64,000 nucleotides of DNA from Flavobacterium gillisiae (lineage in GTDB: Bacteria > Bacteroidota > Bacteroidia > Flavobacteriales > Flavobacteriaceae), in NCBI RefSeq assembly GCF_900107635.1, contig NZ_FNRD01000005.1:206420-270419 (forward strand). Reading direction: 5' to 3'. Numbering within the stretch: position 1 is the stretch's first letter; each line of letters begins with the position of its first letter. The notes beneath the pieces are model-generated. The model was not told where the DNA came from. It was given only the letters and a program-made list of their open reading frames with translations, and did not search any database. Positions 1-64,000 of the stretch are shown here, in pieces. Made by a program: the position numbers and the translations under genes.

Positions 1-89
1 GTTTAAGGGATGAAATTTTTTGTAGTACAAATTGTAAATCTGCGCTACCATAGTACAGACATATGGGACGTTTAATCCTCCATAAATAC

Positions 90-806
90 TTATATTTTTT
101 CATTTACAAGTGCTTCCAAGTCAATAGAATTGTTAACTGTATTTTTCTCTTGTTCTAAATTCATTCCCGCTTTTATGTTTGTATCATAATGTAATTTGAT
201 AATTTGTTTATCGCTCTTTGAAAAATTATCATTATTATCTGTAGAATATTTGTAAAACAAACTAAAGGAATCATCATTAACACCTAACAAACCTAATGAT
301 TTTAAAAACAAATTTTTAAGGTAAAAAGTTCCATGATTGTATTTCTGAATCTTGGACGGAACAATACAAAAACTTGTTTTCATTAATTGATATTGTTTAT
401 TGTAAGTTCTATTGCTCCAGTTACTCATTTTAAAATCTACAGCTAAAGGAAGTTTGTTTTTTGTCGCTAAAAAATAATCTTTTAACTCTCCAAAAAATAC
501 AGTTATTTGAACATCAGATCCATCCGTTGCTTCAACTATTTTCATTCCAGTAAGAAGTTCTAAATCTGACAGAAAACTATCCCACTTCTTTTTTGACATG
601 TATGTAAACTCTCCTACAATTTGATATTTTAAAGTATCTTTATTTTCCCATTTCATCAAAGGGAATTGGTAATTATTTACCGTCCAGTTTGCTACTTTTA
701 AATACTCAGTTGATAACACTGCTGCTTTTTTAGATTGGGCCTGTGCCAATTGGAATACTACTAAAGCGAGCACTAGACTTAATTTTAAATTAAAGATTTT
801 CTTCAT
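90..806 (-). CDS. Secreted DUF2927-like protein
   Basis: A 238-residue protein with an N-terminal signal peptide (Lys-Lys, then a hydrophobic stretch to about residue 23 ending AQAQS), so probably exported. The C-terminal third (about residues 165-215) has a pattern like the DUF2927 family: a helix ending in LGLLGVNDDSFS, then SKSDKQIIKLHYD and KAGMN, close to the family's 'S-x-x-D...L-Y-D...GM' ending. No HExxH zinc motif is visible, so peptidase activity cannot be claimed. Its neighbour downstream on the same strand is a serine hydrolase, but 128 bp and a repeat remnant separate them, so an operon is unlikely. The family call is from remembered motif shape only. Confidence 0.6.
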   Translation of the reverse strand: MKKIFNLKLSLVLALVVFQLAQAQSKKAAVLSTEYLKVANWTVNNYQFPLMKWENKDTLKYQIVGEFTYMSKKKWDSFLSDLELLTGMKIVEATDGSDVQITVFFGELKDYFLATKNKLPLAVDFKMSNWSNRTYNKQYQLMKTSFCIVPSKIQKYNHGTFYLKNLFLKSLGLLGVNDDSFSLFYKYSTDNNDNFSKSDKQIIKLHYDTNIKAGMNLEQEKNTVNNSIDLEALVNEKI

Positions 807-845
807 TTTTGATTTTATGATATGGTATTGGCAACAATTTTAATT

Positions 846-930
846 AATTAATATTTGATATTGTCTGGCGGCACAAGAGGGACACTAGCGGCTGCAGAGA
901 CACGCTTTTCTGCAATTTATCGAGGATCTT
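846..930. repeat. Degenerate intergenic palindromic repeat
   Basis: An intergenic stretch with words shared with the 2556-2796 repeats (GGCACAAGAGG, ACTAGCGGC). It contains a small inverted repeat, TGCAGA at 893-898 and TCTGCA at 909-914. It probably belongs to the same degenerate repeat family and may act as a weak terminator or insulator between the two flanking genes. Confidence 0.35.
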
Positions 931-934
931 CTTG

Positions 935-2452
935 TCACTTTTTCAATAATTCGTCAATTTTCAAAAGCATTTCTTTTGCGTTTTGGTTTGTTGGCTCTAA
1001 TTCTAACACTTTTAAATAATCGCTTTTTGACAACAAGTATTCCTTTTTATTAAAATAGGCTTCCCCACGACTATCATACACATTTGATGAATTTGGAAAT
1101 TCATTGACATTTAGGCTGAAAATTTTAATGGCTGATTCTAAATTTGCATCTCTTAGAAATTCGTAGCCCAATTGATTGAGTTCACTTTCATTAGAGAAAT
1201 TGTATTCATTACTCTTATTTTCTTTAAGATTTTTGTAGAGTGCAATGCCTTTATCAATGTTGCTTTGGCTTTCTTTTCTTATCGTTAAAGAAATAGATTC
1301 TTTTTGGGATTCCAATGGGTAGTTTTTCCAATTATTTACACTTGCAATACTGTTAACTATTTCGTTTATAATCGTTGATACTCTCCCATTTGTCATAACT
1401 ACTACCCCGTTTCCATCTTCAAAACTACCTACGTAATAGCATACAAAGCCTTCATTACCGCCACTATGCCCAAAATATTTTACCCCATTAAAATCATTTA
1501 AGAATACTCCGAAATTAGTATCTAATCTTTTTACAGACATTTCTTTAGATAGTATTTTATTTGACTTTCCCAATAAGGACAATTGCGTTTCAATAATATA
1601 TTTTGATAGATCCGTTGGATTTGTCCATAAGCCAGCTGCAGCTTTTTCGGGATATATATGGTACTTTCCTACCACTTCTTTATCTATATTATATCCTGTT
1701 GCAAGAATATTTTCTTTCTCTTTGGCGGGAGGTTGATTAAAAGAACTGTTGCTCATTCCTAATGGAGTTAAAACATTGTTTAGCAGATAATCTTCGTATT
1801 TCGCTTCCGTGGTATTCTCCAGAATTAATTGGGTAATCGTCGTTCCACCTCCTGAATATTGAAATTTTAAACCAGGTTCAAATATAGACCGAACAGCATT
1901 AGAATTAGAAGGTTTTAATCCGTCAAGGGTTTCTATTGTCGTTGGCAATTTTTCTCCCTTTGCATAGCCTTGGAAGCCGCCAACAGATAAACCTGCCGTA
2001 TGGTTTAATAAATGTGCTATTGTTATTTTCTTACCCTTAGAAATAGAATCGTACGGGAATTTCCATTCTTTTAAATAAGTATTGATGTCATCATCTAATC
2101 CTAATTTCCCTTCTTCCACTAGTTTTAATATCGCTAAACTATTGAAAGATTTACTTATGGAAGCCGCTTGAAAAAGAGTTTGTGTTGTTGCTAGTTTTTT
2201 CTCACTACGATCTGCATAACCGTATGCTTTTATCCATTCTATTTTATAATCTTTAATTACCGCGATACTTACCGCATTTACGTTGTAAAACGCCATTCTT
2301 TCTTTTAATGACCATTTTTTGTTTTTAGATTTATCCCAATGGTTTAAATCGTTTTCAATTAAATGTATCTTATCATTTACTTTTTGTCCAAAAGTGCTTA
2401 CTGATAAAAACACTATTGCTAATACTAAATATAAGGTTTTAGATAATTTCAT
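935..2452 (-). CDS. Serine hydrolase, class C beta-lactamase-like fold, with C-terminal TPRs
   Basis: A 505-residue exported protein (signal peptide to about residue 22, SVSTFGQ). The catalytic SxxK motif is SISK at residues 98-101. The second motif is Tyr-Ser-Gly at about residue 199 (FQYSGGGTT), and HSGGNEG at about 329 fits the third (KTG/HxG) box. This pattern is that of the beta-lactamase/DD-peptidase/esterase family (PF00144); the substrate cannot be read from sequence and could be a peptide, ester or lactam. Residues about 420-505 form two TPR-like helix pairs (RGEAYFNKKEY, LELEPTNQNA), a common extension in Bacteroidota homologues. It appears monocistronic. Confidence 0.88.
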   Translation of the reverse strand: MKLSKTLYLVLAIVFLSVSTFGQKVNDKIHLIENDLNHWDKSKNKKWSLKERMAFYNVNAVSIAVIKDYKIEWIKAYGYADRSEKKLATTQTLFQAASISKSFNSLAILKLVEEGKLGLDDDINTYLKEWKFPYDSISKGKKITIAHLLNHTAGLSVGGFQGYAKGEKLPTTIETLDGLKPSNSNAVRSIFEPGLKFQYSGGGTTITQLILENTTEAKYEDYLLNNVLTPLGMSNSSFNQPPAKEKENILATGYNIDKEVVGKYHIYPEKAAAGLWTNPTDLSKYIIETQLSLLGKSNKILSKEMSVKRLDTNFGVFLNDFNGVKYFGHSGGNEGFVCYYVGSFEDGNGVVVMTNGRVSTIINEIVNSIASVNNWKNYPLESQKESISLTIRKESQSNIDKGIALYKNLKENKSNEYNFSNESELNQLGYEFLRDANLESAIKIFSLNVNEFPNSSNVYDSRGEAYFNKKEYLLSKSDYLKVLELEPTNQNAKEMLLKIDELLKK

Positions 2453-2555
2453 AATTTAAGTGTTAGTTATAATTAGATTCTACTGTTTATTTAAATAATC
2501 CCTCAATTATGGCTATTTCTATTGTTTAAGTGTTCATTTTATAGTTGACATTCTT

Positions 2556-2796
2556 TGCGGGCACAGATTGCAAAGCTGCGATAACTTTGTGGTCATAGAA
2601 CCAATTACTATTAATAAACACTATTTATTATATCATCTTGTCATTTCGACAAAGGAGAAATCTCCGTTTGCTATTTCTATATAATTACTCAATTTTATGA
2701 GCACAGATTGTAAATCTAAGCAAGATTTACGGTCCTATTTTAAAAACGGCGGGGTATTCTTTGCGGACACAAGCGAGACGCTTGCGCTAGCTTGGG
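2556..2796. repeat. Cluster of degenerate palindromic intergenic repeats
   Basis: The 358-bp gap between the serine hydrolase and the next gene contains several hairpin-forming repeat relics and no gene. GTAAATCT-AAGCA-AGATTTAC (about 2709-2729) is a perfect 8-bp stem. CAAGCG-AGA-CGCTTG (about 2769-2783) is a perfect 6-bp stem. A CAAAG/CTTTG pair sits at about 2572-2591. The words GCACAGATTGNAAANCT recur at about 2562 and 2701, with a weaker copy at 29-48. A separate motif, TCATTTCGACAAAGGAGAAA, lies at about 2640. These look like dispersed flavobacterial intergenic repeats. Confidence 0.5.
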
Positions 2797-2810
2797 GAAA
2801 ACGTAATTAG

Positions 2811-3224
2811 TTATTTTGCCTTATTGAATTTTGTTATTATATTTTTAATTTCTTCAGGAATCTCGCCAATGAGGTTTACCCTTCTCAACTTATTATTTTT
2901 TAACTTGATATCAATAAATACATTTCCAAATCTTTGTTTTAGCGCAATTGAATGGACTTCATTATTTTCAATCTGGCTTTTGCTTGTTCTAAGCAATGTT
3001 AAGATTAAGATTAGAAAATAGGCGATTCCAATAAACAAACCCGACCAAAGTAAGAATTCATCACCCGTTTTTATATACCTTAAAACCGACATCGTTCCGT
3101 AAAACGTCCAGCAAATGGAAGAAAATAATTGGATCCTAATTTGTTCTTTTGAATCGTCAGCAATAACTATTTTATTTTCATCAAAAGTGATTTCACCATT
3201 TTTGATTATATAATTCTGTTCCAT
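2811..3224 (-). CDS. Hypothetical membrane protein (two TM segments)
   Basis: A 137-residue protein of unknown family. It has a charged N-terminus, two hydrophobic segments at about residues 33-52 and 56-79 that should form a membrane hairpin, and a basic C-terminal domain (KQRFGNVFIDIKLKNNKLRR). There is no signal peptide. It is the last of four single genes on this strand (2811-6432) and is the only one not followed by a recognisable ~120-bp repeat of the type found between the others. No function can be inferred. Confidence 0.7.
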   Translation of the reverse strand: MEQNYIIKNGEITFDENKIVIADDSKEQIRIQLFSSICWTFYGTMSVLRYIKTGDEFLLWSGLFIGIAYFLILILTLLRTSKSQIENNEVHSIALKQRFGNVFIDIKLKNNKLRRVNLIGEIPEEIKNIITKFNKAK

Positions 3225-3241
3225 AGAGATGTTTTTTTTTC

Positions 3242-3360
3242 TAACGTCTCGCGACTTTTAGATGGTTTGTGCTTCTTAAGCACTGATTTTTAGGCTTAAC
3301 AAAAACTTGATACGAAACGATAATTACACTAAACCACAGCTAGCTCAAACGGCTGTTATA
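3242..3360. repeat. ~120-bp palindromic intergenic repeat, copy A
   Basis: This is the most diverged of three related copies (A 3242-3360, B 4010-4130, C 5104-5226). Shared words are TAACGT at one end, CGAAACGATAATT-like and CACTAAACC in the middle, and AGCTAGCTCAAACGGCTGTT at the other end. On the minus strand it lies directly after the stop codon of the 3356-3988 gene, and that TAA stop lies inside the repeat end. The position after each gene recalls integron attC sites, but the core heptamers do not match the consensus cleanly. Confidence 0.6.
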
Positions 3361-3988
3361 AACAGATTTTGTTGTATTCTTCTACAACTTTTAGGATATC
3401 ATTCTTTCCGTAAATGTGGGCTTCTAATTTGGAAACCAAACTAGGGCAATCGCTAAAATATTCGATAGCTCTGTTATTGAACGAACGTGAGATACGGGCT
3501 GTAGCCAGAGGGCTTGCTGCTAGTTCATTTTCCCGCAAAATATAAAATTCATTGAAATCAGTTGTAGAATAATTCCACATTCCTCCACTGACTCCGCTAG
3601 AGGTCATATAGCCGCCAGATGATATACTGACATTTCTTGCATATAGATTTGCTTTTCCTTTGGTTATTATTTTAAATAGCCCTTTTTTAGTCTCAGATAA
3701 ATTTATATATTCAAAATAGGCAACTTCAGAATCCGAATTTTTAAAAATGACTTTGTCTACTTGACTTTCGCCATATTTTACTTTTTCAGATTTACGATCT
3801 TTTCTGAAACTTATTTTTTCTTCCCCATTTATAGATACAAGATTTTTCGAAATCATAGGTACACGAATTTCACCGACGAGTGTATCCGCATTTTTTAGGA
3901 TTAACTGACCTTGTGTCCAATCATATTGACCATATCCAGCCATTGCTATCATGTTGATAAAAAGTAATAAGGTAATTTTTGTTTTCAT
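3356..3988 (-). CDS. Hypothetical exported protein
   Basis: A 210-residue protein with a signal peptide (residues 1 to about 20, IAMAGYGQ) followed by a mostly beta-strand-like sequence (LILKNADTLVGEIRVPM). The opening 'G-x-I/L-x-L-x-x-G-D-T-L-x-G-x-I' pattern is frequent in exported Bacteroidota proteins of unknown function. The stop codon overlaps the end of repeat copy A, and repeat copy B lies upstream, so the gene with its trailing repeat forms a compact unit. No catalytic motif is visible. Confidence 0.75.
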   Translation of the reverse strand: MKTKITLLLFINMIAMAGYGQYDWTQGQLILKNADTLVGEIRVPMISKNLVSINGEEKISFRKDRKSEKVKYGESQVDKVIFKNSDSEVAYFEYINLSETKKGLFKIITKGKANLYARNVSISSGGYMTSSGVSGGMWNYSTTDFNEFYILRENELAASPLATARISRSFNNRAIEYFSDCPSLVSKLEAHIYGKNDILKVVEEYNKICL

Positions 3989-4009
3989 TCGTTGTTCTTT
4001 TAAAATTGT

Positions 4010-4130
4010 TTACGTTTCGCCACTTTGAGAGGACTGGAAGTTCGTGACCGCTCAATTTTCGGCTTAACGAAAACTTGATGCGAAACGACAATTCCACTAA
4101 ATTCCAGCTATATCAAAACAGCTGTTACAG
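4010..4130. repeat. ~120-bp palindromic intergenic repeat, copy B
   Basis: Close to copy C: both contain CTGGAAGTTCGT, CCGCTCAATTTTCGGCTT, GATGCGAAAC and TTCCACTAAA. The arm near 4030 (TTTGAGAGGACTGGAA) can pair imperfectly with the arm near 4102 (TTCCAGCTATATCAAA). About 120 bp of unassigned sequence separate this copy from the stop codon of the next gene at 4251. Confidence 0.65.
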
Positions 4131-4250
4131 GCTGGTTTTTTTCGCCGAAATTATGATTTTAACGGCAAACTTTTCAAATTTATGTTGGCAGATTCTACCT
4201 TTTATATTTTCTATTTGCTATTCCAATTTACGTTTCAACGTCATTTCTTT

Positions 4251-5057
4251 TTAAAATTTCAGTCCTGCTTTTATGTCTTCCGGAATCTGCTGTTTGTTTT
4301 CTATTTGTCCATAAAATTTTAAAGCTTTTTGTTTCATTTTTTCGTCATTTATAATTTCAGAAACTTTGAGTAAACATAATGAATAGTGTATTTTAAAGTT
4401 CTCATCTTTTTTATAAGTTGAATAACATCTTTCTAAATATTCTAAACCTTCATCGTAATTTTTGTTTTGAGATAATAAAACGCCTTTTAGAAATATTACT
4501 TCGTCTTTTAATTTTAGATTTGATAATTTGTATTTTTCAATTGCGATATTTATATTTTCTAATCCCTTATCTACATCTCCAAAAATAGGAGAAGTTAATG
4601 CAAAACCATAATAACCTTCAGGATTTTCAGGAAATAAAGTAATTATTTCATTATACTTTTTTCTAGCAATTTTTAATGATCTATCTTGACCTAATCTTAA
4701 TCCTTCAGAAGCTAAATTTATTTTAAATTCTAATGTTTTTTTTGATAAACTGTCAGCCATTATATAGCAAGCTATTGCCTTTTCGTCATTCAATAATCTC
4801 AAAGTGTATCCCGTAAAAAAAATTGCATCACAAAATGTCTTGTCAGTTTTGTATGCCTTAAAGAAAATATTTGAAGTTATTTTGAGATATTTTGGGCTTA
4901 AAGATTTATTTAAATATAAAGTTTCAATACCTAAATTAAAGAGCTTCATCGCTTCGGGATTTTCAGATTTACAATACAAGTTTTTACCCTCGAAGTAATC
5001 TTGAGAAAAAGTTAAATTAAAGCTTAATATTAGTAAAGTAATAATGATTTTTTTCAT
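4251..5057 (-). CDS. Exported TPR-repeat protein
   Basis: A 268-residue protein with a signal peptide (residues 1-18, LSFNLTFSQ). The rest is alpha-helical with TPR spacing, for example AMKLFNLGIETLYLNKS, KKYNEIITLFPENPEGYYGF, EGLEYLERCYSTYKKDENF. TPR proteins act as protein-binding scaffolds; no partner is evident. It sits alone between repeat copies B and C on the minus strand. The start is the Met that gives a proper signal peptide. Confidence 0.75.
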   Translation of the reverse strand: MKKIIITLLILSFNLTFSQDYFEGKNLYCKSENPEAMKLFNLGIETLYLNKSLSPKYLKITSNIFFKAYKTDKTFCDAIFFTGYTLRLLNDEKAIACYIMADSLSKKTLEFKINLASEGLRLGQDRSLKIARKKYNEIITLFPENPEGYYGFALTSPIFGDVDKGLENINIAIEKYKLSNLKLKDEVIFLKGVLLSQNKNYDEGLEYLERCYSTYKKDENFKIHYSLCLLKVSEIINDEKMKQKALKFYGQIENKQQIPEDIKAGLKF

Positions 5058-5103
5058 TTTAAATATTTCTATTTTCTATGCAGTTTTTTGGTTCAACTTG
5101 CCT

Positions 5104-5226
5104 GTAACGTTTTGCTGCTTTGAGATGGCTGGAAGTTCGTAACCGCTCAATTTTCGGCTTTGCAGGATGCTGATGCGAAACAATAATTCCACTAAACTCC
5201 AGCTAGCTCAAAATGGCTGTTGTGCG
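5104..5226. repeat. ~120-bp palindromic intergenic repeat, copy C
   Basis: Starts TAACGTTTTGCTGC and ends AAAATGGCTGTTGTGCG. The internal arms TTTGAGATGGCTGGAAGTT (about 5119-5137) and AACTCCAGCTAGCTCAAA (about 5196-5213) are imperfect inverted repeats that could fold one strand into a long hairpin. On the minus strand it begins within about ten bases of the stop codon of the TlpA-like gene at 5236. Confidence 0.65.
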
Positions 5227-5235
5227 ATCGGCATA

Positions 5236-6432
5236 TTATTGATAGTTATAGAATTCGATTTCTTTTGAAACTTTTTCCAAGCGTAAACCATATTCTTTTA
5301 AGTCATTAATTAATTCGGGGAATGTACCTTTTCTAATTATAAAGTCTAAGTTCTTATCTTGTTCTGTTTCATTAAATATTATTATTTTATGATAATTACC
5401 AACATCTCTAATTAGTGTTTCAATATTAGAATTTGAAAAAATAAAATGTGTTGTGCTGCTACCACTATGTTTTTGTTTCTCTTCTTGATTAAGGGAAAAG
5501 TTTAATTTTTCAGTATTTTCTACTTTTAGATTATAAACTTCTACTTTTTTAACTTCTACTTTTTCTGTTAAGTTTAAGGAGGTTAATAGATTGTTCTTTA
5601 ATACTTTACTATGTTCGTTTATCTCAATTTTATTTAAATTTTTGTAGAAAATATTATATTTATTTTGAACTAACTCATTTGGAATACTAATTTGATATTC
5701 AGGCTTTTTGATGATTTTTGAAATCATGGACTTTAAATTATTATTTAAGTCAATGTATTTTCCTTTCCATAAGGCATCGAATGCCATAACATCGTCATTT
5801 TCAGCTGCATTTATTACGCTAAAAACATAATAAGCTTTGCTGTCTTTCAAAAGTTCTAAAGTGATATCTATACTGTTTGCCGGTTCTTGTTCTTCGGTTA
5901 CTTTTTCTTGCTTCTTTTCTGTAGGTAAAGTTAAATTTCCCTTTGAAATGTTTGTTCCGTTCAAAAAGTTTTCAATTACTGAACTATTTAATTCAGTTGG
6001 TATTCCAATCCATCTTATAATTCCTTTATTATCTATTAAAACAGTATGTGGTATTTCGTCAACATTAAAATTAGCTTCATTTAATTTTGTTTGATCAGAA
6101 ACGACTACCGTTTTAAATAGTATTTTTTCGAGTGTTCGTTTTGTTTTTTCTGGTTTTTCGTAAGTCATAGAAAGAAAAAGTAAATCTTTTCTATTTTTAA
6201 AATTATCATGTAATTCATTTAAATGCGGTACAGCGCTTAGACAAGGTGCGCACCAAGTAGCCCAAAATTCAAGAACTATAAATTTACCTTCAATATTTTT
6301 ATCTTTCGGAGTATTTAAGATATAATCTGTAATATTTAATTTTGGCGCTTTATCACCAACTTTTAAAGTGTCTTGCGAATAAAGATTTCCGCCTAAGAAA
6401 ATAAGAAGGATTAGAACATTGATTTTTTTCAT
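5236..6432 (-). CDS. TlpA-like thiol-disulfide protein with DUF3738-like C-terminal region
   Basis: A 398-residue exported protein (signal peptide to about residue 19, GGNLYSQ). Residues about 25-165 are a TlpA/ResA-type thioredoxin domain with the redox pair WCAPC (Cys61, Cys64) in FWATWCAPCLSAVPHL and a cis-proline region EIPHTVLID. It should work outside the cytoplasm, reducing or exchanging disulfides. The second half (about 190-398) lacks thioredoxin motifs. Its VEVYNLKVENTEKLNF stretch and final LINDLKEYGLRLEKVS resemble DUF3738, a pairing known in Bacteroidota. Repeat copy C follows its stop codon. Confidence 0.8.
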   Translation of the reverse strand: MKKINVLILLIFLGGNLYSQDTLKVGDKAPKLNITDYILNTPKDKNIEGKFIVLEFWATWCAPCLSAVPHLNELHDNFKNRKDLLFLSMTYEKPEKTKRTLEKILFKTVVVSDQTKLNEANFNVDEIPHTVLIDNKGIIRWIGIPTELNSSVIENFLNGTNISKGNLTLPTEKKQEKVTEEQEPANSIDITLELLKDSKAYYVFSVINAAENDDVMAFDALWKGKYIDLNNNLKSMISKIIKKPEYQISIPNELVQNKYNIFYKNLNKIEINEHSKVLKNNLLTSLNLTEKVEVKKVEVYNLKVENTEKLNFSLNQEEKQKHSGSSTTHFIFSNSNIETLIRDVGNYHKIIIFNETEQDKNLDFIIRKGTFPELINDLKEYGLRLEKVSKEIEFYNYQ

Positions 6433-6924
6433 TATTTTGGTTTTTGATTATTATTTTTCTCCAGCGCAATGCTGTCGCACAACTAGTATATAACATAAAG
6501 TATATACCTCTTTTTATTAAATTCAATCTTTTTCCTAGAAACAAAAATCCACAACAAAAACAAATGCACTGCATCTTCTTGTTGTGGATTAATTTTGTTT
6601 TTCGTGGTTTTCAAATGTAAGATTTTTTTGTCCAAATTAAAGCGCGACTTATTAACAACTTAATACTACTTATGAGTTATAAAGTTTACTTAGTCGCTTT
6701 TTTAGTTAGTAGTAGCATCCGATAATTGTTATTGGTTTTATTTCATTTGTATTTTTATGTAAAAGCTCTTCCTTATTAAGAAGCAGCGTCACAGAGAGAA
6801 TCGCAGTATTTGTTTGATTGCTTCGTTATTTCCTTTCCATTGCTCATACCCTAATAGCAATGAAAAATATGTGGATTAGCGGTGTTTTTACTTTCATGAT
6901 TAGGAAACACATTCGTGATTTCTA
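6433..6924. other. Gene-free spacer
   Basis: I find no convincing gene on either strand between the TlpA-like gene and the structured element at 6925. The longest hidden reading frame (about 6860-6925 on the plus strand) is only about 20 codons and has no supporting features. The sequence is AT-rich with no strong terminator. Confidence 0.4.
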
Positions 6925-7032
6925 GACCTGATGGAAGCGGCATCCTCTTTATCCCGGCTTTTCGGGATAAAGAGATATAGCAGACAGCAGGAACTATCGG
7001 GCTTGAAGCCACAATCGCTCTGCTCCTAAAAT
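6925..7032 (+). ncRNA. Candidate structured RNA (possibly Flavo-1 class)
   Basis: The core is a perfect 12-bp inverted repeat, CTCTTTATCCCG (6945-6956) and CGGGATAAAGAG (6963-6974), with a six-base loop. It is flanked by an outer pairing, CCTGAT (about 6927-6932) with ATCGGG (about 6996-7001), and purine-rich GGAAGCGGCAT and GATATAGCAGACAGCAGGA segments. The arrangement 'GATGGAAGCGGCATCC-hairpin-GATATAGC-GACAGCAGG' is one I recognise as recurring in intergenic regions of Flavobacteria. The Flavo-1 assignment is from memory and unverified, and the transcribed strand is not certain. There is no T-tract, so it is not a simple terminator. Confidence 0.4.
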
Positions 7033-7274
7033 ATATTTTAAGGCTATTCTTTTGAAAATCATTTCTTTATAAAAATGAACTTTCTATCCAATTATACATT
7101 ATTCCTTAACTAAAATGTTTTTATTGTTGGTATTTTGACACAAATTCATTAAATTAGTGCTTTATACTTCCATTATTTTAACAAATAAATAATAAACTTA
7201 ATCTTATAGCATACTAGAATTATATTCCAATACCAGAAAATCATAAGTAATACCCACTAAAAATAAATTAATGT
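7033..7274 (+). promoter_or_regulatory. nqr operon upstream region
   Basis: An AT-rich leader before nqrA that should hold the promoter of the operon. I do not see a clean TAnnTTTG element, so no start site is proposed. Confidence 0.3.
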
Positions 7275-8630
7275 ATGAGTGAATATATTAAAATTAAACG
7301 GGGATTGAATCTCAAATTGATCGGTGAAGCTGCTAAGACAGTATTAGACCTGCCTGTGGCGGAAATATTTGCTATAAAACCAAAAGATTTTGTGGGGCTA
7401 ACACCCAAATTATTAGTGAAAGCTGGTGCCAATGTAGAAGCCGGAACTCCGCTATTTTACGATAAAAACAATAAAAAAATTCAGTTTTGCTCTCCCGTGA
7501 GTGGTGAAGTAATTGAAATTCTTCGTGGCCAGAAAAGAGTTATTTTAGAAATAAAAATCCTTGCCGACAGGGAAATAAAACACCTTACATTTACTAAATC
7601 AAATCCCAACCAACTTTCTCGAAAAGAAATCATTGACCAACTATTGAATAGTGGTGTTTGGCCGTTTATCCGCCAACGTCCTTATGGAACTATAGCGAAT
7701 CCAAGCGAGAGCCCAAAAGCCATCTTCATATCTGCCTTTGACACGAATCCATTAGCTCCTGATACTGATTTTATCATGTCAGGGAAAGAATCTTATTTTC
7801 AAACGGGAATTAATGCCTTGCAGCAATTAACGACTGGAAAAATACATTTAAACGTTCAAGCGAATACCGCCCCTGCTCCTGCTTTTAGTCAGGCTCAAAA
7901 TGTACAAATCAATACGATATCTGGTCCTCATCCAGCGGGAAATGTTGGCGTTCAAATTCACCACATTGATCCTATTAACAAAGGAGAAGTAGTTTGGTAC
8001 ATCAATCCACAAGATGTAGTCATCATGGGAAAATTATTTGACGAAGGACTATTTGATGCTACTCGAATTCTTGCAGTAACAGGTTCTCAGGTCAACAACC
8101 CTAAATATTATAAAACCATTGTAGGTTCGTCTGTAAAAAATATTCTTTCGGAAGCAGGGCTAAAAAAAGGCGACAACAGAATCATCAGTGGTTCTATTTT
8201 GTCTGGTAGCCAAATTCCAGCTGACGGTTTTTTGGGTTTTTATGATTCTCAAATTACTGTAATTCCTGAAGGAAATGAATATGAATTTATGGGTTGGCTA
8301 GCGCCCGGTTTTGATAAGTTTAGTGTTTCTCGCACTTTTTTCTCTTGGTTGACACCAAATAAGAAACACGATTTAAATACCAATTTACATGGCGAAGAAC
8401 GTCCTTTTGTAATGACTGGACAATATGAAAAAGTGTTTCCGATGGATATTTATCCTGTACAACTTTTAAAATCAATCTTAATTGAAGACATCGATATGAT
8501 GGAGAAATTGGGAATATATGAAGTAGTAGAAGAGGATTTTGCGCTCTGCGAATTAGTCTGTACATCCAAGATCAAATCGCAAGAAATCATACGTCATGGT
8601 CTTGATATGGTACGAAAGGAGTTTAGTTAA
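7275..8630 (+). CDS. nqrA: Na+-translocating NADH:quinone reductase subunit A
   Basis: A 451-residue peripheral subunit of the Na+-NQR complex, which couples NADH oxidation and ubi/menaquinone reduction to Na+ export across the inner membrane. The N-terminus IKIKRGLNLKLIGEA and the segments GTPLFYDKNNKKIQFCSPVSGEV (lipoyl-like hammerhead), PFIRQRPYG and ALQQLTTGKIHLN are typical of NqrA. The length matches the family. The start is ATG 7275. It is the first gene of nqrABCDEF, but the next gene follows only after a 352-bp gap with a repeat. Confidence 0.96.
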   Translation: MSEYIKIKRGLNLKLIGEAAKTVLDLPVAEIFAIKPKDFVGLTPKLLVKAGANVEAGTPLFYDKNNKKIQFCSPVSGEVIEILRGQKRVILEIKILADREIKHLTFTKSNPNQLSRKEIIDQLLNSGVWPFIRQRPYGTIANPSESPKAIFISAFDTNPLAPDTDFIMSGKESYFQTGINALQQLTTGKIHLNVQANTAPAPAFSQAQNVQINTISGPHPAGNVGVQIHHIDPINKGEVVWYINPQDVVIMGKLFDEGLFDATRILAVTGSQVNNPKYYKTIVGSSVKNILSEAGLKKGDNRIISGSILSGSQIPADGFLGFYDSQITVIPEGNEYEFMGWLAPGFDKFSVSRTFFSWLTPNKKHDLNTNLHGEERPFVMTGQYEKVFPMDIYPVQLLKSILIEDIDMMEKLGIYEVVEEDFALCELVCTSKIKSQEIIRHGLDMVRKEFS

Positions 8631-8982
8631 TTGACTTTGTTGTTTACGAGATTCTAATGTCATTAGTGCCCGCAGTCGAGCGTCAAATGTTTGAAGAAGT
8701 CGTAAAAACAAAAGCTGTTTGAGCGTAGCGAGTTTTTTTGTTTTAGACTTCGAAAACTAATTTGACCGACGAGGGAGCGGAAGAGTTGATTTTTTTGTTT
8801 CTTTTTTGATCAAGCAAAAAAGAAAATTATGAAAAGGAAATTGATCAATTTTAAAAAAAGCAACGTTGAAAGTAAAAGTCAAACTGACTCATAAAAAAAT
8901 TTAACGTAATATATTAATTAACAATACATAATATCCATACAATCTAATAGTTACCAAATTTAATCATTTAAAAAATCTGAAT
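8631..8982. repeat. Long imperfect palindrome inserted between nqrA and nqrB
   Basis: This 352-bp gap holds no gene. From about 8681 to 8768 the two sides form an extended imperfect palindrome: GTCAAAT pairs with ATTTGAC, GAAGTC with GACTTC, and AAAACAAAA with TTTTTTTGTTTT, around the centre GCTGTTTGAGCGTAGCGAG. A further CGAGGGAGCGGAAG and TTTTGATCAAGCAAAAAAG stretch follows. Nothing here encodes a transposase, so it would be a non-autonomous intergenic repeat. The other nqr genes are separated by no more than 32 bp. Confidence 0.55.
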
Positions 8983-10164
8983 TTGAAGCCACTTAGAAAC
9001 TTACTGAACAATCTCAAACCTAATTTTGAAAAAGGGGGAAAACTAGAAAAATTCTATCCCGCATTTGATGCGTTTGAAACCTTCCTATTTGTACCCAATC
9101 ATACTACAAAAAGCAAGGGAACACACGTACGCGATGCTATCGATTTGAAACGCACGATGATATTAGTGGTTCTATCTTTAGTTCCCTGTTTATTATTTGG
9201 GATGTGGAATATTGGTTACCAACACCACCATGCTTTCGGAATTACGAATGTTTCTCTAATGGATAATTTTGTTTTTGGAGCCATCAAAGTACTACCCTTA
9301 ATTATAGTTTCTTACGGAGCAGGATTGACGACGGAGTTCATTTTTGCCATTATTCGAAAACATACTATCAATGAAGGCTTTTTAGTTTCAGGGATGTTGA
9401 TTCCGCTCATAATGCCCATAGATGTCCCGTTGTGGATGCTGGCGGTCGCGACGATATTTGCCGTTATTATAGGTAAAGAAGTTTTTGGTGGAACAGGAAT
9501 GAATATTTTAAACCCTGCGCTTACCGCTAGAGCGTTTCTATTTTTTGCATATCCAAGCAAAATGTCGGGAAACGAAGTTTGGATAAACACGAGTACTGAC
9601 AAAGGACAAGCCGTTGTTGATGCGTATAGTGGCGCAACTCCATTAGGCGATGCTGCAGCTGGTTTTGCTGATAAAATTCCGAGCATGATGGAATCCTTCA
9701 TCGGTATTATTCCTGGTTCTGTAGGGGAAACATCTACGCTTGCTTGCTTGATTGGAGCTGGTATTTTATTATATACCGGAATTGGTAGTTGGCGAATAAT
9801 GGCCTCGGTTTTTGCAGGTGGATTTTTGATGGCTGTAATCTTTAATTTCTTTGGATTGAATACGTTAATGCAAATTAGTCCACTACATCATTTAGTATTA
9901 GGAGGATTTGCATTTGGCGCAATTTTTATGGCCACAGATCCAGTGAGCGCGACACAAACAAATACTGGAAAATACATATATGGATTTTTAATAGGACTGC
10001 TGGCAATTCTCTTTCGAGTTTTTAACCCCGCTTACCCTGAAGGAATGATGTTAGCGATTTTATTTATGAATGTAATGGCACCTTTAATAGACCATTATGT
10101 TGTAGAAGCAAATATCAAAAGAAGACTAAAAAGAGTTAATCCAATACATAATCAAAATGGATAA
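8983..10164 (+). CDS. nqrB: Na+-translocating NADH:quinone reductase subunit B
   Basis: A 393-residue polytopic membrane subunit that carries covalent FMN and forms part of the Na+ path. The flavinylation motif is DAYSGAT (Asp213-Thr219), with Thr219 the expected attachment residue, modified by ApbE (gene at 13687). Family hallmarks are MKPLRNLLNNLKPNFEKGGK at the N-terminus, GKEVFGGTGMNILNPALTAR and FMATDPVSATQTNTGKYIYG. The start codon is TTG at 8983; the following residues match the usual NqrB N-terminus, so the TTG start is credible. It overlaps nqrC by 8 bp. Confidence 0.96.
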   Translation: MKPLRNLLNNLKPNFEKGGKLEKFYPAFDAFETFLFVPNHTTKSKGTHVRDAIDLKRTMILVVLSLVPCLLFGMWNIGYQHHHAFGITNVSLMDNFVFGAIKVLPLIIVSYGAGLTTEFIFAIIRKHTINEGFLVSGMLIPLIMPIDVPLWMLAVATIFAVIIGKEVFGGTGMNILNPALTARAFLFFAYPSKMSGNEVWINTSTDKGQAVVDAYSGATPLGDAAAGFADKIPSMMESFIGIIPGSVGETSTLACLIGAGILLYTGIGSWRIMASVFAGGFLMAVIFNFFGLNTLMQISPLHHLVLGGFAFGAIFMATDPVSATQTNTGKYIYGFLIGLLAILFRVFNPAYPEGMMLAILFMNVMAPLIDHYVVEANIKRRLKRVNPIHNQNG

Positions 10165-10888
10165 AGACAGCAACAAAGCCACGTTTATTTTTTCCTCTGT
10201 TATGGTGGTAGTTATTGCCGTACTGCTATCAGTAACCGCCATAAGTCTTGCACCCTATCAGGAGAAGAATGTTAGGATAGAAAAAATGAAAAACATACTA
10301 ACCAGTGTTTCGATTCCTACTGAAACTACAGGGACCGAAACTGCCTTTAATAAATACATTACGCAACAAATTGTATTGAATAATAAAGGCGAGCAAGTAA
10401 CAGGAAGTGTTACTGCATTTGACATTGACCTTAAAAAGGAATTAGATAAAGTTAAAATAGGAAAAGGAAATGAGCAGTTGTTTCCGCTATTCATTTGCAA
10501 TAAAGAGGGAAAATCATTTTACATTATTCCGATAAGAGGAAAAGGATTATGGGGACCTATATGGGGATTTATTTCTCTGGAAAGTGATATGAATACGGTT
10601 TACGGAGTCAGTTTTGGTCACAAAAGTGAGACTCCTGGATTGGGTGCCGAGATTGAAACACAAAAATTCCAACAGCAGTTTATTGGGAAGCAAATATTTG
10701 ATGAATCAGGCAAATTTGTTTCGGTTACCGCAATTAAAGGAGGTGCAAAACCAAATGATATGCATGGTGTTGATGCTATTTCGGGCGCAACAATAACGAG
10801 TAAAGGCGTATCTGAAATGTTTGAACGAACATTAAACAATTACATTCCCTATTTTAAAAAACAGGAAACAATAGCATTTACAAACTAA
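10157..10888 (+). CDS. nqrC: Na+-translocating NADH:quinone reductase subunit C
   Basis: A 243-residue subunit with one N-terminal membrane helix (about residues 9-30) and a periplasmic FMN-binding domain. The flavinylation motif DAISGAT ends at Thr212 (followed by ITSKGV), where ApbE attaches FMN. GHKSETPGLGAEIE is the other family signature. It starts inside the end of nqrB (8-bp overlap), consistent with translational coupling. Confidence 0.96.
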   Translation: MDKDSNKATFIFSSVMVVVIAVLLSVTAISLAPYQEKNVRIEKMKNILTSVSIPTETTGTETAFNKYITQQIVLNNKGEQVTGSVTAFDIDLKKELDKVKIGKGNEQLFPLFICNKEGKSFYIIPIRGKGLWGPIWGFISLESDMNTVYGVSFGHKSETPGLGAEIETQKFQQQFIGKQIFDESGKFVSVTAIKGGAKPNDMHGVDAISGATITSKGVSEMFERTLNNYIPYFKKQETIAFTN

Positions 10889-10899
10889 AATAACAGGAT

Positions 10900-11580
10900 A
10901 TGAGCAAAGAAACAATCGCAGTTCCTGCAAAACCAAAAAAGACAAAAGAGCCTTTATTTTCGCCAAAAAATAAAAGACTTTTATACGATCCCTTAAATGA
11001 TAATAATCCTATCACCGTTCAGGTATTGGGAATCTGTTCGGCATTGGCTGTTACCGTAAAAATGAAACCATCTATTGTGATGGCTCTCGCGGTAATCGTA
11101 GTTTGTGCCTTTTCGAATGTTATTATTTCATTTATTCGAAATATTATCCCAAATCGCATTCGGATTATCGTTCAATTAACGGTGGTTGCTGCGATGGTAA
11201 TTTTAGTAGATCAATTTTTAAAAGCTTTTGTATTTGACGTAAGTAAGCAGTTATCCGTTTTTGTTGGATTAATCATCACAAATTGCATCATCATGGGACG
11301 TTTGGAAGCTTTTGCAATGTCTAACAAACCTTGGCCTTCATTTTTAGATGGAATCGGTAACGGTTTTGGCTACGGTTTGATTTTGGTAATCGTTTCTATG
11401 ATTCGGGAACTATTTGGTTCAGGAGAACTGATGGGAAACCGTATCATTCCAGAGTCTATTTATAAGTTAGGTTATTTTAACAATAGTCTGGTCATCATGC
11501 CGCCTATGGCGCTAATCATTGTGGGGATTCTTATCTGGATTCAAAGAAGCCGAAATCAAAAATTAATTGAATCGAAATAA
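10900..11580 (+). CDS. nqrD: Na+-translocating NADH:quinone reductase subunit D
   Basis: A 226-residue integral membrane subunit of the NqrD/RnfE family, with about six hydrophobic segments. Signatures are DNNPITVQVLGICSALAVT, NCIIMGRLEAFAMSNKPW and DGIGNGFGYGLIL, including the conserved Asn-Cys that binds the intramembrane iron centre with NqrE. The N-terminus is extended and basic (KPKKTKEPLFSPKNKR), as is common in Bacteroidota. It lies 11 bp after nqrC. Confidence 0.96.
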   Translation: MSKETIAVPAKPKKTKEPLFSPKNKRLLYDPLNDNNPITVQVLGICSALAVTVKMKPSIVMALAVIVVCAFSNVIISFIRNIIPNRIRIIVQLTVVAAMVILVDQFLKAFVFDVSKQLSVFVGLIITNCIIMGRLEAFAMSNKPWPSFLDGIGNGFGYGLILVIVSMIRELFGSGELMGNRIIPESIYKLGYFNNSLVIMPPMALIIVGILIWIQRSRNQKLIESK

Positions 11581-11612
11581 TACTTTAATAAACACGATTT
11601 AAACATTTCATC

Positions 11613-12227
11613 ATGGAACACATCAATATATTTATAAAAGCGGTTTTTATTGAGAACATGATATTTGCCTATTTTCTAGGCATGTGTTCCTATTTGGCCA
11701 TTTCTAAAACCGTAAAAAGTGCTGTGGGGCTAGGACTTGCAGTGACTTTTGTATTATCTATCTCGGTTCCGGTTTGTTATCTATTAGAAAAATATGTCTT
11801 AAAAGCGGGAGCATTAGAATGGTTATCTACTGATTATAAGACTGTTGATATTAGTTTTTTAAGTTTTATAATGTTTATTGCAACAATTGCCTCTATTGTG
11901 CAATTAGTAGAGATGATTGTTGAAAAATATGCACCAGCATTGTACAGTTCTTTGGGGATATTCTTGCCGTTAATTGCGGTAAACTGTTCTATTCTAGGAG
12001 GAGCGTTATTTATGCAAGAAAGAGAATATGCCTCCTTGGGTGAAGCCACTGTTTTCGCCTTCGGTTCTGGTGTGGGATGGTTTCTAGCCATCGTTGCTTT
12101 ATCTGCTATTCGAGAAAAATTACGATATTCTAATGTACCTGGCCCTTTGAGAGGTTTAGGGATTACGTTTATTTTAACTGGATTAATGGCTATTGCATTT
12201 ATGAGCTTTATGGGGATTTCGTTATAA
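11613..12227 (+). CDS. nqrE: Na+-translocating NADH:quinone reductase subunit E
   Basis: A 204-residue polytopic membrane subunit of the NqrE/RnfA family. Signatures are [20 protein letters not shown] (conserved Cys for the membrane Fe centre), [20 protein letters not shown] (the second conserved Cys) and [20 protein letters not shown]. The length is standard. It sits 32 bp after nqrD in the operon. Confidence 0.96.
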
Positions 12228-12246
12228 ATCTATAATCAAATTGAAA

Positions 12247-13512
12247 ATGATAGTATTAGGTATTAATAGCACAACAATAATCAGTAGCGTAATTGTATTT
12301 TTACTCTTCAATTCGCTGCTTGTCTATATAATTCTGTTTGCCAAATCTAAGCTTACTCCTTCAGGATTAGTCAAGATAGTCATAAACAAAGAGGATGTGC
12401 TCGAAACTGAAGCAGGCTCAACACTACTTTCCACGCTGTCCAATAGAAAAATATTTCTACCCTCAGCCTGCGGTGGCGGTGGTACTTGCGGTATGTGTAA
12501 ATGCCAAATACTATCAGGTGGTGGTCAAATCCTCCCTACTGAAACGCCTTATTTTTCAAGAAAAGAGCAACAAGACAATTGGCGATTAGGTTGCCAAGTA
12601 AAAGTGAAGGAGGATATGGAAATTGTCATTCCTGCTAGCGTTATGGGTATCAAAAAATGGGAATGTGAAGTAGTTTCAAATGACAATGTCGCTACCTACA
12701 TCAAAGAATTTGTGGTTAAATTACCGGAAGGGGAATTTTTAGATTTTCAGTCAGGTTGCTATATTCAAATTGACGTCCCTGAATGCGAAGTGGATTTTAA
12801 AAATGATTTGTACAAAATTGATGATCGTTTCAAAGATGATTATGACAAATTTGGAATTTGGAATTTAAAAATGAAAAATCCAGAATCTATTTTTAGAGCT
12901 TATTCCATGGCAAACCATCCTGCGGAAGGAAATATCGTTATGCTCAACATTCGACTTGCAACTCCCCCATTTGACCGTAAAGTAGGTGGTTTTATGAAAT
13001 TAAATCCTGGAATTGCGTCTTCCTTTGTTTTTTCTCGAAAACCAGGTGACAAAGTTACTATTGCCGGACCTTTTGGAGATTTCCATATCAAGCCCACACA
13101 AAGAGAAATGATTTATATCGGCGGAGGAGCAGGAATGGCTCCGCTACGCTCCCATTTATTCCATCTTTTTCATACCGTAAAAGAAAGAAACAGAAAAGTG
13201 AGTTTTTGGTATGGAGGAAGATCTTCGAGAGAGGTTTTTTATACCGAGGAATTTAAGAAAATTGACAAAGAATTTCCAAATTTCGATTACAACGTCGCAC
13301 TATCTGAACCTCTACCTGAAGACAATTGGACGGGGGATACCGGTTTTATTCATAATGTATTGTTTGAAAATTATTTGAAACACCATGAAGCTCCAGAAGA
13401 CATTGAATATTATATTTGCGGCCCACCCATGATGAATGCGGCGGTCTTTAAAATGCTCGACGAACTAGGAGTTCCAGGAGAGAATATTGCATTTGATGAT
13501 TTTGGAGGTTAA
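12247..13512 (+). CDS. nqrF: Na+-translocating NADH:quinone reductase subunit F
   Basis: The NADH-oxidising subunit, about 421 residues. Domains in order are an N-terminal membrane helix (about 10-32), a 2Fe-2S ferredoxin domain with Cys75, Cys81, Cys84 and Cys116 (ACGGGGTCGMCKC then LGCQV), an FAD-binding domain (RAYSMANHP) and an NADH-binding domain (YIGGGAGMAPLRSH; YYICGPPMM). Electrons pass NADH to FAD to 2Fe-2S and then into the complex. A TTG six bases upstream (12241) is an alternative start adding Met-Lys; the ATG at 12247 is preferred. Confidence 0.95.
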   Translation: MIVLGINSTTIISSVIVFLLFNSLLVYIILFAKSKLTPSGLVKIVINKEDVLETEAGSTLLSTLSNRKIFLPSACGGGGTCGMCKCQILSGGGQILPTETPYFSRKEQQDNWRLGCQVKVKEDMEIVIPASVMGIKKWECEVVSNDNVATYIKEFVVKLPEGEFLDFQSGCYIQIDVPECEVDFKNDLYKIDDRFKDDYDKFGIWNLKMKNPESIFRAYSMANHPAEGNIVMLNIRLATPPFDRKVGGFMKLNPGIASSFVFSRKPGDKVTIAGPFGDFHIKPTQREMIYIGGGAGMAPLRSHLFHLFHTVKERNRKVSFWYGGRSSREVFYTEEFKKIDKEFPNFDYNVALSEPLPEDNWTGDTGFIHNVLFENYLKHHEAPEDIEYYICGPPMMNAAVFKMLDELGVPGENIAFDDFGG

Positions 13513-13686
13513 TAGGAATGATTCCAACATGAATTGAATGAGTTTGTGATTCATTAACCACGAAGGCTCAAAAATCAAAAAATAATCTATACCGTTTAAC
13601 ATATTCTTTTCGGTAAAACATTTATGCCTTAGCGTCTTTACTTAGTCTGTTCGCTTTCGCTTGGCTGTGGCAATAAAACATAATTT

Positions 13687-14694
13687 ATGCAAAAACTACT
13701 ATTTCTTCTTCTCTGCACTTTAGTGATGCTAACGAGTTGTACTTCCGCTAAAAAAGAAATCATAAAGCTCGAAGGAAATGCACAAGGAACTAGCTACCAT
13801 ATTACTTATCTGTCTGACGATGGCATTCTTTATCAAAAGGAAATAGATTCTCTGCTTGCAGATATTGATGGATCGATGTCTACCTGGATTCCGAATTCGA
13901 TTATTTCGAGAATAAACAAGAATGAAGAAAATGTTATTGTAGATGATTATTTCAAGACGGTTTTTAACAAATCTGTAGAAGTATCTGAAAAAACAGAAGG
14001 AAATTTTGATATTACAGTGGGGCCATTGGTAAACGCATGGGGTTTTGGACCAACATCAAAAAATACATTGAGTAAATCCCAAGTGGATAGTTTACTACAA
14101 TTGGTCAATTATAAAAAGGTGATTTTAAAGGATAACCAAATCGTAAAAGTAAATCCGGAGATTAAAATAGATTTCAATGCCATTGCACAAGGATATTCAG
14201 TAGACGTGATAGCAGATTTTCTTGAAAGGAAAGGAATAAACAATTACTTAGTCGAACTAGGAGGTGAAGTAAAAGCCAAAGGGAAAAAACTGAATGAAGA
14301 ATGGAAAGTAGGTATTGACCAACCTAGTGAAGAAACATCTACAGAAAGAAAACTAGAAGCAGTCGTAAACTTAAACAATAGAGCGCTAGCCACTTCTGGT
14401 AATTACCGAAAATTTTATATTGAGGGAAATCAAAAACTGTCGCACATCATTGATCCTAAAACGGGTTACCCTGCAAAACATAATTTACTAAGCACCACAG
14501 TAATCGCCGATGATGGAATTACAGCTGACGCTTATGCTACCGCTTTCATGGTGATGGGCTTACAAAAATCAATTAGCTTTTTGGAAAAAAACGAAAACTT
14601 AAAATTGGAGGTTTATTTTATTTATGACGAAAACGGAAAATGGAAAACTTATATTTCTGAAAGTTTAAAGAAACAGATAAAAGAATTGAATTAA
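13687..14694 (+). CDS. apbE: FAD:protein FMN transferase (ApbE lipoprotein)
   Basis: A 335-residue exported lipoprotein (lipobox LTSC, Cys18). ApbE cleaves FAD and attaches FMN by a phosphoester bond to a Thr in proteins with a DxxSGAT motif; the targets NqrB and NqrC are encoded just upstream. Family signatures are GTSYHITY, EGNFDITVGPLVNAWGFG, IDFNAIAQGYSVDVIADFL, LVELGGEVKAKG, ALATSGNYRKFY, SHIIDPKTGYPA and DDGITADAYATAFMVMG. It lies 174 bp after nqrF, so it may be transcribed separately. The last bases overlap the stop of the convergent gene at 14691. Confidence 0.94.
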   Translation: MQKLLFLLLCTLVMLTSCTSAKKEIIKLEGNAQGTSYHITYLSDDGILYQKEIDSLLADIDGSMSTWIPNSIISRINKNEENVIVDDYFKTVFNKSVEVSEKTEGNFDITVGPLVNAWGFGPTSKNTLSKSQVDSLLQLVNYKKVILKDNQIVKVNPEIKIDFNAIAQGYSVDVIADFLERKGINNYLVELGGEVKAKGKKLNEEWKVGIDQPSEETSTERKLEAVVNLNNRALATSGNYRKFYIEGNQKLSHIIDPKTGYPAKHNLLSTTVIADDGITADAYATAFMVMGLQKSISFLEKNENLKLEVYFIYDENGKWKTYISESLKKQIKELN

Positions 14695-14876
14695 GATTTA
14701 CATTTTTCCTGTGGTTTAGCGCCACAAATACCGCATGCCTCCCCATCGCCTTGTACCAATGGGTTATTACTACTGCAAGTACCTGAAAATCGTCCGTTTT
14801 TTTTCACTAAGATTTTGATGGCAATACCTGCCATTCCAATTCCTAGAAGTAGAATAGAAAGAAAAATAGTTGCCAT
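14691..14876 (-). CDS. nqrM: NqrM-like small Cys-rich membrane protein
   Basis: 61 residues: a single N-terminal membrane helix (about 3-24), then a short domain with four cysteines (Cys34, Cys48, Cys51, Cys59) in GTCSSN...ACGICGAKPQEKC. This arrangement matches NqrM (DUF539), a maturation factor needed to insert the iron centre held by the Cys of NqrD and NqrE. The position, convergent with apbE at the end of the nqr cluster with a 4-bp overlap, supports the assignment. The sequence is diverged from proteobacterial NqrM as I remember it, so the symbol is provisional. Confidence 0.6.
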   Translation of the reverse strand: MATIFLSILLLGIGMAGIAIKILVKKNGRFSGTCSSNNPLVQGDGEACGICGAKPQEKCKS

Positions 14877-14913
14877 AACGCATTTCTCTAAGTTAATATA
14901 AATTAAGGACCAA

Positions 14914-15348
14914 TTAAGCTTTAGTTCCGTGGATATAGGAATCTAAATGATCAATCGTATTTTTTTGTAATTCAATGATTGATTTCACCACATCACCAAT
15001 AGAAACAATTCCAATTACTTTTTCATCTAACAAAACAGGTAAATGTCTGACTCTTTTATTGGTAATTAAATCCATACAATAATCTAAATCATCCGTTGGT
15101 TTTACACTAACGATTTCTTTATCCATGATTTCATGAACAAAGGTATCCTTTGACGCTTTATCCTTCAAAACAATTTTTCGGGCATAATCTCTTTCAGACA
15201 ATATTCCTTTCAAATTATCATCTTCAATTACTAGAACAGCACCAACATTTTTTTCTCCCATTATTCTTAAAGCTTCATAAACCGTAATGGTAGAAAGTAT
15301 GGAATGAACTTCATTTCCTTTTTTGTTTAATATTTCGTTTACAGTCAT
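14914..15348 (-). CDS. CBS-domain pair protein
   Basis: About 144 residues made of two CBS domains (about 10-65 and 75-135), the adenosyl-nucleotide-sensing module. Typical strands are VGAVLVIEDDNLKGILSERDYARKIV and VRHLPVLLDEKVIGIVSIGDVVKSII. There is no attached effector domain, so it probably acts alone as a small regulator. The ATG at 15348 (MTVNEIL) is preferred over an in-frame ATG eight codons upstream, because family members begin there. Confidence 0.85.
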   Translation of the reverse strand: MTVNEILNKKGNEVHSILSTITVYEALRIMGEKNVGAVLVIEDDNLKGILSERDYARKIVLKDKASKDTFVHEIMDKEIVSVKPTDDLDYCMDLITNKRVRHLPVLLDEKVIGIVSIGDVVKSIIELQKNTIDHLDSYIHGTKA

Positions 15349-15372
15349 AATAGATGGTTTTATGTTATGCAT

Positions 15373-16141
15373 AAATTTAAGTAAAAAATAAGTAAAATGC
15401 TATGAATCCACATTAATTTTTTGTGTTAATACCAATAATTTAATATTATGAAACAACATTAAATCCTACAATTATATTTTTTTTATCAACATGAAGAAGA
15501 AATAGCTCAAAGAACTACTTCGCTTTATCGCCACAGATTCACCAATTAAAAAAGGTCCTCAATTCTCTCATAATTTGTGTTTTAATCTTAGTGCGCTTTG
15601 TTGCAATTGTATATTTACGTGTGCTTTACCACTTCATCACTTTTTAAAATAGGCAACAATACTTCCTATTTAGGCGTTCTTAAGTTAAAAGTGTTGCACT
15701 TTTTTTAGGAGGTCAAGCTATAATTTTGACAATAGAATCAAACTTTGCAGTTCCTGACGATTTGTAGGTGTGAAAAAAGGAGAGTTTAAACATTACTCAA
15801 AATTAAGTGATATTAGCCATAAAACGTTTTGCATGTTTAACTTACTTATTAGTAGTTAGTTAAATTAAAAAAGGTTAGAAAATAGAAATTAGAGGTTACA
15901 ATGTAGATGTTAGAGATTAGATATTAGTACGTAATGGTTTTTAATCTTGCCACTCCTCTCTCGTCTTTTTTCATTTTACTATATTCTTTTTTCCTTATTT
16001 TCACTCTTGATTCTATTTTATTGCTTGTACGAGTATCTAATTTTATCAAGAAATTTTATCATAATATTAGGAAATAAGCGCCTCAAAAAGCTGTAAATTG
16101 GCACAATAAATTAGAACTTTTGAATACTATTTATAAAAAAT
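15373..16141. other. Gene-free divergent spacer
   Basis: About 770 bp between the divergent CBS gene and porX. I find no credible gene. The part from about 15845 to 15960 is low-complexity, with repeated TTAGA/ATTAGA words (GAAATTAGAGGTTACAATG). Promoters for both flanking genes should lie at its two ends, but no clear TAnnTTTG box stands out. Confidence 0.4.
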
Positions 16142-17695
16142 ATGGATAAGATAAAAATACTTTGGGTAGACGATGAAATCGATTATTTGAAACCCCACAT
16201 ATTGTTCCTGGAAAAGAAAAACTACAGTGTCACTACTTGTAACAACGGTCGCGATGCGATTGATATATTTGAAAACGAGAATTTTGACATCGTTTTCTTA
16301 GATGAAAATATGCCCGGCATGAGCGGACTAGAAACACTCTCTGAAATGAAAGAGAAAAAATCTTCCGTTCCGATGATTATGATCACCAAAAGTGAGGAAG
16401 AATATATCATGGAGGAAGCTATAGGTTCTAAAATTGCCGATTACCTGATTAAACCGGTAAATCCGAATCAGATTTTATTGAGTTTGAAAAAGAACCTGGA
16501 TCATTCACGACTGATTTCGCAAAAAACGACCTTAGACTACCAAAAAGAATTTAGAAAAATCTCCATGGAAATGGCGATGGTAAATTCCTATGAAGACTGG
16601 GTAGAATTGTACAAAAAATTGATTTTTTGGGAGCTTAATCTGGAGAACATCAACGATCATGGAATGATTGAAATTTTGGAATCCCAAAAAGCAGAAGCCA
16701 ATTCGCAGTTTGGAAAATTTATCGAACGCAATTATGAGGACTGGTTTTTACCAAAAGCAGACAAACCCATTCAATCCCATACTTTATTTAGAGAATTAGT
16801 CGTTCCCGAAATTGTAAAAAAAGACAAACCTATTTTGTTTGTGGTGATTGATAATTTGCGCTACGACCAATGGAAAACCTTTGAAAGTGAGGTATCCAAC
16901 TATTATAAACTGGAAAAAGAGGTTCCTTACTTCTCTATTCTTCCCACGGCTACCCAATATGCTAGAAACGCTATTTTCTCTGGTTTAACGCCGCTAGAAA
17001 TGGAAAAACAGTTTCCGCAATATTGGAAAAATGATCCCGAAGAAGGTGGTAAAAACTTGTATGAAGCAGAGTTTTTATCGGCGCAATTGAAACGATTAGG
17101 ACTAAACATCAAGGAAGATTATTTCAAAATCACCAACTTGGCTGCCGGTAAAAAACTAGTGGAGAACTTCAAAGGATTAAGAGACAACGATCTGGTTACC
17201 GTAGTGTATAATTTTGTTGACATGCTATCACACGCCAAAACAGAAATGGACGTAGTTAAAGAACTTGCTTCCGATGATAAAGCCTATCGCTCATTGACCT
17301 TGAGCTGGTTCAAGAACTCGCCGCTATTGGAAATTATTCAACAAGCACAAAAACTGGGTTTCAAATTGATATTAACAACCGATCACGGAACCATTAATGT
17401 CAAAAACCCATCAAAAGTAGTGGGGGATAAAAACACCAGCCTTAATTTGCGTTACAAAACGGGGCGTAGCTTAACTTATGAGTACAAAGATGTTTATGCG
17501 GTCAAAGAACCAAAAAAAATAGGTTTACCTGCCATTAATATGAGTAGTTCTTATATTTTTGCAAAAAATGATTTGTTTCTGGCCTACGTAAATAACTTCA
17601 ATCATTATGTGAGTTATTACAGAAACACCTATCAGCACGGTGGGATTTCATTGGAAGAAATGATTATTCCGTTTTTGATTTTTAATCCGAAATAG
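16142..17695 (+). CDS. porX: PorX, type IX secretion response regulator with PglZ domain
   Basis: 517 residues. Residues 1-120 are a receiver domain with Asp10/Asp11, phospho-acceptor Asp54 (IVFLDENMPGMSG) and the conserved Lys in YLIKPVNP. Residues about 190-510 are an alkaline-phosphatase-fold PglZ domain, with metal-site segments FVVIDNLRYDQW, YNFVDMLSHAK and LTTDHGTI. PorX works with the sensor kinase PorY and the sigma factor SigP to control T9SS gene expression and gliding. The domain order and length match PorX exactly. It is followed after 47 bp by tsaE. Confidence 0.94.
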   Translation: MDKIKILWVDDEIDYLKPHILFLEKKNYSVTTCNNGRDAIDIFENENFDIVFLDENMPGMSGLETLSEMKEKKSSVPMIMITKSEEEYIMEEAIGSKIADYLIKPVNPNQILLSLKKNLDHSRLISQKTTLDYQKEFRKISMEMAMVNSYEDWVELYKKLIFWELNLENINDHGMIEILESQKAEANSQFGKFIERNYEDWFLPKADKPIQSHTLFRELVVPEIVKKDKPILFVVIDNLRYDQWKTFESEVSNYYKLEKEVPYFSILPTATQYARNAIFSGLTPLEMEKQFPQYWKNDPEEGGKNLYEAEFLSAQLKRLGLNIKEDYFKITNLAAGKKLVENFKGLRDNDLVTVVYNFVDMLSHAKTEMDVVKELASDDKAYRSLTLSWFKNSPLLEIIQQAQKLGFKLILTTDHGTINVKNPSKVVGDKNTSLNLRYKTGRSLTYEYKDVYAVKEPKKIGLPAINMSSSYIFAKNDLFLAYVNNFNHYVSYYRNTYQHGGISLEEMIIPFLIFNPK

Positions 17696-17742
17696 TCTAG
17701 TCAATAAAACTTAAGACCTTAAACTTTAAACAAATTTTTAAA

Positions 17743-18150
17743 ATGGAAATTACTTTTTCATTAGATGAAATCGAAAATACAGCACGTAAAATTGTTGCTG
17801 AAAAGCCAAATAAAGTGATTCTTTTTCACGGAGATATGGGGGCTGGAAAAACCACTTTTATCAAACAATTAGCCAAGGAACTCGGTGTAACGGAAGCAAC
17901 TAGCAGTCCAACCTTTTCTTTAGTTAACGAGTATCATACCGTTGACAATCAAGTTGTTTATCATTTTGATTTCTATAGATTAAAAAACGAAACTGAAGCA
18001 TTAGATATGGGAGCAGATGAATATCTATATTCTGGCAACTGGTGCTTTATCGAATGGGCAGAAAACATCCCAAACCTTATCCCAGATTCCCATTCCGTTA
18101 TTACAATTAAGGAACTAGTGGGCGGTAAACGTTTATTAGAATTAAGCTAA
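17743..18150 (+). CDS. tsaE: tRNA threonylcarbamoyladenosine biosynthesis ATPase TsaE
   Basis: A 135-residue cytoplasmic P-loop protein needed with TsaB, TsaD and TsaC/Sua5 to make t6A37 in ANN-decoding tRNAs. Walker A is HGDMGAGKTTF (about residues 29-39). SSPTFSLVNEY, HFDFYRLKNETEALDMGADEYL and CFIEWAENIP are family signatures. It lies between porX and a GNAT gene in the same direction (gaps 47 and 13 bp). Another enzyme of the same pathway is encoded at 31634-32254. Confidence 0.95.
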   Translation: MEITFSLDEIENTARKIVAEKPNKVILFHGDMGAGKTTFIKQLAKELGVTEATSSPTFSLVNEYHTVDNQVVYHFDFYRLKNETEALDMGADEYLYSGNWCFIEWAENIPNLIPDSHSVITIKELVGGKRLLELS

Positions 18151-18163
18151 ATCATCATCTATC

Positions 18164-18643
18164 ATGAATGCAGAGAATACCGTTGTAATCATCCCTTTTT
18201 CTTCCGATTTGAAGGAACCGATAAAAACATTGAACATAGAATGGCTTAGCAAATACTTTAAAATTGAACCTAAAGACGAACGGGTTCTTTCTAATCCACA
18301 GGAAGAAATCATCGATAAAGGGGGAATGATATTTTATGCCAAATACAATGATATGATTGTTGGTACCGTTTCCTTGATAAAAATGAACGATACGGAATTT
18401 GAATTGAGTAAAATGGCCGTTACCGATGGCGTTCAAGGCCTCGGAATAGGTAAAAAATTGATGGAACAATGCATCAAAGCCGCCGAAGACCACCATCTTG
18501 AAAAAATTATTATCTATTCTAACAGAAGACTGGGGCCTGCAATTGGTCTGTATGAAAAATACGGCTTTAAGGAAATACCTTTAGAAGATGGCGTATACGA
18601 AAGAGCCGATATTAAAATGGAAAAACTAATTGAGAGACTGTAA
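18164..18643 (+). CDS. GNAT-family N-acetyltransferase
   Basis: 159 residues with the GNAT acetyl-CoA fold. Strand beta4 is ELSKMAVTDGVQGLGIGKKL, which contains the Q/RxxGxG/A pyrophosphate-binding motif (QGLGIG). IIYSNRRLGPAIGLYEKYGFKEI is the C-terminal signature. The substrate is not predictable. It is 13 bp after tsaE and probably cotranscribed. The reverse-strand frame here is a shadow. Confidence 0.88.
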   Translation: MNAENTVVIIPFSSDLKEPIKTLNIEWLSKYFKIEPKDERVLSNPQEEIIDKGGMIFYAKYNDMIVGTVSLIKMNDTEFELSKMAVTDGVQGLGIGKKLMEQCIKAAEDHHLEKIIIYSNRRLGPAIGLYEKYGFKEIPLEDGVYERADIKMEKLIERL

Positions 18644-18730
18644 ATTGTTCTTTTTCGAATATTTATCCCCTTTGAAAGCTTTTTTTTTTAATCTTTTTGC
18701 GTATTTTTACCTTTAATAATCACTTTATCA

Positions 18731-19930
18731 ATGTCAATAGCAATAACTCCTTTCACTAAACAACAGTTATTACCACAGGAAGAAAAACTCGAAGTAAGCC
18801 GAAGAAAAAGCGAACTTTTTATTGGTATTCCCAAAGAAACCTGTTATCAAGAACGCCGTATCTGCCTTACTCCAGACGCCGTTAACTCCTTGTCTTTCAA
18901 TGGACATCGAGTAATGATAGAATCAGGAGCTGGGGAAAGTTCAAGTTATTCTGACAAAGAATATAGTGATGCCGGTGCCGAAGTAACGAAAGATACTGCA
19001 AAAGTATTTGGCTGTCCAATGATTTTGAAAGTAGGTCCTCCTACTCTTGCCGAGATTGCCATGATGAATAACCAGACTATTCTTATCTCATCGATTCAAT
19101 TAAAAACGATGCAGAAGAGTTACTTTGAAGCTTTAAGCAAAAAAAAGATTACCGCTTTAGCATTTGAATATATAAAAGATGAAGACGGCAGCTACCCTGC
19201 AGTACGATCATCTAGTGAAATAGCCGGAACCGCATCAATATTAATTGCAGCCGAACTGATGATAACCAATGAATTTGGAAAAGGTCTGCTATTTGGGAAT
19301 ATAACCGGAGTTCCTCCTACAGATGTGGTCATTTTAGGCGCTGGAACAGTTGGAGAATTTGCAGCTAAAACTGCCATTGGATTAGGAGCTAGCGTAAAAG
19401 TTTTCGATAATTCAATTACTAAATTGCGCCGCCTACAAAATAACCTGAACCAACGGATTTTCACTTCCACCATACAATCTAAATCTTTACTAAAAGCATT
19501 AAGACGTTGCGACGTTGCCATTGGAGCACTAAGCGGCGTAGAACGTTGCCCAGTAGTCGTTACTGAAACTATGGTAGAACACATGAAAGGTGGAGCGGTA
19601 ATCGTGGATGTAAGCATTGATACAGGAGGTTGCTTTGAAACTTCAGAAGTAACATCTCATGAGAAACCAACCTTTATTAAAAGCAATGTAGTTCACTATT
19701 GTGTTCCTAATATTCCCTCGCGTTACTCAAAAACAGCTTCACTTGCCGTTAGTAACATTATTTCTCCCTTTTTAATGCAAATTGCTGAGGATGGTGGACT
19801 TGAAAGTGCTATTCGCTGTGATGTTGGACTAAAGCACGGAGTCTATTTTTACCACGGAATCCTGACCAATAAAGTCATTGGAGATTGGTTCGATTTACCT
19901 AATAACGATATCAATTTAATTGTGTTTTAA
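18731..19930 (+). CDS. ald: Alanine dehydrogenase
   Basis: A 399-residue cytoplasmic enzyme that interconverts L-alanine with pyruvate and ammonia using NAD+. The N-terminal catalytic domain has GIPKETCYQERRICLTPDAV and MILKVGPPT. The Rossmann domain has VILGAGTVGEFAAKTAIGLGA, then VFDN. The end VSIDTGGCFETS is typical. The extra N-terminal ~28 residues before FIGIPKE are common in Bacteroidota homologues. A possible promoter (TTTTTGCG and TACCTTTA) precedes it. Confidence 0.9.
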   Translation: MSIAITPFTKQQLLPQEEKLEVSRRKSELFIGIPKETCYQERRICLTPDAVNSLSFNGHRVMIESGAGESSSYSDKEYSDAGAEVTKDTAKVFGCPMILKVGPPTLAEIAMMNNQTILISSIQLKTMQKSYFEALSKKKITALAFEYIKDEDGSYPAVRSSSEIAGTASILIAAELMITNEFGKGLLFGNITGVPPTDVVILGAGTVGEFAAKTAIGLGASVKVFDNSITKLRRLQNNLNQRIFTSTIQSKSLLKALRRCDVAIGALSGVERCPVVVTETMVEHMKGGAVIVDVSIDTGGCFETSEVTSHEKPTFIKSNVVHYCVPNIPSRYSKTASLAVSNIISPFLMQIAEDGGLESAIRCDVGLKHGVYFYHGILTNKVIGDWFDLPNNDINLIVF

Positions 19931-19943
19931 GTAAACTTTCCGC

Positions 19944-19951
19944 TACCTTTG
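19944..19951 (+). promoter_or_regulatory. Candidate flavobacterial -7 element
   Basis: TACCTTTG matches the Bacteroidota primary-sigma -7 consensus TAnnTTTG and lies 15 bp before the DUF4258 start. A TTG at about 19919 is at a plausible -33 distance. Confidence 0.45.
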
Positions 19952-19966
19952 CAAAAAAAATAATTC

Positions 19967-20341
19967 ATGAAGTTTTTCCATCGTTTTGCCTACTATTTAG
20001 TGGGGTTAGTTATAGGTCTATTTTTTGTTTCCATGATATTTAGCGGAAAAGATACACGCTGTAATTATTTTCCAAATGCCAGAGTTTTAAATGATTTAAG
20101 AAATAAACCTTTTGAATATTCTGAAAAAGCATCCAAGGTCTTAGCCGAAAAATGGATTGACACCATTGACATAAAGAATACATTAGAATATGGAGATGTT
20201 GATTTTGACAATAGTAATACTGAATTCCACAAAGCAAAACTTTACGTGATTGAAGGGAAAACTACTAAAAACCAAGAAATCATATTGAAAGTAAGCAACC
20301 GCGAGAACAAAGCTATTCTGGAAGAAATCATAAAGAAATAA
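19967..20341 (+). CDS. DUF4258-domain membrane-anchored protein
   Basis: 124 residues. One N-terminal membrane helix (about 8-26) is followed by a soluble domain, AEKWIDTIDIKNTLEYGDVDFDNS then AKLYVIEGKTTKNQEIILKV, that fits DUF4258, a small alpha/beta fold of unknown activity. It has its own promoter-like box and is followed by a strong terminator at 20388, so it is probably a single-gene unit. Confidence 0.75.
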   Translation: MKFFHRFAYYLVGLVIGLFFVSMIFSGKDTRCNYFPNARVLNDLRNKPFEYSEKASKVLAEKWIDTIDIKNTLEYGDVDFDNSNTEFHKAKLYVIEGKTTKNQEIILKVSNRENKAILEEIIKK

Positions 20342-20387
20342 AACAAAAGGCACTTTCATTATTTGGGCGTGCCACCATCTAAAAAAA

Positions 20388-20423
20388 GGGCTCATTACTT
20401 TGCGGTAATGAGCCCTTTTTTTA
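20388..20423 (+). terminator. Rho-independent terminator
   Basis: A perfect 11-bp stem, GGGCTCATTAC (20388-20398) and GTAATGAGCCC (20405-20415), with a six-base loop and then seven or more Ts. An A-run on the other side lets it work in reverse too. It closes the DUF4258 unit. Confidence 0.9.
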
Positions 20424-20723
20424 TATGCTGTCGGGCTTTACGCGCTACTTCGGTAGCTAGCTTCAATCCCTCACGCGAGATCTTTACTAATGATATATTT
20501 TATAGTCCAATATGACTTAATTATCAATCATTCGTATTATTAGATCTAATTGAAACTTCTCTCCAAAGTCACTCACCTATCTTGAAACGTTTTCAGCGCA
20601 ACAAACTAAGTGGTTTAGTTTTTAAAGAATAGAACCCTTTTACTATTCGGTTATACTATAGTTATAATTAGTATTAGATGCAGAAAAATCTATGTTTCTA
20701 TGTGTTTAAAAAAAGGTACGTTC
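20424..20723. other. Spacer with UUCG hairpin
   Basis: There is no gene here. It contains GCTAC-TTCG-GTAGC (20444-20457), a stable UUCG-tetraloop hairpin, within a GC-richer patch (CTGTCGGGCTTTACGCGC...CTTCAATCCCTCACGCGAG, about 20427-20480) unlike the AT-rich surroundings. The patch looks like a dispersed intergenic repeat. Confidence 0.35.
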
Positions 20724-21416
20724 TTAAAAAAGGCTACCGTTATTAAAAATCCAATCAATCTCCTTTTCACTATTTACCTTCAAATACGAATTTGTTTTAC
20801 TGAAATGCTTGTTCCCAAACCATTTTCCCTGATTTGCACTCATAGGCGATGGATGCCCACATTCTAAAACTAGATGTTTACTTCGGTCTATTTTGAGTCC
20901 TTTTTTATGTGCAAAATTGCCCCAAAGTAGAAACACAACTTTTTCCTTACCCTCAGAAATCTTTTGAATTGCCGCATCGGTAAAAAGGTTCCACTTTAAA
21001 TGTTTATGACTGTTGGGCGTATCTTCCCGTACCGTTAGCGAGGCGTTTAAAAGCAAAACACCTTGCTTTGCCCACGATTCTAAATTGCCTGAAGATGGTA
21101 AAAACAGTATTTCTAAATCATCACTCATTTCCCTGAAGATATTTCGCAACGAAGGCGGAATCCGTACCCCATCGTTTACAGAAAAAGCCAAGCCATTAGC
21201 CTCCCCTTTTCCATGATAGGGATCCTGACCTATAATCACCACTTTTACCTCATTGAAACTGCAATAATTAAAAGCGGAAAAAATCAGCTCCTTTGGCGGA
21301 TAACAAGTATGAAGCTTATATTCTTCATCCACACTTTTTATTAATTCATGAAAATACGGTTTCTGAATTTCGTCTGCTAAAATAGCCTTCCATTTGGGGT
21401 CAAGATTAATTTTCAT
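20724..21416 (-). CDS. ung: Uracil-DNA glycosylase, family 1
   Basis: 230 residues. It removes uracil from DNA to start base-excision repair. The catalytic water-activating motif is GQDPYHGKGEANGLAFSV (Asp in GQDPYH). The second active-site loop is HPSPMSANQGKWFGNKHFS, and LLLNASLTV and VVFLLWGNFAHKKG are family segments. Length is standard. It is divergent from the mutS2-like gene, with separate promoters in the 21417-21634 gap. Confidence 0.96.
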   Translation of the reverse strand: MKINLDPKWKAILADEIQKPYFHELIKSVDEEYKLHTCYPPKELIFSAFNYCSFNEVKVVIIGQDPYHGKGEANGLAFSVNDGVRIPPSLRNIFREMSDDLEILFLPSSGNLESWAKQGVLLLNASLTVREDTPNSHKHLKWNLFTDAAIQKISEGKEKVVFLLWGNFAHKKGLKIDRSKHLVLECGHPSPMSANQGKWFGNKHFSKTNSYLKVNSEKEIDWIFNNGSLF

Positions 21417-21602
21417 AATGTAGAGTTGTAGCGCAAATATACAGTAAGAATACTAACTCATTTATCTAATTAGCATAAACAAATAGCAATTCCTTTCTGA
21501 ATCTTCTAGGTTTTTATACACCAATAAGAGTAAAATAGAATTCAACTATACATATATCATAAAGTACAGTATGCGATAGTCCATTTTAACACGGAATCTT
21601 TG

Positions 21603-21610
21603 TAACTTTG
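21603..21610 (+). promoter_or_regulatory. Candidate flavobacterial -7 element
   Basis: TAACTTTG fits TAnnTTTG and lies 24 bp upstream of the ATG of the MutS2-like gene. This placement also argues that translation starts at 21635 rather than at the TTG at 21608, which would overlap the promoter. Confidence 0.5.
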
Positions 21611-21634
21611 CTTCATTGCAATTTAGAAAAAAGA

Positions 21635-23803
21635 ATGATATCCATTACCGAAAAGACATTACAAGATTTACAATTCCCAACTGTACTCGAAACTATTTCG
21701 ACCATCTGTAATACAGACATTGGGAAACAAAAAGCCTTAGAAATTACCCCGTTTAGAGACAAAGAAACTTTGATGCAAGCTTTAATGCAAACATCTGAAT
21801 ATGTCTCTTCTTTCCAAAATAACAATGCGATTCCAAATCATGGTTTTGATGCCATAAGTCATGAAATTAAATTTCTGGCGATTGAGGATAGTTTTCTGGA
21901 AGTGGGTAGTTTTAGAAAAATTGCCACCTTGTCTTCAACGGTTAACTTTTTATTGAATTATTTCAAAAAATTCGATGACTATTACCCGCATTTAAATACC
22001 AGAGCTTCTCAAGTGGAACTTACTAAAGACATTATCACTTCAGTTGATGCGATAGTCGATAAATATGGTGAAATAAAAGACAATGCCTCTCCTGAATTAT
22101 TGAATATTCGTAGAGACATCAACTTGATACGTGGTAAAGTCAATCAGAGTTTTGGAGTAGCACTCACACAATACAACAGCTTAGGTTATCTTGATGACAT
22201 CAAAGAAAGTTTTGTTCAAAACCGCAGGGTTTTGGCTGTTTTAGCGATGTATCGTCGTAAAGTAAAAGGATCTATCTTAGGAAGTTCAAAAACAGGAAGC
22301 ATCGCTTATATCGAACCAGAAGCTACCTTAAAATATTCCCGCGAACTAAGTAATTTAGAATATGAAGAAAGCGAAGAAATCACACGGATACTAAAACAAT
22401 TATCGAATGATATTCGGCCGTTTTTACCGTTATTAATTCAATATCAGGATTTCCTAAGTGATATTGATGTTATTGCGGCTAAAGCAAAATATGCCAACCG
22501 AATCAACGGTATAATGCCCCAAATTACAGACAATCGCCGACTCTATTTTAGAGATGCCTACCATCCTATTTTGTATTTGAACAACAAACAGAAAAAAGAA
22601 ATTACGCATCCGCAAACTATTGAACTGAAGCAAGAAAACAGAATCATTGTGATTTCTGGACCCAATGCTGGTGGTAAAACAATCTCTTTAAAAACAGTTG
22701 GATTACTACAATTGATGTTGCAGTCAGGAATGTTAATTCCGGTTCATGAACGCTCAGAAACTTTTTTATTCGATCGAATACTTACAGATATTGGAGACAA
22801 CCAATCTATTGAAAATCATTTGAGTACATACAGTTACCGACTAAAGAACATGAACTACTTCTTGAAGAAGTGCAACAAGAAAACCATGTTCCTAATTGAT
22901 GAATTTGGTACTGGTTCTGACCCAGAATTAGGTGGTGCTTTGGCAGAAATTTTCCTCGAAGAATTCTACCATCGAGAAGCTTTTGGAATAATAACTACCC
23001 ATTATTCGAATCTTAAAATTCTAGCTAATGAGTTGCCTTTTGCGACTAATGCTAATATGATGTTTGATGAAAAGTCATTGGAACCTATGTATAAATTGGC
23101 TTTGGGCCAAGCGGGAAGTTCCTTTACTTTTGAAGTAGCATTAAAAAACGGAATTCCGTTCAGTCTGATCAATCGTGCTAAGAAGAAAATTGAAGTTGGA
23201 AAAGTACGCTTTGACAAAACCATTGCGACCTTACAAAAAGAACGTTCGAAAATGGAAAAGACTTCACAAACGCTAAAGGAAGAAGAAACCAAAGCACGCG
23301 AGGAAGGAAAGAAAATGGAAACGATCAATGTCAAAATCAAGCAAAAGTTGGAAAGCTATCAAGAATTATATGACAGCAACCAAAAAACGATTTACATAGG
23401 TCAAAAGATTGAAGACATTGCGGAGAAGTATTTCAATAATAAGAGCAAAAAAGACCTTATTGGTGAATTTTTAAAAATCATCGAAATTGAAAATTCAAAA
23501 CGCAAGAAAGCAACGCCGAAAGAAGCTAAAGCGATTGTAGCTAAAAAGAAAGAAGTTATTGCCGAAGTTACGGTGCATGTAGAAGAAATAAGAAAAGAAA
23601 AGAAGGAAAAGAAACTGAAGCCTGTTATTGAGAAAGTCAAAGCTATTATTCGTTTAGGTGACCGTGTACGAATGTTAGACGGAAAAGCAGTAGGTACAAT
23701 TGATAGTATAGAAAAAAATAAAGCAACTGTAAATTACGGTATGTTTACATCCAAAGTTAGTTTAGACGAACTGGAATTAGTGGAAGCGATGAAGAAGAAG
23801 TAG
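21635..23803 (+). CDS. mutS2: MutS2-like DNA repair ATPase lacking the Smr domain
   Basis: 722 residues. The MutS lever/clamp region (about 1-300) is followed by the ATPase domain: Walker A SGPNAGGKTISLKT, Walker B TMFLIDEFGTGSDPELGGAL, and the histidine switch GIITTHYSNL. A long coiled coil (about 505-640, rich in K/E) and a small KOW-like end (RLGDRVRMLDGKAVGTI) follow. The C-terminal Smr nuclease domain of classic MutS2 is absent, as is usual in Bacteroidota homologues. It probably acts on branched DNA or stalled ribosomes rather than mismatches. The ATG at 21635 is chosen because MISITEKTL matches the family start. Confidence 0.88.
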   Translation: MISITEKTLQDLQFPTVLETISTICNTDIGKQKALEITPFRDKETLMQALMQTSEYVSSFQNNNAIPNHGFDAISHEIKFLAIEDSFLEVGSFRKIATLSSTVNFLLNYFKKFDDYYPHLNTRASQVELTKDIITSVDAIVDKYGEIKDNASPELLNIRRDINLIRGKVNQSFGVALTQYNSLGYLDDIKESFVQNRRVLAVLAMYRRKVKGSILGSSKTGSIAYIEPEATLKYSRELSNLEYEESEEITRILKQLSNDIRPFLPLLIQYQDFLSDIDVIAAKAKYANRINGIMPQITDNRRLYFRDAYHPILYLNNKQKKEITHPQTIELKQENRIIVISGPNAGGKTISLKTVGLLQLMLQSGMLIPVHERSETFLFDRILTDIGDNQSIENHLSTYSYRLKNMNYFLKKCNKKTMFLIDEFGTGSDPELGGALAEIFLEEFYHREAFGIITTHYSNLKILANELPFATNANMMFDEKSLEPMYKLALGQAGSSFTFEVALKNGIPFSLINRAKKKIEVGKVRFDKTIATLQKERSKMEKTSQTLKEEETKAREEGKKMETINVKIKQKLESYQELYDSNQKTIYIGQKIEDIAEKYFNNKSKKDLIGEFLKIIEIENSKRKKATPKEAKAIVAKKKEVIAEVTVHVEEIRKEKKEKKLKPVIEKVKAIIRLGDRVRMLDGKAVGTIDSIEKNKATVNYGMFTSKVSLDELELVEAMKKK

Positions 23804-23817
23804 TCAGCGTTCAGGTT

Positions 23818-24385
23818 AGTAGTGTCATTGCGAGGGACGAAGCAATCACACTAAAACACATCGACAAACTGAATCGAAAAACAAATTCATTGCGAGGGAC
23901 GAAGCAATCACACTAAAACACGTCGACACTTAATAAAGCTCATTGAAACGGAAATACTGGATGAGATAGCTTCGTTCCTCGCTATGACTTAAACAATGGA
24001 TTTTGACTTAGTGAAAATTAGAAGTAATTATTATTCGTAAAAGTTAAAGACGTCAAACTGAATCGGCAAACAAAGTCATTGCGAGGAACGAAGTAATCAA
24101 GCTAAAATACATCGACAAACTGAATCGGCAAACAAAGTCATTGCGAGGGACGAAGCAATCACACTAAAACACATCGACAAGCTGAATCGACAAACAAAGT
24201 CTTTGCGAGGAACGAAGCAATCACAATAAAACACATCGACAAGCTGAATCGACAAACAAAGTCTTTGCGAGGAACGAAGCAATCACACTAAAACACATCG
24301 ACAAACTGAATAAAGCATATTGAAACGGAAATACTGGGTGAGATAGCTTCGTTCCTCGCTACGACTTAGGTAATGGATTTTGAAT
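23818..24385. repeat. Array of 62-bp repeats with inverted REP-like copies
   Basis: Direct units begin with GTCATTGCGAGG or GTCTTTGCGAGG at 23824, 23888, 24075, 24137, 24199 and 24261. The last four are spaced by exactly 62 bp. Each unit is the REP core (ATTGCGAGGNACGAAGCAATC), then ACACTAAAACACATCGACAA and CTGAATCGACAAACAAA. Inverted copies of the core (GATAGCTTCGTTCCTCGC) lie at 23965 and 24342. A direct and an inverted copy thus bracket about 100 bp, as in a REP doublet or MITE. The array continues at 24800-25097. Confidence 0.85.
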
Positions 24386-24464
24386 TTGTAAAAATTAGAT
24401 AAAGGTACCCATTCCTCTAAACGACTTTGTATATTAATAATTATATTAGTGGTAAAAAAAATAA

Positions 24465-24778
24465 ATGAAACCAGGATTTATATATATATATATATAATTA
24501 CAAATATTAATCAGACTGTTGTTTATATTGGTGTTACCTCAAATCTTCCACAAAGGATAATGGATCATAAAAATAAAAGAGATCCAAAATCATTTTCTGC
24601 GCGTTACAATTTAAATGTTTTAGTTTATTACGAACAATTTCAGTAGATTGGTGATGCAATAGCACGAGAAAAACAAATTAAAGCTGGTTCTAGAAAATCT
24701 AAAAATAATTTAATCCGTTCTACAAACCCAACTTGGAATGATTTATTTGAAGAAATTAAAGATGTCATGACCGAATGA
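24465..24778 (+). pseudogene. Broken GIY-YIG endonuclease-domain gene
   Basis: Homologues of this small (~100 aa) GIY-YIG family typically start MKPGFIYI. Here the ATG at 24465 gives MKPGFIYIYI and then a stop at 24495, because a (TA)9 tract (24479-24496) shifts the frame. In the adjacent frame the protein continues as TNINQTVVYIGVTSNLPQRI ... VLYYEQFQ-like sequence, hits an in-frame TAG at 24644-24646, and goes on as IGDAIAREKQIKAGSRKSK ... NPTWNDLFEEIKD to TGA at 24776. So there are two lesions, a dinucleotide-tract frameshift and a nonsense codon. It sits inside the REP-like array. Confidence 0.85.
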
Positions 24779-24799
24779 AAAAATATAAACAGAAACAAA

Positions 24800-25097
24800 G
24801 TCATTGCGAGGGACGAAGCAATCACACTAAAACACATCGACACTGAATAAAGCTCATTGAAACGGAAATACTGGATGAGATAGCTTCGTTCCTCGCTATG
24901 ACTTAAACAATGGATTTTGACTTAGTGCAAATTAGAAGGAATTACTATTCGTAAAAGTAAAACGTCAAACTGAATTAAACATATTTCAACGGAAATACTG
25001 GCTGAGATAGCTTCGCTCCTCACAAAAACAATCAAACCAATTTTTAAACAATAGAAATGGATAAACCTAATGAGATTGCTTCGTTCCTCGCAATGAC
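24800..25097. repeat. REP-like repeats, second block
   Basis: A direct core at 24800-24823 and an inverted core at 24879-24902, with the same inner sequence as at 23888-23988 (CTCATTGAAACGGAAATACT), then two more inverted cores at about 25005 and 25074-25097. The last copy supplies the ATG and the first codons of the downstream DCC-family gene. Confidence 0.8.
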
Positions 25098-25509
25098 ACT
25101 CACCCCTAAAGACAAAAAAATAATCCTCTTTGATGGCGTCTGTAATTTGTGCAATTCGGCAGTACAATTTATTATAAAACACGATAAAAAGGACGTTTTT
25201 AGATTTGTTGCATTGCAATCCGATTTAGGTCTGCAAATTTGCAAACATATTGGCGTAGATCAAAAAAGTATGGACAGTATAATACTCTACGTGCCTGGAA
25301 TTGCCTATTACTACAAATCAGAGGCAGCTTTAGAAATTGCCTCCCAACTTGGTTCTTTTTATAGTTTGTTAGCCATTTTTAAAATTTTACCATCCAAATT
25401 CAGTAACTTTATATACGATTGGATTGCAAGAAACAGATACAAATGGTTTGGTAAAAAAGAAAGCTGCATGATACCTACACCAGAATTAAAATCAAAATTC
25501 TTAGCCTAA
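25093..25509 (+). CDS. DCC-family (DUF393) thiol-disulfide oxidoreductase-like protein
   Basis: About 138 residues. The family motif DGVCNLCN (D-x-x-C-x-x-C) follows IILF near the N-terminus, then IIKHDKKDVFRFVALQSD and the C-terminal RNRYKWFGKKESCMIP. It has a thioredoxin-like fold and probably redox activity, but the physiological substrate is unknown. The start is uncertain: an ATG at 25057 would add 12 residues translated from the REP repeat (NEIASFLA), so the ATG at 25093 is preferred. That ATG also lies in the repeat. Confidence 0.82.
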   Translation: MTLTPKDKKIILFDGVCNLCNSAVQFIIKHDKKDVFRFVALQSDLGLQICKHIGVDQKSMDSIILYVPGIAYYYKSEAALEIASQLGSFYSLLAIFKILPSKFSNFIYDWIARNRYKWFGKKESCMIPTPELKSKFLA

Positions 25510-25583
25510 AACTCCATTTACTGATTTTTATCATATTGTTTCACCGACAAAATTTATATTTTTGAATTTAAAATAAAATATAC

Positions 25584-25712
25584 ATGAAAAATACAGCACT
25601 TATTACTTGGGATAGCGGTTCGATAATTATTGTTTTCGTCTTTGGTTTCGTATGCTTGGCTTTGGTAGCTACTGTCTTACTATTAATGAACAGCGATAAG
25701 AAAAAGAAATAA
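25584..25712 (+). CDS. Small single-pass membrane protein (42 aa)
   Basis: A 42-residue open frame: MKNTALITWDSG, a strong hydrophobic helix (about 13-35), and a basic end MNSDKKKK. The start follows an AT-rich leader. The clean architecture (short outside part, helix, Lys-rich tail) argues for a real small protein rather than chance. Function unknown. Confidence 0.6.
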   Translation: MKNTALITWDSGSIIIVFVFGFVCLALVATVLLLMNSDKKKK

Positions 25713-25906
25713 AACCAGACTCCTTCTAAATAATTTAAGAATACATAAGCAGTCATTATTTAATGTCTAAATTTCTTGTATTCATTACTGCTGCGTCTTC
25801 TTCTTTTGAATTTGCAGTAGCAATTACTTCTCTATTTCCAATATAAAACTACACTACAGTTAACGTTGCTTCAACAGCGATACTAAACTATAATTTACTT
25901 TAACGA

Positions 25907-25937
25907 AAAAAGGATGCCGTAAATCGACATCCTTTTT
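25907..25937. terminator. Bidirectional rho-independent terminator
   Basis: Stem AAAAAGGATG (25907-25916) with CATCCTTTTT (25928-25937) around an 11-base loop, A-rich on one side and T-rich on the other. It lies just after the stop of ettA on the minus strand and can also stop transcripts from the small protein gene at 25584. Confidence 0.8.
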
Positions 25938-25959
25938 GTTATTGTATCAAAAACTAAAA

Positions 25960-27654
25960 TTAACTTCTGATTAGTTTTCTGTATTTTAAACGTTTTGGGG
26001 TTAAATCTCCACCTAAGCGTTTTTTCTTATTTTCTTCATATTCAGAGAAACCACCTTCAAAATAATACACATCAGAATTTCCTTCAAAGGCAAGAATGTG
26101 TGTACAAATTCTATCTAAGAACCATCTGTCGTGAGAAATTACTACTGCACAACCGGCAAAGTTATCCAAACCTTCTTCTAAAGCACGTAGCGTATTAATA
26201 TCCAAATCATTGGTAGGCTCATCCAGTAATAAAACGTTACCCTCCTCTTTCAAAGTCATTGCAAGGTGTAAACGGTTACGCTCACCACCAGAAAGTGTTG
26301 AAACTTTTTTGTTTTGATCACTTCCTCCGAAGTTGAAACGGCTTAAATAAGCACGAGAATTCACTTGACGACCACCCATCATAATTAATTCTTGACCATC
26401 ACAAAAGTTTTCCCAGATTGATTTATTAGGATCAATATTAGAGTGCGCTTGATCGACATAAGCGATTTTTACTGTGTCACCAATTACAAATTCACCCGCA
26501 TCTGGTTTCTCTTCACCCATTATCATTCTGAAAATAGTCGATTTACCAGCACCATTTGGCCCGATGATTCCAACGATTCCAGCTTGTGGTAAAGTGAAAT
26601 TTAAATTATCATATAGTAATTTATCTCCATAGGATTTAGCCACTCCCTTTGCTTCGATAACGTTAGTACCTAAACGTGGCCCATTAGGAATATAAATTTC
26701 TAATTTCTCGTCTAATGCTTTTTGATCTTCATTAAGCATTTTATCGTAATTCTGTAAACGTGCTTTTTGTTTCGTTTGACGTCCTTTGGCACCTTGGCGA
26801 ACCCAGTCCAACTCACGTTCTAAGTTTTTTCTACGTTTAGAAGCTACTTTTTCTTCAAGAGCCATTCTGCTTGATTTTTGGTCTAACCAAGAAGAGTAAT
26901 TCCCTTTCCATGGAATACCTTCTCCTCTATCTAACTCTAAAATCCAACCCGCTACATTATCCAAGAAGTATCTATCGTGCGTTACAGCGATAACTGTTCC
27001 AGCATATTGAGCTAAATGTTGCTCTAACCATAATACACTTTCTGCATCCAAGTGATTGGTAGGTTCATCAAGAAGCAATACATCCGGTTGTTGCAATAAC
27101 AAACGACATAAAGCCACACGACGACGTTCACCTCCTGAAAGGTTCTTTATAGGAGTATCTGCATCTGGAGTACGTAAAGCATCCATTGCAATTTCTAATT
27201 TTGTATCAATTTCCCAAGCACCTAATGCATCAATTTTGTCTTGTAACAAAGCTTGACGATCCATTAGTTTTTCCATCTTATCTGCATCTTCATACACTTC
27301 TGGAAGACCAAAACTATCATTGATTTGATTAAACTCCTCTAAGACCGCCATTGTTTCAGCAACACCTTCACGAACAATTTCGATAACGGTTTTACTATCG
27401 TCAAGAATAGGTTCTTGCTCTAAATATCCTACAGTGTATCCTGGTGCGAAAACAACATCTCCCTGATAGTTTTTATCCGTACCAGCAATAATTTTTAATA
27501 AAGAAGATTTTCCAGATCCATTAAGACCTAAAATACCAATTTTTGCTCCATAAAAGAAACTCAAATAGATATTTTTAAGAACGGGTTTATCTGCTCCTGT
27601 GTAGGTTTTACTCAATTTTGACATTGAGAAAATCACTTTCTTATCGTCTGCCAT
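25960..27654 (-). CDS. ettA: Energy-dependent translational throttle protein EttA (ABC-F)
   Basis: 564 residues with two ABC-F ATPase domains. The first has GLNGSGKSSLLK and LSGGERRRVALCRLLLQQPDVLLLDEPTNHLD. The second has IGPNGAGKSTIFRMI and LSGGERNRLHLAMTL ... LLLDEPTNDLD. The linker carries the P-site-tRNA interaction region (ARLQNYDKMLNEDQKALDEK). There are no membrane segments. EttA binds the ribosomal E site and gates elongation according to ADP/ATP. Length and C-terminus (TPKRLKYRKLIRS) match the family. Confidence 0.95.
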   Translation of the reverse strand: MADDKKVIFSMSKLSKTYTGADKPVLKNIYLSFFYGAKIGILGLNGSGKSSLLKIIAGTDKNYQGDVVFAPGYTVGYLEQEPILDDSKTVIEIVREGVAETMAVLEEFNQINDSFGLPEVYEDADKMEKLMDRQALLQDKIDALGAWEIDTKLEIAMDALRTPDADTPIKNLSGGERRRVALCRLLLQQPDVLLLDEPTNHLDAESVLWLEQHLAQYAGTVIAVTHDRYFLDNVAGWILELDRGEGIPWKGNYSSWLDQKSSRMALEEKVASKRRKNLERELDWVRQGAKGRQTKQKARLQNYDKMLNEDQKALDEKLEIYIPNGPRLGTNVIEAKGVAKSYGDKLLYDNLNFTLPQAGIVGIIGPNGAGKSTIFRMIMGEEKPDAGEFVIGDTVKIAYVDQAHSNIDPNKSIWENFCDGQELIMMGGRQVNSRAYLSRFNFGGSDQNKKVSTLSGGERNRLHLAMTLKEEGNVLLLDEPTNDLDINTLRALEEGLDNFAGCAVVISHDRWFLDRICTHILAFEGNSDVYYFEGGFSEYEENKKKRLGGDLTPKRLKYRKLIRS

Positions 27655-27699
27655 TTTTTTATTATTTTTAATTTAAAATTCAATATTTAAAACATTTTT

Positions 27700-27882
27700 C
27701 TAAAGTCTCCCTTTGAGTGAGCTAAAAACCCACGCATTTGCTAAAAACCCCACGCCAACAGCAGCAAATCCCCATCCGGAAACATCGCTGTATCTAAAAG
27801 CGCCAAGACCTATTAAGAGTAAACCCATTACTATCATTATAAAAGTAGCCCATCCTAAGATGGTATTCTTATTCATTCCCAT
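27700..27882 (-). CDS. Small membrane protein (CAL67264-like family)
   Basis: About 60 residues with two membrane helices (MNKNTILGWATFIMIVMGLLLIGL and WGFAAVGVGFLANAWVFSSL, written here as approximate spans). The pattern resembles a small conserved flavobacterial membrane-protein family (CAL67264). The ATG at 27882 (MGMNKNT) is preferred over the in-frame ATG nine codons upstream. Function unknown. It lies between ettA and holA on the same strand. Confidence 0.65.
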   Translation of the reverse strand: MGMNKNTILGWATFIMIVMGLLLIGLGAFRYSDVSGWGFAAVGVGFLANAWVFSSLKGRL

Positions 27883-27927
27883 AATTAAAGCCTGTTTTTT
27901 AAAGTGCAAATATCGTGAATTTAACTG

Positions 27928-28932
27928 CTAATTGAATATATTATACAGCATTTCTCGTAACAAGTCGGAATTTGACATCGAACTCGCTCCTACTCCTTTG
28001 CTTTTTACGTCGATATCCCGCAAGGAAGCTACAATTTGGCTTACCTTTTTCATGGGGTAATTTTTAAGAGCCAGATCATATTCTTTTAGGAAAAAAGGAT
28101 TTACTCCAATAACTGCTGCGACATTTTTTGGATTTCTGTCTTTGAGTCCGTGGTATTTCAATAATTGGATAAAAAAACCAAAAACCAGACTTGTGGTAAC
28201 CACCATTGGGTTCTCTTTTGGATTGTTTGCGAAATTTTCAGCAATTGTGTATGCTTTAAGTTGGTTCCTTTCTCCTATTGCTTTCCGAAGCTCAAACACA
28301 TTAAAGTCCTTACTGAAACCAATGTTTTCTTCAATATCTTTAGGAGTAATCACACTTCCTTTTGGCAATATAATTTGCAGCTTCTCTAGTTCGTTATTAA
28401 TTTTACCCAAATTCGTTCCTAGAAATTCCACAAGCATTGCGTTAGCTTTTGGTTCAATGGTATATTTTTTACTAGCTAATATACGTTTTATCCAATCGCC
28501 AACCTGGTTCTCATATAATTTTTTGCTTTCATAAACCAAACCATTTTTTCCTAAAACCTTGGTTACTTTTTTGCGTTTATCCAGTGTTTTGTATTTGTAA
28601 CAAATCACTAAAACGGTAGTAGGCATTGGATTATCGGCATAGCTTTCTAGCTTGTCAATAGTACGACTCAAATCCTGAGCTTCTTTTACAATCACTACCT
28701 GACGTTCCGCCATCATTGGATAACGTTTAGCTGTAGAAATAATATCTTCAACAGAAACATCCCGACCGTACAAAACGGTTTGATTGAATCCTTTTTCCTC
28801 TTCAGACAAGACATTTTTTTCAATGTAGTCTGATACGATATCAATATAGTAGGGCTCTTCACCCATCAAAAAATAAATCGGTTTGATGTTCCCGCTTTTT
28901 ATATCATTCAGAATTTTTATAACCTCGTCCAT
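27928..28932 (-). CDS. holA: DNA polymerase III subunit delta
   Basis: 334 residues. The delta subunit of the clamp loader, which opens the beta sliding clamp. Domain I begins YFLMGEEPYYIDIVSDYIEKNVL and includes LGRD-like VLYGRDVSVEDIISTAKRYPMMAERQVVIVKEAQDL. The C-terminal collar has VVTTSLVFGFFIQLLKYHGL and LKNYPMKKVSQIVASLRDIDVKSKGVG. Length is typical for Bacteroidota. Confidence 0.93.
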   Translation of the reverse strand: MDEVIKILNDIKSGNIKPIYFLMGEEPYYIDIVSDYIEKNVLSEEEKGFNQTVLYGRDVSVEDIISTAKRYPMMAERQVVIVKEAQDLSRTIDKLESYADNPMPTTVLVICYKYKTLDKRKKVTKVLGKNGLVYESKKLYENQVGDWIKRILASKKYTIEPKANAMLVEFLGTNLGKINNELEKLQIILPKGSVITPKDIEENIGFSKDFNVFELRKAIGERNQLKAYTIAENFANNPKENPMVVTTSLVFGFFIQLLKYHGLKDRNPKNVAAVIGVNPFFLKEYDLALKNYPMKKVSQIVASLRDIDVKSKGVGASSMSNSDLLREMLYNIFN

Positions 28933-29021
28933 TTTTTCAGTATTCAGTGTTCAGTTACAGTATTCAGTCACAATGTTATAAATAACTATAACTTTAAACG
29001 GTAAACTTTAAACATTTTAAT

Positions 29022-29029
29022 TATTTTTG
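29022..29029 (+). promoter_or_regulatory. Candidate -7 element, very close to the start codon
   Basis: TATTTTTG matches TAnnTTTG and ends only four bases before the ATG at 29034, so a transcript from it would have almost no leader. Confidence 0.4.
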
Positions 29030-29033
29030 CCTG

Positions 29034-29480
29034 ATGCAGCAATTGGATTTTTCTTCTTATAGTTTCCGCTTCAAAAATAGCGAAAATAAAGTGTCTATTT
29101 TTGACGAAATCAGGAAAAAATTTATCATTCTCACACCAGAGGAATGGGTTCGCCAACATGTCGTCCGGTTTTTATTGGAAGAAAAAAAATACCCTAAATC
29201 CCTGATTAATGTAGAAAAAGTTCTTAAAGTCAACGGATTACGAAAAAGATATGACGTAGTAGTGTTTAACTCGGATGGTTCAATATGTGTCTTAATCGAA
29301 TGCAAAGCTCCCGAAATAAAAATAGGCCAAGCTACGTTTGACCAAATTGCCCGTTACAATATGACGATGAATGCGGAATATTTGATGGTAACCAACGGAA
29401 TGAATCATTACTTTTGCCAAATGGATTTTGAAAATGAGAAATACCAGTTTCTACCCGAACTCCCTGAATACAGTATCTAA
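29034..29480 (+). CDS. HsdR N-terminal-like (HSDR_N_2) nuclease-fold protein
   Basis: 148 residues. The core TPEEWVRQHVVRFLLEEKKYP, then KRYDVVVFNSDGSICVLIECKAP, shows the PD-(D/E)xK nuclease arrangement (R-Y-D-x-V and E-C-K) of the type I restriction HsdR N-terminal family. This stand-alone form is common in Bacteroidota and is not next to hsdM or hsdS, so a restriction role is not indicated. It lies 9 bp before a glycosyltransferase gene and may be cotranscribed with it. Confidence 0.85.
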   Translation: MQQLDFSSYSFRFKNSENKVSIFDEIRKKFIILTPEEWVRQHVVRFLLEEKKYPKSLINVEKVLKVNGLRKRYDVVVFNSDGSICVLIECKAPEIKIGQATFDQIARYNMTMNAEYLMVTNGMNHYFCQMDFENEKYQFLPELPEYSI

Positions 29481-29489
29481 ATAATCAAA

Positions 29490-30476
29490 ATGAATATAGC
29501 AGTCGTTATCCTAAATTGGAATGGTGTACAATTATTAGAGCAATTTTTACCTTCAATAATAGCATTTTCTCCAGAAGCCACTATTTATGTAGCAGATAAT
29601 GCCTCTACAGATGAGTCCATCTCTTTTGTAGAAGAGCACTACTCAAGCGTAAAAATCGTCAAAAACACCCATAATTTTGGTTTTGCACAAGGCTATAATG
29701 AAGCACTGAAACATATTGACGCTGAAATATATGCTTTGGTAAATTCTGACATAGAAGTTACAGCAAACTGGTTATCTCCTATTATTGATACTTTTAAAAA
29801 CGAACCGCAAACTGCTATTGTACAACCTAAAATATTAGATTTTAAAAATAAAAAGTACTTTGAATACGCTGGCGCAGCAGGTGGCTACATCGATAAATTT
29901 GGTTATCCCTATTGTAGGGGCCGTCTTTTTGAAACCGTTGAGGAAGACAAAGGACAATATGACGATGAAATAGAAATTTTTTGGGCTTCAGGAGCTTGTT
30001 TTTTCATCAGAAGCTATGTTTACAAAGAACTGCATGGATTTGACGATGATTTTTTTGCACATCAAGAGGAAATTGATCTTTGCTGGCGTGCTATAAATAA
30101 GGGATATACCATAAAATACAATTATAAATCAATGGTGTATCATGTGGGTGGAGCTACCCTAAAACAGGGTAATCCAAAGAAAACCTATTTGAACTTCAGA
30201 AATTCATTACTAATGTTAACCAAAAACGTTCCCAAGGAAAGTTTGTATGCAGTTCTATTTAGTCGAATGATTTTAGATGGAATTGCGGGATTACAATTTA
30301 TTTTTCAAGGAAAATTTTCGCATTTTTCAGCCATTCTGAAAGCCCATTATTCTTTTTATACTTTATTTTCAAGAACTTACAAAAAAAGAGGTAGTTTTCA
30401 GACAAAAAAGTACTATAACATCAAAAGCATCGTTTACCAATATTATGTAATTTGTGGCAAGGTATTTGCGAACTGA
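29490..30476 (+). CDS. Family 2 glycosyltransferase
   Basis: 328 residues. The GT-A domain starts IAVVILNWNGVQLLEQFLPSI. ADNASTDES and FGFAQGYNEAL form the nucleotide-sugar site, ALVNSDIEV is the DxD-like metal site, and HQEEIDLCWRAINKGY is the catalytic-base region. The C-terminus has amphipathic or hydrophobic stretches (YAVLFSRMILDGIAGLQFIF) for membrane association. It probably transfers a sugar, perhaps rhamnose-like, to a surface glycan; no cluster context confirms the substrate. Confidence 0.88.
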   Translation: MNIAVVILNWNGVQLLEQFLPSIIAFSPEATIYVADNASTDESISFVEEHYSSVKIVKNTHNFGFAQGYNEALKHIDAEIYALVNSDIEVTANWLSPIIDTFKNEPQTAIVQPKILDFKNKKYFEYAGAAGGYIDKFGYPYCRGRLFETVEEDKGQYDDEIEIFWASGACFFIRSYVYKELHGFDDDFFAHQEEIDLCWRAINKGYTIKYNYKSMVYHVGGATLKQGNPKKTYLNFRNSLLMLTKNVPKESLYAVLFSRMILDGIAGLQFIFQGKFSHFSAILKAHYSFYTLFSRTYKKRGSFQTKKYYNIKSIVYQYYVICGKVFAN

Positions 30477-30517
30477 TTTTAACATTAAATTGTATATTTT
30501 ATTAACTATTTTAAAAC

Positions 30518-30525
30518 TATTTTTG
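30518..30525 (+). promoter_or_regulatory. Candidate flavobacterial -7 element
   Basis: TATTTTTG fits TAnnTTTG, 22 bp before the ATG of the OmpA-family gene. Confidence 0.45.
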
Positions 30526-30547
30526 TAATTCACTAAACATTAAATTT

Positions 30548-31381
30548 ATGAAAAAAATTGTAATTGCCTTATCCGTATTAGCCCTTTTAACGTCTTGTGT
30601 TTCTAAAAAGAAATACACTGATCTAGAGGCGAGAAACAAGGAAACTCAAGATTTATTAAACAGTTGTACCGTAAAATTAAACTCTTGCTTAGAAGAAAAA
30701 GCGGGTCTAACAGCTACAGTTGCTGGTTTAAAAGACCACAACCAAACGTTAATCAGTACTTCAAAAGATATGACTGTATTAACTACTAAAGGTGCAGAAA
30801 ATATTGAAAAAGCATTAGAGTCTATTAAAGAAAAAGATTTAAAAATTACAAGAATGCAAGATGCGTTAACTAAAAAAGATAGTGTTACACTTGCTTTAGT
30901 TACAAGTCTAAAAAGATCAGTTGGATTTAATGATCCAGATATCGAAATTAATGTTGAAAAAGGAGTTGTATTTATATCAATTGCTGATAAATTGTTATTC
31001 AAAAGCGGTAGCTATAATGTAACTGATAAAGCAAAAGGAGTTTTAGCTAAAGTGGCTAAAGTAGTAAATGACAAACCAGATTTCGAATGTATGGTTGAAG
31101 GTCATACTGATAGCGTACCTTACATTGGTAACAGCATATTACTTGACAACTGGGATTTAAGTGTGAAACGTTCTACATCAATCATTCGTGTATTAACGAA
31201 TGAATTAGGTGTTAACCCAGCACAATTAATCGCTGCAGGTAGAAGTTCTTACATTCCGTTAGTAGCAAATGATTCTGCTGATAACAGAGCCCGTAACAGA
31301 AGAACTCGTATCGTTGTATTGCCAAAAATTGATCAATTCTACGAAATGATTGAAAAAGAAATGAAAAACCAAAAACAATAG
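30548..31381 (+). CDS. OmpA-family outer-membrane lipoprotein
   Basis: 277 residues. The lipobox LLTSC puts the lipidated Cys at residue 17. A coiled-coil region (about 20-115; LEARNKETQDLLNSC, LEEKAGLTATVAGLKDH) precedes the OmpA peptidoglycan-binding domain (about 130-265), with MVEGHTDSVPY and NRARNRRTRIVVLP holding the Asp and Arg that bind diaminopimelate. It anchors the outer membrane to the cell wall. Promoter-like box upstream, terminator downstream: a single-gene unit. Confidence 0.9.
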   Translation: MKKIVIALSVLALLTSCVSKKKYTDLEARNKETQDLLNSCTVKLNSCLEEKAGLTATVAGLKDHNQTLISTSKDMTVLTTKGAENIEKALESIKEKDLKITRMQDALTKKDSVTLALVTSLKRSVGFNDPDIEINVEKGVVFISIADKLLFKSGSYNVTDKAKGVLAKVAKVVNDKPDFECMVEGHTDSVPYIGNSILLDNWDLSVKRSTSIIRVLTNELGVNPAQLIAAGRSSYIPLVANDSADNRARNRRTRIVVLPKIDQFYEMIEKEMKNQKQ

Positions 31382-31430
31382 TTTTAAATTTTCATAATGT
31401 AGTTTGTAAATTCAAAGTACAGAAACATAA

Positions 31431-31460
31431 AAACGTTCCGAATTTAGGAACGTTTTTTTT
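31431..31460 (+). terminator. Rho-independent terminator of the OmpA gene
   Basis: Stem AAACGTTCC (31431-31439) and GGAACGTTT (31447-31455), followed by a T-run to 31460. Confidence 0.9.
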
Positions 31461-31473
31461 TATGCTGCTTTTT

Positions 31474-31505
31474 TAAAAAGAAAAAGCAGGCCAATTGGCC
31501 TGCTT
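31474..31505 (-). terminator. Rho-independent terminator of the TsaC/Sua5 gene
   Basis: AAGCAGGCCAA and TTGGCCTGCTT (31484-31505) are a perfect palindrome. On the minus strand it is followed by TTTTTCTTTTT. It faces the OmpA terminator. Confidence 0.85.
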
Positions 31506-31633
31506 CCATGTATCCTTAAAATTTTTTTAATAACCAATTAAATATTAATTAAGAATAACATACCATTATTTTTATGCTAATATATAAATTAAACAAATAC
31601 AATCATTGGCTTATTTTCGAACTAAATTATTCT

Positions 31634-32254
31634 TTATAGAATATCTAAACTTCCTTTTCCTTCACGAATCACCTCCGGCTCATCGCCCGATAAATCAATT
31701 ATCGTAGAACCTACATTATCGCCATATCCACCATCAATCACCATATCAACGAGATTCTGCCATTTTTCAAAAATAAGTTCTGGATCGGTGGTATATTCAA
31801 TCACATCATCATCATCTCGAATGGATGTAGAAACAATAGGATTTCCTAATTGACGAACGATTTCCAATGCGATCGAATTGTCGGGAACACGTATTCCAAC
31901 TGTTGTTTTCTTTTTGAATTCTTTAGGTAAATTATTATTGCCCGGTAAGATAAAAGTATACGGTCCAGGTAAAGCTCTTTTTAAGAGTTTAAAAGTTGCC
32001 GTGTCAATTTGCCTTACATAATCAGATATATTGCTTAAATCGTAGCAAATGAATGAAAAATTAGCTTTATCCAGTTTGATCCCTTTTATCTTAGCAATAC
32101 GTTCTAAAGCCTTCGTATTTGTAATATCGCAACCCAACCCATACACTGTATCAGTTGGATAAATAACTAAACCACCGTCTTTTAAAACCTTAACTACTTT
32201 GGCTATTGCCGCTTCGTTGGGTTTATCAGGGTATATTTTTATAAATTGAGCCAT
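31634..32254 (-). CDS. L-threonylcarbamoyladenylate synthase (TsaC/Sua5 family)
   Basis: 206 residues with the YrdC fold. GGLVIYPTDTVYGLGCDITN holds the nucleotide-binding KxR/S/N-type site, and LPGPYTFILPG and TVGIRVPDN are conserved. It makes threonylcarbamoyl-AMP from Thr, bicarbonate and ATP for t6A37 in tRNA, the same pathway as tsaE at 17743. The short C-terminus lacks the Sua5 extension, so it is TsaC-like in length. Confidence 0.92.
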   Translation of the reverse strand: MAQFIKIYPDKPNEAAIAKVVKVLKDGGLVIYPTDTVYGLGCDITNTKALERIAKIKGIKLDKANFSFICYDLSNISDYVRQIDTATFKLLKRALPGPYTFILPGNNNLPKEFKKKTTVGIRVPDNSIALEIVRQLGNPIVSTSIRDDDDVIEYTTDPELIFEKWQNLVDMVIDGGYGDNVGSTIIDLSGDEPEVIREGKGSLDIL

Positions 32255-32331
32255 TTTTATTTTTTGTTTAAAGTTTTAAAAATGTAAAGTTTAAAGTTCG
32301 TGATATCGGCAACTTTAAAATTAAACAAATT

Positions 32332-34665
32332 TTATCCGATTATATCCAATTTAGCAAATCGTAATAATAATTTTTTTATACCGCCGACGTCAAATTTGAT
32401 CTCTGCTTTTTTATCAGCTCCCACTCCATCTATGTTTAATACTTCCCCTTTTCCAAAACGCTCGTGCATCACGATATTTCCGGCAACCAATTTATTGTCA
32501 AACAAATTAGCACCTCCTGACACTGATTTTCCGCCTACAGGCTTCAATTTACGAATATTTATTTCAGGATTCACTACATTTCCTTTGATTTGTGGTGGTG
32601 GCGTTCCATTAGCCGGTTTAGCCAAACGCAATTTGGATTTATCCACATCTCCAAAAATATCGCTATCAATCATCGGTTTGTATCGATAATTATTTTCGGC
32701 AGGAGTTAGGTACTCTAAATATTGTCCGTCAATTTCTTCAATAAAACGAGAAGGCTCACTATCTGTCAATTTACCCCAACGGTAGCGTGATTGAGCGTAG
32801 GTTAAATAGGCTTGATGCTCTGCACGTGTTAGCGCCACATAGAACAAACGACGTTCTTCCTCCAGCTCACTTCTGGTACTCATACTCATCGCACTTGGAA
32901 ACAAGTCTTCTTCCATTCCCACAACAAAAACATGAGGAAACTCTAGTCCTTTGGCTAAATGTATCGTCATTAATGCGACACGGTCTTCATCGCTAGTATC
33001 TTTGTCTAAATCTGTCGCTAGAGCCACATCTTCCATGAATTCAGATAAAGCACCACGCGCGCCATCAATTTCTTTTTGCCCTTCGGTAAAGTCCTTGATT
33101 CCGTTTAATAATTCTTCAATATTCTGTATTTTAGCCATTCCTTCCGGCGTGGCATCTTTCTTTAATTCCTGAACTAATCCTGTTTTTTTCGAAACATGAT
33201 CCGTTAAATAGAAAGCATCTTGATTTTCATTTATCACCTGAAAACTTTGAATCATCGTAACAAAATCTAGTAGTTTTTGTTTGGTTCCCGAGTTCAGTTT
33301 TAAGTCAATTTTATCGATATTCTGCATCACCTCAAAGATGGATCTTTTATAGTGATTAGCAGCTACCATTAACTTTTCGACCGTGGTATTTCCTATACCT
33401 CGTGCCGGATAATTAATCACGCGCATCAATGCTTCTTCGTCCTTTGGATTGATTACCAATCGCAAATAACACAACACATCTTTTATTTCTTTTCTTTGGT
33501 AAAAAGACAAACCTCCATAAATTCGGTACGGAATATCTCTTTTTCTCAGGGCGTCTTCCATCGCACGGGATTGTGCATTGGTACGGTATAAGATTGCAAA
33601 ATCACCATTGTTCATTTGGTTTTGCATCTTTTGTTCGAAAATCGTTCCAGCAACAAAACGACCTTCTTCAGCATCCGTCATACTGCGGTGCACTTTTATC
33701 TTTGGACCAAAATCATTGGCCGTCCAAACGATTTTATCCAGTTTAGTTTTATTCTTGTCGATAATCGTATTTGCCGCTTCCACAATGTTTTTTGTCGAAC
33801 GGTAATTCTGTTCCAGACGAAAGGTTTTAACGCCTTCATAATCCTTCTGGAAGTTCAAGATGTTATTGATATTCGCACCACGAAATGCGTAAATACTTTG
33901 CGCATCATCACCTACCACGCATATATTTTGAAATTTATCCGATAATGCTCTAACAATTAAATATTGAGAGTGATTCGTATCTTGGTACTCATCCACTAGA
34001 ATATAACGAAAACGGTTTTGGTATTTCGCTAGAACTTCCGGAAAACGAGTTAATAGTTCATTGGTTTTCAATAATAAATCATCAAAATCCATCGCTCCCG
34101 ACTTGAAACATTTATCTACATAGGCTTGGTACAACTCGCCCATACGAGGTTTTTTCGACATCGCATCTGCTTCTTGTAAATCACGATCATTGAAATACGC
34201 CTTTACGGTAATCAAACTATTTTTAAAGTTGGAAATCCTACCTAAAACCTGTTTGGGTTTATAAACATCTCGATCTAATTGCATTTCTTTAATAATTCCA
34301 GAAATAGCACGTAGCGAATCTTGGGAATCATATATCGTAAAATTAGAAGGGTATCCCAATAAGTGAGCTTCCGAACGCAAAATTCTTGCAAATACAGAGT
34401 GAAACGTTCCCATCCAAAGATTCTTGGCTTCACTAGACCCTACAATATCAGAAATACGCTTTTTCATTTCACGTGCTGCCTTATTGGTAAAAGTCAGCGA
34501 CAAAATATTAAATGCGTCCACTCCCTGATGCATCAAATAGGCAATACGTATCGTCAAAACACGTGTTTTACCTGAACCGGCACCAGCGATAATAATCATT
34601 GGACCGTCTTTTTGCAATACGGGTTCGCGTTGTGCTTCGTTAAGTTGGGAAATGTATTTTTGCAT
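32332..34665 (-). CDS. UvrD/PcrA-type superfamily 1 DNA helicase
   Basis: 777 residues. Motifs in order: Q motif LNEAQREPV, Walker A GAGSGKTRVL (about 29-38), Ia LTFTNKAAREM, II VDEYQDTNHSQ, III VVGDDAQSIYAFRGA, IV EQNYRST, V TIHLAKGLEFPHVFV and VI FYVALTRAEHQ. The C-terminal ~70 residues (MHERFGKGEVLNIDG ... FAKL) are the PcrA-like Tudor-type end that binds RNA polymerase. It unwinds DNA 3' to 5' in repair and replication-restart. The plus-strand frames inside it are shadows. Confidence 0.94.
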   Translation of the reverse strand: MQKYISQLNEAQREPVLQKDGPMIIIAGAGSGKTRVLTIRIAYLMHQGVDAFNILSLTFTNKAAREMKKRISDIVGSSEAKNLWMGTFHSVFARILRSEAHLLGYPSNFTIYDSQDSLRAISGIIKEMQLDRDVYKPKQVLGRISNFKNSLITVKAYFNDRDLQEADAMSKKPRMGELYQAYVDKCFKSGAMDFDDLLLKTNELLTRFPEVLAKYQNRFRYILVDEYQDTNHSQYLIVRALSDKFQNICVVGDDAQSIYAFRGANINNILNFQKDYEGVKTFRLEQNYRSTKNIVEAANTIIDKNKTKLDKIVWTANDFGPKIKVHRSMTDAEEGRFVAGTIFEQKMQNQMNNGDFAILYRTNAQSRAMEDALRKRDIPYRIYGGLSFYQRKEIKDVLCYLRLVINPKDEEALMRVINYPARGIGNTTVEKLMVAANHYKRSIFEVMQNIDKIDLKLNSGTKQKLLDFVTMIQSFQVINENQDAFYLTDHVSKKTGLVQELKKDATPEGMAKIQNIEELLNGIKDFTEGQKEIDGARGALSEFMEDVALATDLDKDTSDEDRVALMTIHLAKGLEFPHVFVVGMEEDLFPSAMSMSTRSELEEERRLFYVALTRAEHQAYLTYAQSRYRWGKLTDSEPSRFIEEIDGQYLEYLTPAENNYRYKPMIDSDIFGDVDKSKLRLAKPANGTPPPQIKGNVVNPEINIRKLKPVGGKSVSGGANLFDNKLVAGNIVMHERFGKGEVLNIDGVGADKKAEIKFDVGGIKKLLLRFAKLDIIG

Positions 34666-34683
34666 GGAAATTATCTATTTATG

Positions 34684-34691
34684 CAAAAATA
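34684..34691 (-). promoter_or_regulatory. Candidate -7 element for the helicase gene
   Basis: On the minus strand TATTTTTG (TAnnTTTG), 18 bp before the ATG at 34665. Confidence 0.45.
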
Positions 34692-34845
34692 AGAATTTAA
34701 GAATTAAAAAACAGATTTCATTTCTTATGATTGAACTGTAAAAATCAAAATTCAGACTTGACTATTCAATCCCGATCTAAAAAATTTGAAACAAGAAATG
34801 TATAATCGTAAGTTACAAAGTATTTATATCGAAAAACAGTTGGTT

Positions 34846-35613
34846 TTATATAAAAAACACATCATATGCAAACCGAATTAATGTTGCCACCACAACGACT
34901 AAAAAGAATATTCGGATAAAACCATTTCCTTTCGAAATGGCTATTTTTGCACCCAACCATCCACCAAAAGCATTACAAGCTGCCATTGGCAGGGCAATTG
35001 CCCAAATTATTTTTCCTTTTAACATAAACAGACAAATAGATCCAAAATTAGTCGCGAGATTGACCATTTTAGCATTCGCAGAAGCGTGAAGAAAATCAAA
35101 ACCCATCAAAGCAATGAAGGCTACTACAAAAAAACTTCCTGTGCCTGGACCAATAAAACCGTCATAAAACCCAACGATAAAACTAATCACGATAGCATTT
35201 AATATTTGAGTTCGCTCTGATAGATTTTTAGCAACATGCTGTCCGAAATTTTTCTTAGCATAGGTATAAATAGCTAATAATGAAAGAATAAACAGTAAAA
35301 GCGGTTTCATAAAATCATTACTCATGTAAGTCAATAACATAGAACCTGCAAAAGCTGAGGGCATCGCAACACCAACCATAATCAATAACAAACGCCAATT
35401 CATCGTGACCTTTTTTAGGTATTGGTAGGCGGCAAATGAAGTTCCGCTAAAAGCCGGGATTTTTAATGTTCCAATAACGGTTGAAACTGGTAAATTAGGT
35501 AATAATATCAAACCTGCAGGAGTCTGAATCAAACCTCCTCCACCAACAATCGCATCAATAAATCCAGCAGCAAAAGCAGCAACGCAAAGTAAAACAATAA
35601 TGTATGTTTCCAT
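34846..35613 (-). CDS. TauE/SafE (TSUP) family membrane transporter
   Basis: 255 residues with about seven or eight membrane helices. The two TSUP half-repeats are visible: FAAGFIDAIVGGGGLIQTPAGLILL and IVGFYDGFIGPGTGSFFVVAFIAL (approximate spans). The family exports sulfite, sulfoacetate or other small organic anions; the substrate here is unknown. The gene is divergent from the one at 35752, with back-to-back promoter boxes. Confidence 0.9.
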   Translation of the reverse strand: METYIIVLLCVAAFAAGFIDAIVGGGGLIQTPAGLILLPNLPVSTVIGTLKIPAFSGTSFAAYQYLKKVTMNWRLLLIMVGVAMPSAFAGSMLLTYMSNDFMKPLLLFILSLLAIYTYAKKNFGQHVAKNLSERTQILNAIVISFIVGFYDGFIGPGTGSFFVVAFIALMGFDFLHASANAKMVNLATNFGSICLFMLKGKIIWAIALPMAACNAFGGWLGAKIAISKGNGFIRIFFLVVVVATLIRFAYDVFFI

Positions 35614-35660
35614 TTATATTTCCAATTCAGCAAGCGAAAAATGCAGCTATATTTTTTTTG

Positions 35661-35668
35661 CAAAAATA
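35661..35668 (-). promoter_or_regulatory. Candidate -7 element for the TauE-family gene
   Basis: CAAAAATA on the plus strand, which is TATTTTTG on the minus strand, 47 bp upstream of the start. Confidence 0.4.
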
Positions 35669-35722
35669 GTACTCGCCGTTGTAAATTGCACTATAAATAA
35701 GGAGTAATTAAATCAAAAAGTA

Positions 35723-35730
35723 TATTTTTG
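35723..35730 (+). promoter_or_regulatory. Candidate -7 element for the 35752 gene
   Basis: TATTTTTG (TAnnTTTG), 21 bp before the ATG. Confidence 0.45.
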
Positions 35731-35751
35731 CTTGACAAAATTTAAATCAAC

Positions 35752-36273
35752 ATGAATTCTATAAATATCATCGAAATATTAGCTTACACTATTCCATCAT
35801 TAATTACTGGCGCTGTTGCCTATTATTTATTCGATGCCCATTTTAAAGATCAACAAAACAATAGACGTTGGTTGTTGCAAAAAGACAATCAGTCAGCAAT
35901 GCTTCCTCTACGTTTACAAGCTTATGAACGCATGACATTGTTGATGGAGCGCATTAACCCCTCTCAATTGATAGTGAGAATTAACCCTCTTTCACAAGAC
36001 AAAGATGAATATCGCAATTTTGTAATTGCGCAGATCGAACAAGAGTTTGAACATAATTTAGCCCAACAAATATATCTTTCAGAAAAATGCTGGTCCATTA
36101 TTGTTACAGCCAAAAATGCAACAATCCAAATAATCCGTTTGGCCGCTAAAAACGAAAAAGTAATCAATGCTGATGGTTTGCGCGAAGCTATTCTTAGTGA
36201 TTTATTGGAAAAACCATCCCCAAGTAGTGCTGCATTAGCCTTTATCAAAAATGAAGTGGGAGAATTGTGGTAA
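35752..36273 (+). CDS. Conserved hypothetical membrane-anchored protein
   Basis: 173 residues. An N-terminal membrane helix (about 5-26, IIEILAYTIPSLITGAVAYY) is followed by a helical soluble domain with MLPLRLQAYERMTLLMERINPSQL and FEHNLAQQIYLSEKCW. I recognise the shape from flavobacterial genomes but know no function. It is divergent from the TauE-like gene and convergent with the patatin, with three bases between the stop codons. Confidence 0.75.
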   Translation: MNSINIIEILAYTIPSLITGAVAYYLFDAHFKDQQNNRRWLLQKDNQSAMLPLRLQAYERMTLLMERINPSQLIVRINPLSQDKDEYRNFVIAQIEQEFEHNLAQQIYLSEKCWSIIVTAKNATIQIIRLAAKNEKVINADGLREAILSDLLEKPSPSSAALAFIKNEVGELW

Positions 36274-36276
36274 AAA

Positions 36277-37176
36277 TCAAATTCTATTGTTCATACCTTT
36301 ACTTTTATTCTGCGCAAAATCAAATCCCTTTATCCACCACTCTTTCATTTTAGTTTTATTAAATATTAAAGCATTATGGGTTAATTCTACTGGGGTATAG
36401 TATACATTTAGTTTTACGTTATTGTCAGAAGCAGAGAGGATTCCTAATAATAAATCGTGTTTTTCAATTTGGTCTAAGGCAATTCTAAACAAATCAATCA
36501 GCAATGAAAAGGGGTTTTTACCAATAACAATTTTACCAATTGTTTTTTCTGTTTCTAAGACGACGACATCAATTTCAGTGGCACCACGAAGAATGGCTTC
36601 TTGAATTGGAACTAAACTAGAAAAGCCTCCATCGCCATATTCAAAATCATTTCTAAGAGCTAAACTCATAAAGGGAATATAATTACTTGAAATCCAAATC
36701 CAATCGCAAAATTCATCATAAGTGCAATCATGAATTGATTTATATTCCGCTTGGTTTTTGGAAAGATTCGTGACCGTAATTACAATGTCGGCTTTTAATG
36801 TCTTTAGTTGCTCAAACTCTTCAATGGCAAAACTTTCTTTAATATATTGTAATAATTTTTTACTTTCGCCGAATGTCCTTCTTCTCCTCAAAAATTGTTT
36901 TATAACGTTGAAATGATTGATTGAGACAACATGGTTACCATTTCGATTTTTGACAATAAAAGGGTTGACGTCAAAAATTTTACTCATACTAACTTCTGTA
37001 AAAACACTGTGAATTTTGTCAATCTTCCCCAATGCTAAATGAGGAATCAGTAAACTTCCAGTTGAAGTACCAATGAAAAGATCATATTTATTATTTTGTA
37101 CTTCTAATAGATATTGTGAAACACCTCCAGCAAATGCCCCTTTACTACCTCCACCAGAAATCACTAATGCTCTCAT
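36277..37176 (-). CDS. Patatin-like phospholipase
   Basis: 299 residues. The oxyanion-hole motif GGGSKGAFAGG (residues 8-18) is followed by the nucleophile elbow GTSTG (Ser about 39) and the catalytic Asp in YGDGGFSSL (DGG, about 198-200). It is a Ser-Asp dyad acyl hydrolase, likely acting on membrane lipids. There is no signal peptide, so it is cytosolic or membrane-peripheral. Confidence 0.9.
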   Translation of the reverse strand: MRALVISGGGSKGAFAGGVSQYLLEVQNNKYDLFIGTSTGSLLIPHLALGKIDKIHSVFTEVSMSKIFDVNPFIVKNRNGNHVVSINHFNVIKQFLRRRRTFGESKKLLQYIKESFAIEEFEQLKTLKADIVITVTNLSKNQAEYKSIHDCTYDEFCDWIWISSNYIPFMSLALRNDFEYGDGGFSSLVPIQEAILRGATEIDVVVLETEKTIGKIVIGKNPFSLLIDLFRIALDQIEKHDLLLGILSASDNNVKLNVYYTPVELTHNALIFNKTKMKEWWIKGFDFAQNKSKGMNNRI

Positions 37177-37248
37177 AGAATCTATTTTTTAATACAAAAT
37201 AACAATTGAAAAAGTTACTTGACACAGTAATCCTATCCAATTTACCAG

Positions 37249-39321
37249 CTAAATATACAATTCTTTTAACAGTCGATTTAACTGAAACTGCTCTTTTTCA
37301 TCTAATTGAGGTAAAATTCTTTCAAACGAAAGTACCATCACCTGATCTTTCAATAACTTTCTGATAGTGTCTCTTCCAAATTTAGAAAATTGCCACATGT
37401 GATGGGTTGTAGCATTTACCAAATTCTTTAAAACAGCATCATTGATAAGTTGAAAAGCCACTAGTTTTTCTAATGCTTTTTGACGTGTGATAGCCTCATA
37501 ATTGGGTGATGAATAATTGATCAACTCTGCTATCAGAGCTGTTTTATCCGCTTCATATTCTGGAGTAGATAGCGCCTGTGACAACCATAATGTTCTTAAA
37601 TTATAGTCGCTGAAACCAATCCAGTCTTTAGATAGTTCCAAGTAAACAGAACGTTGTTCTGGAAAATTATTCCATAAATAAAACAAAGCTATTTCCTGTG
37701 TCTGATAGGATTTGTCACTTAATAAACTTTCATATTGAATCCTGAAATCTGCGGGAATCTTTGAATTTGTACTGGCAACAGCCTGACGAACTTGGACATT
37801 ATTAGTAGCTAAAGCCAACTCCAAGAGCTTCTTCTTAGCTTCAAATTTTTCGTTTTTCAGCTGATTAACAACTGCTTCTTTCGCAGTGTAATAAGCATTT
37901 GACTGAAGAATTTCTGTCATAAACCCAGCTTTCTCTGACAGTGGTTTTTTCTTAACTTTATCCAATTCAAGTAATAATTGAGTTGTTTTATTTTTACTAA
38001 GTAACTCATTGACTGTCTTTATTTCAAACACAGTAGACTCAAGCCATACTTTACTAAATTTAGCGGTGTCAAAATCAGACACTTTATTCACTTCATCAAA
38101 GAAATCCTGCGTTTTGACACTCTGAAAAGAATATTTCTCCAAGTAACTACGCACCGCTTTTTTAAATGCTTTATCACCTATTGCTTGATGCAAAGCAAAT
38201 AAAGTCCAAGCCCCTTTTTGATAAAAACTTAAGGAACTTGCTTTTTCATTGAGAACCGGAATTGTATCCGTTCTAGTTGCATATTTAATTTGCTGTGCTG
38301 TTTCGTATAATTTCGAGTAGAAATAATCATCTCCATAGATTTCTCGTTCTGCAAGTAAGGCATAGTAAGTCGCAAAGCCTTCTTGTAGCCAATGATGTTT
38401 TCCGCTTTCGGCAGTGATTAAATCTCCAAACCACTGATGTGCCAGCTCGTGTGCATTGACATTTGTATAATTACGATCTTCAAAACCAGTAGAATCAACT
38501 ACATAACGACTGGAAAATAAGGTTGCCGACGTATTTTCCATTCCAGCATACAGAAAATCACGAACTGGAATTTGCTTATACACTTTCCAAGGATACTTCA
38601 CTCCTATTTCTTTCTCCAGAAAATCAAATATTCGAACAGAATAACGGTAAGCAGGTTCGTACCTATCCACATCCTTAGGTTCCAAATATAATTCTAATTC
38701 AATACCGCATTTTGTAATCTCAGTACGCTTATCAAATTTACCGATAGCAAGCATCAACAAATAAGAACTCATGGGTTTTTCCATTCTATATTCCCACAGA
38801 GTCATGTTGTTGTTCGTCGTTTTCTTAGTCAATATTCCATTTGAAATCGCCTGGTACTCTTGACTAAAAACCAGTTCTATATTAAAAATTACTTTTTCAT
38901 TTACATCATCAAAACTCGGAAACCAATTACTGGTATACTTCCCTTGACCCTGAGTCCAGATTTGCAAATCATCTGCCGTTTCAGAACCTACGAAATATAA
39001 AGCCTGCTTAGGTATGGCTGCATATCCAAAACTAATTTCATTTCTACCTTTTTTAAACGGATATATAATTTGTAACTGCTTCTCTGTATTTATAAAAGGC
39101 ACCGGCTTATCATTGAGTCTTACTTCTGTAAAACTCATGTTTTGTGCATCTATTTTTATTGTATCAATAGGTTTTAATACCTCCAACCAATAATGTAACG
39201 AACCCACAACAGATTTCTCTTTTGCATCTAAAGTCAATTGACCAGAAACCGATTTAAAATCAACAAATCTTGTCTGTTGGGCGAAAGCCAGTGAAGAGAT
39301 TAAAAGAAACAGGTATTTCAT
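37249..39321 (-). CDS. M1-family metallo-aminopeptidase
   Basis: 690 residues with a signal peptide (residues 1-14, LLISSLAFAQ). The exopeptidase motif is AGMENTSATLF and the zinc site is HELAHQWFGDL with the third ligand Glu in WLQEGFATYY, the HExxH-x18-E pattern. It removes N-terminal residues from peptides in the periplasm or outside the cell. The C-terminal region is helical, as in the family. No T9SS C-terminal domain is visible. Confidence 0.93.
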   Translation of the reverse strand: MKYLFLLISSLAFAQQTRFVDFKSVSGQLTLDAKEKSVVGSLHYWLEVLKPIDTIKIDAQNMSFTEVRLNDKPVPFINTEKQLQIIYPFKKGRNEISFGYAAIPKQALYFVGSETADDLQIWTQGQGKYTSNWFPSFDDVNEKVIFNIELVFSQEYQAISNGILTKKTTNNNMTLWEYRMEKPMSSYLLMLAIGKFDKRTEITKCGIELELYLEPKDVDRYEPAYRYSVRIFDFLEKEIGVKYPWKVYKQIPVRDFLYAGMENTSATLFSSRYVVDSTGFEDRNYTNVNAHELAHQWFGDLITAESGKHHWLQEGFATYYALLAEREIYGDDYFYSKLYETAQQIKYATRTDTIPVLNEKASSLSFYQKGAWTLFALHQAIGDKAFKKAVRSYLEKYSFQSVKTQDFFDEVNKVSDFDTAKFSKVWLESTVFEIKTVNELLSKNKTTQLLLELDKVKKKPLSEKAGFMTEILQSNAYYTAKEAVVNQLKNEKFEAKKKLLELALATNNVQVRQAVASTNSKIPADFRIQYESLLSDKSYQTQEIALFYLWNNFPEQRSVYLELSKDWIGFSDYNLRTLWLSQALSTPEYEADKTALIAELINYSSPNYEAITRQKALEKLVAFQLINDAVLKNLVNATTHHMWQFSKFGRDTIRKLLKDQVMVLSFERILPQLDEKEQFQLNRLLKELYI

Positions 39322-39380
39322 TTAAGAAAATTTAATTAAGTAAAAGCCAAAGTTACAAAGGAATCAGGAACAAACAGAAG

Positions 39381-39388
39381 TATTTTTG
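39381..39388 (+). promoter_or_regulatory. Candidate -7 element for the Dph6-like gene
   Basis: TATTTTTG (TAnnTTTG), 35 bp before the TTG start at 39424. Confidence 0.4.
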
Positions 39389-39423
39389 TAAGTTTACCAA
39401 TAGAAATTTACAATATAAAAACC

Positions 39424-40158
39424 TTGAAAAAGAAAGCCATTTTTAACTGGAGTAGTGGAAAAGACTCTGCTTTAGCTCTTTATAAAACCTTGCTAAATCC
39501 GGAATTTGAAATTAGTTGTTTGCTCACCAGCGTTAACCAACAATTTCAGCGTATTTCCATGCACGGGGTTCGTGTAGAATTATTGGAAAAACAAGCCAAA
39601 AGCATCGGCTTACCGCTTGAAATCATGCAAATTCCGGAAATGCCAACAATGGAAGTGTATGAAAGCGTGATGCAGACAACACTGGAAAAATTGAAAATTC
39701 AAGGTGTAACCCACTCCATTTTTGGTGACATATTCTTGGAAGACCTTCGTAAATACAGAGAAGACAAATTAGCCACTATGGGATTTGAGGGCGTTTTTCC
39801 ACTTTGGAAAGTACCAACTCATGACTTGATACAGGAATTCATTGGACTGGGCTTTAAAACCATTGTCGTTTGTGTCAACGAGCGATTTCTCGACAAAAGC
39901 TTTGTAGGAAGGATAATTGATCAGGATTTTATTAACGATTTGCCTGAAAATGTAGATGTTTGTGGTGAAAATGGCGAATTTCATACCTTCACTTTTGACG
40001 GTCCTATTTTCTCAAAGCCTATTGATTTTGAAATTGGAGAAATCGTGTATCGCAAATATGAAAAACCAAAGGAAGACTCCAGTAACACCGCTTGCGATAG
40101 CGATGCAACTGATGCGTTTGAGTACGGGTTTTGGTATTGTGATCTTTTAGAGCAATAA
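39424..40158 (+). CDS. Dph6-like ATP pyrophosphatase (adenine nucleotide alpha hydrolase family)
   Basis: 244 residues. The PP-loop is FNWSSGKDSALALY (residues 7-20). HGVRVELLEKQA and CGENGEFHTFTFDGPIF are hallmarks of the diphthine-ammonia-ligase family. Bacteria lack diphthamide, so the real substrate is unknown; other members act in B12 or tRNA metabolism. The start is TTG (MKKKAIFNWS); there is no nearby in-frame ATG. Confidence 0.85.
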   Translation: MKKKAIFNWSSGKDSALALYKTLLNPEFEISCLLTSVNQQFQRISMHGVRVELLEKQAKSIGLPLEIMQIPEMPTMEVYESVMQTTLEKLKIQGVTHSIFGDIFLEDLRKYREDKLATMGFEGVFPLWKVPTHDLIQEFIGLGFKTIVVCVNERFLDKSFVGRIIDQDFINDLPENVDVCGENGEFHTFTFDGPIFSKPIDFEIGEIVYRKYEKPKEDSSNTACDSDATDAFEYGFWYCDLLEQ

Positions 40159-40294
40159 TTGTAATAATAAAACGCTGAATACCAGAAAATTTCGGAGTAG
40201 TAGTGTTTTTTTGTAAAGGTTCTTATGCCTTAAGTAAGTTGATGCACACCATCTTTGAGTCCTTGTAAAAGGAAACATAAAAACAGCGTTATTT

Positions 40295-40753
40295 TTAGAC
40301 TTTCCATTTTGAAAAACTTATTTCTTGAAGATGCCGTTCCACATAATTTTTAAAATTATTTAAAATGGCCTGCCAACCTTCTTTTTGTAATTCAATGGGA
40401 TTTTCAGTTTCTGCTTCAAATAGTTGTACCACTCTGGTTTTATACTCCACCTTTGTGAAAATAATTTTTACTTTTCTTCCATCATCCGCGGTATATGTAA
40501 TTTGTTCATTTGCTTGAACTTCCTCATATTTCCCTCTAAAATCAAAACCGGCACTCCCATCTTTGGCTTCCATCCTAAAACAGAATTTTCCATCAATTCG
40601 TAAATCATTCTCAGCCCAAGTCGTATGCCAATCCTCAGAAGCCGCATTCCACAAAACAATATTTTGAGGCGAAGTCCAATTTTTCCAAACCGTTTCTATT
40701 GGCGCATCAATTATAGTTTCTACCGTAATAATTATTTTCGTATTTGATTCCAT
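40295..40753 (-). CDS. SRPBCC/AHSA1-like domain protein
   Basis: 152 residues. It shows the START-like fold of the AHSA1 family: VETIIDAPIETVWKNWTSP at the N-terminus, GKFCFRMEAKDGSAGFDFRGKY in the middle, and a C-terminal helix EGWQAILNNFKNYVE. It may bind a hydrophobic ligand. No operon partner is evident. Confidence 0.88.
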   Translation of the reverse strand: MESNTKIIITVETIIDAPIETVWKNWTSPQNIVLWNAASEDWHTTWAENDLRIDGKFCFRMEAKDGSAGFDFRGKYEEVQANEQITYTADDGRKVKIIFTKVEYKTRVVQLFEAETENPIELQKEGWQAILNNFKNYVERHLQEISFSKWKV

Positions 40754-40896
40754 AATGTTTTGTTTTTAAACAGCTAACCATGTAAACTTTTACTTAATTA
40801 AGTATAAATTTAAAACAAAATCTCCAAAACTATTCCAAATATTATCATAAGAAACATACCTATACTATCTTTTTTTTAAGAGTAGTTATTATAAAA

Positions 40897-40932
40897 AAAA
40901 CTCCGAAATCAAATGATATCGGAGTTTTTTTT
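40897..40932. terminator. Bidirectional rho-independent terminator
   Basis: Stem AAAACTCCGA (40897-40906) with TCGGAGTTTT (40919-40928), A-rich before and T-rich after. It lies between two minus-strand genes, directly after pepP. Confidence 0.75.
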
Positions 40933-40975
40933 ATACAAGTGAATCCTAAAATCACTATTTACGGATCTAAATATA

Positions 40976-42460
40976 TTAGTCTAAACTAGGCAAAGTAAAG
41001 CCGTCGAGCACACTCTTTTCTTTCATAAGCGCTTCGATTTCCTCCGACTTTCTCGGGGCTTCCCCAGATAAGTTTACTGGCTCATTTGCTGTAACCAATA
41101 TATCGTCTTCGATTCGCACGGCAATTCCCCACCATTTTTTATCACAATTACTACCCTTAGGAATATAAATCCCTGGTTCTACAGTAAGAACCATATCAAT
41201 ATCAAATGTGTCGTATAGTCCAGGATCATGAACATCTAAACCTATATGATGTGAGGTTCCGTGCGGAAAATAAACTCTTGACTCCTCTTCTGTCGATATA
41301 ATCCCCAGTTTCATTAAACCTACGGTGATCACTTTCCGTGCTGCAATATCAGGTGAATTAAAGCTGTTTCCCTGTTTTACGGTGGCAATTCCAGCTTCTT
41401 GCGCTTGATAAACTAAATCATAAATTAGTTTCTGCTCTGTCGAGAATTTCCCATTGGCAGGGATTGTTCGGGTTACATCGGCAGTGTAACCGTGGTACTC
41501 TGCGCCTAAATCCATTAAAACCAAATCATTTTCGACCTTCATTTTACTATTCTCGATGTAATGCAAAACACAACCATTATTTCCGGCTCCTACAATTGAA
41601 GGGTAGCCTTCAAACTCACAACCATATTTTTTATAAACAAATTCATGAATTCCTTGTATCTCCGTCTCGGACATTCCGGGATGCATCGCTTTCATTATTT
41701 CACGTTGTCCCATGGCTGAAATCCGAACTGCCTTAGTCAGTAATACTAATTCTTCTTTGGATTTAATCTCACGTAAACTTGCCATATACGTTTGAATCGA
41801 CTGGGTATTGATAGTTACTTTCTTTTGCGTTATGTTTTTTTTATTTCGAAACTCATTCTGTACATTAGGATCTATTTCAGGTACTACTTTTGCGTTGTAT
41901 CCCACTTGACTCTTAAATGCTTCTGTCAATTTATATAAATCAGCTTCATCACGTTTCGAATCCCGGTAATCATCTTTAAATTCTTTAAAAAGAACCGAGC
42001 TGAAGTCGGCATAATTAATCCCTGAATTCAAAAACTCTTTGCCGTTATATGCGATGTCAAAACCTAAATTATTCTTGGCGCCTTCCGTACCTAAACGAAT
42101 TCCAGTCCATTGCTCTGCTCTAATATTTTTTTCTTGAACATAAAGAACTTCATTATAGGTTTTCCCTGATTTATTAGTTTGCTCATTCGAGAAAATAACT
42201 AAAACCGAATTAGGTTCTTTGTATCCTGTTAAATAATAAAAATCAGGATCTTGGTGATACACATAATCTACATCATTGGCTCTGTTGCGAACCGCATTTC
42301 CAAAAAACACAGCTACACTATTATTAGGCATCTTACTTCGTAAGGCAGCTCTTCGTTCTTTGTGGAACTGGGAAGTTAAGTAATCACTAGGAGTACCTGT
42401 TTGCCCGTTGGAAAAACAAACAAAAAAAATACTGATGATAACGGAAAGTTTGAAATTCAT
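40976..42460 (-). CDS. pepP: Exported Xaa-Pro aminopeptidase (M24B)
   Basis: 494 residues with a signal peptide (residues 1-19, FVCFSNGQ). The M24 metal ligands are visible in order: two Asp in LMDLGAEYHGYTADVTRT, His in GTSHHIGLDVHD, Glu in TVEPGIYIP and Glu in AVRIEDDIL. It splits the bond before proline at a peptide N-terminus. The N-terminal aminopeptidase-P domain (AALRSKMPNNSVAVFFGNA) confirms the subfamily. Confidence 0.93.
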   Translation of the reverse strand: MNFKLSVIISIFFVCFSNGQTGTPSDYLTSQFHKERRAALRSKMPNNSVAVFFGNAVRNRANDVDYVYHQDPDFYYLTGYKEPNSVLVIFSNEQTNKSGKTYNEVLYVQEKNIRAEQWTGIRLGTEGAKNNLGFDIAYNGKEFLNSGINYADFSSVLFKEFKDDYRDSKRDEADLYKLTEAFKSQVGYNAKVVPEIDPNVQNEFRNKKNITQKKVTINTQSIQTYMASLREIKSKEELVLLTKAVRISAMGQREIMKAMHPGMSETEIQGIHEFVYKKYGCEFEGYPSIVGAGNNGCVLHYIENSKMKVENDLVLMDLGAEYHGYTADVTRTIPANGKFSTEQKLIYDLVYQAQEAGIATVKQGNSFNSPDIAARKVITVGLMKLGIISTEEESRVYFPHGTSHHIGLDVHDPGLYDTFDIDMVLTVEPGIYIPKGSNCDKKWWGIAVRIEDDILVTANEPVNLSGEAPRKSEEIEALMKEKSVLDGFTLPSLD

Positions 42461-42593
42461 CTCTTCTAAATTAAGGTTTCTAATAATTAATTACGGAGTA
42501 GTAAATATAAATCGTTTTTGCGTCTAAACCATGCGATTTACTAATTCATGAGTAGATACAAAAAAACTATTATAAAATTCAATTAAAAAAAAA

Positions 42594-42636
42594 TGCTGAT
42601 TCGCAACATACAAGGATCGTATATTGCGAATCAGCA
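42594..42636 (-). terminator. Strong rho-independent terminator of the DUF1697 gene
   Basis: A 13-bp perfect stem, TGCTGATTCGCAA (42594-42606) and TTGCGAATCAGCA (42624-42636). On the minus strand it is followed by nine Ts. Confidence 0.9.
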
Positions 42637-42667
42637 GTCAGTCTATATTCAAAAGGCATCTCTTAAT

Positions 42668-43243
42668 CTAAGCCAATTCTTCATACATCTTCAACAATTG
42701 TGTCACTGTGTTCCAGTTTCTAATTGTTGCCGTTAGGTTTAGTTTTTTCTCAATATATTTCTGATCTAATCTTGTTTTCCCAGCCCCGACAGCATATTTA
42801 ATAAAAATCCGATTGCCGTCTAGATGGGCTTCATCAGGTTTAAATTGGCTAATTTTCAAATCATTAATATTTTCAGAACGAAGCTCTTTAGAAACAAAAG
42901 CAACATATAATTTCTTCGTATCTACTTCTTTCTCTTTCATAAAAGGATTATTGGAGAAACAAGCTTTAAGATCTGCCACATTAAGAATGATTACTGGCAC
43001 ATCACCACCAAAGACCTTAAAAATTTCCTGCTTAATGATAAAACCAACTTTAGCTGCATTTTCTTCTTCGGTGGTTACAAAAACATTCCCTGATTGAATA
43101 TAAGTTTCCACTTTTGTAAAACCAATGTTTTCCAATGTTGTTTTTAGTGCGTTCATTTTTATCATGTTGTGACCGGAAACATTAATACCACGAAGCAAGC
43201 ATAAGTGTACTATACTTTGATTATTATTTTTATCTTTATCCAA
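42668..43243 (-). CDS. DUF1697 family protein, 5' end probably altered
   Basis: 191 residues. CLLRGINVSGHNMIKMNALKTTLENIGF, then VETYIQSGNVFV, is the DUF1697 signature (approximate spans), and ATIRNWNTVTQLLKM is its end. Function unknown. The only plausible start in front of the signature is a TTG at 43243 giving MDKDKNNNQ, an unusual extension; family members usually begin a few residues before LLRGINV with ATG. The start lies 16 bp from the divergent serine recombinase, so the native 5' end seems to have been displaced by island insertion. Confidence 0.85.
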   Translation of the reverse strand: MDKDKNNNQSIVHLCLLRGINVSGHNMIKMNALKTTLENIGFTKVETYIQSGNVFVTTEEENAAKVGFIIKQEIFKVFGGDVPVIILNVADLKACFSNNPFMKEKEVDTKKLYVAFVSKELRSENINDLKISQFKPDEAHLDGNRIFIKYAVGAGKTRLDQKYIEKKLNLTATIRNWNTVTQLLKMYEELA

Positions 43244-43259
43244 AATTAATTTATTTTAT

Positions 43260-45086
43260 ATGACAAATCTAGCTATTTATGTGAGAGTATCGACGACCAA
43301 TCAAAGTTATTCTAGACAAATTGAAGATATTGAAAAATATATAGCTACCATATATGATAATAAAAAAACTAATATAGACGTATACGCTGAAAACATATCG
43401 GGATTCAAAAACTCAAAAGATAGGCCACAACTAACAAGGTTTTTAACCAAGGTTGCTGCAGAACCAGAGTACTATAAATGTTTATACGTAACCGAATTGT
43501 CTAGGGTTGGTAGAAATCCAATTGAAGCACGTACCATTGTGACTAACCTACTTGAACAAAATATAGATGTATGTATAACATCAACAAATGGCGGTTCTAA
43601 TTTCCTTAACGCTGATGGTTCAATAGATAAAACAAAATTTGCGGTATTGGGTTTACTTATGGACTTTGCACAAATTGAAGTTGATGTATTCAAATCACGT
43701 ACCGCATCTGGACTTAAAGAAAAAGTACTCAAAGGAGGTACAACTGGTGGGCTACTTCAACCCTACGGTTATTCCAAAGATGAGCATAAAAAACTTGTTA
43801 TAGATAAAGAGGAAGCTAAAATAATTGATTCCATTTTCGAACAATATCAACAAGGTTTAGGTATGAATCATATAGCACAACAATTAAACAAAAACAATAC
43901 ACCAACTAGAACTAATAAAGCATTTGAAGGAAAAGAATATAAAGGTAAAAATGCTGATGCTGTAAAATGGACTGCTAACCAAATCTATGTGATACTAACC
44001 AACACTATCTATTACGGTGTACGTGTTTTTAACAAAAGAAAAAAGAAAAATAAAGACGGTATACTTGAAGATAATTCTGAATCATTTGATTCACCTGATG
44101 TTGCTATTATTACAAAAGAACGATATGATAAGTGCACTGAGATAAGACTTAACAAAAAAGGTAATGGTAGAAACATACATACAAAAAACGTTATTCTACT
44201 TCAGTACCTAACTACTTGTGGTGTATGTGGTCGTAATTACACACATAGAGTTGGTGACACCAATCAAAATTATATTTGTTCATCACGGGTTATTTTTGGT
44301 CTTAAATCGTGTGGAAATCTCGGCGTTAATATTGATTTGGTTGATAGTAGTATCTATAATATTCTTTGTAATTCACAAACAGTACTAAAATACCTAAGTG
44401 ATACCGATTCAATCAAAAAAGATTTAGAGAATAAAATAAACCTACTTGAATCGTCTATACCCTTTTTAGAAAAGGAATTAAAAACAAATGAACTTAAAAT
44501 CGATAGGTTACTTGATTCAATGCTTGATGATACAATAACTAAAGAACGTTTTAATTCTAAGAGTACAGAACTGTCTTCAATCAGTACCAACCTAACTACA
44601 CAACTTGAAATACAAACAAAACAACTTATATCAAATAAAAAATCACTAAAGAACCTAACTAAAGTAAATCTTGATGATAGCGTGTTAAAACAAGCTAAAA
44701 GCGATAGAAACAAACTGAAATCAATCTATAAACAAATAATTAAAGATGTAACCATTACAGGACTTAACTACCAATTCATCAGACTAGACATAACACTACA
44801 AATAAATGGTTCACCAATTGCTGGTACCCTTAAAGTTGTTGTAAGTAGAAAAGGATTGAGAAAAAAACCATACAAATATCAATACCAAGATGAATATCTA
44901 GCACCGTTTGAACCATCTGAAGAAATTGATGATTACTACGAGCGTATTGGTAATAATACTAAGTATCAATATAAAAATAATAATGAATACAATGCTATAA
45001 TAAGTGATTTTAAGATAATTACAGATAATATCATCAACATAAAAGAATCATATTCTAAAAACCCTCTAAGTGATTCTAATGTATAA
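43260..45086 (+). CDS. Large serine recombinase (integrase type)
   Basis: 608 residues. The catalytic resolvase domain (about 3-150) has the nucleophile Ser11 in YVRVSTTNQSYSRQI and ELSRVGRNPIEA. The recombinase domain (about 160-290) includes AQQLNKNNTPTRT. A zinc ribbon has Cys pairs in CGVCGRNYTHR and ICSS...KSCGN. A coiled-coil motif (about 385-480) follows. Such enzymes integrate and excise phages and genomic islands. It starts 16 bp from the displaced DUF1697 gene, the usual position next to an attachment site, and marks the left island edge. Confidence 0.93.
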   Translation: MTNLAIYVRVSTTNQSYSRQIEDIEKYIATIYDNKKTNIDVYAENISGFKNSKDRPQLTRFLTKVAAEPEYYKCLYVTELSRVGRNPIEARTIVTNLLEQNIDVCITSTNGGSNFLNADGSIDKTKFAVLGLLMDFAQIEVDVFKSRTASGLKEKVLKGGTTGGLLQPYGYSKDEHKKLVIDKEEAKIIDSIFEQYQQGLGMNHIAQQLNKNNTPTRTNKAFEGKEYKGKNADAVKWTANQIYVILTNTIYYGVRVFNKRKKKNKDGILEDNSESFDSPDVAIITKERYDKCTEIRLNKKGNGRNIHTKNVILLQYLTTCGVCGRNYTHRVGDTNQNYICSSRVIFGLKSCGNLGVNIDLVDSSIYNILCNSQTVLKYLSDTDSIKKDLENKINLLESSIPFLEKELKTNELKIDRLLDSMLDDTITKERFNSKSTELSSISTNLTTQLEIQTKQLISNKKSLKNLTKVNLDDSVLKQAKSDRNKLKSIYKQIIKDVTITGLNYQFIRLDITLQINGSPIAGTLKVVVSRKGLRKKPYKYQYQDEYLAPFEPSEEIDDYYERIGNNTKYQYKNNNEYNAIISDFKIITDNIINIKESYSKNPLSDSNV

Positions 45087-45100
45087 TATTCGACATAGCA

Positions 45101-45727
45101 TTAAATCATTTTTCTGTTAGACATTACTTTTTTTACCTTAATTATAGTAGCACTAGACGCTCCCGTTATTTCATTGATTTCACGAACGGTTAATCCCTTC
45201 TGTAACTTCTTTTGAATTGTTTGATGGCGTTGTAATAATTTTTCATCCGATTGGATGGTTCCTAATTTTCTACCTGTAAATTTGCCCATGGCCTTACCTA
45301 TAGCAATTCCCTCAGCGGTTCTAGTTTTAATTCGGTTACGCTCCATTTCTCCAATACTAGCCATTACACTAATCACAAGTTTTGCCATTGGGTTTTCATC
45401 ACCGTTATCAAGTAAGGTTGTAAAACCTTCTTTAAGCGATTTTAAATTGATACCATTTTTAGTAAATGTTTCAATAGTATGTAAAATATCTAGCAAGTTT
45501 CTACCTAAACGGTCAATTGAATCAACAACAACAGTACAGCGTTGTGAATCGTCTGTTATTTCATCAAACATCTTATTTGCTTCGGGACGTTCGAAAAAAG
45601 GAACGTTACCCTGAATTTTTTCAATGAATACTTTTTTAACATCGTACCCAACATGAGATTTGAAATTTTCTAGTTGGCGGCTTGAATTTTGTTGAGCGGT
45701 TGAGATTCTTGAATAGAAGTAAAACAT
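45101..45727 (-). CDS. Small serine recombinase (resolvase/invertase)
   Basis: 208 residues. Resolvase domain with nucleophile Ser9 in YSRISTAQQNSSRQL, DSIDRLGRNLLDIL and MASIGEMERNRIKTRTAEG. A C-terminal Hin-like HTH (KGLTVREINEITGASSATIIKV) follows. It resolves cointegrates or inverts DNA. It is convergent with the large recombinase, with 14 bp between the stop codons. Confidence 0.93.
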   Translation of the reverse strand: MFYFYSRISTAQQNSSRQLENFKSHVGYDVKKVFIEKIQGNVPFFERPEANKMFDEITDDSQRCTVVVDSIDRLGRNLLDILHTIETFTKNGINLKSLKEGFTTLLDNGDENPMAKLVISVMASIGEMERNRIKTRTAEGIAIGKAMGKFTGRKLGTIQSDEKLLQRHQTIQKKLQKGLTVREINEITGASSATIIKVKKVMSNRKMI

Positions 45728-45865
45728 AGTGGTGAATTTTAGGTTATTTTGTTTTAAAATTAGAGTCTGAATTATTTTAAAACATTAGTGTTGGTTTTGT
45801 TGAGGTTGTGATTTTTAATGTGTTTCATTTTATGGTTATAGTCTAAATCTAAAGTGGATTGAAGA

Positions 45866-46177
45866 TTACTTACCTTCAATCCAATCTATCACAGGAACTA
45901 GCATATCGAAATAAGCTCTTTCAAATGTTTTTACAACTTTGCGGTTTTTGTCAATGAAGATAATTGTGTAATCATCTGCCCATCTTAGACAAACCTTAAC
46001 CCATCCTTGATGTGTTAATCCGTTTACTTGAAAAACTAGTCCCCCTTGATACTCATCTGTTTGACTGATTGCGGAAAAACTTGTTGCTCCCCATGCCATC
46101 AAAGCACTTCTATCACCATAGTTAATTTGTTCTAATATCGTTTGCGCTATTTCCATTGTTCTCGTAGTCGTTTCCAT
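45866..46177 (-). CDS. Hypothetical island protein
   Basis: 103 residues with no recognised domain. The middle (ALMAWGATSFSAISQTDEYQ, then GLVFQVNGL and KVCLRWADDYTIIFID) recalls small proteins common in Bacteroidota mobile elements that open 'FxAMTGAKxF'. It lies 17 bp downstream of the gene at 46195, so the two form one unit. Confidence 0.6.
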   Translation of the reverse strand: METTTRTMEIAQTILEQINYGDRSALMAWGATSFSAISQTDEYQGGLVFQVNGLTHQGWVKVCLRWADDYTIIFIDKNRKVVKTFERAYFDMLVPVIDWIEGK

Positions 46178-46194
46178 ATGTATCTGTTTTTGCG

Positions 46195-46518
46195 TTAGTC
46201 TAAAGCTCCAAAGCTTCTTATGAATGAACTTTCGGTAGTATGACTAAAAAAGCTTTCAAATTGAATTGCTATTACCGTTCCTGTTTGGATTAGTTCACCA
46301 AGGGCTTTAATTGATTTTACACCAACAATACCAGCAGTTGTCCAAACTTGATTGATTCTAATATCATTACCTTTTTGCTCTTCATTTAAAATTGCATTAC
46401 CAAATTCTCTTAAATTGAAATATGGTCTATAATCATTTTTTACAACTAATTGAAGAGTCAATCCTTTCAAGTTGTCTTTAATCTCTTTAATTCCTATTTT
46501 AAAATCTGTTGCAGTCAT
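46195..46518 (-). CDS. Hypothetical island protein
   Basis: 107 residues, soluble, no motif recognised (KGLTLQLVVKNDYRPYFNL; QVWTTAGIVGVKSIKAL). It is divergent from the XRE regulator, and the shared 138-bp gap holds operator-like repeats, so its expression is probably controlled by that regulator. Confidence 0.6.
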   Translation of the reverse strand: MTATDFKIGIKEIKDNLKGLTLQLVVKNDYRPYFNLREFGNAILNEEQKGNDIRINQVWTTAGIVGVKSIKALGELIQTGTVIAIQFESFFSHTTESSFIRSFGALD

Positions 46519-46550
46519 AAATCAAGTGTTACTTCATTAATACATTGTAA

Positions 46551-46632
46551 AATAAAGCAATATTTTACTATAAAGCAAATAATACTTAATATATTTTACT
46601 TGAAATAAAGCATGGCTTTATTTATATTTTTG
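46551..46632. promoter_or_regulatory. Divergent promoter with regulator operator
   Basis: A perfect 9-bp inverted repeat, AAATAAAGC (46603-46611) and GCTTTATTT (46615-46623), abuts the -7 box TATTTTTG (46625-46632) of the XRE gene. Two further half-sites, AATAAAGC (46551-46558) and TATAAAGC (46569-46576), lie toward the minus-strand operon. This is the layout of an autoregulated XRE switch. Confidence 0.6.
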
Positions 46633-46656
46633 TATGTTTGTGAAAACTTTATAAAA

Positions 46657-46935
46657 ATGGCTGTACTACGATTAAAAGAATTGATGTCAATTAAGGGCAT
46701 CGGTAGAGAAGAACTAGCTAACAAGGTTAATGTGTCGACTACTACTATCAGTAATATTTCAAGTGAAAAGAACCTACCTACCATTCAACTCTTGTTGAGT
46801 ATAGCAATTGTTCTTGATGTCGATGTAAGGGAATTATTTGTTCCAACAAAAGGGACGGCAGTTACTCAATTAGAGATTGAAGAAGCTAAAGTACTGTTAG
46901 AAAAAAGTCTTAGGATTTTAGAGGGAAGGAAATAA
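46657..46935 (+). CDS. XRE-family HTH transcriptional regulator
   Basis: About 92 residues. The HTH_3 domain is VLRLKELMSIKGIGREELANKVNVSTTTISNISSEKNLPTIQLLLSIAIVLDV (approximate span), followed by a helical dimerisation tail. The ATG at 46657 (MAVLRLKE) is chosen because an upstream in-frame start (46612) would lie across the promoter and operator. It probably represses its own gene and the divergent 46518-45866 operon. Confidence 0.85.
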   Translation: MAVLRLKELMSIKGIGREELANKVNVSTTTISNISSEKNLPTIQLLLSIAIVLDVDVRELFVPTKGTAVTQLEIEEAKVLLEKSLRILEGRK

Positions 46936-47069
46936 AAAGAAAGACCATTTGTCAGAAACTGGACAATATCGACTTCTAATTCTCGAAGCAAAAAAACAAA
47001 CAAAAATTATGATATAAATAATTATATTTTCATCAGAATAGCAATTATCTTATTTAAAAATAACAAGGA

Positions 47070-47453
47070 ATGAATATAACTAAAACAAAGACTTTTAACG
47101 CTACAATAACTTTGGGTTTAGAAGTTGGTTACAGTGAAGAGCTGTACAATAAAGAGTATTTACTAAATGAACTCCAAGCCTATCAAAAATTAAGAATTGA
47201 TGAGGTTGGTATTTATTTAAGTGCATCAATTAGTGAATGCGATATTGTGTTGAGCGGTCAGATAGAGAAGCACTTGAAACTAGAGTTTATTAACTATCCA
47301 AAATTCCCCTTGGAACTGGAAGTGTTTAAAAAAGAGATTCTTGAATTAGGCTCTTATTTACTTAATCGAATGAAGCAGAACAGAACGGTTATTGTCTTTT
47401 CTGACGAGACTATAATGTTAGAAATTGATGAAGCAATAGACCCTAGAATTTGA
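47070..47453 (+). CDS. Hypothetical protein
   Basis: 127 residues, no recognised domain. It has mixed alpha/beta character (ATITLGLEVGYSEELYNKEY; TVIVFSDETIMLEID). It is 83 bp before the amidohydrolase-like gene in the same direction and may be cotranscribed. Confidence 0.6.
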   Translation: MNITKTKTFNATITLGLEVGYSEELYNKEYLLNELQAYQKLRIDEVGIYLSASISECDIVLSGQIEKHLKLEFINYPKFPLELEVFKKEILELGSYLLNRMKQNRTVIVFSDETIMLEIDEAIDPRI

Positions 47454-47536
47454 AAGAAAACAAACTAAATTTGTGAACCCTACACCTCAAATTAAGTTAA
47501 GAATTAAACCATAATTTTGACTTATAAAATAAACCA

Positions 47537-48277
47537 ATGAAAAAACTAATACTACATATTCCTCATTCCTCCACCGCAATTCCTTCATTGCAAGGCTATG
47601 TCGTAAGTACCGAGATTATCAATACCGAAATTGTGAGACTAACAGATTGGTATACCGATGAAATATTTAGCAATACAACTGATATAAGTATCATTGCACC
47701 TTTCTCTCGTATTTTTTGTGACCCTGAACGCTTCACAGATGATAGTCAAGAAGAAATGGCAAAATTTGGAATGGGTGTTTTATATGAAACACTAGACAAT
47801 GGTGACGTGATGAGAGAAGTTACTCCTCAAATTAGAGACTATGCATTAGAAAACTTTTACTACCCGCACCATAATAAGCTAAATAAGGCGGTAATAGAAG
47901 AATTAAAGCAGTCTGAAACCTCTATAGTCGTGGATTGTCATTCATTCCCCTCAATTCCTTTGAAAAGAGCTCTGTCACAAGATATTGATACTCCTGACTA
48001 TAATATAGGAACAGATAACTTTCATACTCCTCAAAAGTTAATAGATTTCTCCCAAAAATATTTTGAAGGTTTAGGTTACTCACTGGGTATTGATACACCC
48101 TATAGTGGAGCACTAGTACCAATGGAACACTATCAAAAAAACAAAAATGTCCAAGCCATAATGCTTGAAATCAATAGAAGATTATATCTTAATGAACCAT
48201 ATAATGAAAAATCACAGGGTTTTGAAAACACAAAGAAAGTAGTACAAGGATTTTTAGAAGGAATAAGAAAACTTTAA
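47537..48277 (+). CDS. N-formylglutamate amidohydrolase-like protein
   Basis: 246 residues. LILHIPHSSTAIP at the N-terminus and IVVDCHSFPSIPL are the conserved metal-binding/catalytic motifs of the FGase family (PF05013); VQAIMLEINRRLYL is the end motif. True FGase acts in histidine degradation, but no hut genes are nearby and the gene sits in an island, so the substrate is uncertain. Confidence 0.82.
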   Translation: MKKLILHIPHSSTAIPSLQGYVVSTEIINTEIVRLTDWYTDEIFSNTTDISIIAPFSRIFCDPERFTDDSQEEMAKFGMGVLYETLDNGDVMREVTPQIRDYALENFYYPHHNKLNKAVIEELKQSETSIVVDCHSFPSIPLKRALSQDIDTPDYNIGTDNFHTPQKLIDFSQKYFEGLGYSLGIDTPYSGALVPMEHYQKNKNVQAIMLEINRRLYLNEPYNEKSQGFENTKKVVQGFLEGIRKL

Positions 48278-48396
48278 CCAGTTTTGTAAATTTAAAAATT
48301 CACACCAAAATTCACGGCTTTGTACCTCATCTCTTTCTCCAAATAAATATGTATTTCTCTAATGGATTCGACGGTACACTGTGAGAAATTAAGTCC

Positions 48397-48951
48397 CTAT
48401 TCTTTTATCTGTTTAATACTCCACTTGGTTATATAAATTAAATAACGTAGCGGAAAAAGTACAGAAAAAATAAAAATTCCAAGAGCGATAGCCTCTTCAT
48501 CGTCTACACTTTGGTTAAAAAATAGTTTGTTTCTAGCTTCAACATCTTTTTCTAAAATTATTATCTTTTCGAGATATTTCTCAGAATCAACATCTTTTTC
48601 TATTTCTCTTTTAAATTCAGGATTAGTGAGAGTTATTTTTTTGTCTTTAAGTAACTCCAAATATACACTTTCCGCAGTAACTTCTTCAGACTTTAAAAGT
48701 GGGACAAGCTCTGCATAATTAAGTAAAGTACTAACTGAAGAATCATCCGCGATTTTAACGATAACTTTAAGACGAAACGGTAATTTTTCAATCTCAGTCA
48801 TTGATTCTAATTCACGCTGAATTTTATATGTTTTTTCTTGATTAGATTCAGTAATAAATATCCAAGGCAATATAAGTAATAAATAGAGCACTGTTGTTCC
48901 CAGAAGAAATAGAAATTCTCGTGCAATTATTTTTTTGGTCGTTTGTTTCAT
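48397..48951 (-). CDS. Hypothetical membrane protein
   Basis: 184 residues. Hydrophobic helices at about 12-33 (FLFLLGTTVLYLLLILPWIF) and 154-175 (ALGIFIFSVLFPLRYLIYIT) flank a charged helical domain (ESMTEIEKLPFRLKVIVKI; EKYLEKIIILEKDVEARN). Family and function are not recognised. It lies just downstream of the methyltransferase operon but is separated by about 100 bp, so membership in that system is possible but unproven. Confidence 0.65.
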   Translation of the reverse strand: MKQTTKKIIAREFLFLLGTTVLYLLLILPWIFITESNQEKTYKIQRELESMTEIEKLPFRLKVIVKIADDSSVSTLLNYAELVPLLKSEEVTAESVYLELLKDKKITLTNPEFKREIEKDVDSEKYLEKIIILEKDVEARNKLFFNQSVDDEEAIALGIFIFSVLFPLRYLIYITKWSIKQIKE

Positions 48952-49053
48952 TATTGTATCCTAACGTTTGTTTTGTAATTTTTCAGAATTGTATAATTAA
49001 TTGGCAAATATCTTTTTTGAAATAATTTTATAGCCTAAAATCATGTCTTGGCT

Positions 49054-50259
49054 TTATGGTATTTCTAGAATTGCCTTATTTTCGTGGTCGTATCTATACT
49101 TCACAATTGTTTCATCCAAAATCAAATCAATTACTTTATCAATGATTGCGAATGGTACAACAAACCATTCTCTAGGAGTGATTCGCCTTCCTTGGTTATC
49201 ATGTATGTCCACATTCAAACAAACCTCAGCAAAGAAACGATGTAGCAACTGTTCAAACTTATGAGGATTCACACTGTAACATTTATAAGTTGAAACAATC
49301 TCTACCTCAGCCAGTAAGTATGTAGGTTCCTTGGCCGCATTTTTTATTCTAGCTTTTACATCAAGTTTTGAAAAACCTATTTTATGTAAATCCTTAATCT
49401 CTGAAATAGATTGGTTCGTTGATTTTGATTTTAAAACATAAATCCAACCTGTTTCTATATCCTCTTCATTTAAAATATTTGCATTTTTAAAGAGTTCATT
49501 TTCTGCTTCAGAATCGGTATTAGAAACTATCCTACCATTATTATATAGTCCTTTAGATAAACTACGATAATACATGTTGCTTACTGTACCATTTTCAAAA
49601 ATAATTTTGGTACGACCGTCTTTTCGAACTACATCTCCTAATTTTCTTCCTTCAATACCGTCTTCCTCTAAAAACAAAAGAATTCCATCTAAAATATAAT
49701 ACTTCCCTTTTTCTAGGTTTTGTTCCACATCTTTAAACTCTGAAAGTTTTCTTTTTCCTTCACGTAAATCTTTATGAACTGCCTTGAAATTAGCCTCATA
49801 AGGCGCAAAATCTTTGTCTTTCATTGCTTTCCTTCTGGCCGTGAAATCGGTTTCTGCTCTTTCTGCTGAAGTTGGAACGTTTTTTATATTAAATATCTCA
49901 GATGCTTCATCGGTATCTAAAATACCTAATTCATCATCGTTCAAAATATCATCAACTGAAGTAATTTCTACACTAATTTCATCCAATAAATTATGGGTGT
50001 CATAGGGCTTTAATATCTCTGTGGTTAAGCTACAGTTTCTAAATCCTTTCAACCGAACTCCCAAACTACGCTCATTTACTATAAAAACATCCGCTTTGGG
50101 TTCTCTATTATTTTTTTCAAAAAAGGCATTAACTTCTAGGAACGAATCAATTAAGCGGTCGTTCTCAGATTTGATATTAGAAACTTTAGCTTTGGTGTCT
50201 AAAATTCCTAATTCATCATCGTTAAAAATATCGTCTAATGTTAATTTTTTCTTATCCAT
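49054..50259 (-). CDS. T5orf172/GIY-YIG nuclease of a putative restriction-like operon
   Basis: 401 residues. The C-terminal domain (about 268-390) starts TGWIYVLKSKS, then DLHKIGFSKLDVKARIKNA, and has EQLLHRFFAEV, the GIY-YIG-like arrangement of the T5orf172/MUG113 family (catalytic Tyr, Arg, His and Glu positions visible). The N-terminal region contains a duplicated acidic motif, DDELGILDT, at residues 14-22 and 108-116, each preceded by DDIF/DDIL. The start overlaps the helicase stop by 8 bp, so it is translationally coupled. It is inferred to be the cutting subunit. Confidence 0.8.
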   Translation of the reverse strand: MDKKKLTLDDIFNDDELGILDTKAKVSNIKSENDRLIDSFLEVNAFFEKNNREPKADVFIVNERSLGVRLKGFRNCSLTTEILKPYDTHNLLDEISVEITSVDDILNDDELGILDTDEASEIFNIKNVPTSAERAETDFTARRKAMKDKDFAPYEANFKAVHKDLREGKRKLSEFKDVEQNLEKGKYYILDGILLFLEEDGIEGRKLGDVVRKDGRTKIIFENGTVSNMYYRSLSKGLYNNGRIVSNTDSEAENELFKNANILNEEDIETGWIYVLKSKSTNQSISEIKDLHKIGFSKLDVKARIKNAAKEPTYLLAEVEIVSTYKCYSVNPHKFEQLLHRFFAEVCLNVDIHDNQGRRITPREWFVVPFAIIDKVIDLILDETIVKYRYDHENKAILEIP

Positions 50260-52195
50260 TTGCCGTGGCTTTACGCTTTTGTTCCTTCAGATAAATAATG
50301 ATTTCTGCCATTCTCTTTTCTTTAGGGTCTAAAGCATCAATTCTGGGTTGTGTTCCTGTTCTTTTAATCCATTCTTTTATCGTTGGCCATTTCTCGATAG
50401 CCTCCGATTCTTCCACTTGAATTCGGGTGGCTTCAATGGTTTCTTGAATAGCTCTGAATACAGATGCTGTTACTGATTTAGATAGTATCTCAAATGCTTT
50501 TTGAAACGGATTGATACTGTCTATCAAGTCAATATGTATATCATCAATATTTACAAAACTATCGGCCATTCGAATAAAACGCTTGTCGCCTTGGGTCTCA
50601 ATGGTACTATTTTTTATAACTGAATCGACCACCACATGTTGACGAACTTGCTCTACTTCTTCATCCGTTAAATCAGGATAGGTTTCTCTAATGATTTTAG
50701 GAATTAAAACTTTATTAATCACTTCAGGGTCAACATTTCCAGGCAAAGCTTTAATCATCGTATCATTTTGCAGGATAGTAGCTTTTAAATCATTAATATC
50801 TGATTCTATTATATTCTTTACCCTTTTTGATGATGGCTTCTTAAAACCATTGATTCTTATAGTATCATCATCGTCTTCTGATTCATCATCATTTTCGTCT
50901 TCGTCTGGGAATTTAGGTTTAAATTTAAAATTGGGTGCCAAAACTTGTTCCATTAATAACGAGGCTGTAATAGCTTTTAGCATATTATTAACCGATAATT
51001 TTACTTCACCATCTTCTGCATCGGGTTGGGCTATAAGGTTGGTAAACTGAGCATGAGATTTATTATCACTGTCTCTGGTCGCTCGACCTATAATTTGTAT
51101 AATCTCAGTCAAAGAACCTCTATATCCTACCGTTAAGGCATGCTCGCAATAAGGCCAGTCAAAGCCCTCCTTAGCCATTCCTAATGCAATGATAACATCA
51201 ATATCATCAGCACTTTTTACATCTCTTAAATAGCCTTGAATCTTGTCTCTTTCTTTTTGAGTATCATTGACTAAATCAGCAACTTTCAAGGTTCTACCTG
51301 TCTTTTTGCTTATGACAAACAGAACTCCTGTATCTGGGTCTTGATAATCTAATTCTCCTAAGCTTTCAATAATACGGCTTACTTCTTCATATTTATCTTT
51401 AGTCGATTCCCCTGCATTTACACTTGGAATGTGAACTATTGTTTTTTTACTTTCATCCAATACCTCATCGATTGCTGAGGTATACTTTCCTTGGTAAAAA
51501 TGATATCCAATACCCAATGATTTTAAGTATTCGTATCCATTCAATTGCTCGTAATAATTGTAGGTTACTTTTATGAATTTCTCTTCCACCTCTGGCAAAA
51601 GTACTGGAACACTATCGCCTCTAAAATAGGAACCTGTCATGGCCACCACATGTGCGGTTGATTTATCCATTACAGATTGTAATACTGCGCCTAAACGATT
51701 TTCTCCATCAACCGAAACGTGGTGGAACTCATCAATGGCCAGAACCACATCATTTAAAGCTTTTTCATCTATTGCGTCAAAGGCAAAACGCAAGGTTGCA
51801 TGCGTACAAATCAATATCTTTTCCTCACTTGCTAGAAAGTTCATGAAGGCGGTTACTTTGCTTTTTTCTCCAGTTGCCGTACAAAGATTATATTTAGGGT
51901 TTGGGTTCCAATCAGCATAAAAACCGTATTTGGTTAATTCCGTTTTACTAAACGAACTACCAATACTACGCTCTGGAACGGCCACAATTACTTTTCTTAA
52001 TCCTTGTTTGATTAACTTATCTAAACCAATAAACATCAAAGCTCTTGACTTTCCAGAGGCAGGCGGTGCTTTAATTAGTAAATATTGAGCCGTACGAGCT
52101 TCAAATGCTCTGGCCTGCATTTCTCGCATTCCATATTCATTGGTGCGCTTGCTTTTCCCTGTTTGATTGTAACTAACGTGTACTATATCTGGCAT
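50252..52195 (-). CDS. Superfamily 2 DEAD/DEAH-type helicase of a putative restriction-like operon
   Basis: 647 residues. Walker A is KAPPASGKSRALM (about 43-55). Motif II is AIDEFHHVS (DEFH), III is MTGSYFRGD, and VI is QIIGRATRD. Two RecA-like domains are followed by an acidic linker (DEDENDDESEDDDD, about 428-441) and a helical C-terminal region. It would translocate or remodel DNA using ATP. One base separates its ATG from the methyltransferase stop, and its end overlaps the nuclease gene, a strongly coupled operon. Confidence 0.88.
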   Translation of the reverse strand: MPDIVHVSYNQTGKSKRTNEYGMREMQARAFEARTAQYLLIKAPPASGKSRALMFIGLDKLIKQGLRKVIVAVPERSIGSSFSKTELTKYGFYADWNPNPKYNLCTATGEKSKVTAFMNFLASEEKILICTHATLRFAFDAIDEKALNDVVLAIDEFHHVSVDGENRLGAVLQSVMDKSTAHVVAMTGSYFRGDSVPVLLPEVEEKFIKVTYNYYEQLNGYEYLKSLGIGYHFYQGKYTSAIDEVLDESKKTIVHIPSVNAGESTKDKYEEVSRIIESLGELDYQDPDTGVLFVISKKTGRTLKVADLVNDTQKERDKIQGYLRDVKSADDIDVIIALGMAKEGFDWPYCEHALTVGYRGSLTEIIQIIGRATRDSDNKSHAQFTNLIAQPDAEDGEVKLSVNNMLKAITASLLMEQVLAPNFKFKPKFPDEDENDDESEDDDDTIRINGFKKPSSKRVKNIIESDINDLKATILQNDTMIKALPGNVDPEVINKVLIPKIIRETYPDLTDEEVEQVRQHVVVDSVIKNSTIETQGDKRFIRMADSFVNIDDIHIDLIDSINPFQKAFEILSKSVTASVFRAIQETIEATRIQVEESEAIEKWPTIKEWIKRTGTQPRIDALDPKEKRMAEIIIYLKEQKRKATANG

Positions 52196-52196
52196 A

Positions 52197-54893
52197 TTAT
52201 TTAGCTTTCTTGGTTTTCTTTTCTTTTACAAACAAATTGTTCTTGGTCGTCATTTCTTCATATAACTTAAACAGATACTCTAAACGCTCGGTATCATTCT
52301 CAAATGGTTTCAAGCGATAACAACGCTCAATGGCCAAATCTAACTCATGGTGTGCCTCTTTTAGCCCTTTTGGCATTTTCTCTGGGTCATACAACTGCGC
52401 TAAAGTTTTCGTTGGATGTTTTGCTCTTTCATCTAAAACGGCAAAAACATGTAAGTTGATGGTTTCTTTTTGTTTGTCAGAAATTTCAGGAAAAGGAAAG
52501 GTATTATAACATAATGTATTAGAATATTGCATATCCATCTTTAACCTTCCTGCCACTGCTTTTACCCAAACGATGTGCATTTTAGATGATAACATGCCAA
52601 ATAGCCATGGTTCAGCATCATAGACAACTCTAGCTGCATTAGAAATAACATAAGTATTATCATAAAAACCAACAGGTAAATACTTTCTTCTTTCTGAACC
52701 CGTTTGAGGAATTAAAATACAATCTGAATCTTTGTACTTCATTTCATCAAATTGATTTGGAAATGATGCTTTTTTAACAGTGGATTCTTTTTTACTGGCA
52801 AGCCTAAATTCCCTAACTTTTTCTAGCCTATCTACAAAGGGTTTGAAGTTTTTAATTTCCTCCAAATACTTATCTTCAATCAAAATGCAATACCTTAAAA
52901 AGCCATTCATGAATTCTCTAGCGCCTATATATTTTTTTATAAATTTATGATATTCAGGGTTTTCTGTAATAATCTTATTTTTTTCTTCTTCATCTAGTAA
53001 TAAATTACCATTATCTCCAGGAGAACTACCTTTAATCATTTGAGGCAATTTCGAGATTGGTTTGTTAGTTTGATTTATAAAAACATTGGAGCCTTCAATT
53101 AAATACCCGTTAATATTCTTAGTCTTTTTTAACAAACCATTATTAAATAAATATTTTTCATCACTGAACTTATTTGCTAAACCAATAATCACAACACTTA
53201 CACCCGCATTTCCTTTCGCATTATTTGTCCATTTAAAAGATTGGTAAGCAAAAGAGATTTCAATTTCTTTAGAAAATATGAACGGCCACAAAAGAGCTAC
53301 TTGCTCTCCTTGTGTAATTGAATTTGTAGTTACAAATGAAAATTTACTATTGTTATTTCTTATATAATCAGCCCCTTTAACAAACCAACATGCAATATAA
53401 TCCAGCTTTTTATAGTCTACCATTTTTGAGCATACAATAGACATGTCTGCCTTTTGTTCAGCATCTTGCCTGCTATAGCCTAAATAGGGTGGATTACCCA
53501 ATATATAAACCTCATCGGCTAAATCTATCGGACAGACTGTTTTCCAATCTAAACGAGTCGCATTACCTTGTATAATATTCCCCGCTTCTTTTAATGGTAA
53601 AATAGGCTTGGCTTTACCCAAACCGTGCAACTCCTCTACAAACTCTTTGTTCATTTGGTGTTCTGCTAACCAAAGGGACAAAATCGCCATTTCGTGTGCA
53701 AAATCATCTAACTCGATACCGTAAAACTGAGAAAGTTTTATCTCTGTAAATAAGATACTTTGTTGCGATTGAATCTCAATTAAATGGTTTAGTATTTCTA
53801 TCTCTAAACGTCTAATTTCTTTATATGCAATAATCAAAAAGTTACCGCTACCACAGGCAGGGTCAAAACATTTTATTTTTGAAATTCTATAAATCAGTTT
53901 CCTTAATTTGTTTACATTTCCTTTGCTTTTTTCAAATTCTTCCTTTATTTCGTTTAGAAACAAAGGTTCAATTACCTTCATGATATTAGGTACCGAAGTA
54001 TAGTGCATTCCTAAACCACTACGGTATTCTGGGTTTACAACGGCTTGAATCATGGAACCAAATATATCTGGATTGATTTCACTCCAATCAAGGTTTCCAC
54101 ATTCAATAATTATCTTTCTGGCCTTAGATGAAAATACAGGCGATTGAATATCGTCTCTAAACAGCCCCCCGTTTACATACGGAAACGCTTGTAGGAAATC
54201 TGGTTCTTTACTATTATTCTCTCTATTTAAGACAGTAAACAGACGGTTTAAAAAGGTATGGGTATCTGTTCCATCTGGCTTGGTATGTTGTGCCAGTGCA
54301 TCGGTAAACATTCCTTCAATCGGGAATATATTGGTATCCTCAGCAAAGAAACAAAACAACAGACGAGAAAGAAATATGTTGAGGTTGTGGCCACCATCAT
54401 CATAAATAGTTGGGTTTTCATGTACCAAAATATCATACAGCTTGGCCATTTCATACGAGGCTTTGCGGTCAGCATGATTTTCGTTCTTGGATTGGTATTT
54501 TTCTTGACCCGCCCATGGTAAAAAGAAATCGTATCGTTTGTTTAATTCTTTTATTGGTGTATCTAAAGTAATTCCAGTACGAATATCTTTGGCCAATAAT
54601 GTTTTATAATCGGTTACAATTACAAAACGTGGATTGTGTTTTAAGCTTTCTTCGCTTTTGGTTAAATCATCAATAGTGGTTAGTAGTTTATCTGAAGCTA
54701 CTTCTTTAAAAAGTACTTTCTTTTTGTATAAAACCTCTCCTTCAACTTTAGATAAGTTGAAGTCTCCTTTCTTTAATCGAGTAACCGTAGTCTTAGAGAT
54801 ACCATAGGCCACCAACAAATCGTAGATAAAGTTTTCTTTATCAATCGATTTTACTAATTCATCAAGATTCTTTTCTATTTGAGTGGCGCCCAT
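52197..54893 (-). CDS. MmeI-like class I N6-adenine DNA methyltransferase
   Basis: 898 residues. The SAM-binding motif I is FDPACGSGNFLIIAYKEI (about 342-359), then GIELDDFAHEMAILSLWLAEHQ, and the catalytic NPPY motif is ILGNPPYLGYSRQD (about 467). VTTNSITQGEQVALLWPF and the C-terminal target-recognition-like part (AVAGRLKMDMQYSNTLCYNTFPFP) resemble the MmeI/type IIG family. Unlike MmeI, the N-terminal ~200 residues show no clear D-x(n)-ExK nuclease motif. It is first in a three-gene operon with a helicase and a GIY-YIG nuclease, which suggests the modification arm of a restriction system. Confidence 0.9.
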   Translation of the reverse strand: MGATQIEKNLDELVKSIDKENFIYDLLVAYGISKTTVTRLKKGDFNLSKVEGEVLYKKKVLFKEVASDKLLTTIDDLTKSEESLKHNPRFVIVTDYKTLLAKDIRTGITLDTPIKELNKRYDFFLPWAGQEKYQSKNENHADRKASYEMAKLYDILVHENPTIYDDGGHNLNIFLSRLLFCFFAEDTNIFPIEGMFTDALAQHTKPDGTDTHTFLNRLFTVLNRENNSKEPDFLQAFPYVNGGLFRDDIQSPVFSSKARKIIIECGNLDWSEINPDIFGSMIQAVVNPEYRSGLGMHYTSVPNIMKVIEPLFLNEIKEEFEKSKGNVNKLRKLIYRISKIKCFDPACGSGNFLIIAYKEIRRLEIEILNHLIEIQSQQSILFTEIKLSQFYGIELDDFAHEMAILSLWLAEHQMNKEFVEELHGLGKAKPILPLKEAGNIIQGNATRLDWKTVCPIDLADEVYILGNPPYLGYSRQDAEQKADMSIVCSKMVDYKKLDYIACWFVKGADYIRNNNSKFSFVTTNSITQGEQVALLWPFIFSKEIEISFAYQSFKWTNNAKGNAGVSVVIIGLANKFSDEKYLFNNGLLKKTKNINGYLIEGSNVFINQTNKPISKLPQMIKGSSPGDNGNLLLDEEEKNKIITENPEYHKFIKKYIGAREFMNGFLRYCILIEDKYLEEIKNFKPFVDRLEKVREFRLASKKESTVKKASFPNQFDEMKYKDSDCILIPQTGSERRKYLPVGFYDNTYVISNAARVVYDAEPWLFGMLSSKMHIVWVKAVAGRLKMDMQYSNTLCYNTFPFPEISDKQKETINLHVFAVLDERAKHPTKTLAQLYDPEKMPKGLKEAHHELDLAIERCYRLKPFENDTERLEYLFKLYEEMTTKNNLFVKEKKTKKAK

Positions 54894-55229
54894 TGACTTT
54901 TGAATTGTTATTTTGTTATTAAAAATCTTTATGTAGATTTTGCTTAAAGCTCAAATGTAATAAAATTTAACCTATAAAATATTCAATAAAAAACGCTTTT
55001 ACGCACCCAAATATTTGCAAAAAAATTACAAGTCCCGCCAGAAACGTAAAAATTAGTTTTTCTTATTTCTCTTTTACTTAATAAACTATCTTATTACACT
55101 TCAAGAAAACCTATTTTTTTCGAACTTCATACATACCCTTCATTGTACGCAATAATATAATTGGGCATCAAATCTCTATACGGTTTTCCTCATTATGCTG
55201 AAATTAATATTCACTAAATTTATTAAAAA
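54894..55229. other. Divergent spacer upstream of the methyltransferase operon
   Basis: 336 bp, AT-rich, no gene found. It must hold the promoters for the methyltransferase operon (minus) and the HTH gene (plus). I see no sure promoter box or inverted repeat. Confidence 0.4.
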
Positions 55230-55511
55230 ATGGAAAACGCAATCATGTTACACAATTTATCTCTAAAGGAATTGGAGCAATTAATAGAGCGAGTGGTTAA
55301 AACACAATTGGAAGAGTTTAGAAAAAACCAAGCTAAAGAAAAGCCAGATGAGTTATTGACTAGAGAAGAGACTTATAAATTATTGAAGATTGATAGTAGT
55401 ACACTTTGGCACTGGACTAAAAAAGGAAAAGTAACTGCTTATGGAATTGGTAATCGTAGATACTACAAAAGGTCTGAGTTGCTGGAGAGTTTAATAAAGC
55501 TTAAAATATAA
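55230..55511 (+). CDS. Excisionase/MerR-like helix-turn-helix protein
   Basis: 93 residues. An N-terminal helix is followed by an HTH_17-type domain, LLTREETYKLLKIDSSTLWHWTKKGKVTAYGIGNRRYYKRSEL (approximate span). This family includes Xis-like DNA-bending proteins common in Bacteroidota mobile elements, usually near an integrase or mobilisation genes. It probably serves the island's excision or regulation. The start codon is ATG 55230 (MENAIML); a second ATG at 55245 is possible. Confidence 0.82.
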   Translation: MENAIMLHNLSLKELEQLIERVVKTQLEEFRKNQAKEKPDELLTREETYKLLKIDSSTLWHWTKKGKVTAYGIGNRRYYKRSELLESLIKLKI

Positions 55512-55860
55512 ACTGTCTAAATTATATGTCCCTAGACATATTGCATACTAAAATATTCTCCAAAATTTTTAGAAAAATAATTTTCACACATCCGAGCACT
55601 TGTATATACGCTATCCATTTCAACCCTAATATAAGGCAGAATACGTAGAGACACTGATAATATTACAATATCTGACGGCATGTTGAACACCCCTCCCTCC
55701 GCTAGCACTCAAATGGATATAAAAACGACACTTTATGCAATGTCCATACACTCTCAAGGGTGTCGTGGTAATACAAAATGGTACCTATTTAGATATCTAT
55801 AATTAGTACTTAGGTGAAGTTCAATTGAAACCGACATATTTATATACAAATACAAATGTC
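55512..55860. other. Spacer with small palindrome, no gene found
   Basis: 349 bp. It includes ATATGTC-CCTA-GACATAT (55524-55541), a 7-bp-arm inverted repeat just after the HTH gene that could be an operator or weak terminator. The rest shows no gene. It separates the recombinase/RM island from the small-protein region and may contain an island edge. Confidence 0.35.
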
Positions 55861-56019
55861 ATGGCGAAACTTCCCAATACCGAAAATACCGAAGTACTTA
55901 CAATTAGAATATCACCAAAACTAAAGGAAAAACTAAATCAATTGGCAAAAAAAAGCAAGTATGGTGGAAGTGCATCATCTTGTATTCGCTACCTAATCGA
56001 ATACCACTCAAAACTTTAA
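55861..56019 (+). CDS. Ribbon-helix-helix-like small protein
   Basis: 52 residues from the ATG at 55861 (MAKLPNTEN). TEVLTIRISPKLKEKLNQLAKK is a typical RHH beta-strand plus helix, followed by SASSCIRYLIEYH as the second helix. This is the CopG/Arc-type DNA-binding fold found in antitoxins and mobilisation accessory proteins. No toxin-like partner lies next to it. An upstream TTG at 55825 is a less likely start. Confidence 0.65.
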   Translation: MAKLPNTENTEVLTIRISPKLKEKLNQLAKKSKYGGSASSCIRYLIEYHSKL

Positions 56020-56097
56020 AATATCATTGTATATTTATATCGTAGATATAACAAATCGCTAACTTTAGTTGGCCATTCATTATATGATTTTTAATTA

Positions 56098-56509
56098 TTA
56101 TCTCACTGATTTAACTAAATTATCACCAGCTGAATAAATTCTAGAGAGAATGTAAATATAAATTACTAAGTTGACAATCCCAAAAAAACTGTAAACATAG
56201 ACATAGTTCTCTACTAGAAATAATATCTTATATGCAAAAATCGCAACCATAATGATAAGGATAGTCATGTATAAGACTACATTGACTATGTTTTTCATGT
56301 CCTTACCTGCTGCAATGATATTGGCTGGATTAATTACAGTTTCAAGCACAATAGGTGCAGCCTTTACCACATTTGGCAATGGTTCTATACTAAACTCATT
56401 TTTAGTATTTAGTAAACGCTCTTTCAAATAACTAAACTCTTCTTGAGTTGAGAGTTCGAGATTTTCGTAATTCAACTAATTCTTTTAACTTTTCTAATTT
56501 ACTTTCCAT
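56098..56509 (-). pseudogene. SHOCT-domain membrane protein with frameshift
   Basis: The ATG at 56509 opens MESKLEKLKELVELRKS, a SHOCT N-terminus nearly identical in pattern to the intact gene at 58471 (MEEKLKKLNELAELQKS), but that frame stops soon after (RTLNSRRV). The adjacent frame continues the SHOCT as LSTQEEFSYLKERLLN and runs to the stop at 56098, with two membrane helices (about residues 60-105). One extra base at about 56450-56465 would explain it. Alternatively a 125-aa protein starts at the TTG at 56475. Confidence 0.65.
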
Positions 56510-56524
56510 AAACTTTTTATTTAA

Positions 56525-56938
56525 TTAATTTTCGAAATCAAAAAAGAAAAAGACAATCGCAACCCATACTTTTTGTACACCTCTACCATATCCAATAGTA
56601 CTATAACTACTATTTTGTACTGTGCCATCTTCTTTGATATAACCTAAGGTTTTATACTTGTTATTTTGTACCGTGCCATCTTCTTTGATACAACCAACAG
56701 TTTGATAGTTTTTATTCTGAATAACACCTTTCTCTCTAATATAACCAATGGTGCTATAATTTTTATCTTGAATGGCTCCGTTACTTTTAAAGTAACCAAC
56801 CGTTTGATAGCTCTTATTTTGAATAAGACCGTTACTTGTAATATGAGCAGTTGTATTATAACTACCTGATTGAATTTTTTGTGCTTTTATTGCAGTACTA
56901 CTCAATATGAGAATAATAAAAAAAATACTCTTTCTCAT
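56525..56938 (-). CDS. Exported repeat protein with 17-residue units
   Basis: 137 residues with a signal peptide (1-19, STAIKAQ). Then come five and a half tandem 17-residue repeats of the form (S/N/K)Y-x-T-x-G-Y-I-x-x-x-G-x-(I/V)-Q-(N/D)-x, for example SYQTVGYFKSNGAIQDK and KYKTLGYIKEDGTVQNS. The end is hydrophobic (VWVAIVFFFFDFEN). The repeats should form a small beta-propeller or beta-flower. Such proteins occur in Bacteroidota (one family is named 5-fold beta-flower), function unknown. Confidence 0.75.
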   Translation of the reverse strand: MRKSIFFIILILSSTAIKAQKIQSGSYNTTAHITSNGLIQNKSYQTVGYFKSNGAIQDKNYSTIGYIREKGVIQNKNYQTVGCIKEDGTVQNNKYKTLGYIKEDGTVQNSSYSTIGYGRGVQKVWVAIVFFFFDFEN

Positions 56939-57022
56939 AATTCTTTTATATTAACTTATTAGTCTTTTGTCTTTACATATAGCAAATATTCATTCTATTA
57001 GAAGCTTGTGCCAACCTTAACT

Positions 57023-58471
57023 TTATTTTTCTCTATACTCGCGTCCTTTTTTGTCAATGTAAAAGGATTGACCATCTTCGATATTGCCTTCCATTGCAAC
57101 AATTGCAAAGCCGTTGGGATAAAAACCGTATGCAGATGAATACTTTATTGGAATTACCACCTCACCCGATTTGTCAATAAACCCATATTTTGCCGCCATT
57201 AATTCACCAATTCTATCACAACAATCACCTAGCCCTACTGTGGCCAGCCCGCCACTGAAAAAAGACCCTACAGCATCAAATTTTGTGCTAGATATAATAG
57301 ATTCGGTTTTATCGATGAACCCCCATTTATTTTCACCTAATTGAATAACAGCTAGACCGTCTAAAAAATCTCTCGCACCACTAAAATTAAACCCCATTAC
57401 TTGCTTTCCTGAATGGTCGATATATCCCGTTTTCCCATACTTTTCTTGCCATACTCTAGCTAACCCATCTGAAAAATCTGAACAATCAAAATATTCCAAA
57501 GGAATAACAATTTTTCCTTCTTTATTAACATATCCGAATTTTCCATTTAATTTTACTCGTACTAATCCTTCTGAAAAATAACCAACTTCATCATAAATCA
57601 TAGGAATAACTACTTTCCCTGTTCTATCAATAAACCCGTATTTTCCTTTAAAAATTCGCAACCCATCATCAACTCTAATCACTGTTTTTCCGACACCCAC
57701 TGCAGCAAGATTTTCACTGAATGAGTTTGCAAAATCATATATTAATGGCACTATCTCTTTACCCGTGTTGTCGATGAATCCAAATTTCTCATCAGAATCC
57801 ACCTCGTTTTTAACTACGGACAGATTATTATCTTTTGAAAAACCATCAATATCTTTATAATTTTTTGATACAATAATTCCTTCTTTATTTATTAAGTAAT
57901 ATTCTTGTCCTCCTAAACGACTAAGTATCGCAACCTCATTCGAAAAATTATGTGAATAAAATTCCTTCGGTATTGTAAAAGCAATAGCTCCAGAATTATC
58001 AATATATCCTGTCGCATTATTCCGTTCAAAACGAGCCAAACCGTCAGAATAGAAGTCTAGATTATCATATTCATCATTATTTTGTGGTTTCATTGTCAAT
58101 GAATCAACAAAAATATATTTTCCATTAGCTTTAAGAAAAGGAACCAACGTTTTATTCCTTGAAATAAAAATAAAAAATAAAGTGATTAATACACCTACTC
58201 CCAAAAGGGAAAAGCCAACTGTTTTGTATGAAATATTCCTTTTTTCTTTTGGTCTTGAAATAAAATTTTTTGATTTTATATTTTGGAATTCATCAGTTTT
58301 AATTACTTCCAAATCGAGTAATTTGTCTGTTTTCTCAAGTTTTGGTTCTTCAATAAAATTAGCTATAGGATTAAGAAGTTCATATTTCAATGTATCAAAT
58401 TCTTCTTGAGTTATCGTGCCAGATTTTTGTAATTCAGCTAATTCATTTAATTTTTTTAATTTTTCTTCCAT
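57023..58471 (-). CDS. SHOCT and WG-repeat membrane-anchored protein
   Basis: 482 residues. A SHOCT oligomerisation domain (residues 1-30, MEEKLKKLNELAELQKSGTI) is followed by a linker, one membrane helix (about 83-104, VGFSLLGVGVLITLFFIFI) and a large domain of WG-type beta repeats. These are KYGFIDRTGKVVIPMIYDEVGYFSEGL and similar, at least seven units with G-F/Y-I-D-x-x-G-x-x-V/I-I-P (approximate spans). WG repeats are binding modules; no enzyme motif is present. It is the intact member of a SHOCT family with two broken relatives nearby. Confidence 0.82.
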   Translation of the reverse strand: MEEKLKKLNELAELQKSGTITQEEFDTLKYELLNPIANFIEEPKLEKTDKLLDLEVIKTDEFQNIKSKNFISRPKEKRNISYKTVGFSLLGVGVLITLFFIFISRNKTLVPFLKANGKYIFVDSLTMKPQNNDEYDNLDFYSDGLARFERNNATGYIDNSGAIAFTIPKEFYSHNFSNEVAILSRLGGQEYYLINKEGIIVSKNYKDIDGFSKDNNLSVVKNEVDSDEKFGFIDNTGKEIVPLIYDFANSFSENLAAVGVGKTVIRVDDGLRIFKGKYGFIDRTGKVVIPMIYDEVGYFSEGLVRVKLNGKFGYVNKEGKIVIPLEYFDCSDFSDGLARVWQEKYGKTGYIDHSGKQVMGFNFSGARDFLDGLAVIQLGENKWGFIDKTESIISSTKFDAVGSFFSGGLATVGLGDCCDRIGELMAAKYGFIDKSGEVVIPIKYSSAYGFYPNGFAIVAMEGNIEDGQSFYIDKKGREYREK

Positions 58472-58490
58472 TGTTTGCTTTCATTAAAAA

Positions 58491-58715
58491 TTATTTTTCC
58501 GTGCAACGCAATCTGATAGTCAATTCCCCATCAGAAACTGTAGTGTCCTCATTGGAGCATCCGTTATATGATTCAATAGTCAATGTTTCATCCTTATAAT
58601 ATTCAGAGCCTTCACCAGAGTATGTAGTTGTGCAGATACACGTTTTTTTTTGTTCGTTACACCCGACTATTGCCATAAATAGAAATAGTCCCAAAATACT
58701 TTTTAATTTTTTCAT
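58491..58715 (-). CDS. Small lipoprotein
   Basis: 74 residues with a lipobox (MAIVGC, Cys19) and then a short Cys-containing domain (KTCICTTTYSGEG; YNGCSNED; IRLRCTEK). The four later cysteines could form two disulfides. Function unknown. It lies 19 bp upstream of the WG-repeat gene and may be cotranscribed with it. Confidence 0.65.
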   Translation of the reverse strand: MKKLKSILGLFLFMAIVGCNEQKKTCICTTTYSGEGSEYYKDETLTIESYNGCSNEDTTVSDGELTIRLRCTEK

Positions 58716-58884
58716 ATTTATTCATAATTTTTATTAATCTCGTAAACGTCCAAAACCTATTTATAATGCTATTTTTAAATCCACTAAAAAAGCGTTCCAT
58801 TATGGCTCAACTTAGATATATTATTTTATCAATAATTTAATTACAGTACTTCTTATAAGGTTATTCTCTTATGTTCTTCCTAAT

Positions 58885-59259
58885 TTACGAAATTGAGTAA
58901 AAATTTAAACAAGCACTGTTAATTTGTTTTAATTTTATTTTTGACATTCCTCTCAAGCTATAATTGCGAGCATCTGTAGGTTCTAATTGAATTGCGTTAG
59001 TGTAATCAGCTATTCCTCCTGTATAATCTTGAAGCATATGTTTTGATACTCCTCTCATTGCAAACGCATCTGCCATTCCAAACACATTTAAATATTTTGG
59101 CTTTAATTCAATTGCTTTGTTGTAATTAGCTATTGCTTCTCTATAATTACGATTACTATAATTTTCTAGTCCTTTTTCATAAAAACCGTCAAAGCTCGTC
59201 TGACTATAAGAATTCAGACAAAACAAAATTATTATTATAAATAAAGCATTTTTTTTCAT
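58885..59259 (-). CDS. Exported TPR protein, short
   Basis: 124 residues with a signal peptide (1-19, LFCLNSYSQ). Two to three TPRs follow: GLENYSNRNYREAIANYNKAIELKPKY, AMRGVSKHMLQDYTGGIADYTNAIQLEPTDA and LRGMSKIKLKQINSAC (approximate spans). The protein stops soon after a third repeat begins, so it could be a truncated version of a longer TPR protein. Confidence 0.7.
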   Translation of the reverse strand: MKKNALFIIIILFCLNSYSQTSFDGFYEKGLENYSNRNYREAIANYNKAIELKPKYLNVFGMADAFAMRGVSKHMLQDYTGGIADYTNAIQLEPTDARNYSLRGMSKIKLKQINSACLNFYSIS

Positions 59260-59368
59260 GAATTTAATTTTTACAATTATCAGCGTTATTTAATAATATA
59301 TCTCATTGTGAGTAAGAAGAAACAAATAGTTATTTCTATACTTCTCATTTACTATAAAAACCTTATTA

Positions 59369-59851
59369 TTATCTCATCAACTTTAATAAAACAGTACTAG
59401 AATTCCCTCTCCCATCCATCAATGTTCCTCTTATATCTCCGTTAAAATTAATATAGAGTGTACCAAATGAATCACTATTATTTGAAGCATCATAATTACC
59501 GCCAGTAGCAACTAAACTTCTAACTTTAAAAGAAGAATTATTAAGTATTACAATTGTTCCTGTAAGTGTATTTCCATTTCCGCTTATCATAATATTTCCA
59601 ACTCCAGATGAAACAACATTAAAGTTTACTCTTCCATTTCCATTTAAAGTAAATGCATTTCCCCTAAGGTATTTGATGATGTCAAATTGCTCTTCTTTAT
59701 TTTCATTTTCGTCAAAGGTATTACCCATATTGTTATTCGCAACAACTTGATTATCAGTAAATTTTGATTTATTGTCCTTACAAGCTATTACAATAAATAG
59801 AAATAATACCATTAGCAATAAATTCGTAACTGTATGTATTCTTCTTCTCAT
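59369..59851 (-). CDS. Hypothetical lipoprotein
   Basis: 160 residues. A lipobox-like FIVIAC after a hydrophobic N-terminus (Cys24) is followed by an Asn-rich linker and a beta-rich region (FTLNGNGRVNF, NIMISGNGNTLTGTIVIL, GTLYINFNGDIRGTLMDGRG). No family recognised. A decayed piece with the same FTLNG(NG)RV sequence lies at about 60683-60820. Confidence 0.6.
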   Translation of the reverse strand: MRRRIHTVTNLLLMVLFLFIVIACKDNKSKFTDNQVVANNNMGNTFDENENKEEQFDIIKYLRGNAFTLNGNGRVNFNVVSSGVGNIMISGNGNTLTGTIVILNNSSFKVRSLVATGGNYDASNNSDSFGTLYINFNGDIRGTLMDGRGNSSTVLLKLMR

Positions 59852-59893
59852 ATTAATTAATTTTCTTATCTACTTCCTTCTAAGAGGTTGCTT

Positions 59894-60184
59894 TTATTCT
59901 ACAATTTTCCACATATAAGAATGTTCATCAGCAGTAACATCAACTTGATAAGTATACTCTTGTCCTCCTTCTATTGTTTTTAGAACGCCTGAATATTCTT
60001 TACCATTTTTATGCATCAAGTCAAAGCTATTTATTGAAAGGCTAATTCCATTGCTAGAGGCTCTTTTCTGAAGTTCTACGTTAATATCACTTCTTACTTT
60101 TGAAACTAATTTGTCTTTCGAACCCCCTTCATTACAGGATATTAATGAAATACAAAATAAAAGGCTGTATAAGATTTTTTTCAT
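59894..60184 (-). CDS. Small lipoprotein
   Basis: 96 residues. Lipobox LISC (Cys17), then a domain VRSDINVELQKRASSNGISL and YSGVLKTIEGGQEYTYQVDVT. The shape is like small DUF4333/DUF4878-type lipoproteins, but I cannot assign one. It belongs to the run of exported small proteins on this strand. Confidence 0.6.
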   Translation of the reverse strand: MKKILYSLLFCISLISCNEGGSKDKLVSKVRSDINVELQKRASSNGISLSINSFDLMHKNGKEYSGVLKTIEGGQEYTYQVDVTADEHSYMWKIVE

Positions 60185-60252
60185 TATAAATTATTTTAGG
60201 TGTTAATATTTTTGTTGTCTTATTTAGTTTGGATTAATACTATCCTTTTTTA

Positions 60253-60651
60253 TTAGGATGATGCATAAATCGCTGTTCTAATTCCATTACAGCATCTTTC
60301 GTGAGGAGCGTCAAGCCCAATCAATTGCGTGGATTTACTTTTTATCCCAATTTCAATAAGTAATGAGTTATCGGATTGAGTTATTAAATAGACAGGATAG
60401 ATATATCCATAACTTGTCAAGGAGGCGGAGTCGCTTAAAACGATAATACCATTAGTTTCATTAAAATCATCAACCTTGTAACCATTTGACTGCGCAAATT
60501 GAATTATAGTTTTCATCGATTTGTCTAAAGGACTTGTTGTTGAAAATGATTTTATTCTACTTGGCTTTTTCATTTTTACCGAACCTTTTTTCATTGCGGC
60601 AAATATCAAAAACCCCCCTACTATTACTACACTTATTATTAAAATATCCAT
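60253..60651 (-). CDS. Hypothetical membrane-anchored protein
   Basis: 132 residues. An N-terminal membrane helix (about 2-17) and a basic segment (KKGSVKMKKPSRIK) precede a soluble domain (TIIQFAQSNGYKVDDFNETNGIIVLSDS, approximate span). No family recognised. The N-in anchor with a cytoplasmic or periplasmic domain is unclear. Confidence 0.55.
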   Translation of the reverse strand: MDILIISVVIVGGFLIFAAMKKGSVKMKKPSRIKSFSTTSPLDKSMKTIIQFAQSNGYKVDDFNETNGIIVLSDSASLTSYGYIYPVYLITQSDNSLLIEIGIKSKSTQLIGLDAPHERCCNGIRTAIYASS

Positions 60652-60682
60652 AATTTATATTATTAATTCCCTACTACTTTGG

Positions 60683-60820
60683 TTATACGGTAACACCCCG
60701 TTTTTTAATTGGTTTCTGGACTCCAATTTTAATAAATATTGCCTTATGATACTCACATTGAAGAATTACTCTTCCATTTAAAGTAAATGATTTTCTATGA
60801 AGGAGTTTCCTAAATTATTC
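60683..60820 (-). pseudogene. Small gene remnant resembling the 59369 gene
   Basis: On the minus strand an open frame without a start codon reads SFTLNGRVILQ, continuing to a stop at 60683. FTLNGRV matches FTLNGNGRV in the lipoprotein gene at 59369, and the DNA words CTCTTCCATTT and AAAGTAAATG are shared. It looks like a relic of a duplicated gene. Confidence 0.35.
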
Positions 60821-60847
60821 TTTTTTATGACGTCATGTAAATAAAGT

Positions 60848-61177
60848 CTAGTTTTGAAATCGTTCCATTAGAGTCGCAAAAATTGTTGCGTAGAAAAAAA
60901 TTGATATGACAAAAATTATCCCTGTCCAAATTAAGTAAGCGACCGCCCAATTCTTTCTTATTTTGTTTTTGTCATCATTTGCCCAAACGATAATAAATAT
61001 TATACCCACCAACGAAATGATTGTAATTAAAAAATTCACCAACCAATCACCAATAGATAAATTTTCTGCCACGTCATAAGACGATAGTTTTTCTTCAATA
61101 GTCCGCACATTTGTATTTGACTTACTGCTCATTAAAGCAATTGACAAAATAAGAAATGATACAGGTACAATAATCAT
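60848..61177 (-). CDS. Hypothetical membrane protein (three TM segments)
   Basis: 109 residues. Hydrophobic segments at about 2-17, 47-66 and 80-102 (ISLVGIIFIIVWANDDKNK; AYLIWTGIIFVISIFFYA). Composition resembles small conserved membrane proteins, but no family is recognised. Confidence 0.55.
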   Translation of the reverse strand: MIIVPVSFLILSIALMSSKSNTNVRTIEEKLSSYDVAENLSIGDWLVNFLITIISLVGIIFIIVWANDDKNKIRKNWAVAYLIWTGIIFVISIFFYATIFATLMERFQN

Positions 61178-61207
61178 TAAGGTAGATATTGTTAATTCGA
61201 ATAGGTT

Positions 61208-61318
61208 TTAATAGGCCCATCTATCACCAGTAAAACGTTTAACAGTCCAGTACAAATCATTCAAGAGCCAAAATATTGAACTAATCATTAGAAACATTGC
61301 TGCATTTTTTTTTTTCAT
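61208..61318 (-). CDS. Candidate 36-residue membrane peptide
   Basis: A short frame starting ATG at 61318: MKKKNAAMFLMISSIFWLLN then a Trp/Arg-rich end (YWTVKRFTGDRWAY). It has a Lys-rich start and one hydrophobic segment, as in real small membrane proteins. Its start codon is followed by an 11-A run, which could slip. It could also be chance. Confidence 0.35.
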   Translation of the reverse strand: MKKKNAAMFLMISSIFWLLNDLYWTVKRFTGDRWAY

Positions 61319-61434
61319 TTTATTTTATTTTTGATTTTATTACTTAATTAGATTTTTAGATTTCGCCTTGTTTTTTTTGTGATTGCTAATCTGAACTTTC
61401 TGTATTTACTCTTAAAATTTAAAAACTATCAAGC

Positions 61435-61542
61435 CGAATTGTCTTTGCTCATGTCTTGATGTTAAGTCGTTTTTTGATTTACCGATAACTCCTTCCTTTA
61501 GAAATCTGCAAATTCTTTTAACTTGGTCAATTTACTATCCAT
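61435..61542 (-). pseudogene. SHOCT-domain gene remnant
   Basis: The ATG at 61542 opens MDSKLTKLKEFADF and then hits TAA. A one-base shift restores LKEGVIGKSKNDLTSR, the second half of a SHOCT motif. It is a third, decayed relative of the genes at 56509 and 58471. Confidence 0.45.
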
Positions 61543-61561
61543 AATTTTTATTACAATAAAT

Positions 61562-61936
61562 TTAATATTGCTCTTTCTTATAATCTTCTTCACTCTTCAT
61601 CATTTTTTTGTATCTAGTAACTTTATCATATCGGTTATTGATACATCGCATATTATCATTCATCCCATTACAACACCAATACTCTCTTCCACCAGACAAT
61701 ACATCTCCAATTGAATATATCATACTAGACTCAAATTTAGTAGCACTACATTCTATACAAGTATGCTTAAGTTCAGGTACATTTTGATTGTAAGAATCAT
61801 CGGTAGTGTCTTCAGGCTCTATAGATTGTAAATTTGAAACCGATGTAACAACGCTTTCACGATAAACTTCTAAAGATGTCTTGGCTACAAAAAAAAAAAA
61901 TAAAAAAATGACTACTATAAAAACATATTTCTTCAT
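61562..61936 (-). CDS. Hypothetical exported or membrane-anchored Cys-rich protein
   Basis: 124 residues. A strongly hydrophobic N-terminal segment (residues 3-18, YVFIVVIFLFFFFVA) is followed by a domain with CIECSA, then WCCNGMNDNMRCINN. Five cysteines in this pattern suggest a metal site or disulfides. No known family. The decayed SHOCT piece lies immediately downstream. Confidence 0.55.
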   Translation of the reverse strand: MKKYVFIVVIFLFFFFVAKTSLEVYRESVVTSVSNLQSIEPEDTTDDSYNQNVPELKHTCIECSATKFESSMIYSIGDVLSGGREYWCCNGMNDNMRCINNRYDKVTRYKKMMKSEEDYKKEQY

Positions 61937-62083
61937 TTTAATCTGGTTTAATTAGTTAGAGATAATATAATGACTTTGCTATTAGTAATTGAGATTCAAA
62001 TAGGTTTTACACCTATGAGTTTTTTATAGCACTGGATTTTTTACAAGAGTACATACCCGAATGAGAAAATTTGGTTTCCACTT

Positions 62084-62332
62084 TTAATTGCTAAAAAAAC
62101 CAATTTTATATTGATACATCAACCAAAAAATATTTAAAGTTGTAAATATCCCACCGATAATTCTTAACGTACTTCCTTTCATTTCTTTATTATCTTTCAA
62201 ACGATAATAGGAAACGATGGCAGCAATATAACCTACAGGCACAAAAATAATTGGTAAAATTACAAAGCCACCTAATCCTGCAGCAAAAGAAATAATAGCA
62301 AATGGGTCAGTTTTTTGTTGTGTTTCAATCAT
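62084..62332 (-). CDS. DUF4190-like small membrane protein
   Basis: 82 residues, two membrane helices (about 12-36 and 56-74). KTDPFAIISFAAGLGGFVIL and GYIAAIVSYYRLKDNKEMKG, then LRIIGGIFTTLNIFW, follow the DUF4190 layout (helix, basic turn, Gly-rich helix). Function unknown. Confidence 0.65.
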   Translation of the reverse strand: MIETQQKTDPFAIISFAAGLGGFVILPIIFVPVGYIAAIVSYYRLKDNKEMKGSTLRIIGGIFTTLNIFWLMYQYKIGFFSN

Positions 62333-62801
62333 AATTAAAAAAATTTAGTTTTATATATAAGATACTTTCTTCCCGAAAAGTAGTTTGAATAAAAGTCTAA
62401 ATTCTTTTGAATTATTTAACGTAAGCTTTTTACTGTTTAACGTAAATAACCTTAATAAAAAAGCACTATTTACTAAATAGTGCTTTCAATTCAATTGTAG
62501 ATAACCCAAAATGAGTAATATGTTGTCAGTCTACACTTTTTCAATTGTCATTGTGTTTGTTCTATTCTCTTCTACTATTTTATTCTATCTGCCACATAAA
62601 ATCCAGAATCAACATATTAATATTTTCTCATGTGTTTTCCTTTCAAATCAGAAATTAGGGGTTTCCATAAAAAATGTATTGAAATCGTTTACGGCTTCAT
62701 CTCTGAAAGCTGTTGAACTACCGATTTTCAAAAATTTAAACTTAAGATTATTGACTTCATTTATTATATATTTCTTTAAATCTTTGAATTCTTTTAATAA
62801 A
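62333..62801. other. Spacer with terminator and coding relic
   Basis: 469 bp with no intact gene. It holds the PQQ gene's terminator (62461-62485). On the minus strand, from about 62800 to 62655, a frame without a start codon reads LLKEFKDLKKYIINEVNNLK and KFLKIGSSTAFRDEAVNDF. Its composition is protein-like, suggesting a decayed gene end. The opposite-strand frame (62511-62810) is not convincing. Confidence 0.35.
62458..62487 (-). terminator. Rho-independent terminator of the PQQ-propeller gene
   Basis: Stem AAGCACTATT (62461-62470) and AATAGTGCTT (62476-62485), loop TACTA. On the minus strand six Ts follow. Confidence 0.8.
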
Positions 62802-63932
62802 TTATTTTAACGCTTTTATATTTTCACCATCATTAAAATATAAAATCCCATTAGATATTACGAATTCGTCGTCAATCAAACAGTTATTAGCCTCAAATTT
62901 CCACTTTTCCGTACCTGTATATGCATCAATTGCAAAAACGCCTTCGTAATCTACTCCAAAATATACCAATCCATTAGCCACAACTGGCTCTGAACCAGAA
63001 ACATTATTGTTTTGCACTGCAAATTTCCACTTTCTAACACCTGTATTAATATCAACAGCATACAAAGTATTAGATAAATCTACAAAATAGACAGTCCCAT
63101 ATGCCACAGCTGGGCTATTAATGTATGAAAATGAATTATTATTGTCCGTTTGAAAACTCCATTTTTCAGCTCCTGAATTAATGTCGAAAGCATATAAAGA
63201 CTTAAAGCCAACAACGAGTACAGTATTGTTATTTATCACTGGACATGAAAATGGCGAATACCCTATATACTTGCTCCAATTTTTGACTCCCGTAGAAATA
63301 TTAAAACTATATACATAATTTTTACTTCTTATAATTATGTTGTCTAAGTTAATAGCAACACTTGAAAAAAACTTATCCCCAACAGTAACTTTCCAATTCT
63401 CCTGACCATTTGCAGCATTAATTGAATATAAATATCCTTTAGTACTGCCAAAATAAATATTGCCATCATGAACTTTTGGACTTCCTTCTACGCCTCCTAT
63501 TATTTGAGATTTCCATTTTTTCTGCCCCGACACAATATCAATAGCGTATAAATATTTATCGAAACTATCATTACCGTGGTCAAATGTACCGATAAACACA
63601 GTACTACCTAAAAAAGTTGGATATGAAAAAGTTGAATAGTTTTGGTTAGTATCTTCTTCAATTTTATAAAACCATCGTTGTTTGCCTGAGCTCATATCTA
63701 GCGCAATTACATTTCCGTCTAAACTTCCAGAAACAACTATTCCATTTGCTGCAGCAAGTCTATGAACTCCAAAACCCGGACCTAGACCAGGTTTAAAAAC
63801 CCATTTTTCACTTGGTTTAGTTTTTGGCGAGTTATTTTCTGTATAACCACTATTGCTATTATTTCCCCTTTGCATTGGCCAACTTTCATTACTACCTATA
63901 GTATTTGGATATCTCGGTTCGATTTGTGCCAC
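62802..63932 (-). CDS. PQQ-like beta-propeller protein, truncated at the 5' end
   Basis: 376 residues. After a short lead (WPMQRGNNSNSGYTENN) there are seven or more PQQ/pyrrolo-quinoline-type propeller blades of about 40 residues, each with G-x-x-Y/F-x-D-x-x-T/S-G-x-x-K-W-K/S, for example LYAIDIVSGQKKWKSQIIGG and VFAIDAYTGTEKWKFE. There is no PQQ-enzyme catalytic motif; it is probably a binding or scaffold propeller (BamB-like fold). The start is GTG at 63932, and the first residues (MAQIEPR) come from the adjacent insertion-element end, so a native signal peptide is probably lost. Confidence 0.8.
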   Translation of the reverse strand: MAQIEPRYPNTIGSNESWPMQRGNNSNSGYTENNSPKTKPSEKWVFKPGLGPGFGVHRLAAANGIVVSGSLDGNVIALDMSSGKQRWFYKIEEDTNQNYSTFSYPTFLGSTVFIGTFDHGNDSFDKYLYAIDIVSGQKKWKSQIIGGVEGSPKVHDGNIYFGSTKGYLYSINAANGQENWKVTVGDKFFSSVAINLDNIIIRSKNYVYSFNISTGVKNWSKYIGYSPFSCPVINNNTVLVVGFKSLYAFDINSGAEKWSFQTDNNNSFSYINSPAVAYGTVYFVDLSNTLYAVDINTGVRKWKFAVQNNNVSGSEPVVANGLVYFGVDYEGVFAIDAYTGTEKWKFEANNCLIDDEFVISNGILYFNDGENIKALK

Positions 63933-64000
63933 TGATTTCGGTTAGACCGTGCCACCCATTTCGGTCAATTTGTGCCACTATTCCGGTTCGATTTGTGCCA
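63914..64000. mobile_element. Terminus of a probable IS21-type insertion element
   Basis: Read on the minus strand from 64000, four iterations begin TGGCACAAATCGAACCGGA, TGGCACAAATTGACCGAAAT, TGGCACGGTCTAACCGAAAT and TGGCACAAATCGAACCGA. The first three are exactly 23 bp long (64000-63978, 63977-63955, 63954-63932) and the last runs from 63931 to 63914. Multiple TGGCAC repeats are typical of IS21-family ends. The element continues outside the window. Family assignment is from memory of the repeat style. Confidence 0.6.

Follow-up and report, generated by a model that had tools for sequence, protein, structure and literature searches.

Described systems closest to the operon

The closest described system is the dnmA(yeeA)-yeeB-yeeC operon of Bacillus subtilis, reported in 2020 and 2023 (PMC7261158 and PMC9973331), both of which cite Morgan 2009 and Makarova 2011 for a trio of this type. 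Its methyltransferase, DnmA, is related to MmeI and carries no endonuclease motif. The B. subtilis authors term DnmA a functional orphan; in the experiments described in these two reports, loss of dnmA left transformation unchanged, the operon was no bar to plasmid uptake, and deletion of dnmA, yeeB or yeeC left susceptibility to phages Nf, phi29 and SBS-phiJ unchanged. Deletion of the dnmA and yeeB homologues of Vibrio crassostreae, by contrast, reportedly raises sensitivity to some phages (Piel 2021, as cited in PMC9973331). The literature on defence by dnmA-type operons is thus in conflict, with an inactive example in B. subtilis and a reportedly protective one in V. crassostreae. PMC12458937 describes one methyltransferase as YeeA-related; the terms GIY-YIG, DnmA, MmeI and T5orf172 are all absent from the main texts of PMC12839542 and PMC13092281.

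The second point of comparison is MmeI and the type IIL restriction enzymes, built on a five-domain chassis with the motifs of gamma-class N6-adenine methyltransferases, in which the catalytic residues of the MmeI nuclease are given as D70, E80 and K82 (PMC4833311).

Organization of the operon

The operon analysed here lies in a 64,000-nucleotide stretch of Flavobacterium gillisiae contig NZ_FNRD01000005.1 (the window), where it occupies positions 49054-54893 on the minus strand. Its first gene (52197..54893) encodes an MmeI-type N6-adenine DNA methyltransferase of 898 aa, the second (50252..52195) a DExH helicase of superfamily 2 (SF2) of 647 aa, and the third (49054..50259) a GIY-YIG-like (T5orf172/MUG113) nuclease of 401 aa whose predicted catalytic domain spans residues ~265-400. 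A single base (52196) separates the methyltransferase stop from the first base of the helicase gene, which in turn shares 8 bp (50252-50259) with the nuclease gene. Each of the three frames is open, with the catalytic-type residues listed below present. Both the compact layout and the motifs named in a previous sequence-only reading were recovered, the former from the ORF coordinates and the latter from the alignments and Pfam domains. Promoter-like sites were about as frequent as in shuffled sequence (36 versus 30.5), as were terminator-like ones (5 versus 3.8).

In its three protein types and their order the operon agrees with dnmA-yeeB-yeeC. An MmeI-like methyltransferase without endonuclease motif is followed on the same strand by an SF2 helicase as the next gene and a T5orf172/GIY-YIG protein as the one after, which is the definition of the DnmA-YeeB-YeeC family. 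Since this combination has already been described, the trio is not a new system. The likeness is one of published description, and the recognition site predicted for the window differs from GACGAG. YeeB and YeeC of B. subtilis are further reported by the PMC9973331/PMC7261158 authors to be without stretches of their C-terminal parts. A match to the MmeI_TRD profile is present in the B. subtilis control genome, and no B. subtilis name occurred among the matches listed from our protein searches, one of which used a Bacillus nuclease query aimed at YeeC.

Other known systems fit less well. Like type I restriction-modification systems, the trio has a separate SF2 helicase gene, and the junction before that gene collects other genes, PrrC-like ones among them; unlike them, it has no separate HsdS, and its nuclease is of GIY-YIG type and unfused to the helicase. 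An HsdM-HsdS-HsdR assignment was rejected on these grounds, the target recognition domain (TRD) lying within the methyltransferase and the nuclease being a separate T5orf172 protein. DISARM was rejected because neither DrmA, DrmB nor DrmC appeared among the PADLOC matches listed for nine window proteins, and the methyltransferase fits the type IIG model (1028 bits) far better than DrmMI (125 bits). BREX was set aside too: of its components PglX alone was matched, far below the NCBIfam cut-off, and neither PglZ nor BrxC was among the matches listed for the same nine proteins. The gene content scanned is in keeping with the earlier statement that the locus is not DISARM, BREX or type I.

A methyltransferase with a lost nuclease site

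All five MmeI domains (MmeI_N, MmeI_hel, MmeI_Mtase, MmeI_TRD and MmeI_C) are matched by Pfam, giving the order pseudo-nuclease (residues 1-158), helical spacer, methyltransferase core, TRD and C-terminal helical domain. The MmeI structure (PDB 5hr4) matches residues 86-898 with E=3.6e-191, and the window protein shares with MmeI its gamma-class N6-adenine methyltransferase motifs, with FDPACGSGNF at residue 343 and NPPY at residue 467. Where the chassis departs from MmeI and type IIL enzymes is the PD-(D/E)XK site, which is lost, and in the predicted placement of cutting and ATPase on two further proteins. Alignment with active relatives places their D, E and K columns at E53, K63 and V65 of the window protein (residues 53-65, EVLYKKKVLFKEV, encoded at 54699..54737 on the minus strand); with the triad gone, an intact type IIL enzyme was rejected. 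The loss extends across the family, as the D, E and K of the D-x9-ExK site of MmeI are kept together in none of 72 operon rows (window included, and with same-genome repeats from two collections, at least L002/L125, L027/L121 and L071/L122). Among methyltransferase relatives of the genus that stand alone, ten were fetched and two (L114 and L116) excluded for an unreadable N terminus; seven of the remaining eight keep the motif. Fisher's test of the window plus ten linked loci against these eight gives p=1.6e-4, uncorrected for kinship. The exception, L115, lacks the nuclease motif although no such helicase is nearby, and counts against the explanation preferred below.

The pseudo-nuclease domain correlates with the helicase more strongly than any other of ten domain pairs compared (0.91). 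Its partial correlation given the core is 0.71, and the bootstrap difference from the core-helicase pair is 0.032-0.132. Joint transfer alone can make adjacent genes co-vary in this way, and contact is not thereby proven.

A likely specificity cassette that varies apart from the chassis

Distances were compared over 58 loci (window included) in which all three proteins were usable. The alignments set minimum lengths of 800 aa for methyltransferases, 600 aa for helicases and 350 aa for nucleases, dropped sequences cut by contig ends and trimmed over-extended starts, leaving 62, 78 and 76 sequences, respectively (window included). Methyltransferase windows within residues 1-500 follow the helicase distances with r of 0.67-0.86 and those within 781-898 with 0.56-0.68, whereas windows within 481-800 reach only 0.13-0.24 with the helicase and 0.15-0.30 with the nuclease. 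The same block stands out against the L002 methyltransferase, to which the window protein is 88% identical over residues 1-480, 47% over 481-800 and 90% over 801-880; in 50 pairs with at least 80% identity over the first 480 residues, median cassette identity is 49%. Mean divergence is 0.53 for the nuclease and 0.58 for the TRD, and the nuclease still follows the helicase with r of 0.88. Saturation by itself therefore fails to account for the decoupling of the cassette, although a faster rate of divergence could contribute. At the margin used, none of 2,556 methyltransferase pairs (same-genome repeats included) combined a shared cassette with unlike backbones.

Residues ~470-800 align with the DNA-contacting segments of MmeI, and TRD residues of the window can be aligned to MmeI positions 642-810 (PMC4833311). 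At the positions corresponding to 806/808 of MmeI, 62 sequences carry K-D (31), E-R (20), R-D (8) or other pairs (3), and from the published MmeI residue code the recognition site of the window enzyme is predicted to be 5'-CNNN(m6A)G. Together these patterns suggest that residues ~471-800 (52494..53483 on the minus strand, limits approximate) are likely an independently varying, exchangeable specificity cassette.

Helicase and nuclease

The helicase matches the Pfam families DEAD, Helicase_C and ResIII, and an alignment of 55 chosen helicases shows the motifs APPASGKS (residues 43-50) and DEFHH (155-159). Its structural model has a generic SF2 core. Foldseek matched HsdR chains along with many other SF2 proteins, and HsdR is absent among the 50 VIA-align matches listed, so the helicase is placed no closer than generic SF2.

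The nuclease matches T5orf172 and MUG113 in Pfam, and G271, Y274, K293, G295, R304, E336, H340 and E364-W365-F366 are invariant in the 76 sequences chosen for its alignment. Foldseek of the whole nuclease model against the PDB returned nothing at E <= 0.001, and its place in the GIY-YIG superfamily therefore rests on these domains and conserved catalytic-type residues. Ahead of the catalytic domain the nuclease carries two copies of the motif (L/I)DDI(F/L)NDDxxGLL, at residues 8-20 (50200..50238) and 102-114 (49918..49956), both on the minus strand. The second copy is the best internal match of the first in 71 of 75 family members tested (out of the 76), and the two conserved copies may possibly form a dock.

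Conservation and embedded genes

The helicase search scored at least 8,000 relatives, and the best 80 of at least 550 confirmed matches, picked by helicase similarity, were taken as related loci; they are spread over Bacteroidota, Bacillota, Campylobacterota, other bacteria and one archaeal contig. The nuclease directly follows the helicase in all 80, with an overlap in 69 and one of exactly 8 bp in 35 (starts assigned mechanically), and the methyltransferase lies upstream in 68. The other 12 are near a contig end that leaves 2,406 bp or less ahead of the helicase gene; L050, which is among them, has its methyltransferase downstream instead. The co-occurrence that the sequence-only reading had asked to see checked is thus conserved far beyond the window genome.

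A gap of at least 60 bp separates methyltransferase and helicase in 36 of the 68 loci and mostly holds embedded genes, including RhuM, Schlafen-AlbA, Fic, Bro-N and AAA_13 types. Eight of ten representatives were matched to PADLOC families, and one of the eight also fits the PrrC model; PrrC is known from a type IC restriction-modification locus in which it is embedded (PMC12707154). From their sequences, the junction is occupied in many relatives by embedded, often defence-like genes. In the passages covered, with Morgan 2009, Makarova 2011 and Piel 2021 represented through citations to them, the mosaic cassette, the twin motif and the embedded genes are unreported for the DnmA-YeeB-YeeC family.

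A recombinase-borne island

The proposal that the operon lies in a recombinase-borne island is borne out. Synteny with a relative is lost at ~43197, 63 bp ahead of a gene for a large serine recombinase (43260..45086, plus strand) with Resolvase, Recombinase and Zn_ribbon_recom domains and a weak likeness to CcrA/CcrB. The left junction falls within the 5' end of a DUF1697 gene, with the shared core CCACGAAG at 43188..43197; a relative (L140) represents the empty site, and the right junction is on another contig of the same genome (L149, at ~8263). As parts of the system itself, the large serine recombinase (matches in 0 of 81 loci) and a small resolvase (3 of 81) were set aside. An HTH_17 gene (55230-55511) was not counted either, because its relatives, which occur in two other loci, are separated from the methyltransferase gene by more than 2 kb.

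Proposed mechanism and alternatives

Type III and type ISP enzymes combine an SF2 motor with an asymmetric site and marking of one strand, as is proposed for the trio, and differ from it in subunit split and nuclease class; in these enzymes and in type IIL, cutting follows the logic of two unmarked sites. The operon has the gene make-up of the DnmA-YeeB-YeeC family, and we consider it probable that its products form a split restriction-modification system driven by ATP. In this scheme an asymmetric site would be read, and one of its strands marked, by the methyltransferase; sites lacking the mark would load or activate the helicase, and cleavage would fall to the GIY-YIG-type nuclease. The dead N-terminal domain of the methyltransferase may have been retained as a dock for the helicase, and the nuclease may be tethered via its two repeated acidic-hydrophobic motifs. 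Because a non-palindromic site marked on one strand yields, at each replication, one daughter copy with no mark at all, cutting is proposed to need two unmarked sites brought together by the motors, as in type III, ISP and IIL enzymes. Of the sequence-only reading, the split restriction-modification-like trio is supported, the methyltransferase having lost its own nuclease site next to an adjoining helicase and GIY-YIG nuclease; its combination was already described.

Several observations could also be read as a restriction relic, in which an orphan regulatory methyltransferase is accompanied by a helicase and nuclease that have lost restriction, the view put forward for DnmA of B. subtilis. 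The operon of that species affected neither plasmid uptake nor three phages, fragmentary methyltransferase matches occur in two genomes of the genus (G066 and G133:C2), and 5 of the 80 loci have a gene split over two frames (helicase in L010, methyltransferase in L018 and L045, nuclease in L046 and L074), perhaps in some cases through assembly errors; the nuclease frame of a further locus, L123, is just 300 aa. We regard a relic as unlikely, as all window frames are open with catalytic-type residues present, the helicase keeps 63-90% identity with relatives in several phyla, and the specificity cassette varies on a conserved chassis, whereas the target motif of a regulator would be expected to be kept; the V. 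crassostreae homologues, moreover, are reported to be protective.

Slightly less likely still is an action like that of BREX or DISARM, with methylation marking self while helicase and nuclease block phage DNA replication or act on intermediates instead of making cuts at unmarked sites or between them. It would suit the weaker DrmMI, PglX and mad2 PADLOC matches of the methyltransferase, the likeness of the helicase core to generic SF2 motors, and a DnmA motif that is not depleted in phage genomes (O/E 0.97, PMC9973331), but a nuclease with conserved catalytic-type residues stands beside the helicase in every one of the 80 loci and PglZ, BrxC, DrmA and DrmB are absent among the matches listed for the nine proteins. 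The frequent gaps before the helicase, mostly filled with other genes, would also allow the helicase-nuclease pair to attack foreign DNA alone beside a merely co-transferred methyltransferase; this is highly improbable given that the N-terminal half of the methyltransferase co-varies with the helicase (r ~0.7-0.9) and that loss of the built-in nuclease accompanies helicase presence in the genus sample.

The split restriction-modification reading can be taken further to a distinct, actively restricting architecture, a plausible extension that we would sooner doubt than endorse. The system would then be a type IIL enzyme minus its own nuclease, its dead domain a docking platform for an ATP-driven helicase that carries the GIY-YIG nuclease via the two motifs; a block-replaced cassette would be retargeted by recombination on a fixed chassis, and the junction would be a slot for guard genes such as the PrrC-like one.

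The family is abundant, yet its B. subtilis representative, the one studied, looks inactive. From the mosaic pattern we predict that many members of the family restrict DNA with a specificity that changes, and concrete handles on how a split restriction enzyme is assembled are offered by the pseudo-nuclease, the repeated nuclease motif and the residue code. If this is true, the annotation of such methyltransferases, at present matched as type IIG or labelled orphan, would have to be revised.

Organization and conservation of the operon

The operon consists of three minus-strand genes encoding, in order, an MmeI-type N6-adenine methyltransferase (52197-54893), a superfamily 2 helicase with DEAD, Helicase_C and ResIII domains (50252-52195) and a nuclease with T5orf172 and MUG113 domains in its final third (49054-50259). 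The window coordinates bear out this arrangement as the sequence-only reading had described it, with a 1-bp gap between methyltransferase and helicase and an 8-bp overlap between helicase and nuclease. All five Pfam domains of MmeI are present in the methyltransferase, whose residues 86-898 match MmeI itself (PDB 5hr4, E=3.6e-191); PADLOC, proposed earlier as a check, gave a type IIG enzyme as its top model (1028 bits), and the only match of the methyltransferase in its own genome is itself.

At least 8,000 relatives of the helicase exist, as every candidate scored was a relative. The locus set comprised the best 80 of at least 550 confirmed genome loci, and within these best 80 the suspected co-occurrence is conserved: a nuclease follows the helicase in all 80, overlapping it in 69 (by exactly 8 bp in 35), and a methyltransferase lies upstream of the helicase in 68. 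In the remaining 12 the contig extends no more than 2,406 bp upstream of the helicase, with a methyltransferase downstream in one of these (L050); a gene is split over two frames in 5 of the 80. Independently of the helicase, 150 genomes of the genus were searched with MmeI_TRD, giving 28 rows in 23 genomes, four of the rows being fragments in two genomes. A helicase is present in 14 of the 24 non-fragment rows and was not found in the 1.5-5.7 kb visible downstream of the other 10, where in the shortest contigs an embedded gene longer than the visible stretch could mask one. The two groups do not overlap in identity to the window methyltransferase: 50-71% with a helicase (window excluded) and 31-42% without. 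The fragmentary matches (L104 and L107-L109, in genomes G066 and G133), some with internal stop codons, suggest occasional decay of the locus.

Short genes akin to the window's Cro/C1-type HTH protein lie immediately upstream of the methyltransferase in six related loci (L011, L014, L016, L019, L025 and L068), ending at or a few bases from its start, a placement resembling that of R-M control proteins. At that place the window has no HTH-type frame of at least 25 aa.

The coupled three-gene system of the sequence-only reading is real, though not a new one: the trio is already described as dnmA-yeeB-yeeC of B. subtilis, in papers that credit it to Morgan 2009 and Makarova 2011 (PMC7261158, PMC9973331). 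There an MmeI homologue without an endonuclease motif is followed by a helicase (+1) and a T5orf172/GIY-YIG protein (+2), an operon kept in other genomes and matching the window in protein types, order and the missing motif; DnmA is reported to methylate adenine (m6A) at GACGAG (PMC7261158, PMC9973331). Genes named yeeA, yeeB and yeeC adjoin blaOXA-23 in Acinetobacter Tn2006 and Tn2009 (PMC9258068); from that description alone, they are possibly remnants of this family.

The island and embedded genes

Both junctions of the recombinase-borne island suspected earlier were located. A relative with an empty site (L140) is collinear with window 38744-43197 at 90% and then continues into a DUF1697 gene at its native 5' end; this continuation is found at 8263-8981 of L149, another contig of the window's genome. 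The sequence CCACGAAG is present at both junctions, and 63 bp of the island precede the recombinase gene. The island runs 20.8 kb to the contig end on the window side and about 8.2 kb on the other; a single element comprising both ends would therefore be at least 29 kb, with the part between unassembled or on other contigs. Helicase matches (E <= 1e-5) occur in 264 plasmid records, 147 with at least 80% helicase coverage, and in three phage records, none with 80% coverage.

Next to the large serine recombinase and facing the other way is a small one of the resolvase/Mpi type (45101-45727). Upstream of the methyltransferase, a divergent HTH_17 protein (55230-55511) weakly matches MAD1 of the MADS defence system (E=8.6e-06); its relatives in two other loci do not adjoin the trio. 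Translations of the far-junction contig (L149:894-4689) indicate a long sensor kinase-like protein and a LytTR-like response regulator.

The methyltransferase-helicase gap is at least 60 bp in 36 of 68 loci, and in 30 of these 36 the gap contains relatives of eight representative genes, some only as pieces and some of more than one type: Schlafen-AlbA (12 loci), RhuM (12), Fic types (5), Bro-N (2), AAA_13 types (2) and one unnamed type (2). No embedded gene lies in the window's own gap. Eight of the ten embedded proteins scanned matched PADLOC families, mostly candidate (PDC) families; the Schlafen-AlbA representative had no match, and the AAA_13 protein of L051 also matched the PrrC model. 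PrrC, encoded within a type IC R-M locus, becomes active when the enzyme of that locus is inhibited (PMC12707154), and type I loci harbour other embedded defence genes (PMC11411939), a likeness to the related trio loci.

A pseudo-nuclease domain and paired nuclease motifs

The catalytic residues of MmeI are D70, E80 and K82 (PMC4833311). The D-x9-ExK motif is kept in seven of eight stand-alone methyltransferases of the genus with a readable N terminus, such as DLLWKGTILIEMK. The window reads EVLYKKKVLFKEV in register, with E53, K63 and V65 at the triad columns, and none of 72 operon rows, among which some genomes appear more than once, keeps the triad (window plus ten linked loci versus eight solo, Fisher p=1.6e-4, uncorrected for kinship). 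The exception, L115 (G043:C35:1500-11000, methyltransferase 4099-6843), encodes an MmeI-like protein 31% identical to the window's; no helicase of the trio family was found in its fetched stretch, and the protein may be part of a different multi-gene system.

The N-terminal domain (residues 1-158) is retained despite its lost nuclease site, and its covariation with the helicase exceeds that of the methyltransferase core (r 0.91 versus 0.835, with a bootstrap difference of 0.032-0.132; partial r 0.71 versus 0.36). We infer that this domain may have become a helicase dock. In the nuclease, (L/I)DDI(F/L)NDDxxGLL occurs twice (window residues 8-20 and 102-114; 76 aligned nucleases), the second copy being the top whole-protein match to the first in 71 of 75 tested. 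The AlphaFold model, which is confident at about residues 265-400, shows each copy as a short helix within a low-confidence stretch; we read the two copies as putative docking motifs.

Specificity and proposed function

The recognition site was predicted by alignment to MmeI and the published residue rules (PMC4833311). The window has K, D and E at MmeI positions 723, 737 and 738, positions reported to co-vary in no simple way; under these rules the combination of K723 and E738 suggests C for position 1. Position 6 would be G, as specified by K806-D808, and the predicted methylated base is the A of position 5, with positions 2-4 left as N (K642/S645, Q751/N773 and A774/Q810), giving a predicted 5'-CNNN(m6A)G.

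A sliding-window correlation of pairwise distances was run on 58 loci, one of them the window. Methyltransferase windows correlate with the helicase within residues 1-500 (r 0.67-0.86) and 781-898 (r 0.56-0.68), and within 481-800 r falls to 0.13-0.24 with the helicase and 0.15-0.30 with the nuclease. Saturation is not the whole cause, since the nuclease, with a divergence close to that of the target recognition domain, still tracks the helicase (r 0.88). The drop starts right after motif IV (NPPY, 467-470), stops with the target recognition domain and covers the part that aligns with the MmeI DNA contacts (residues 487-489 and 642-810; PMC4833311). We read this stretch as a likely specificity cassette. 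Between the window and the related locus L002, methyltransferase identity is 88% (1-480), 47% (481-800) and 90% (801-880), with helicases 89% identical; for L049 and L128 the three stretches give 94, 45 and 94%. By the margin used, none of 2,556 pairs had a common cassette on unlike backbones. The trio is observed to vary jointly in sequence, with its cassette decoupled.

That the operon is a relic, as its authors termed that of B. subtilis, where it is reported to limit neither transformation nor three phages (PMC7261158, PMC9973331), is in our view unlikely for the window, whose helicase and nuclease motifs are intact; deletion of the dnmA and yeeB homologues is reported to have made Vibrio crassostreae more sensitive to some phages (Piel 2021, cited in PMC9973331). 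We consider that the trio is probably a split restriction system. The methyltransferase would mark the predicted site, unmarked DNA would be restricted, the parts would dock, and cleavage would be ATP-dependent and act on two sites. We read the cassette pattern as pointing to a restriction system that would change its target, rather than a fixed epigenetic regulator.
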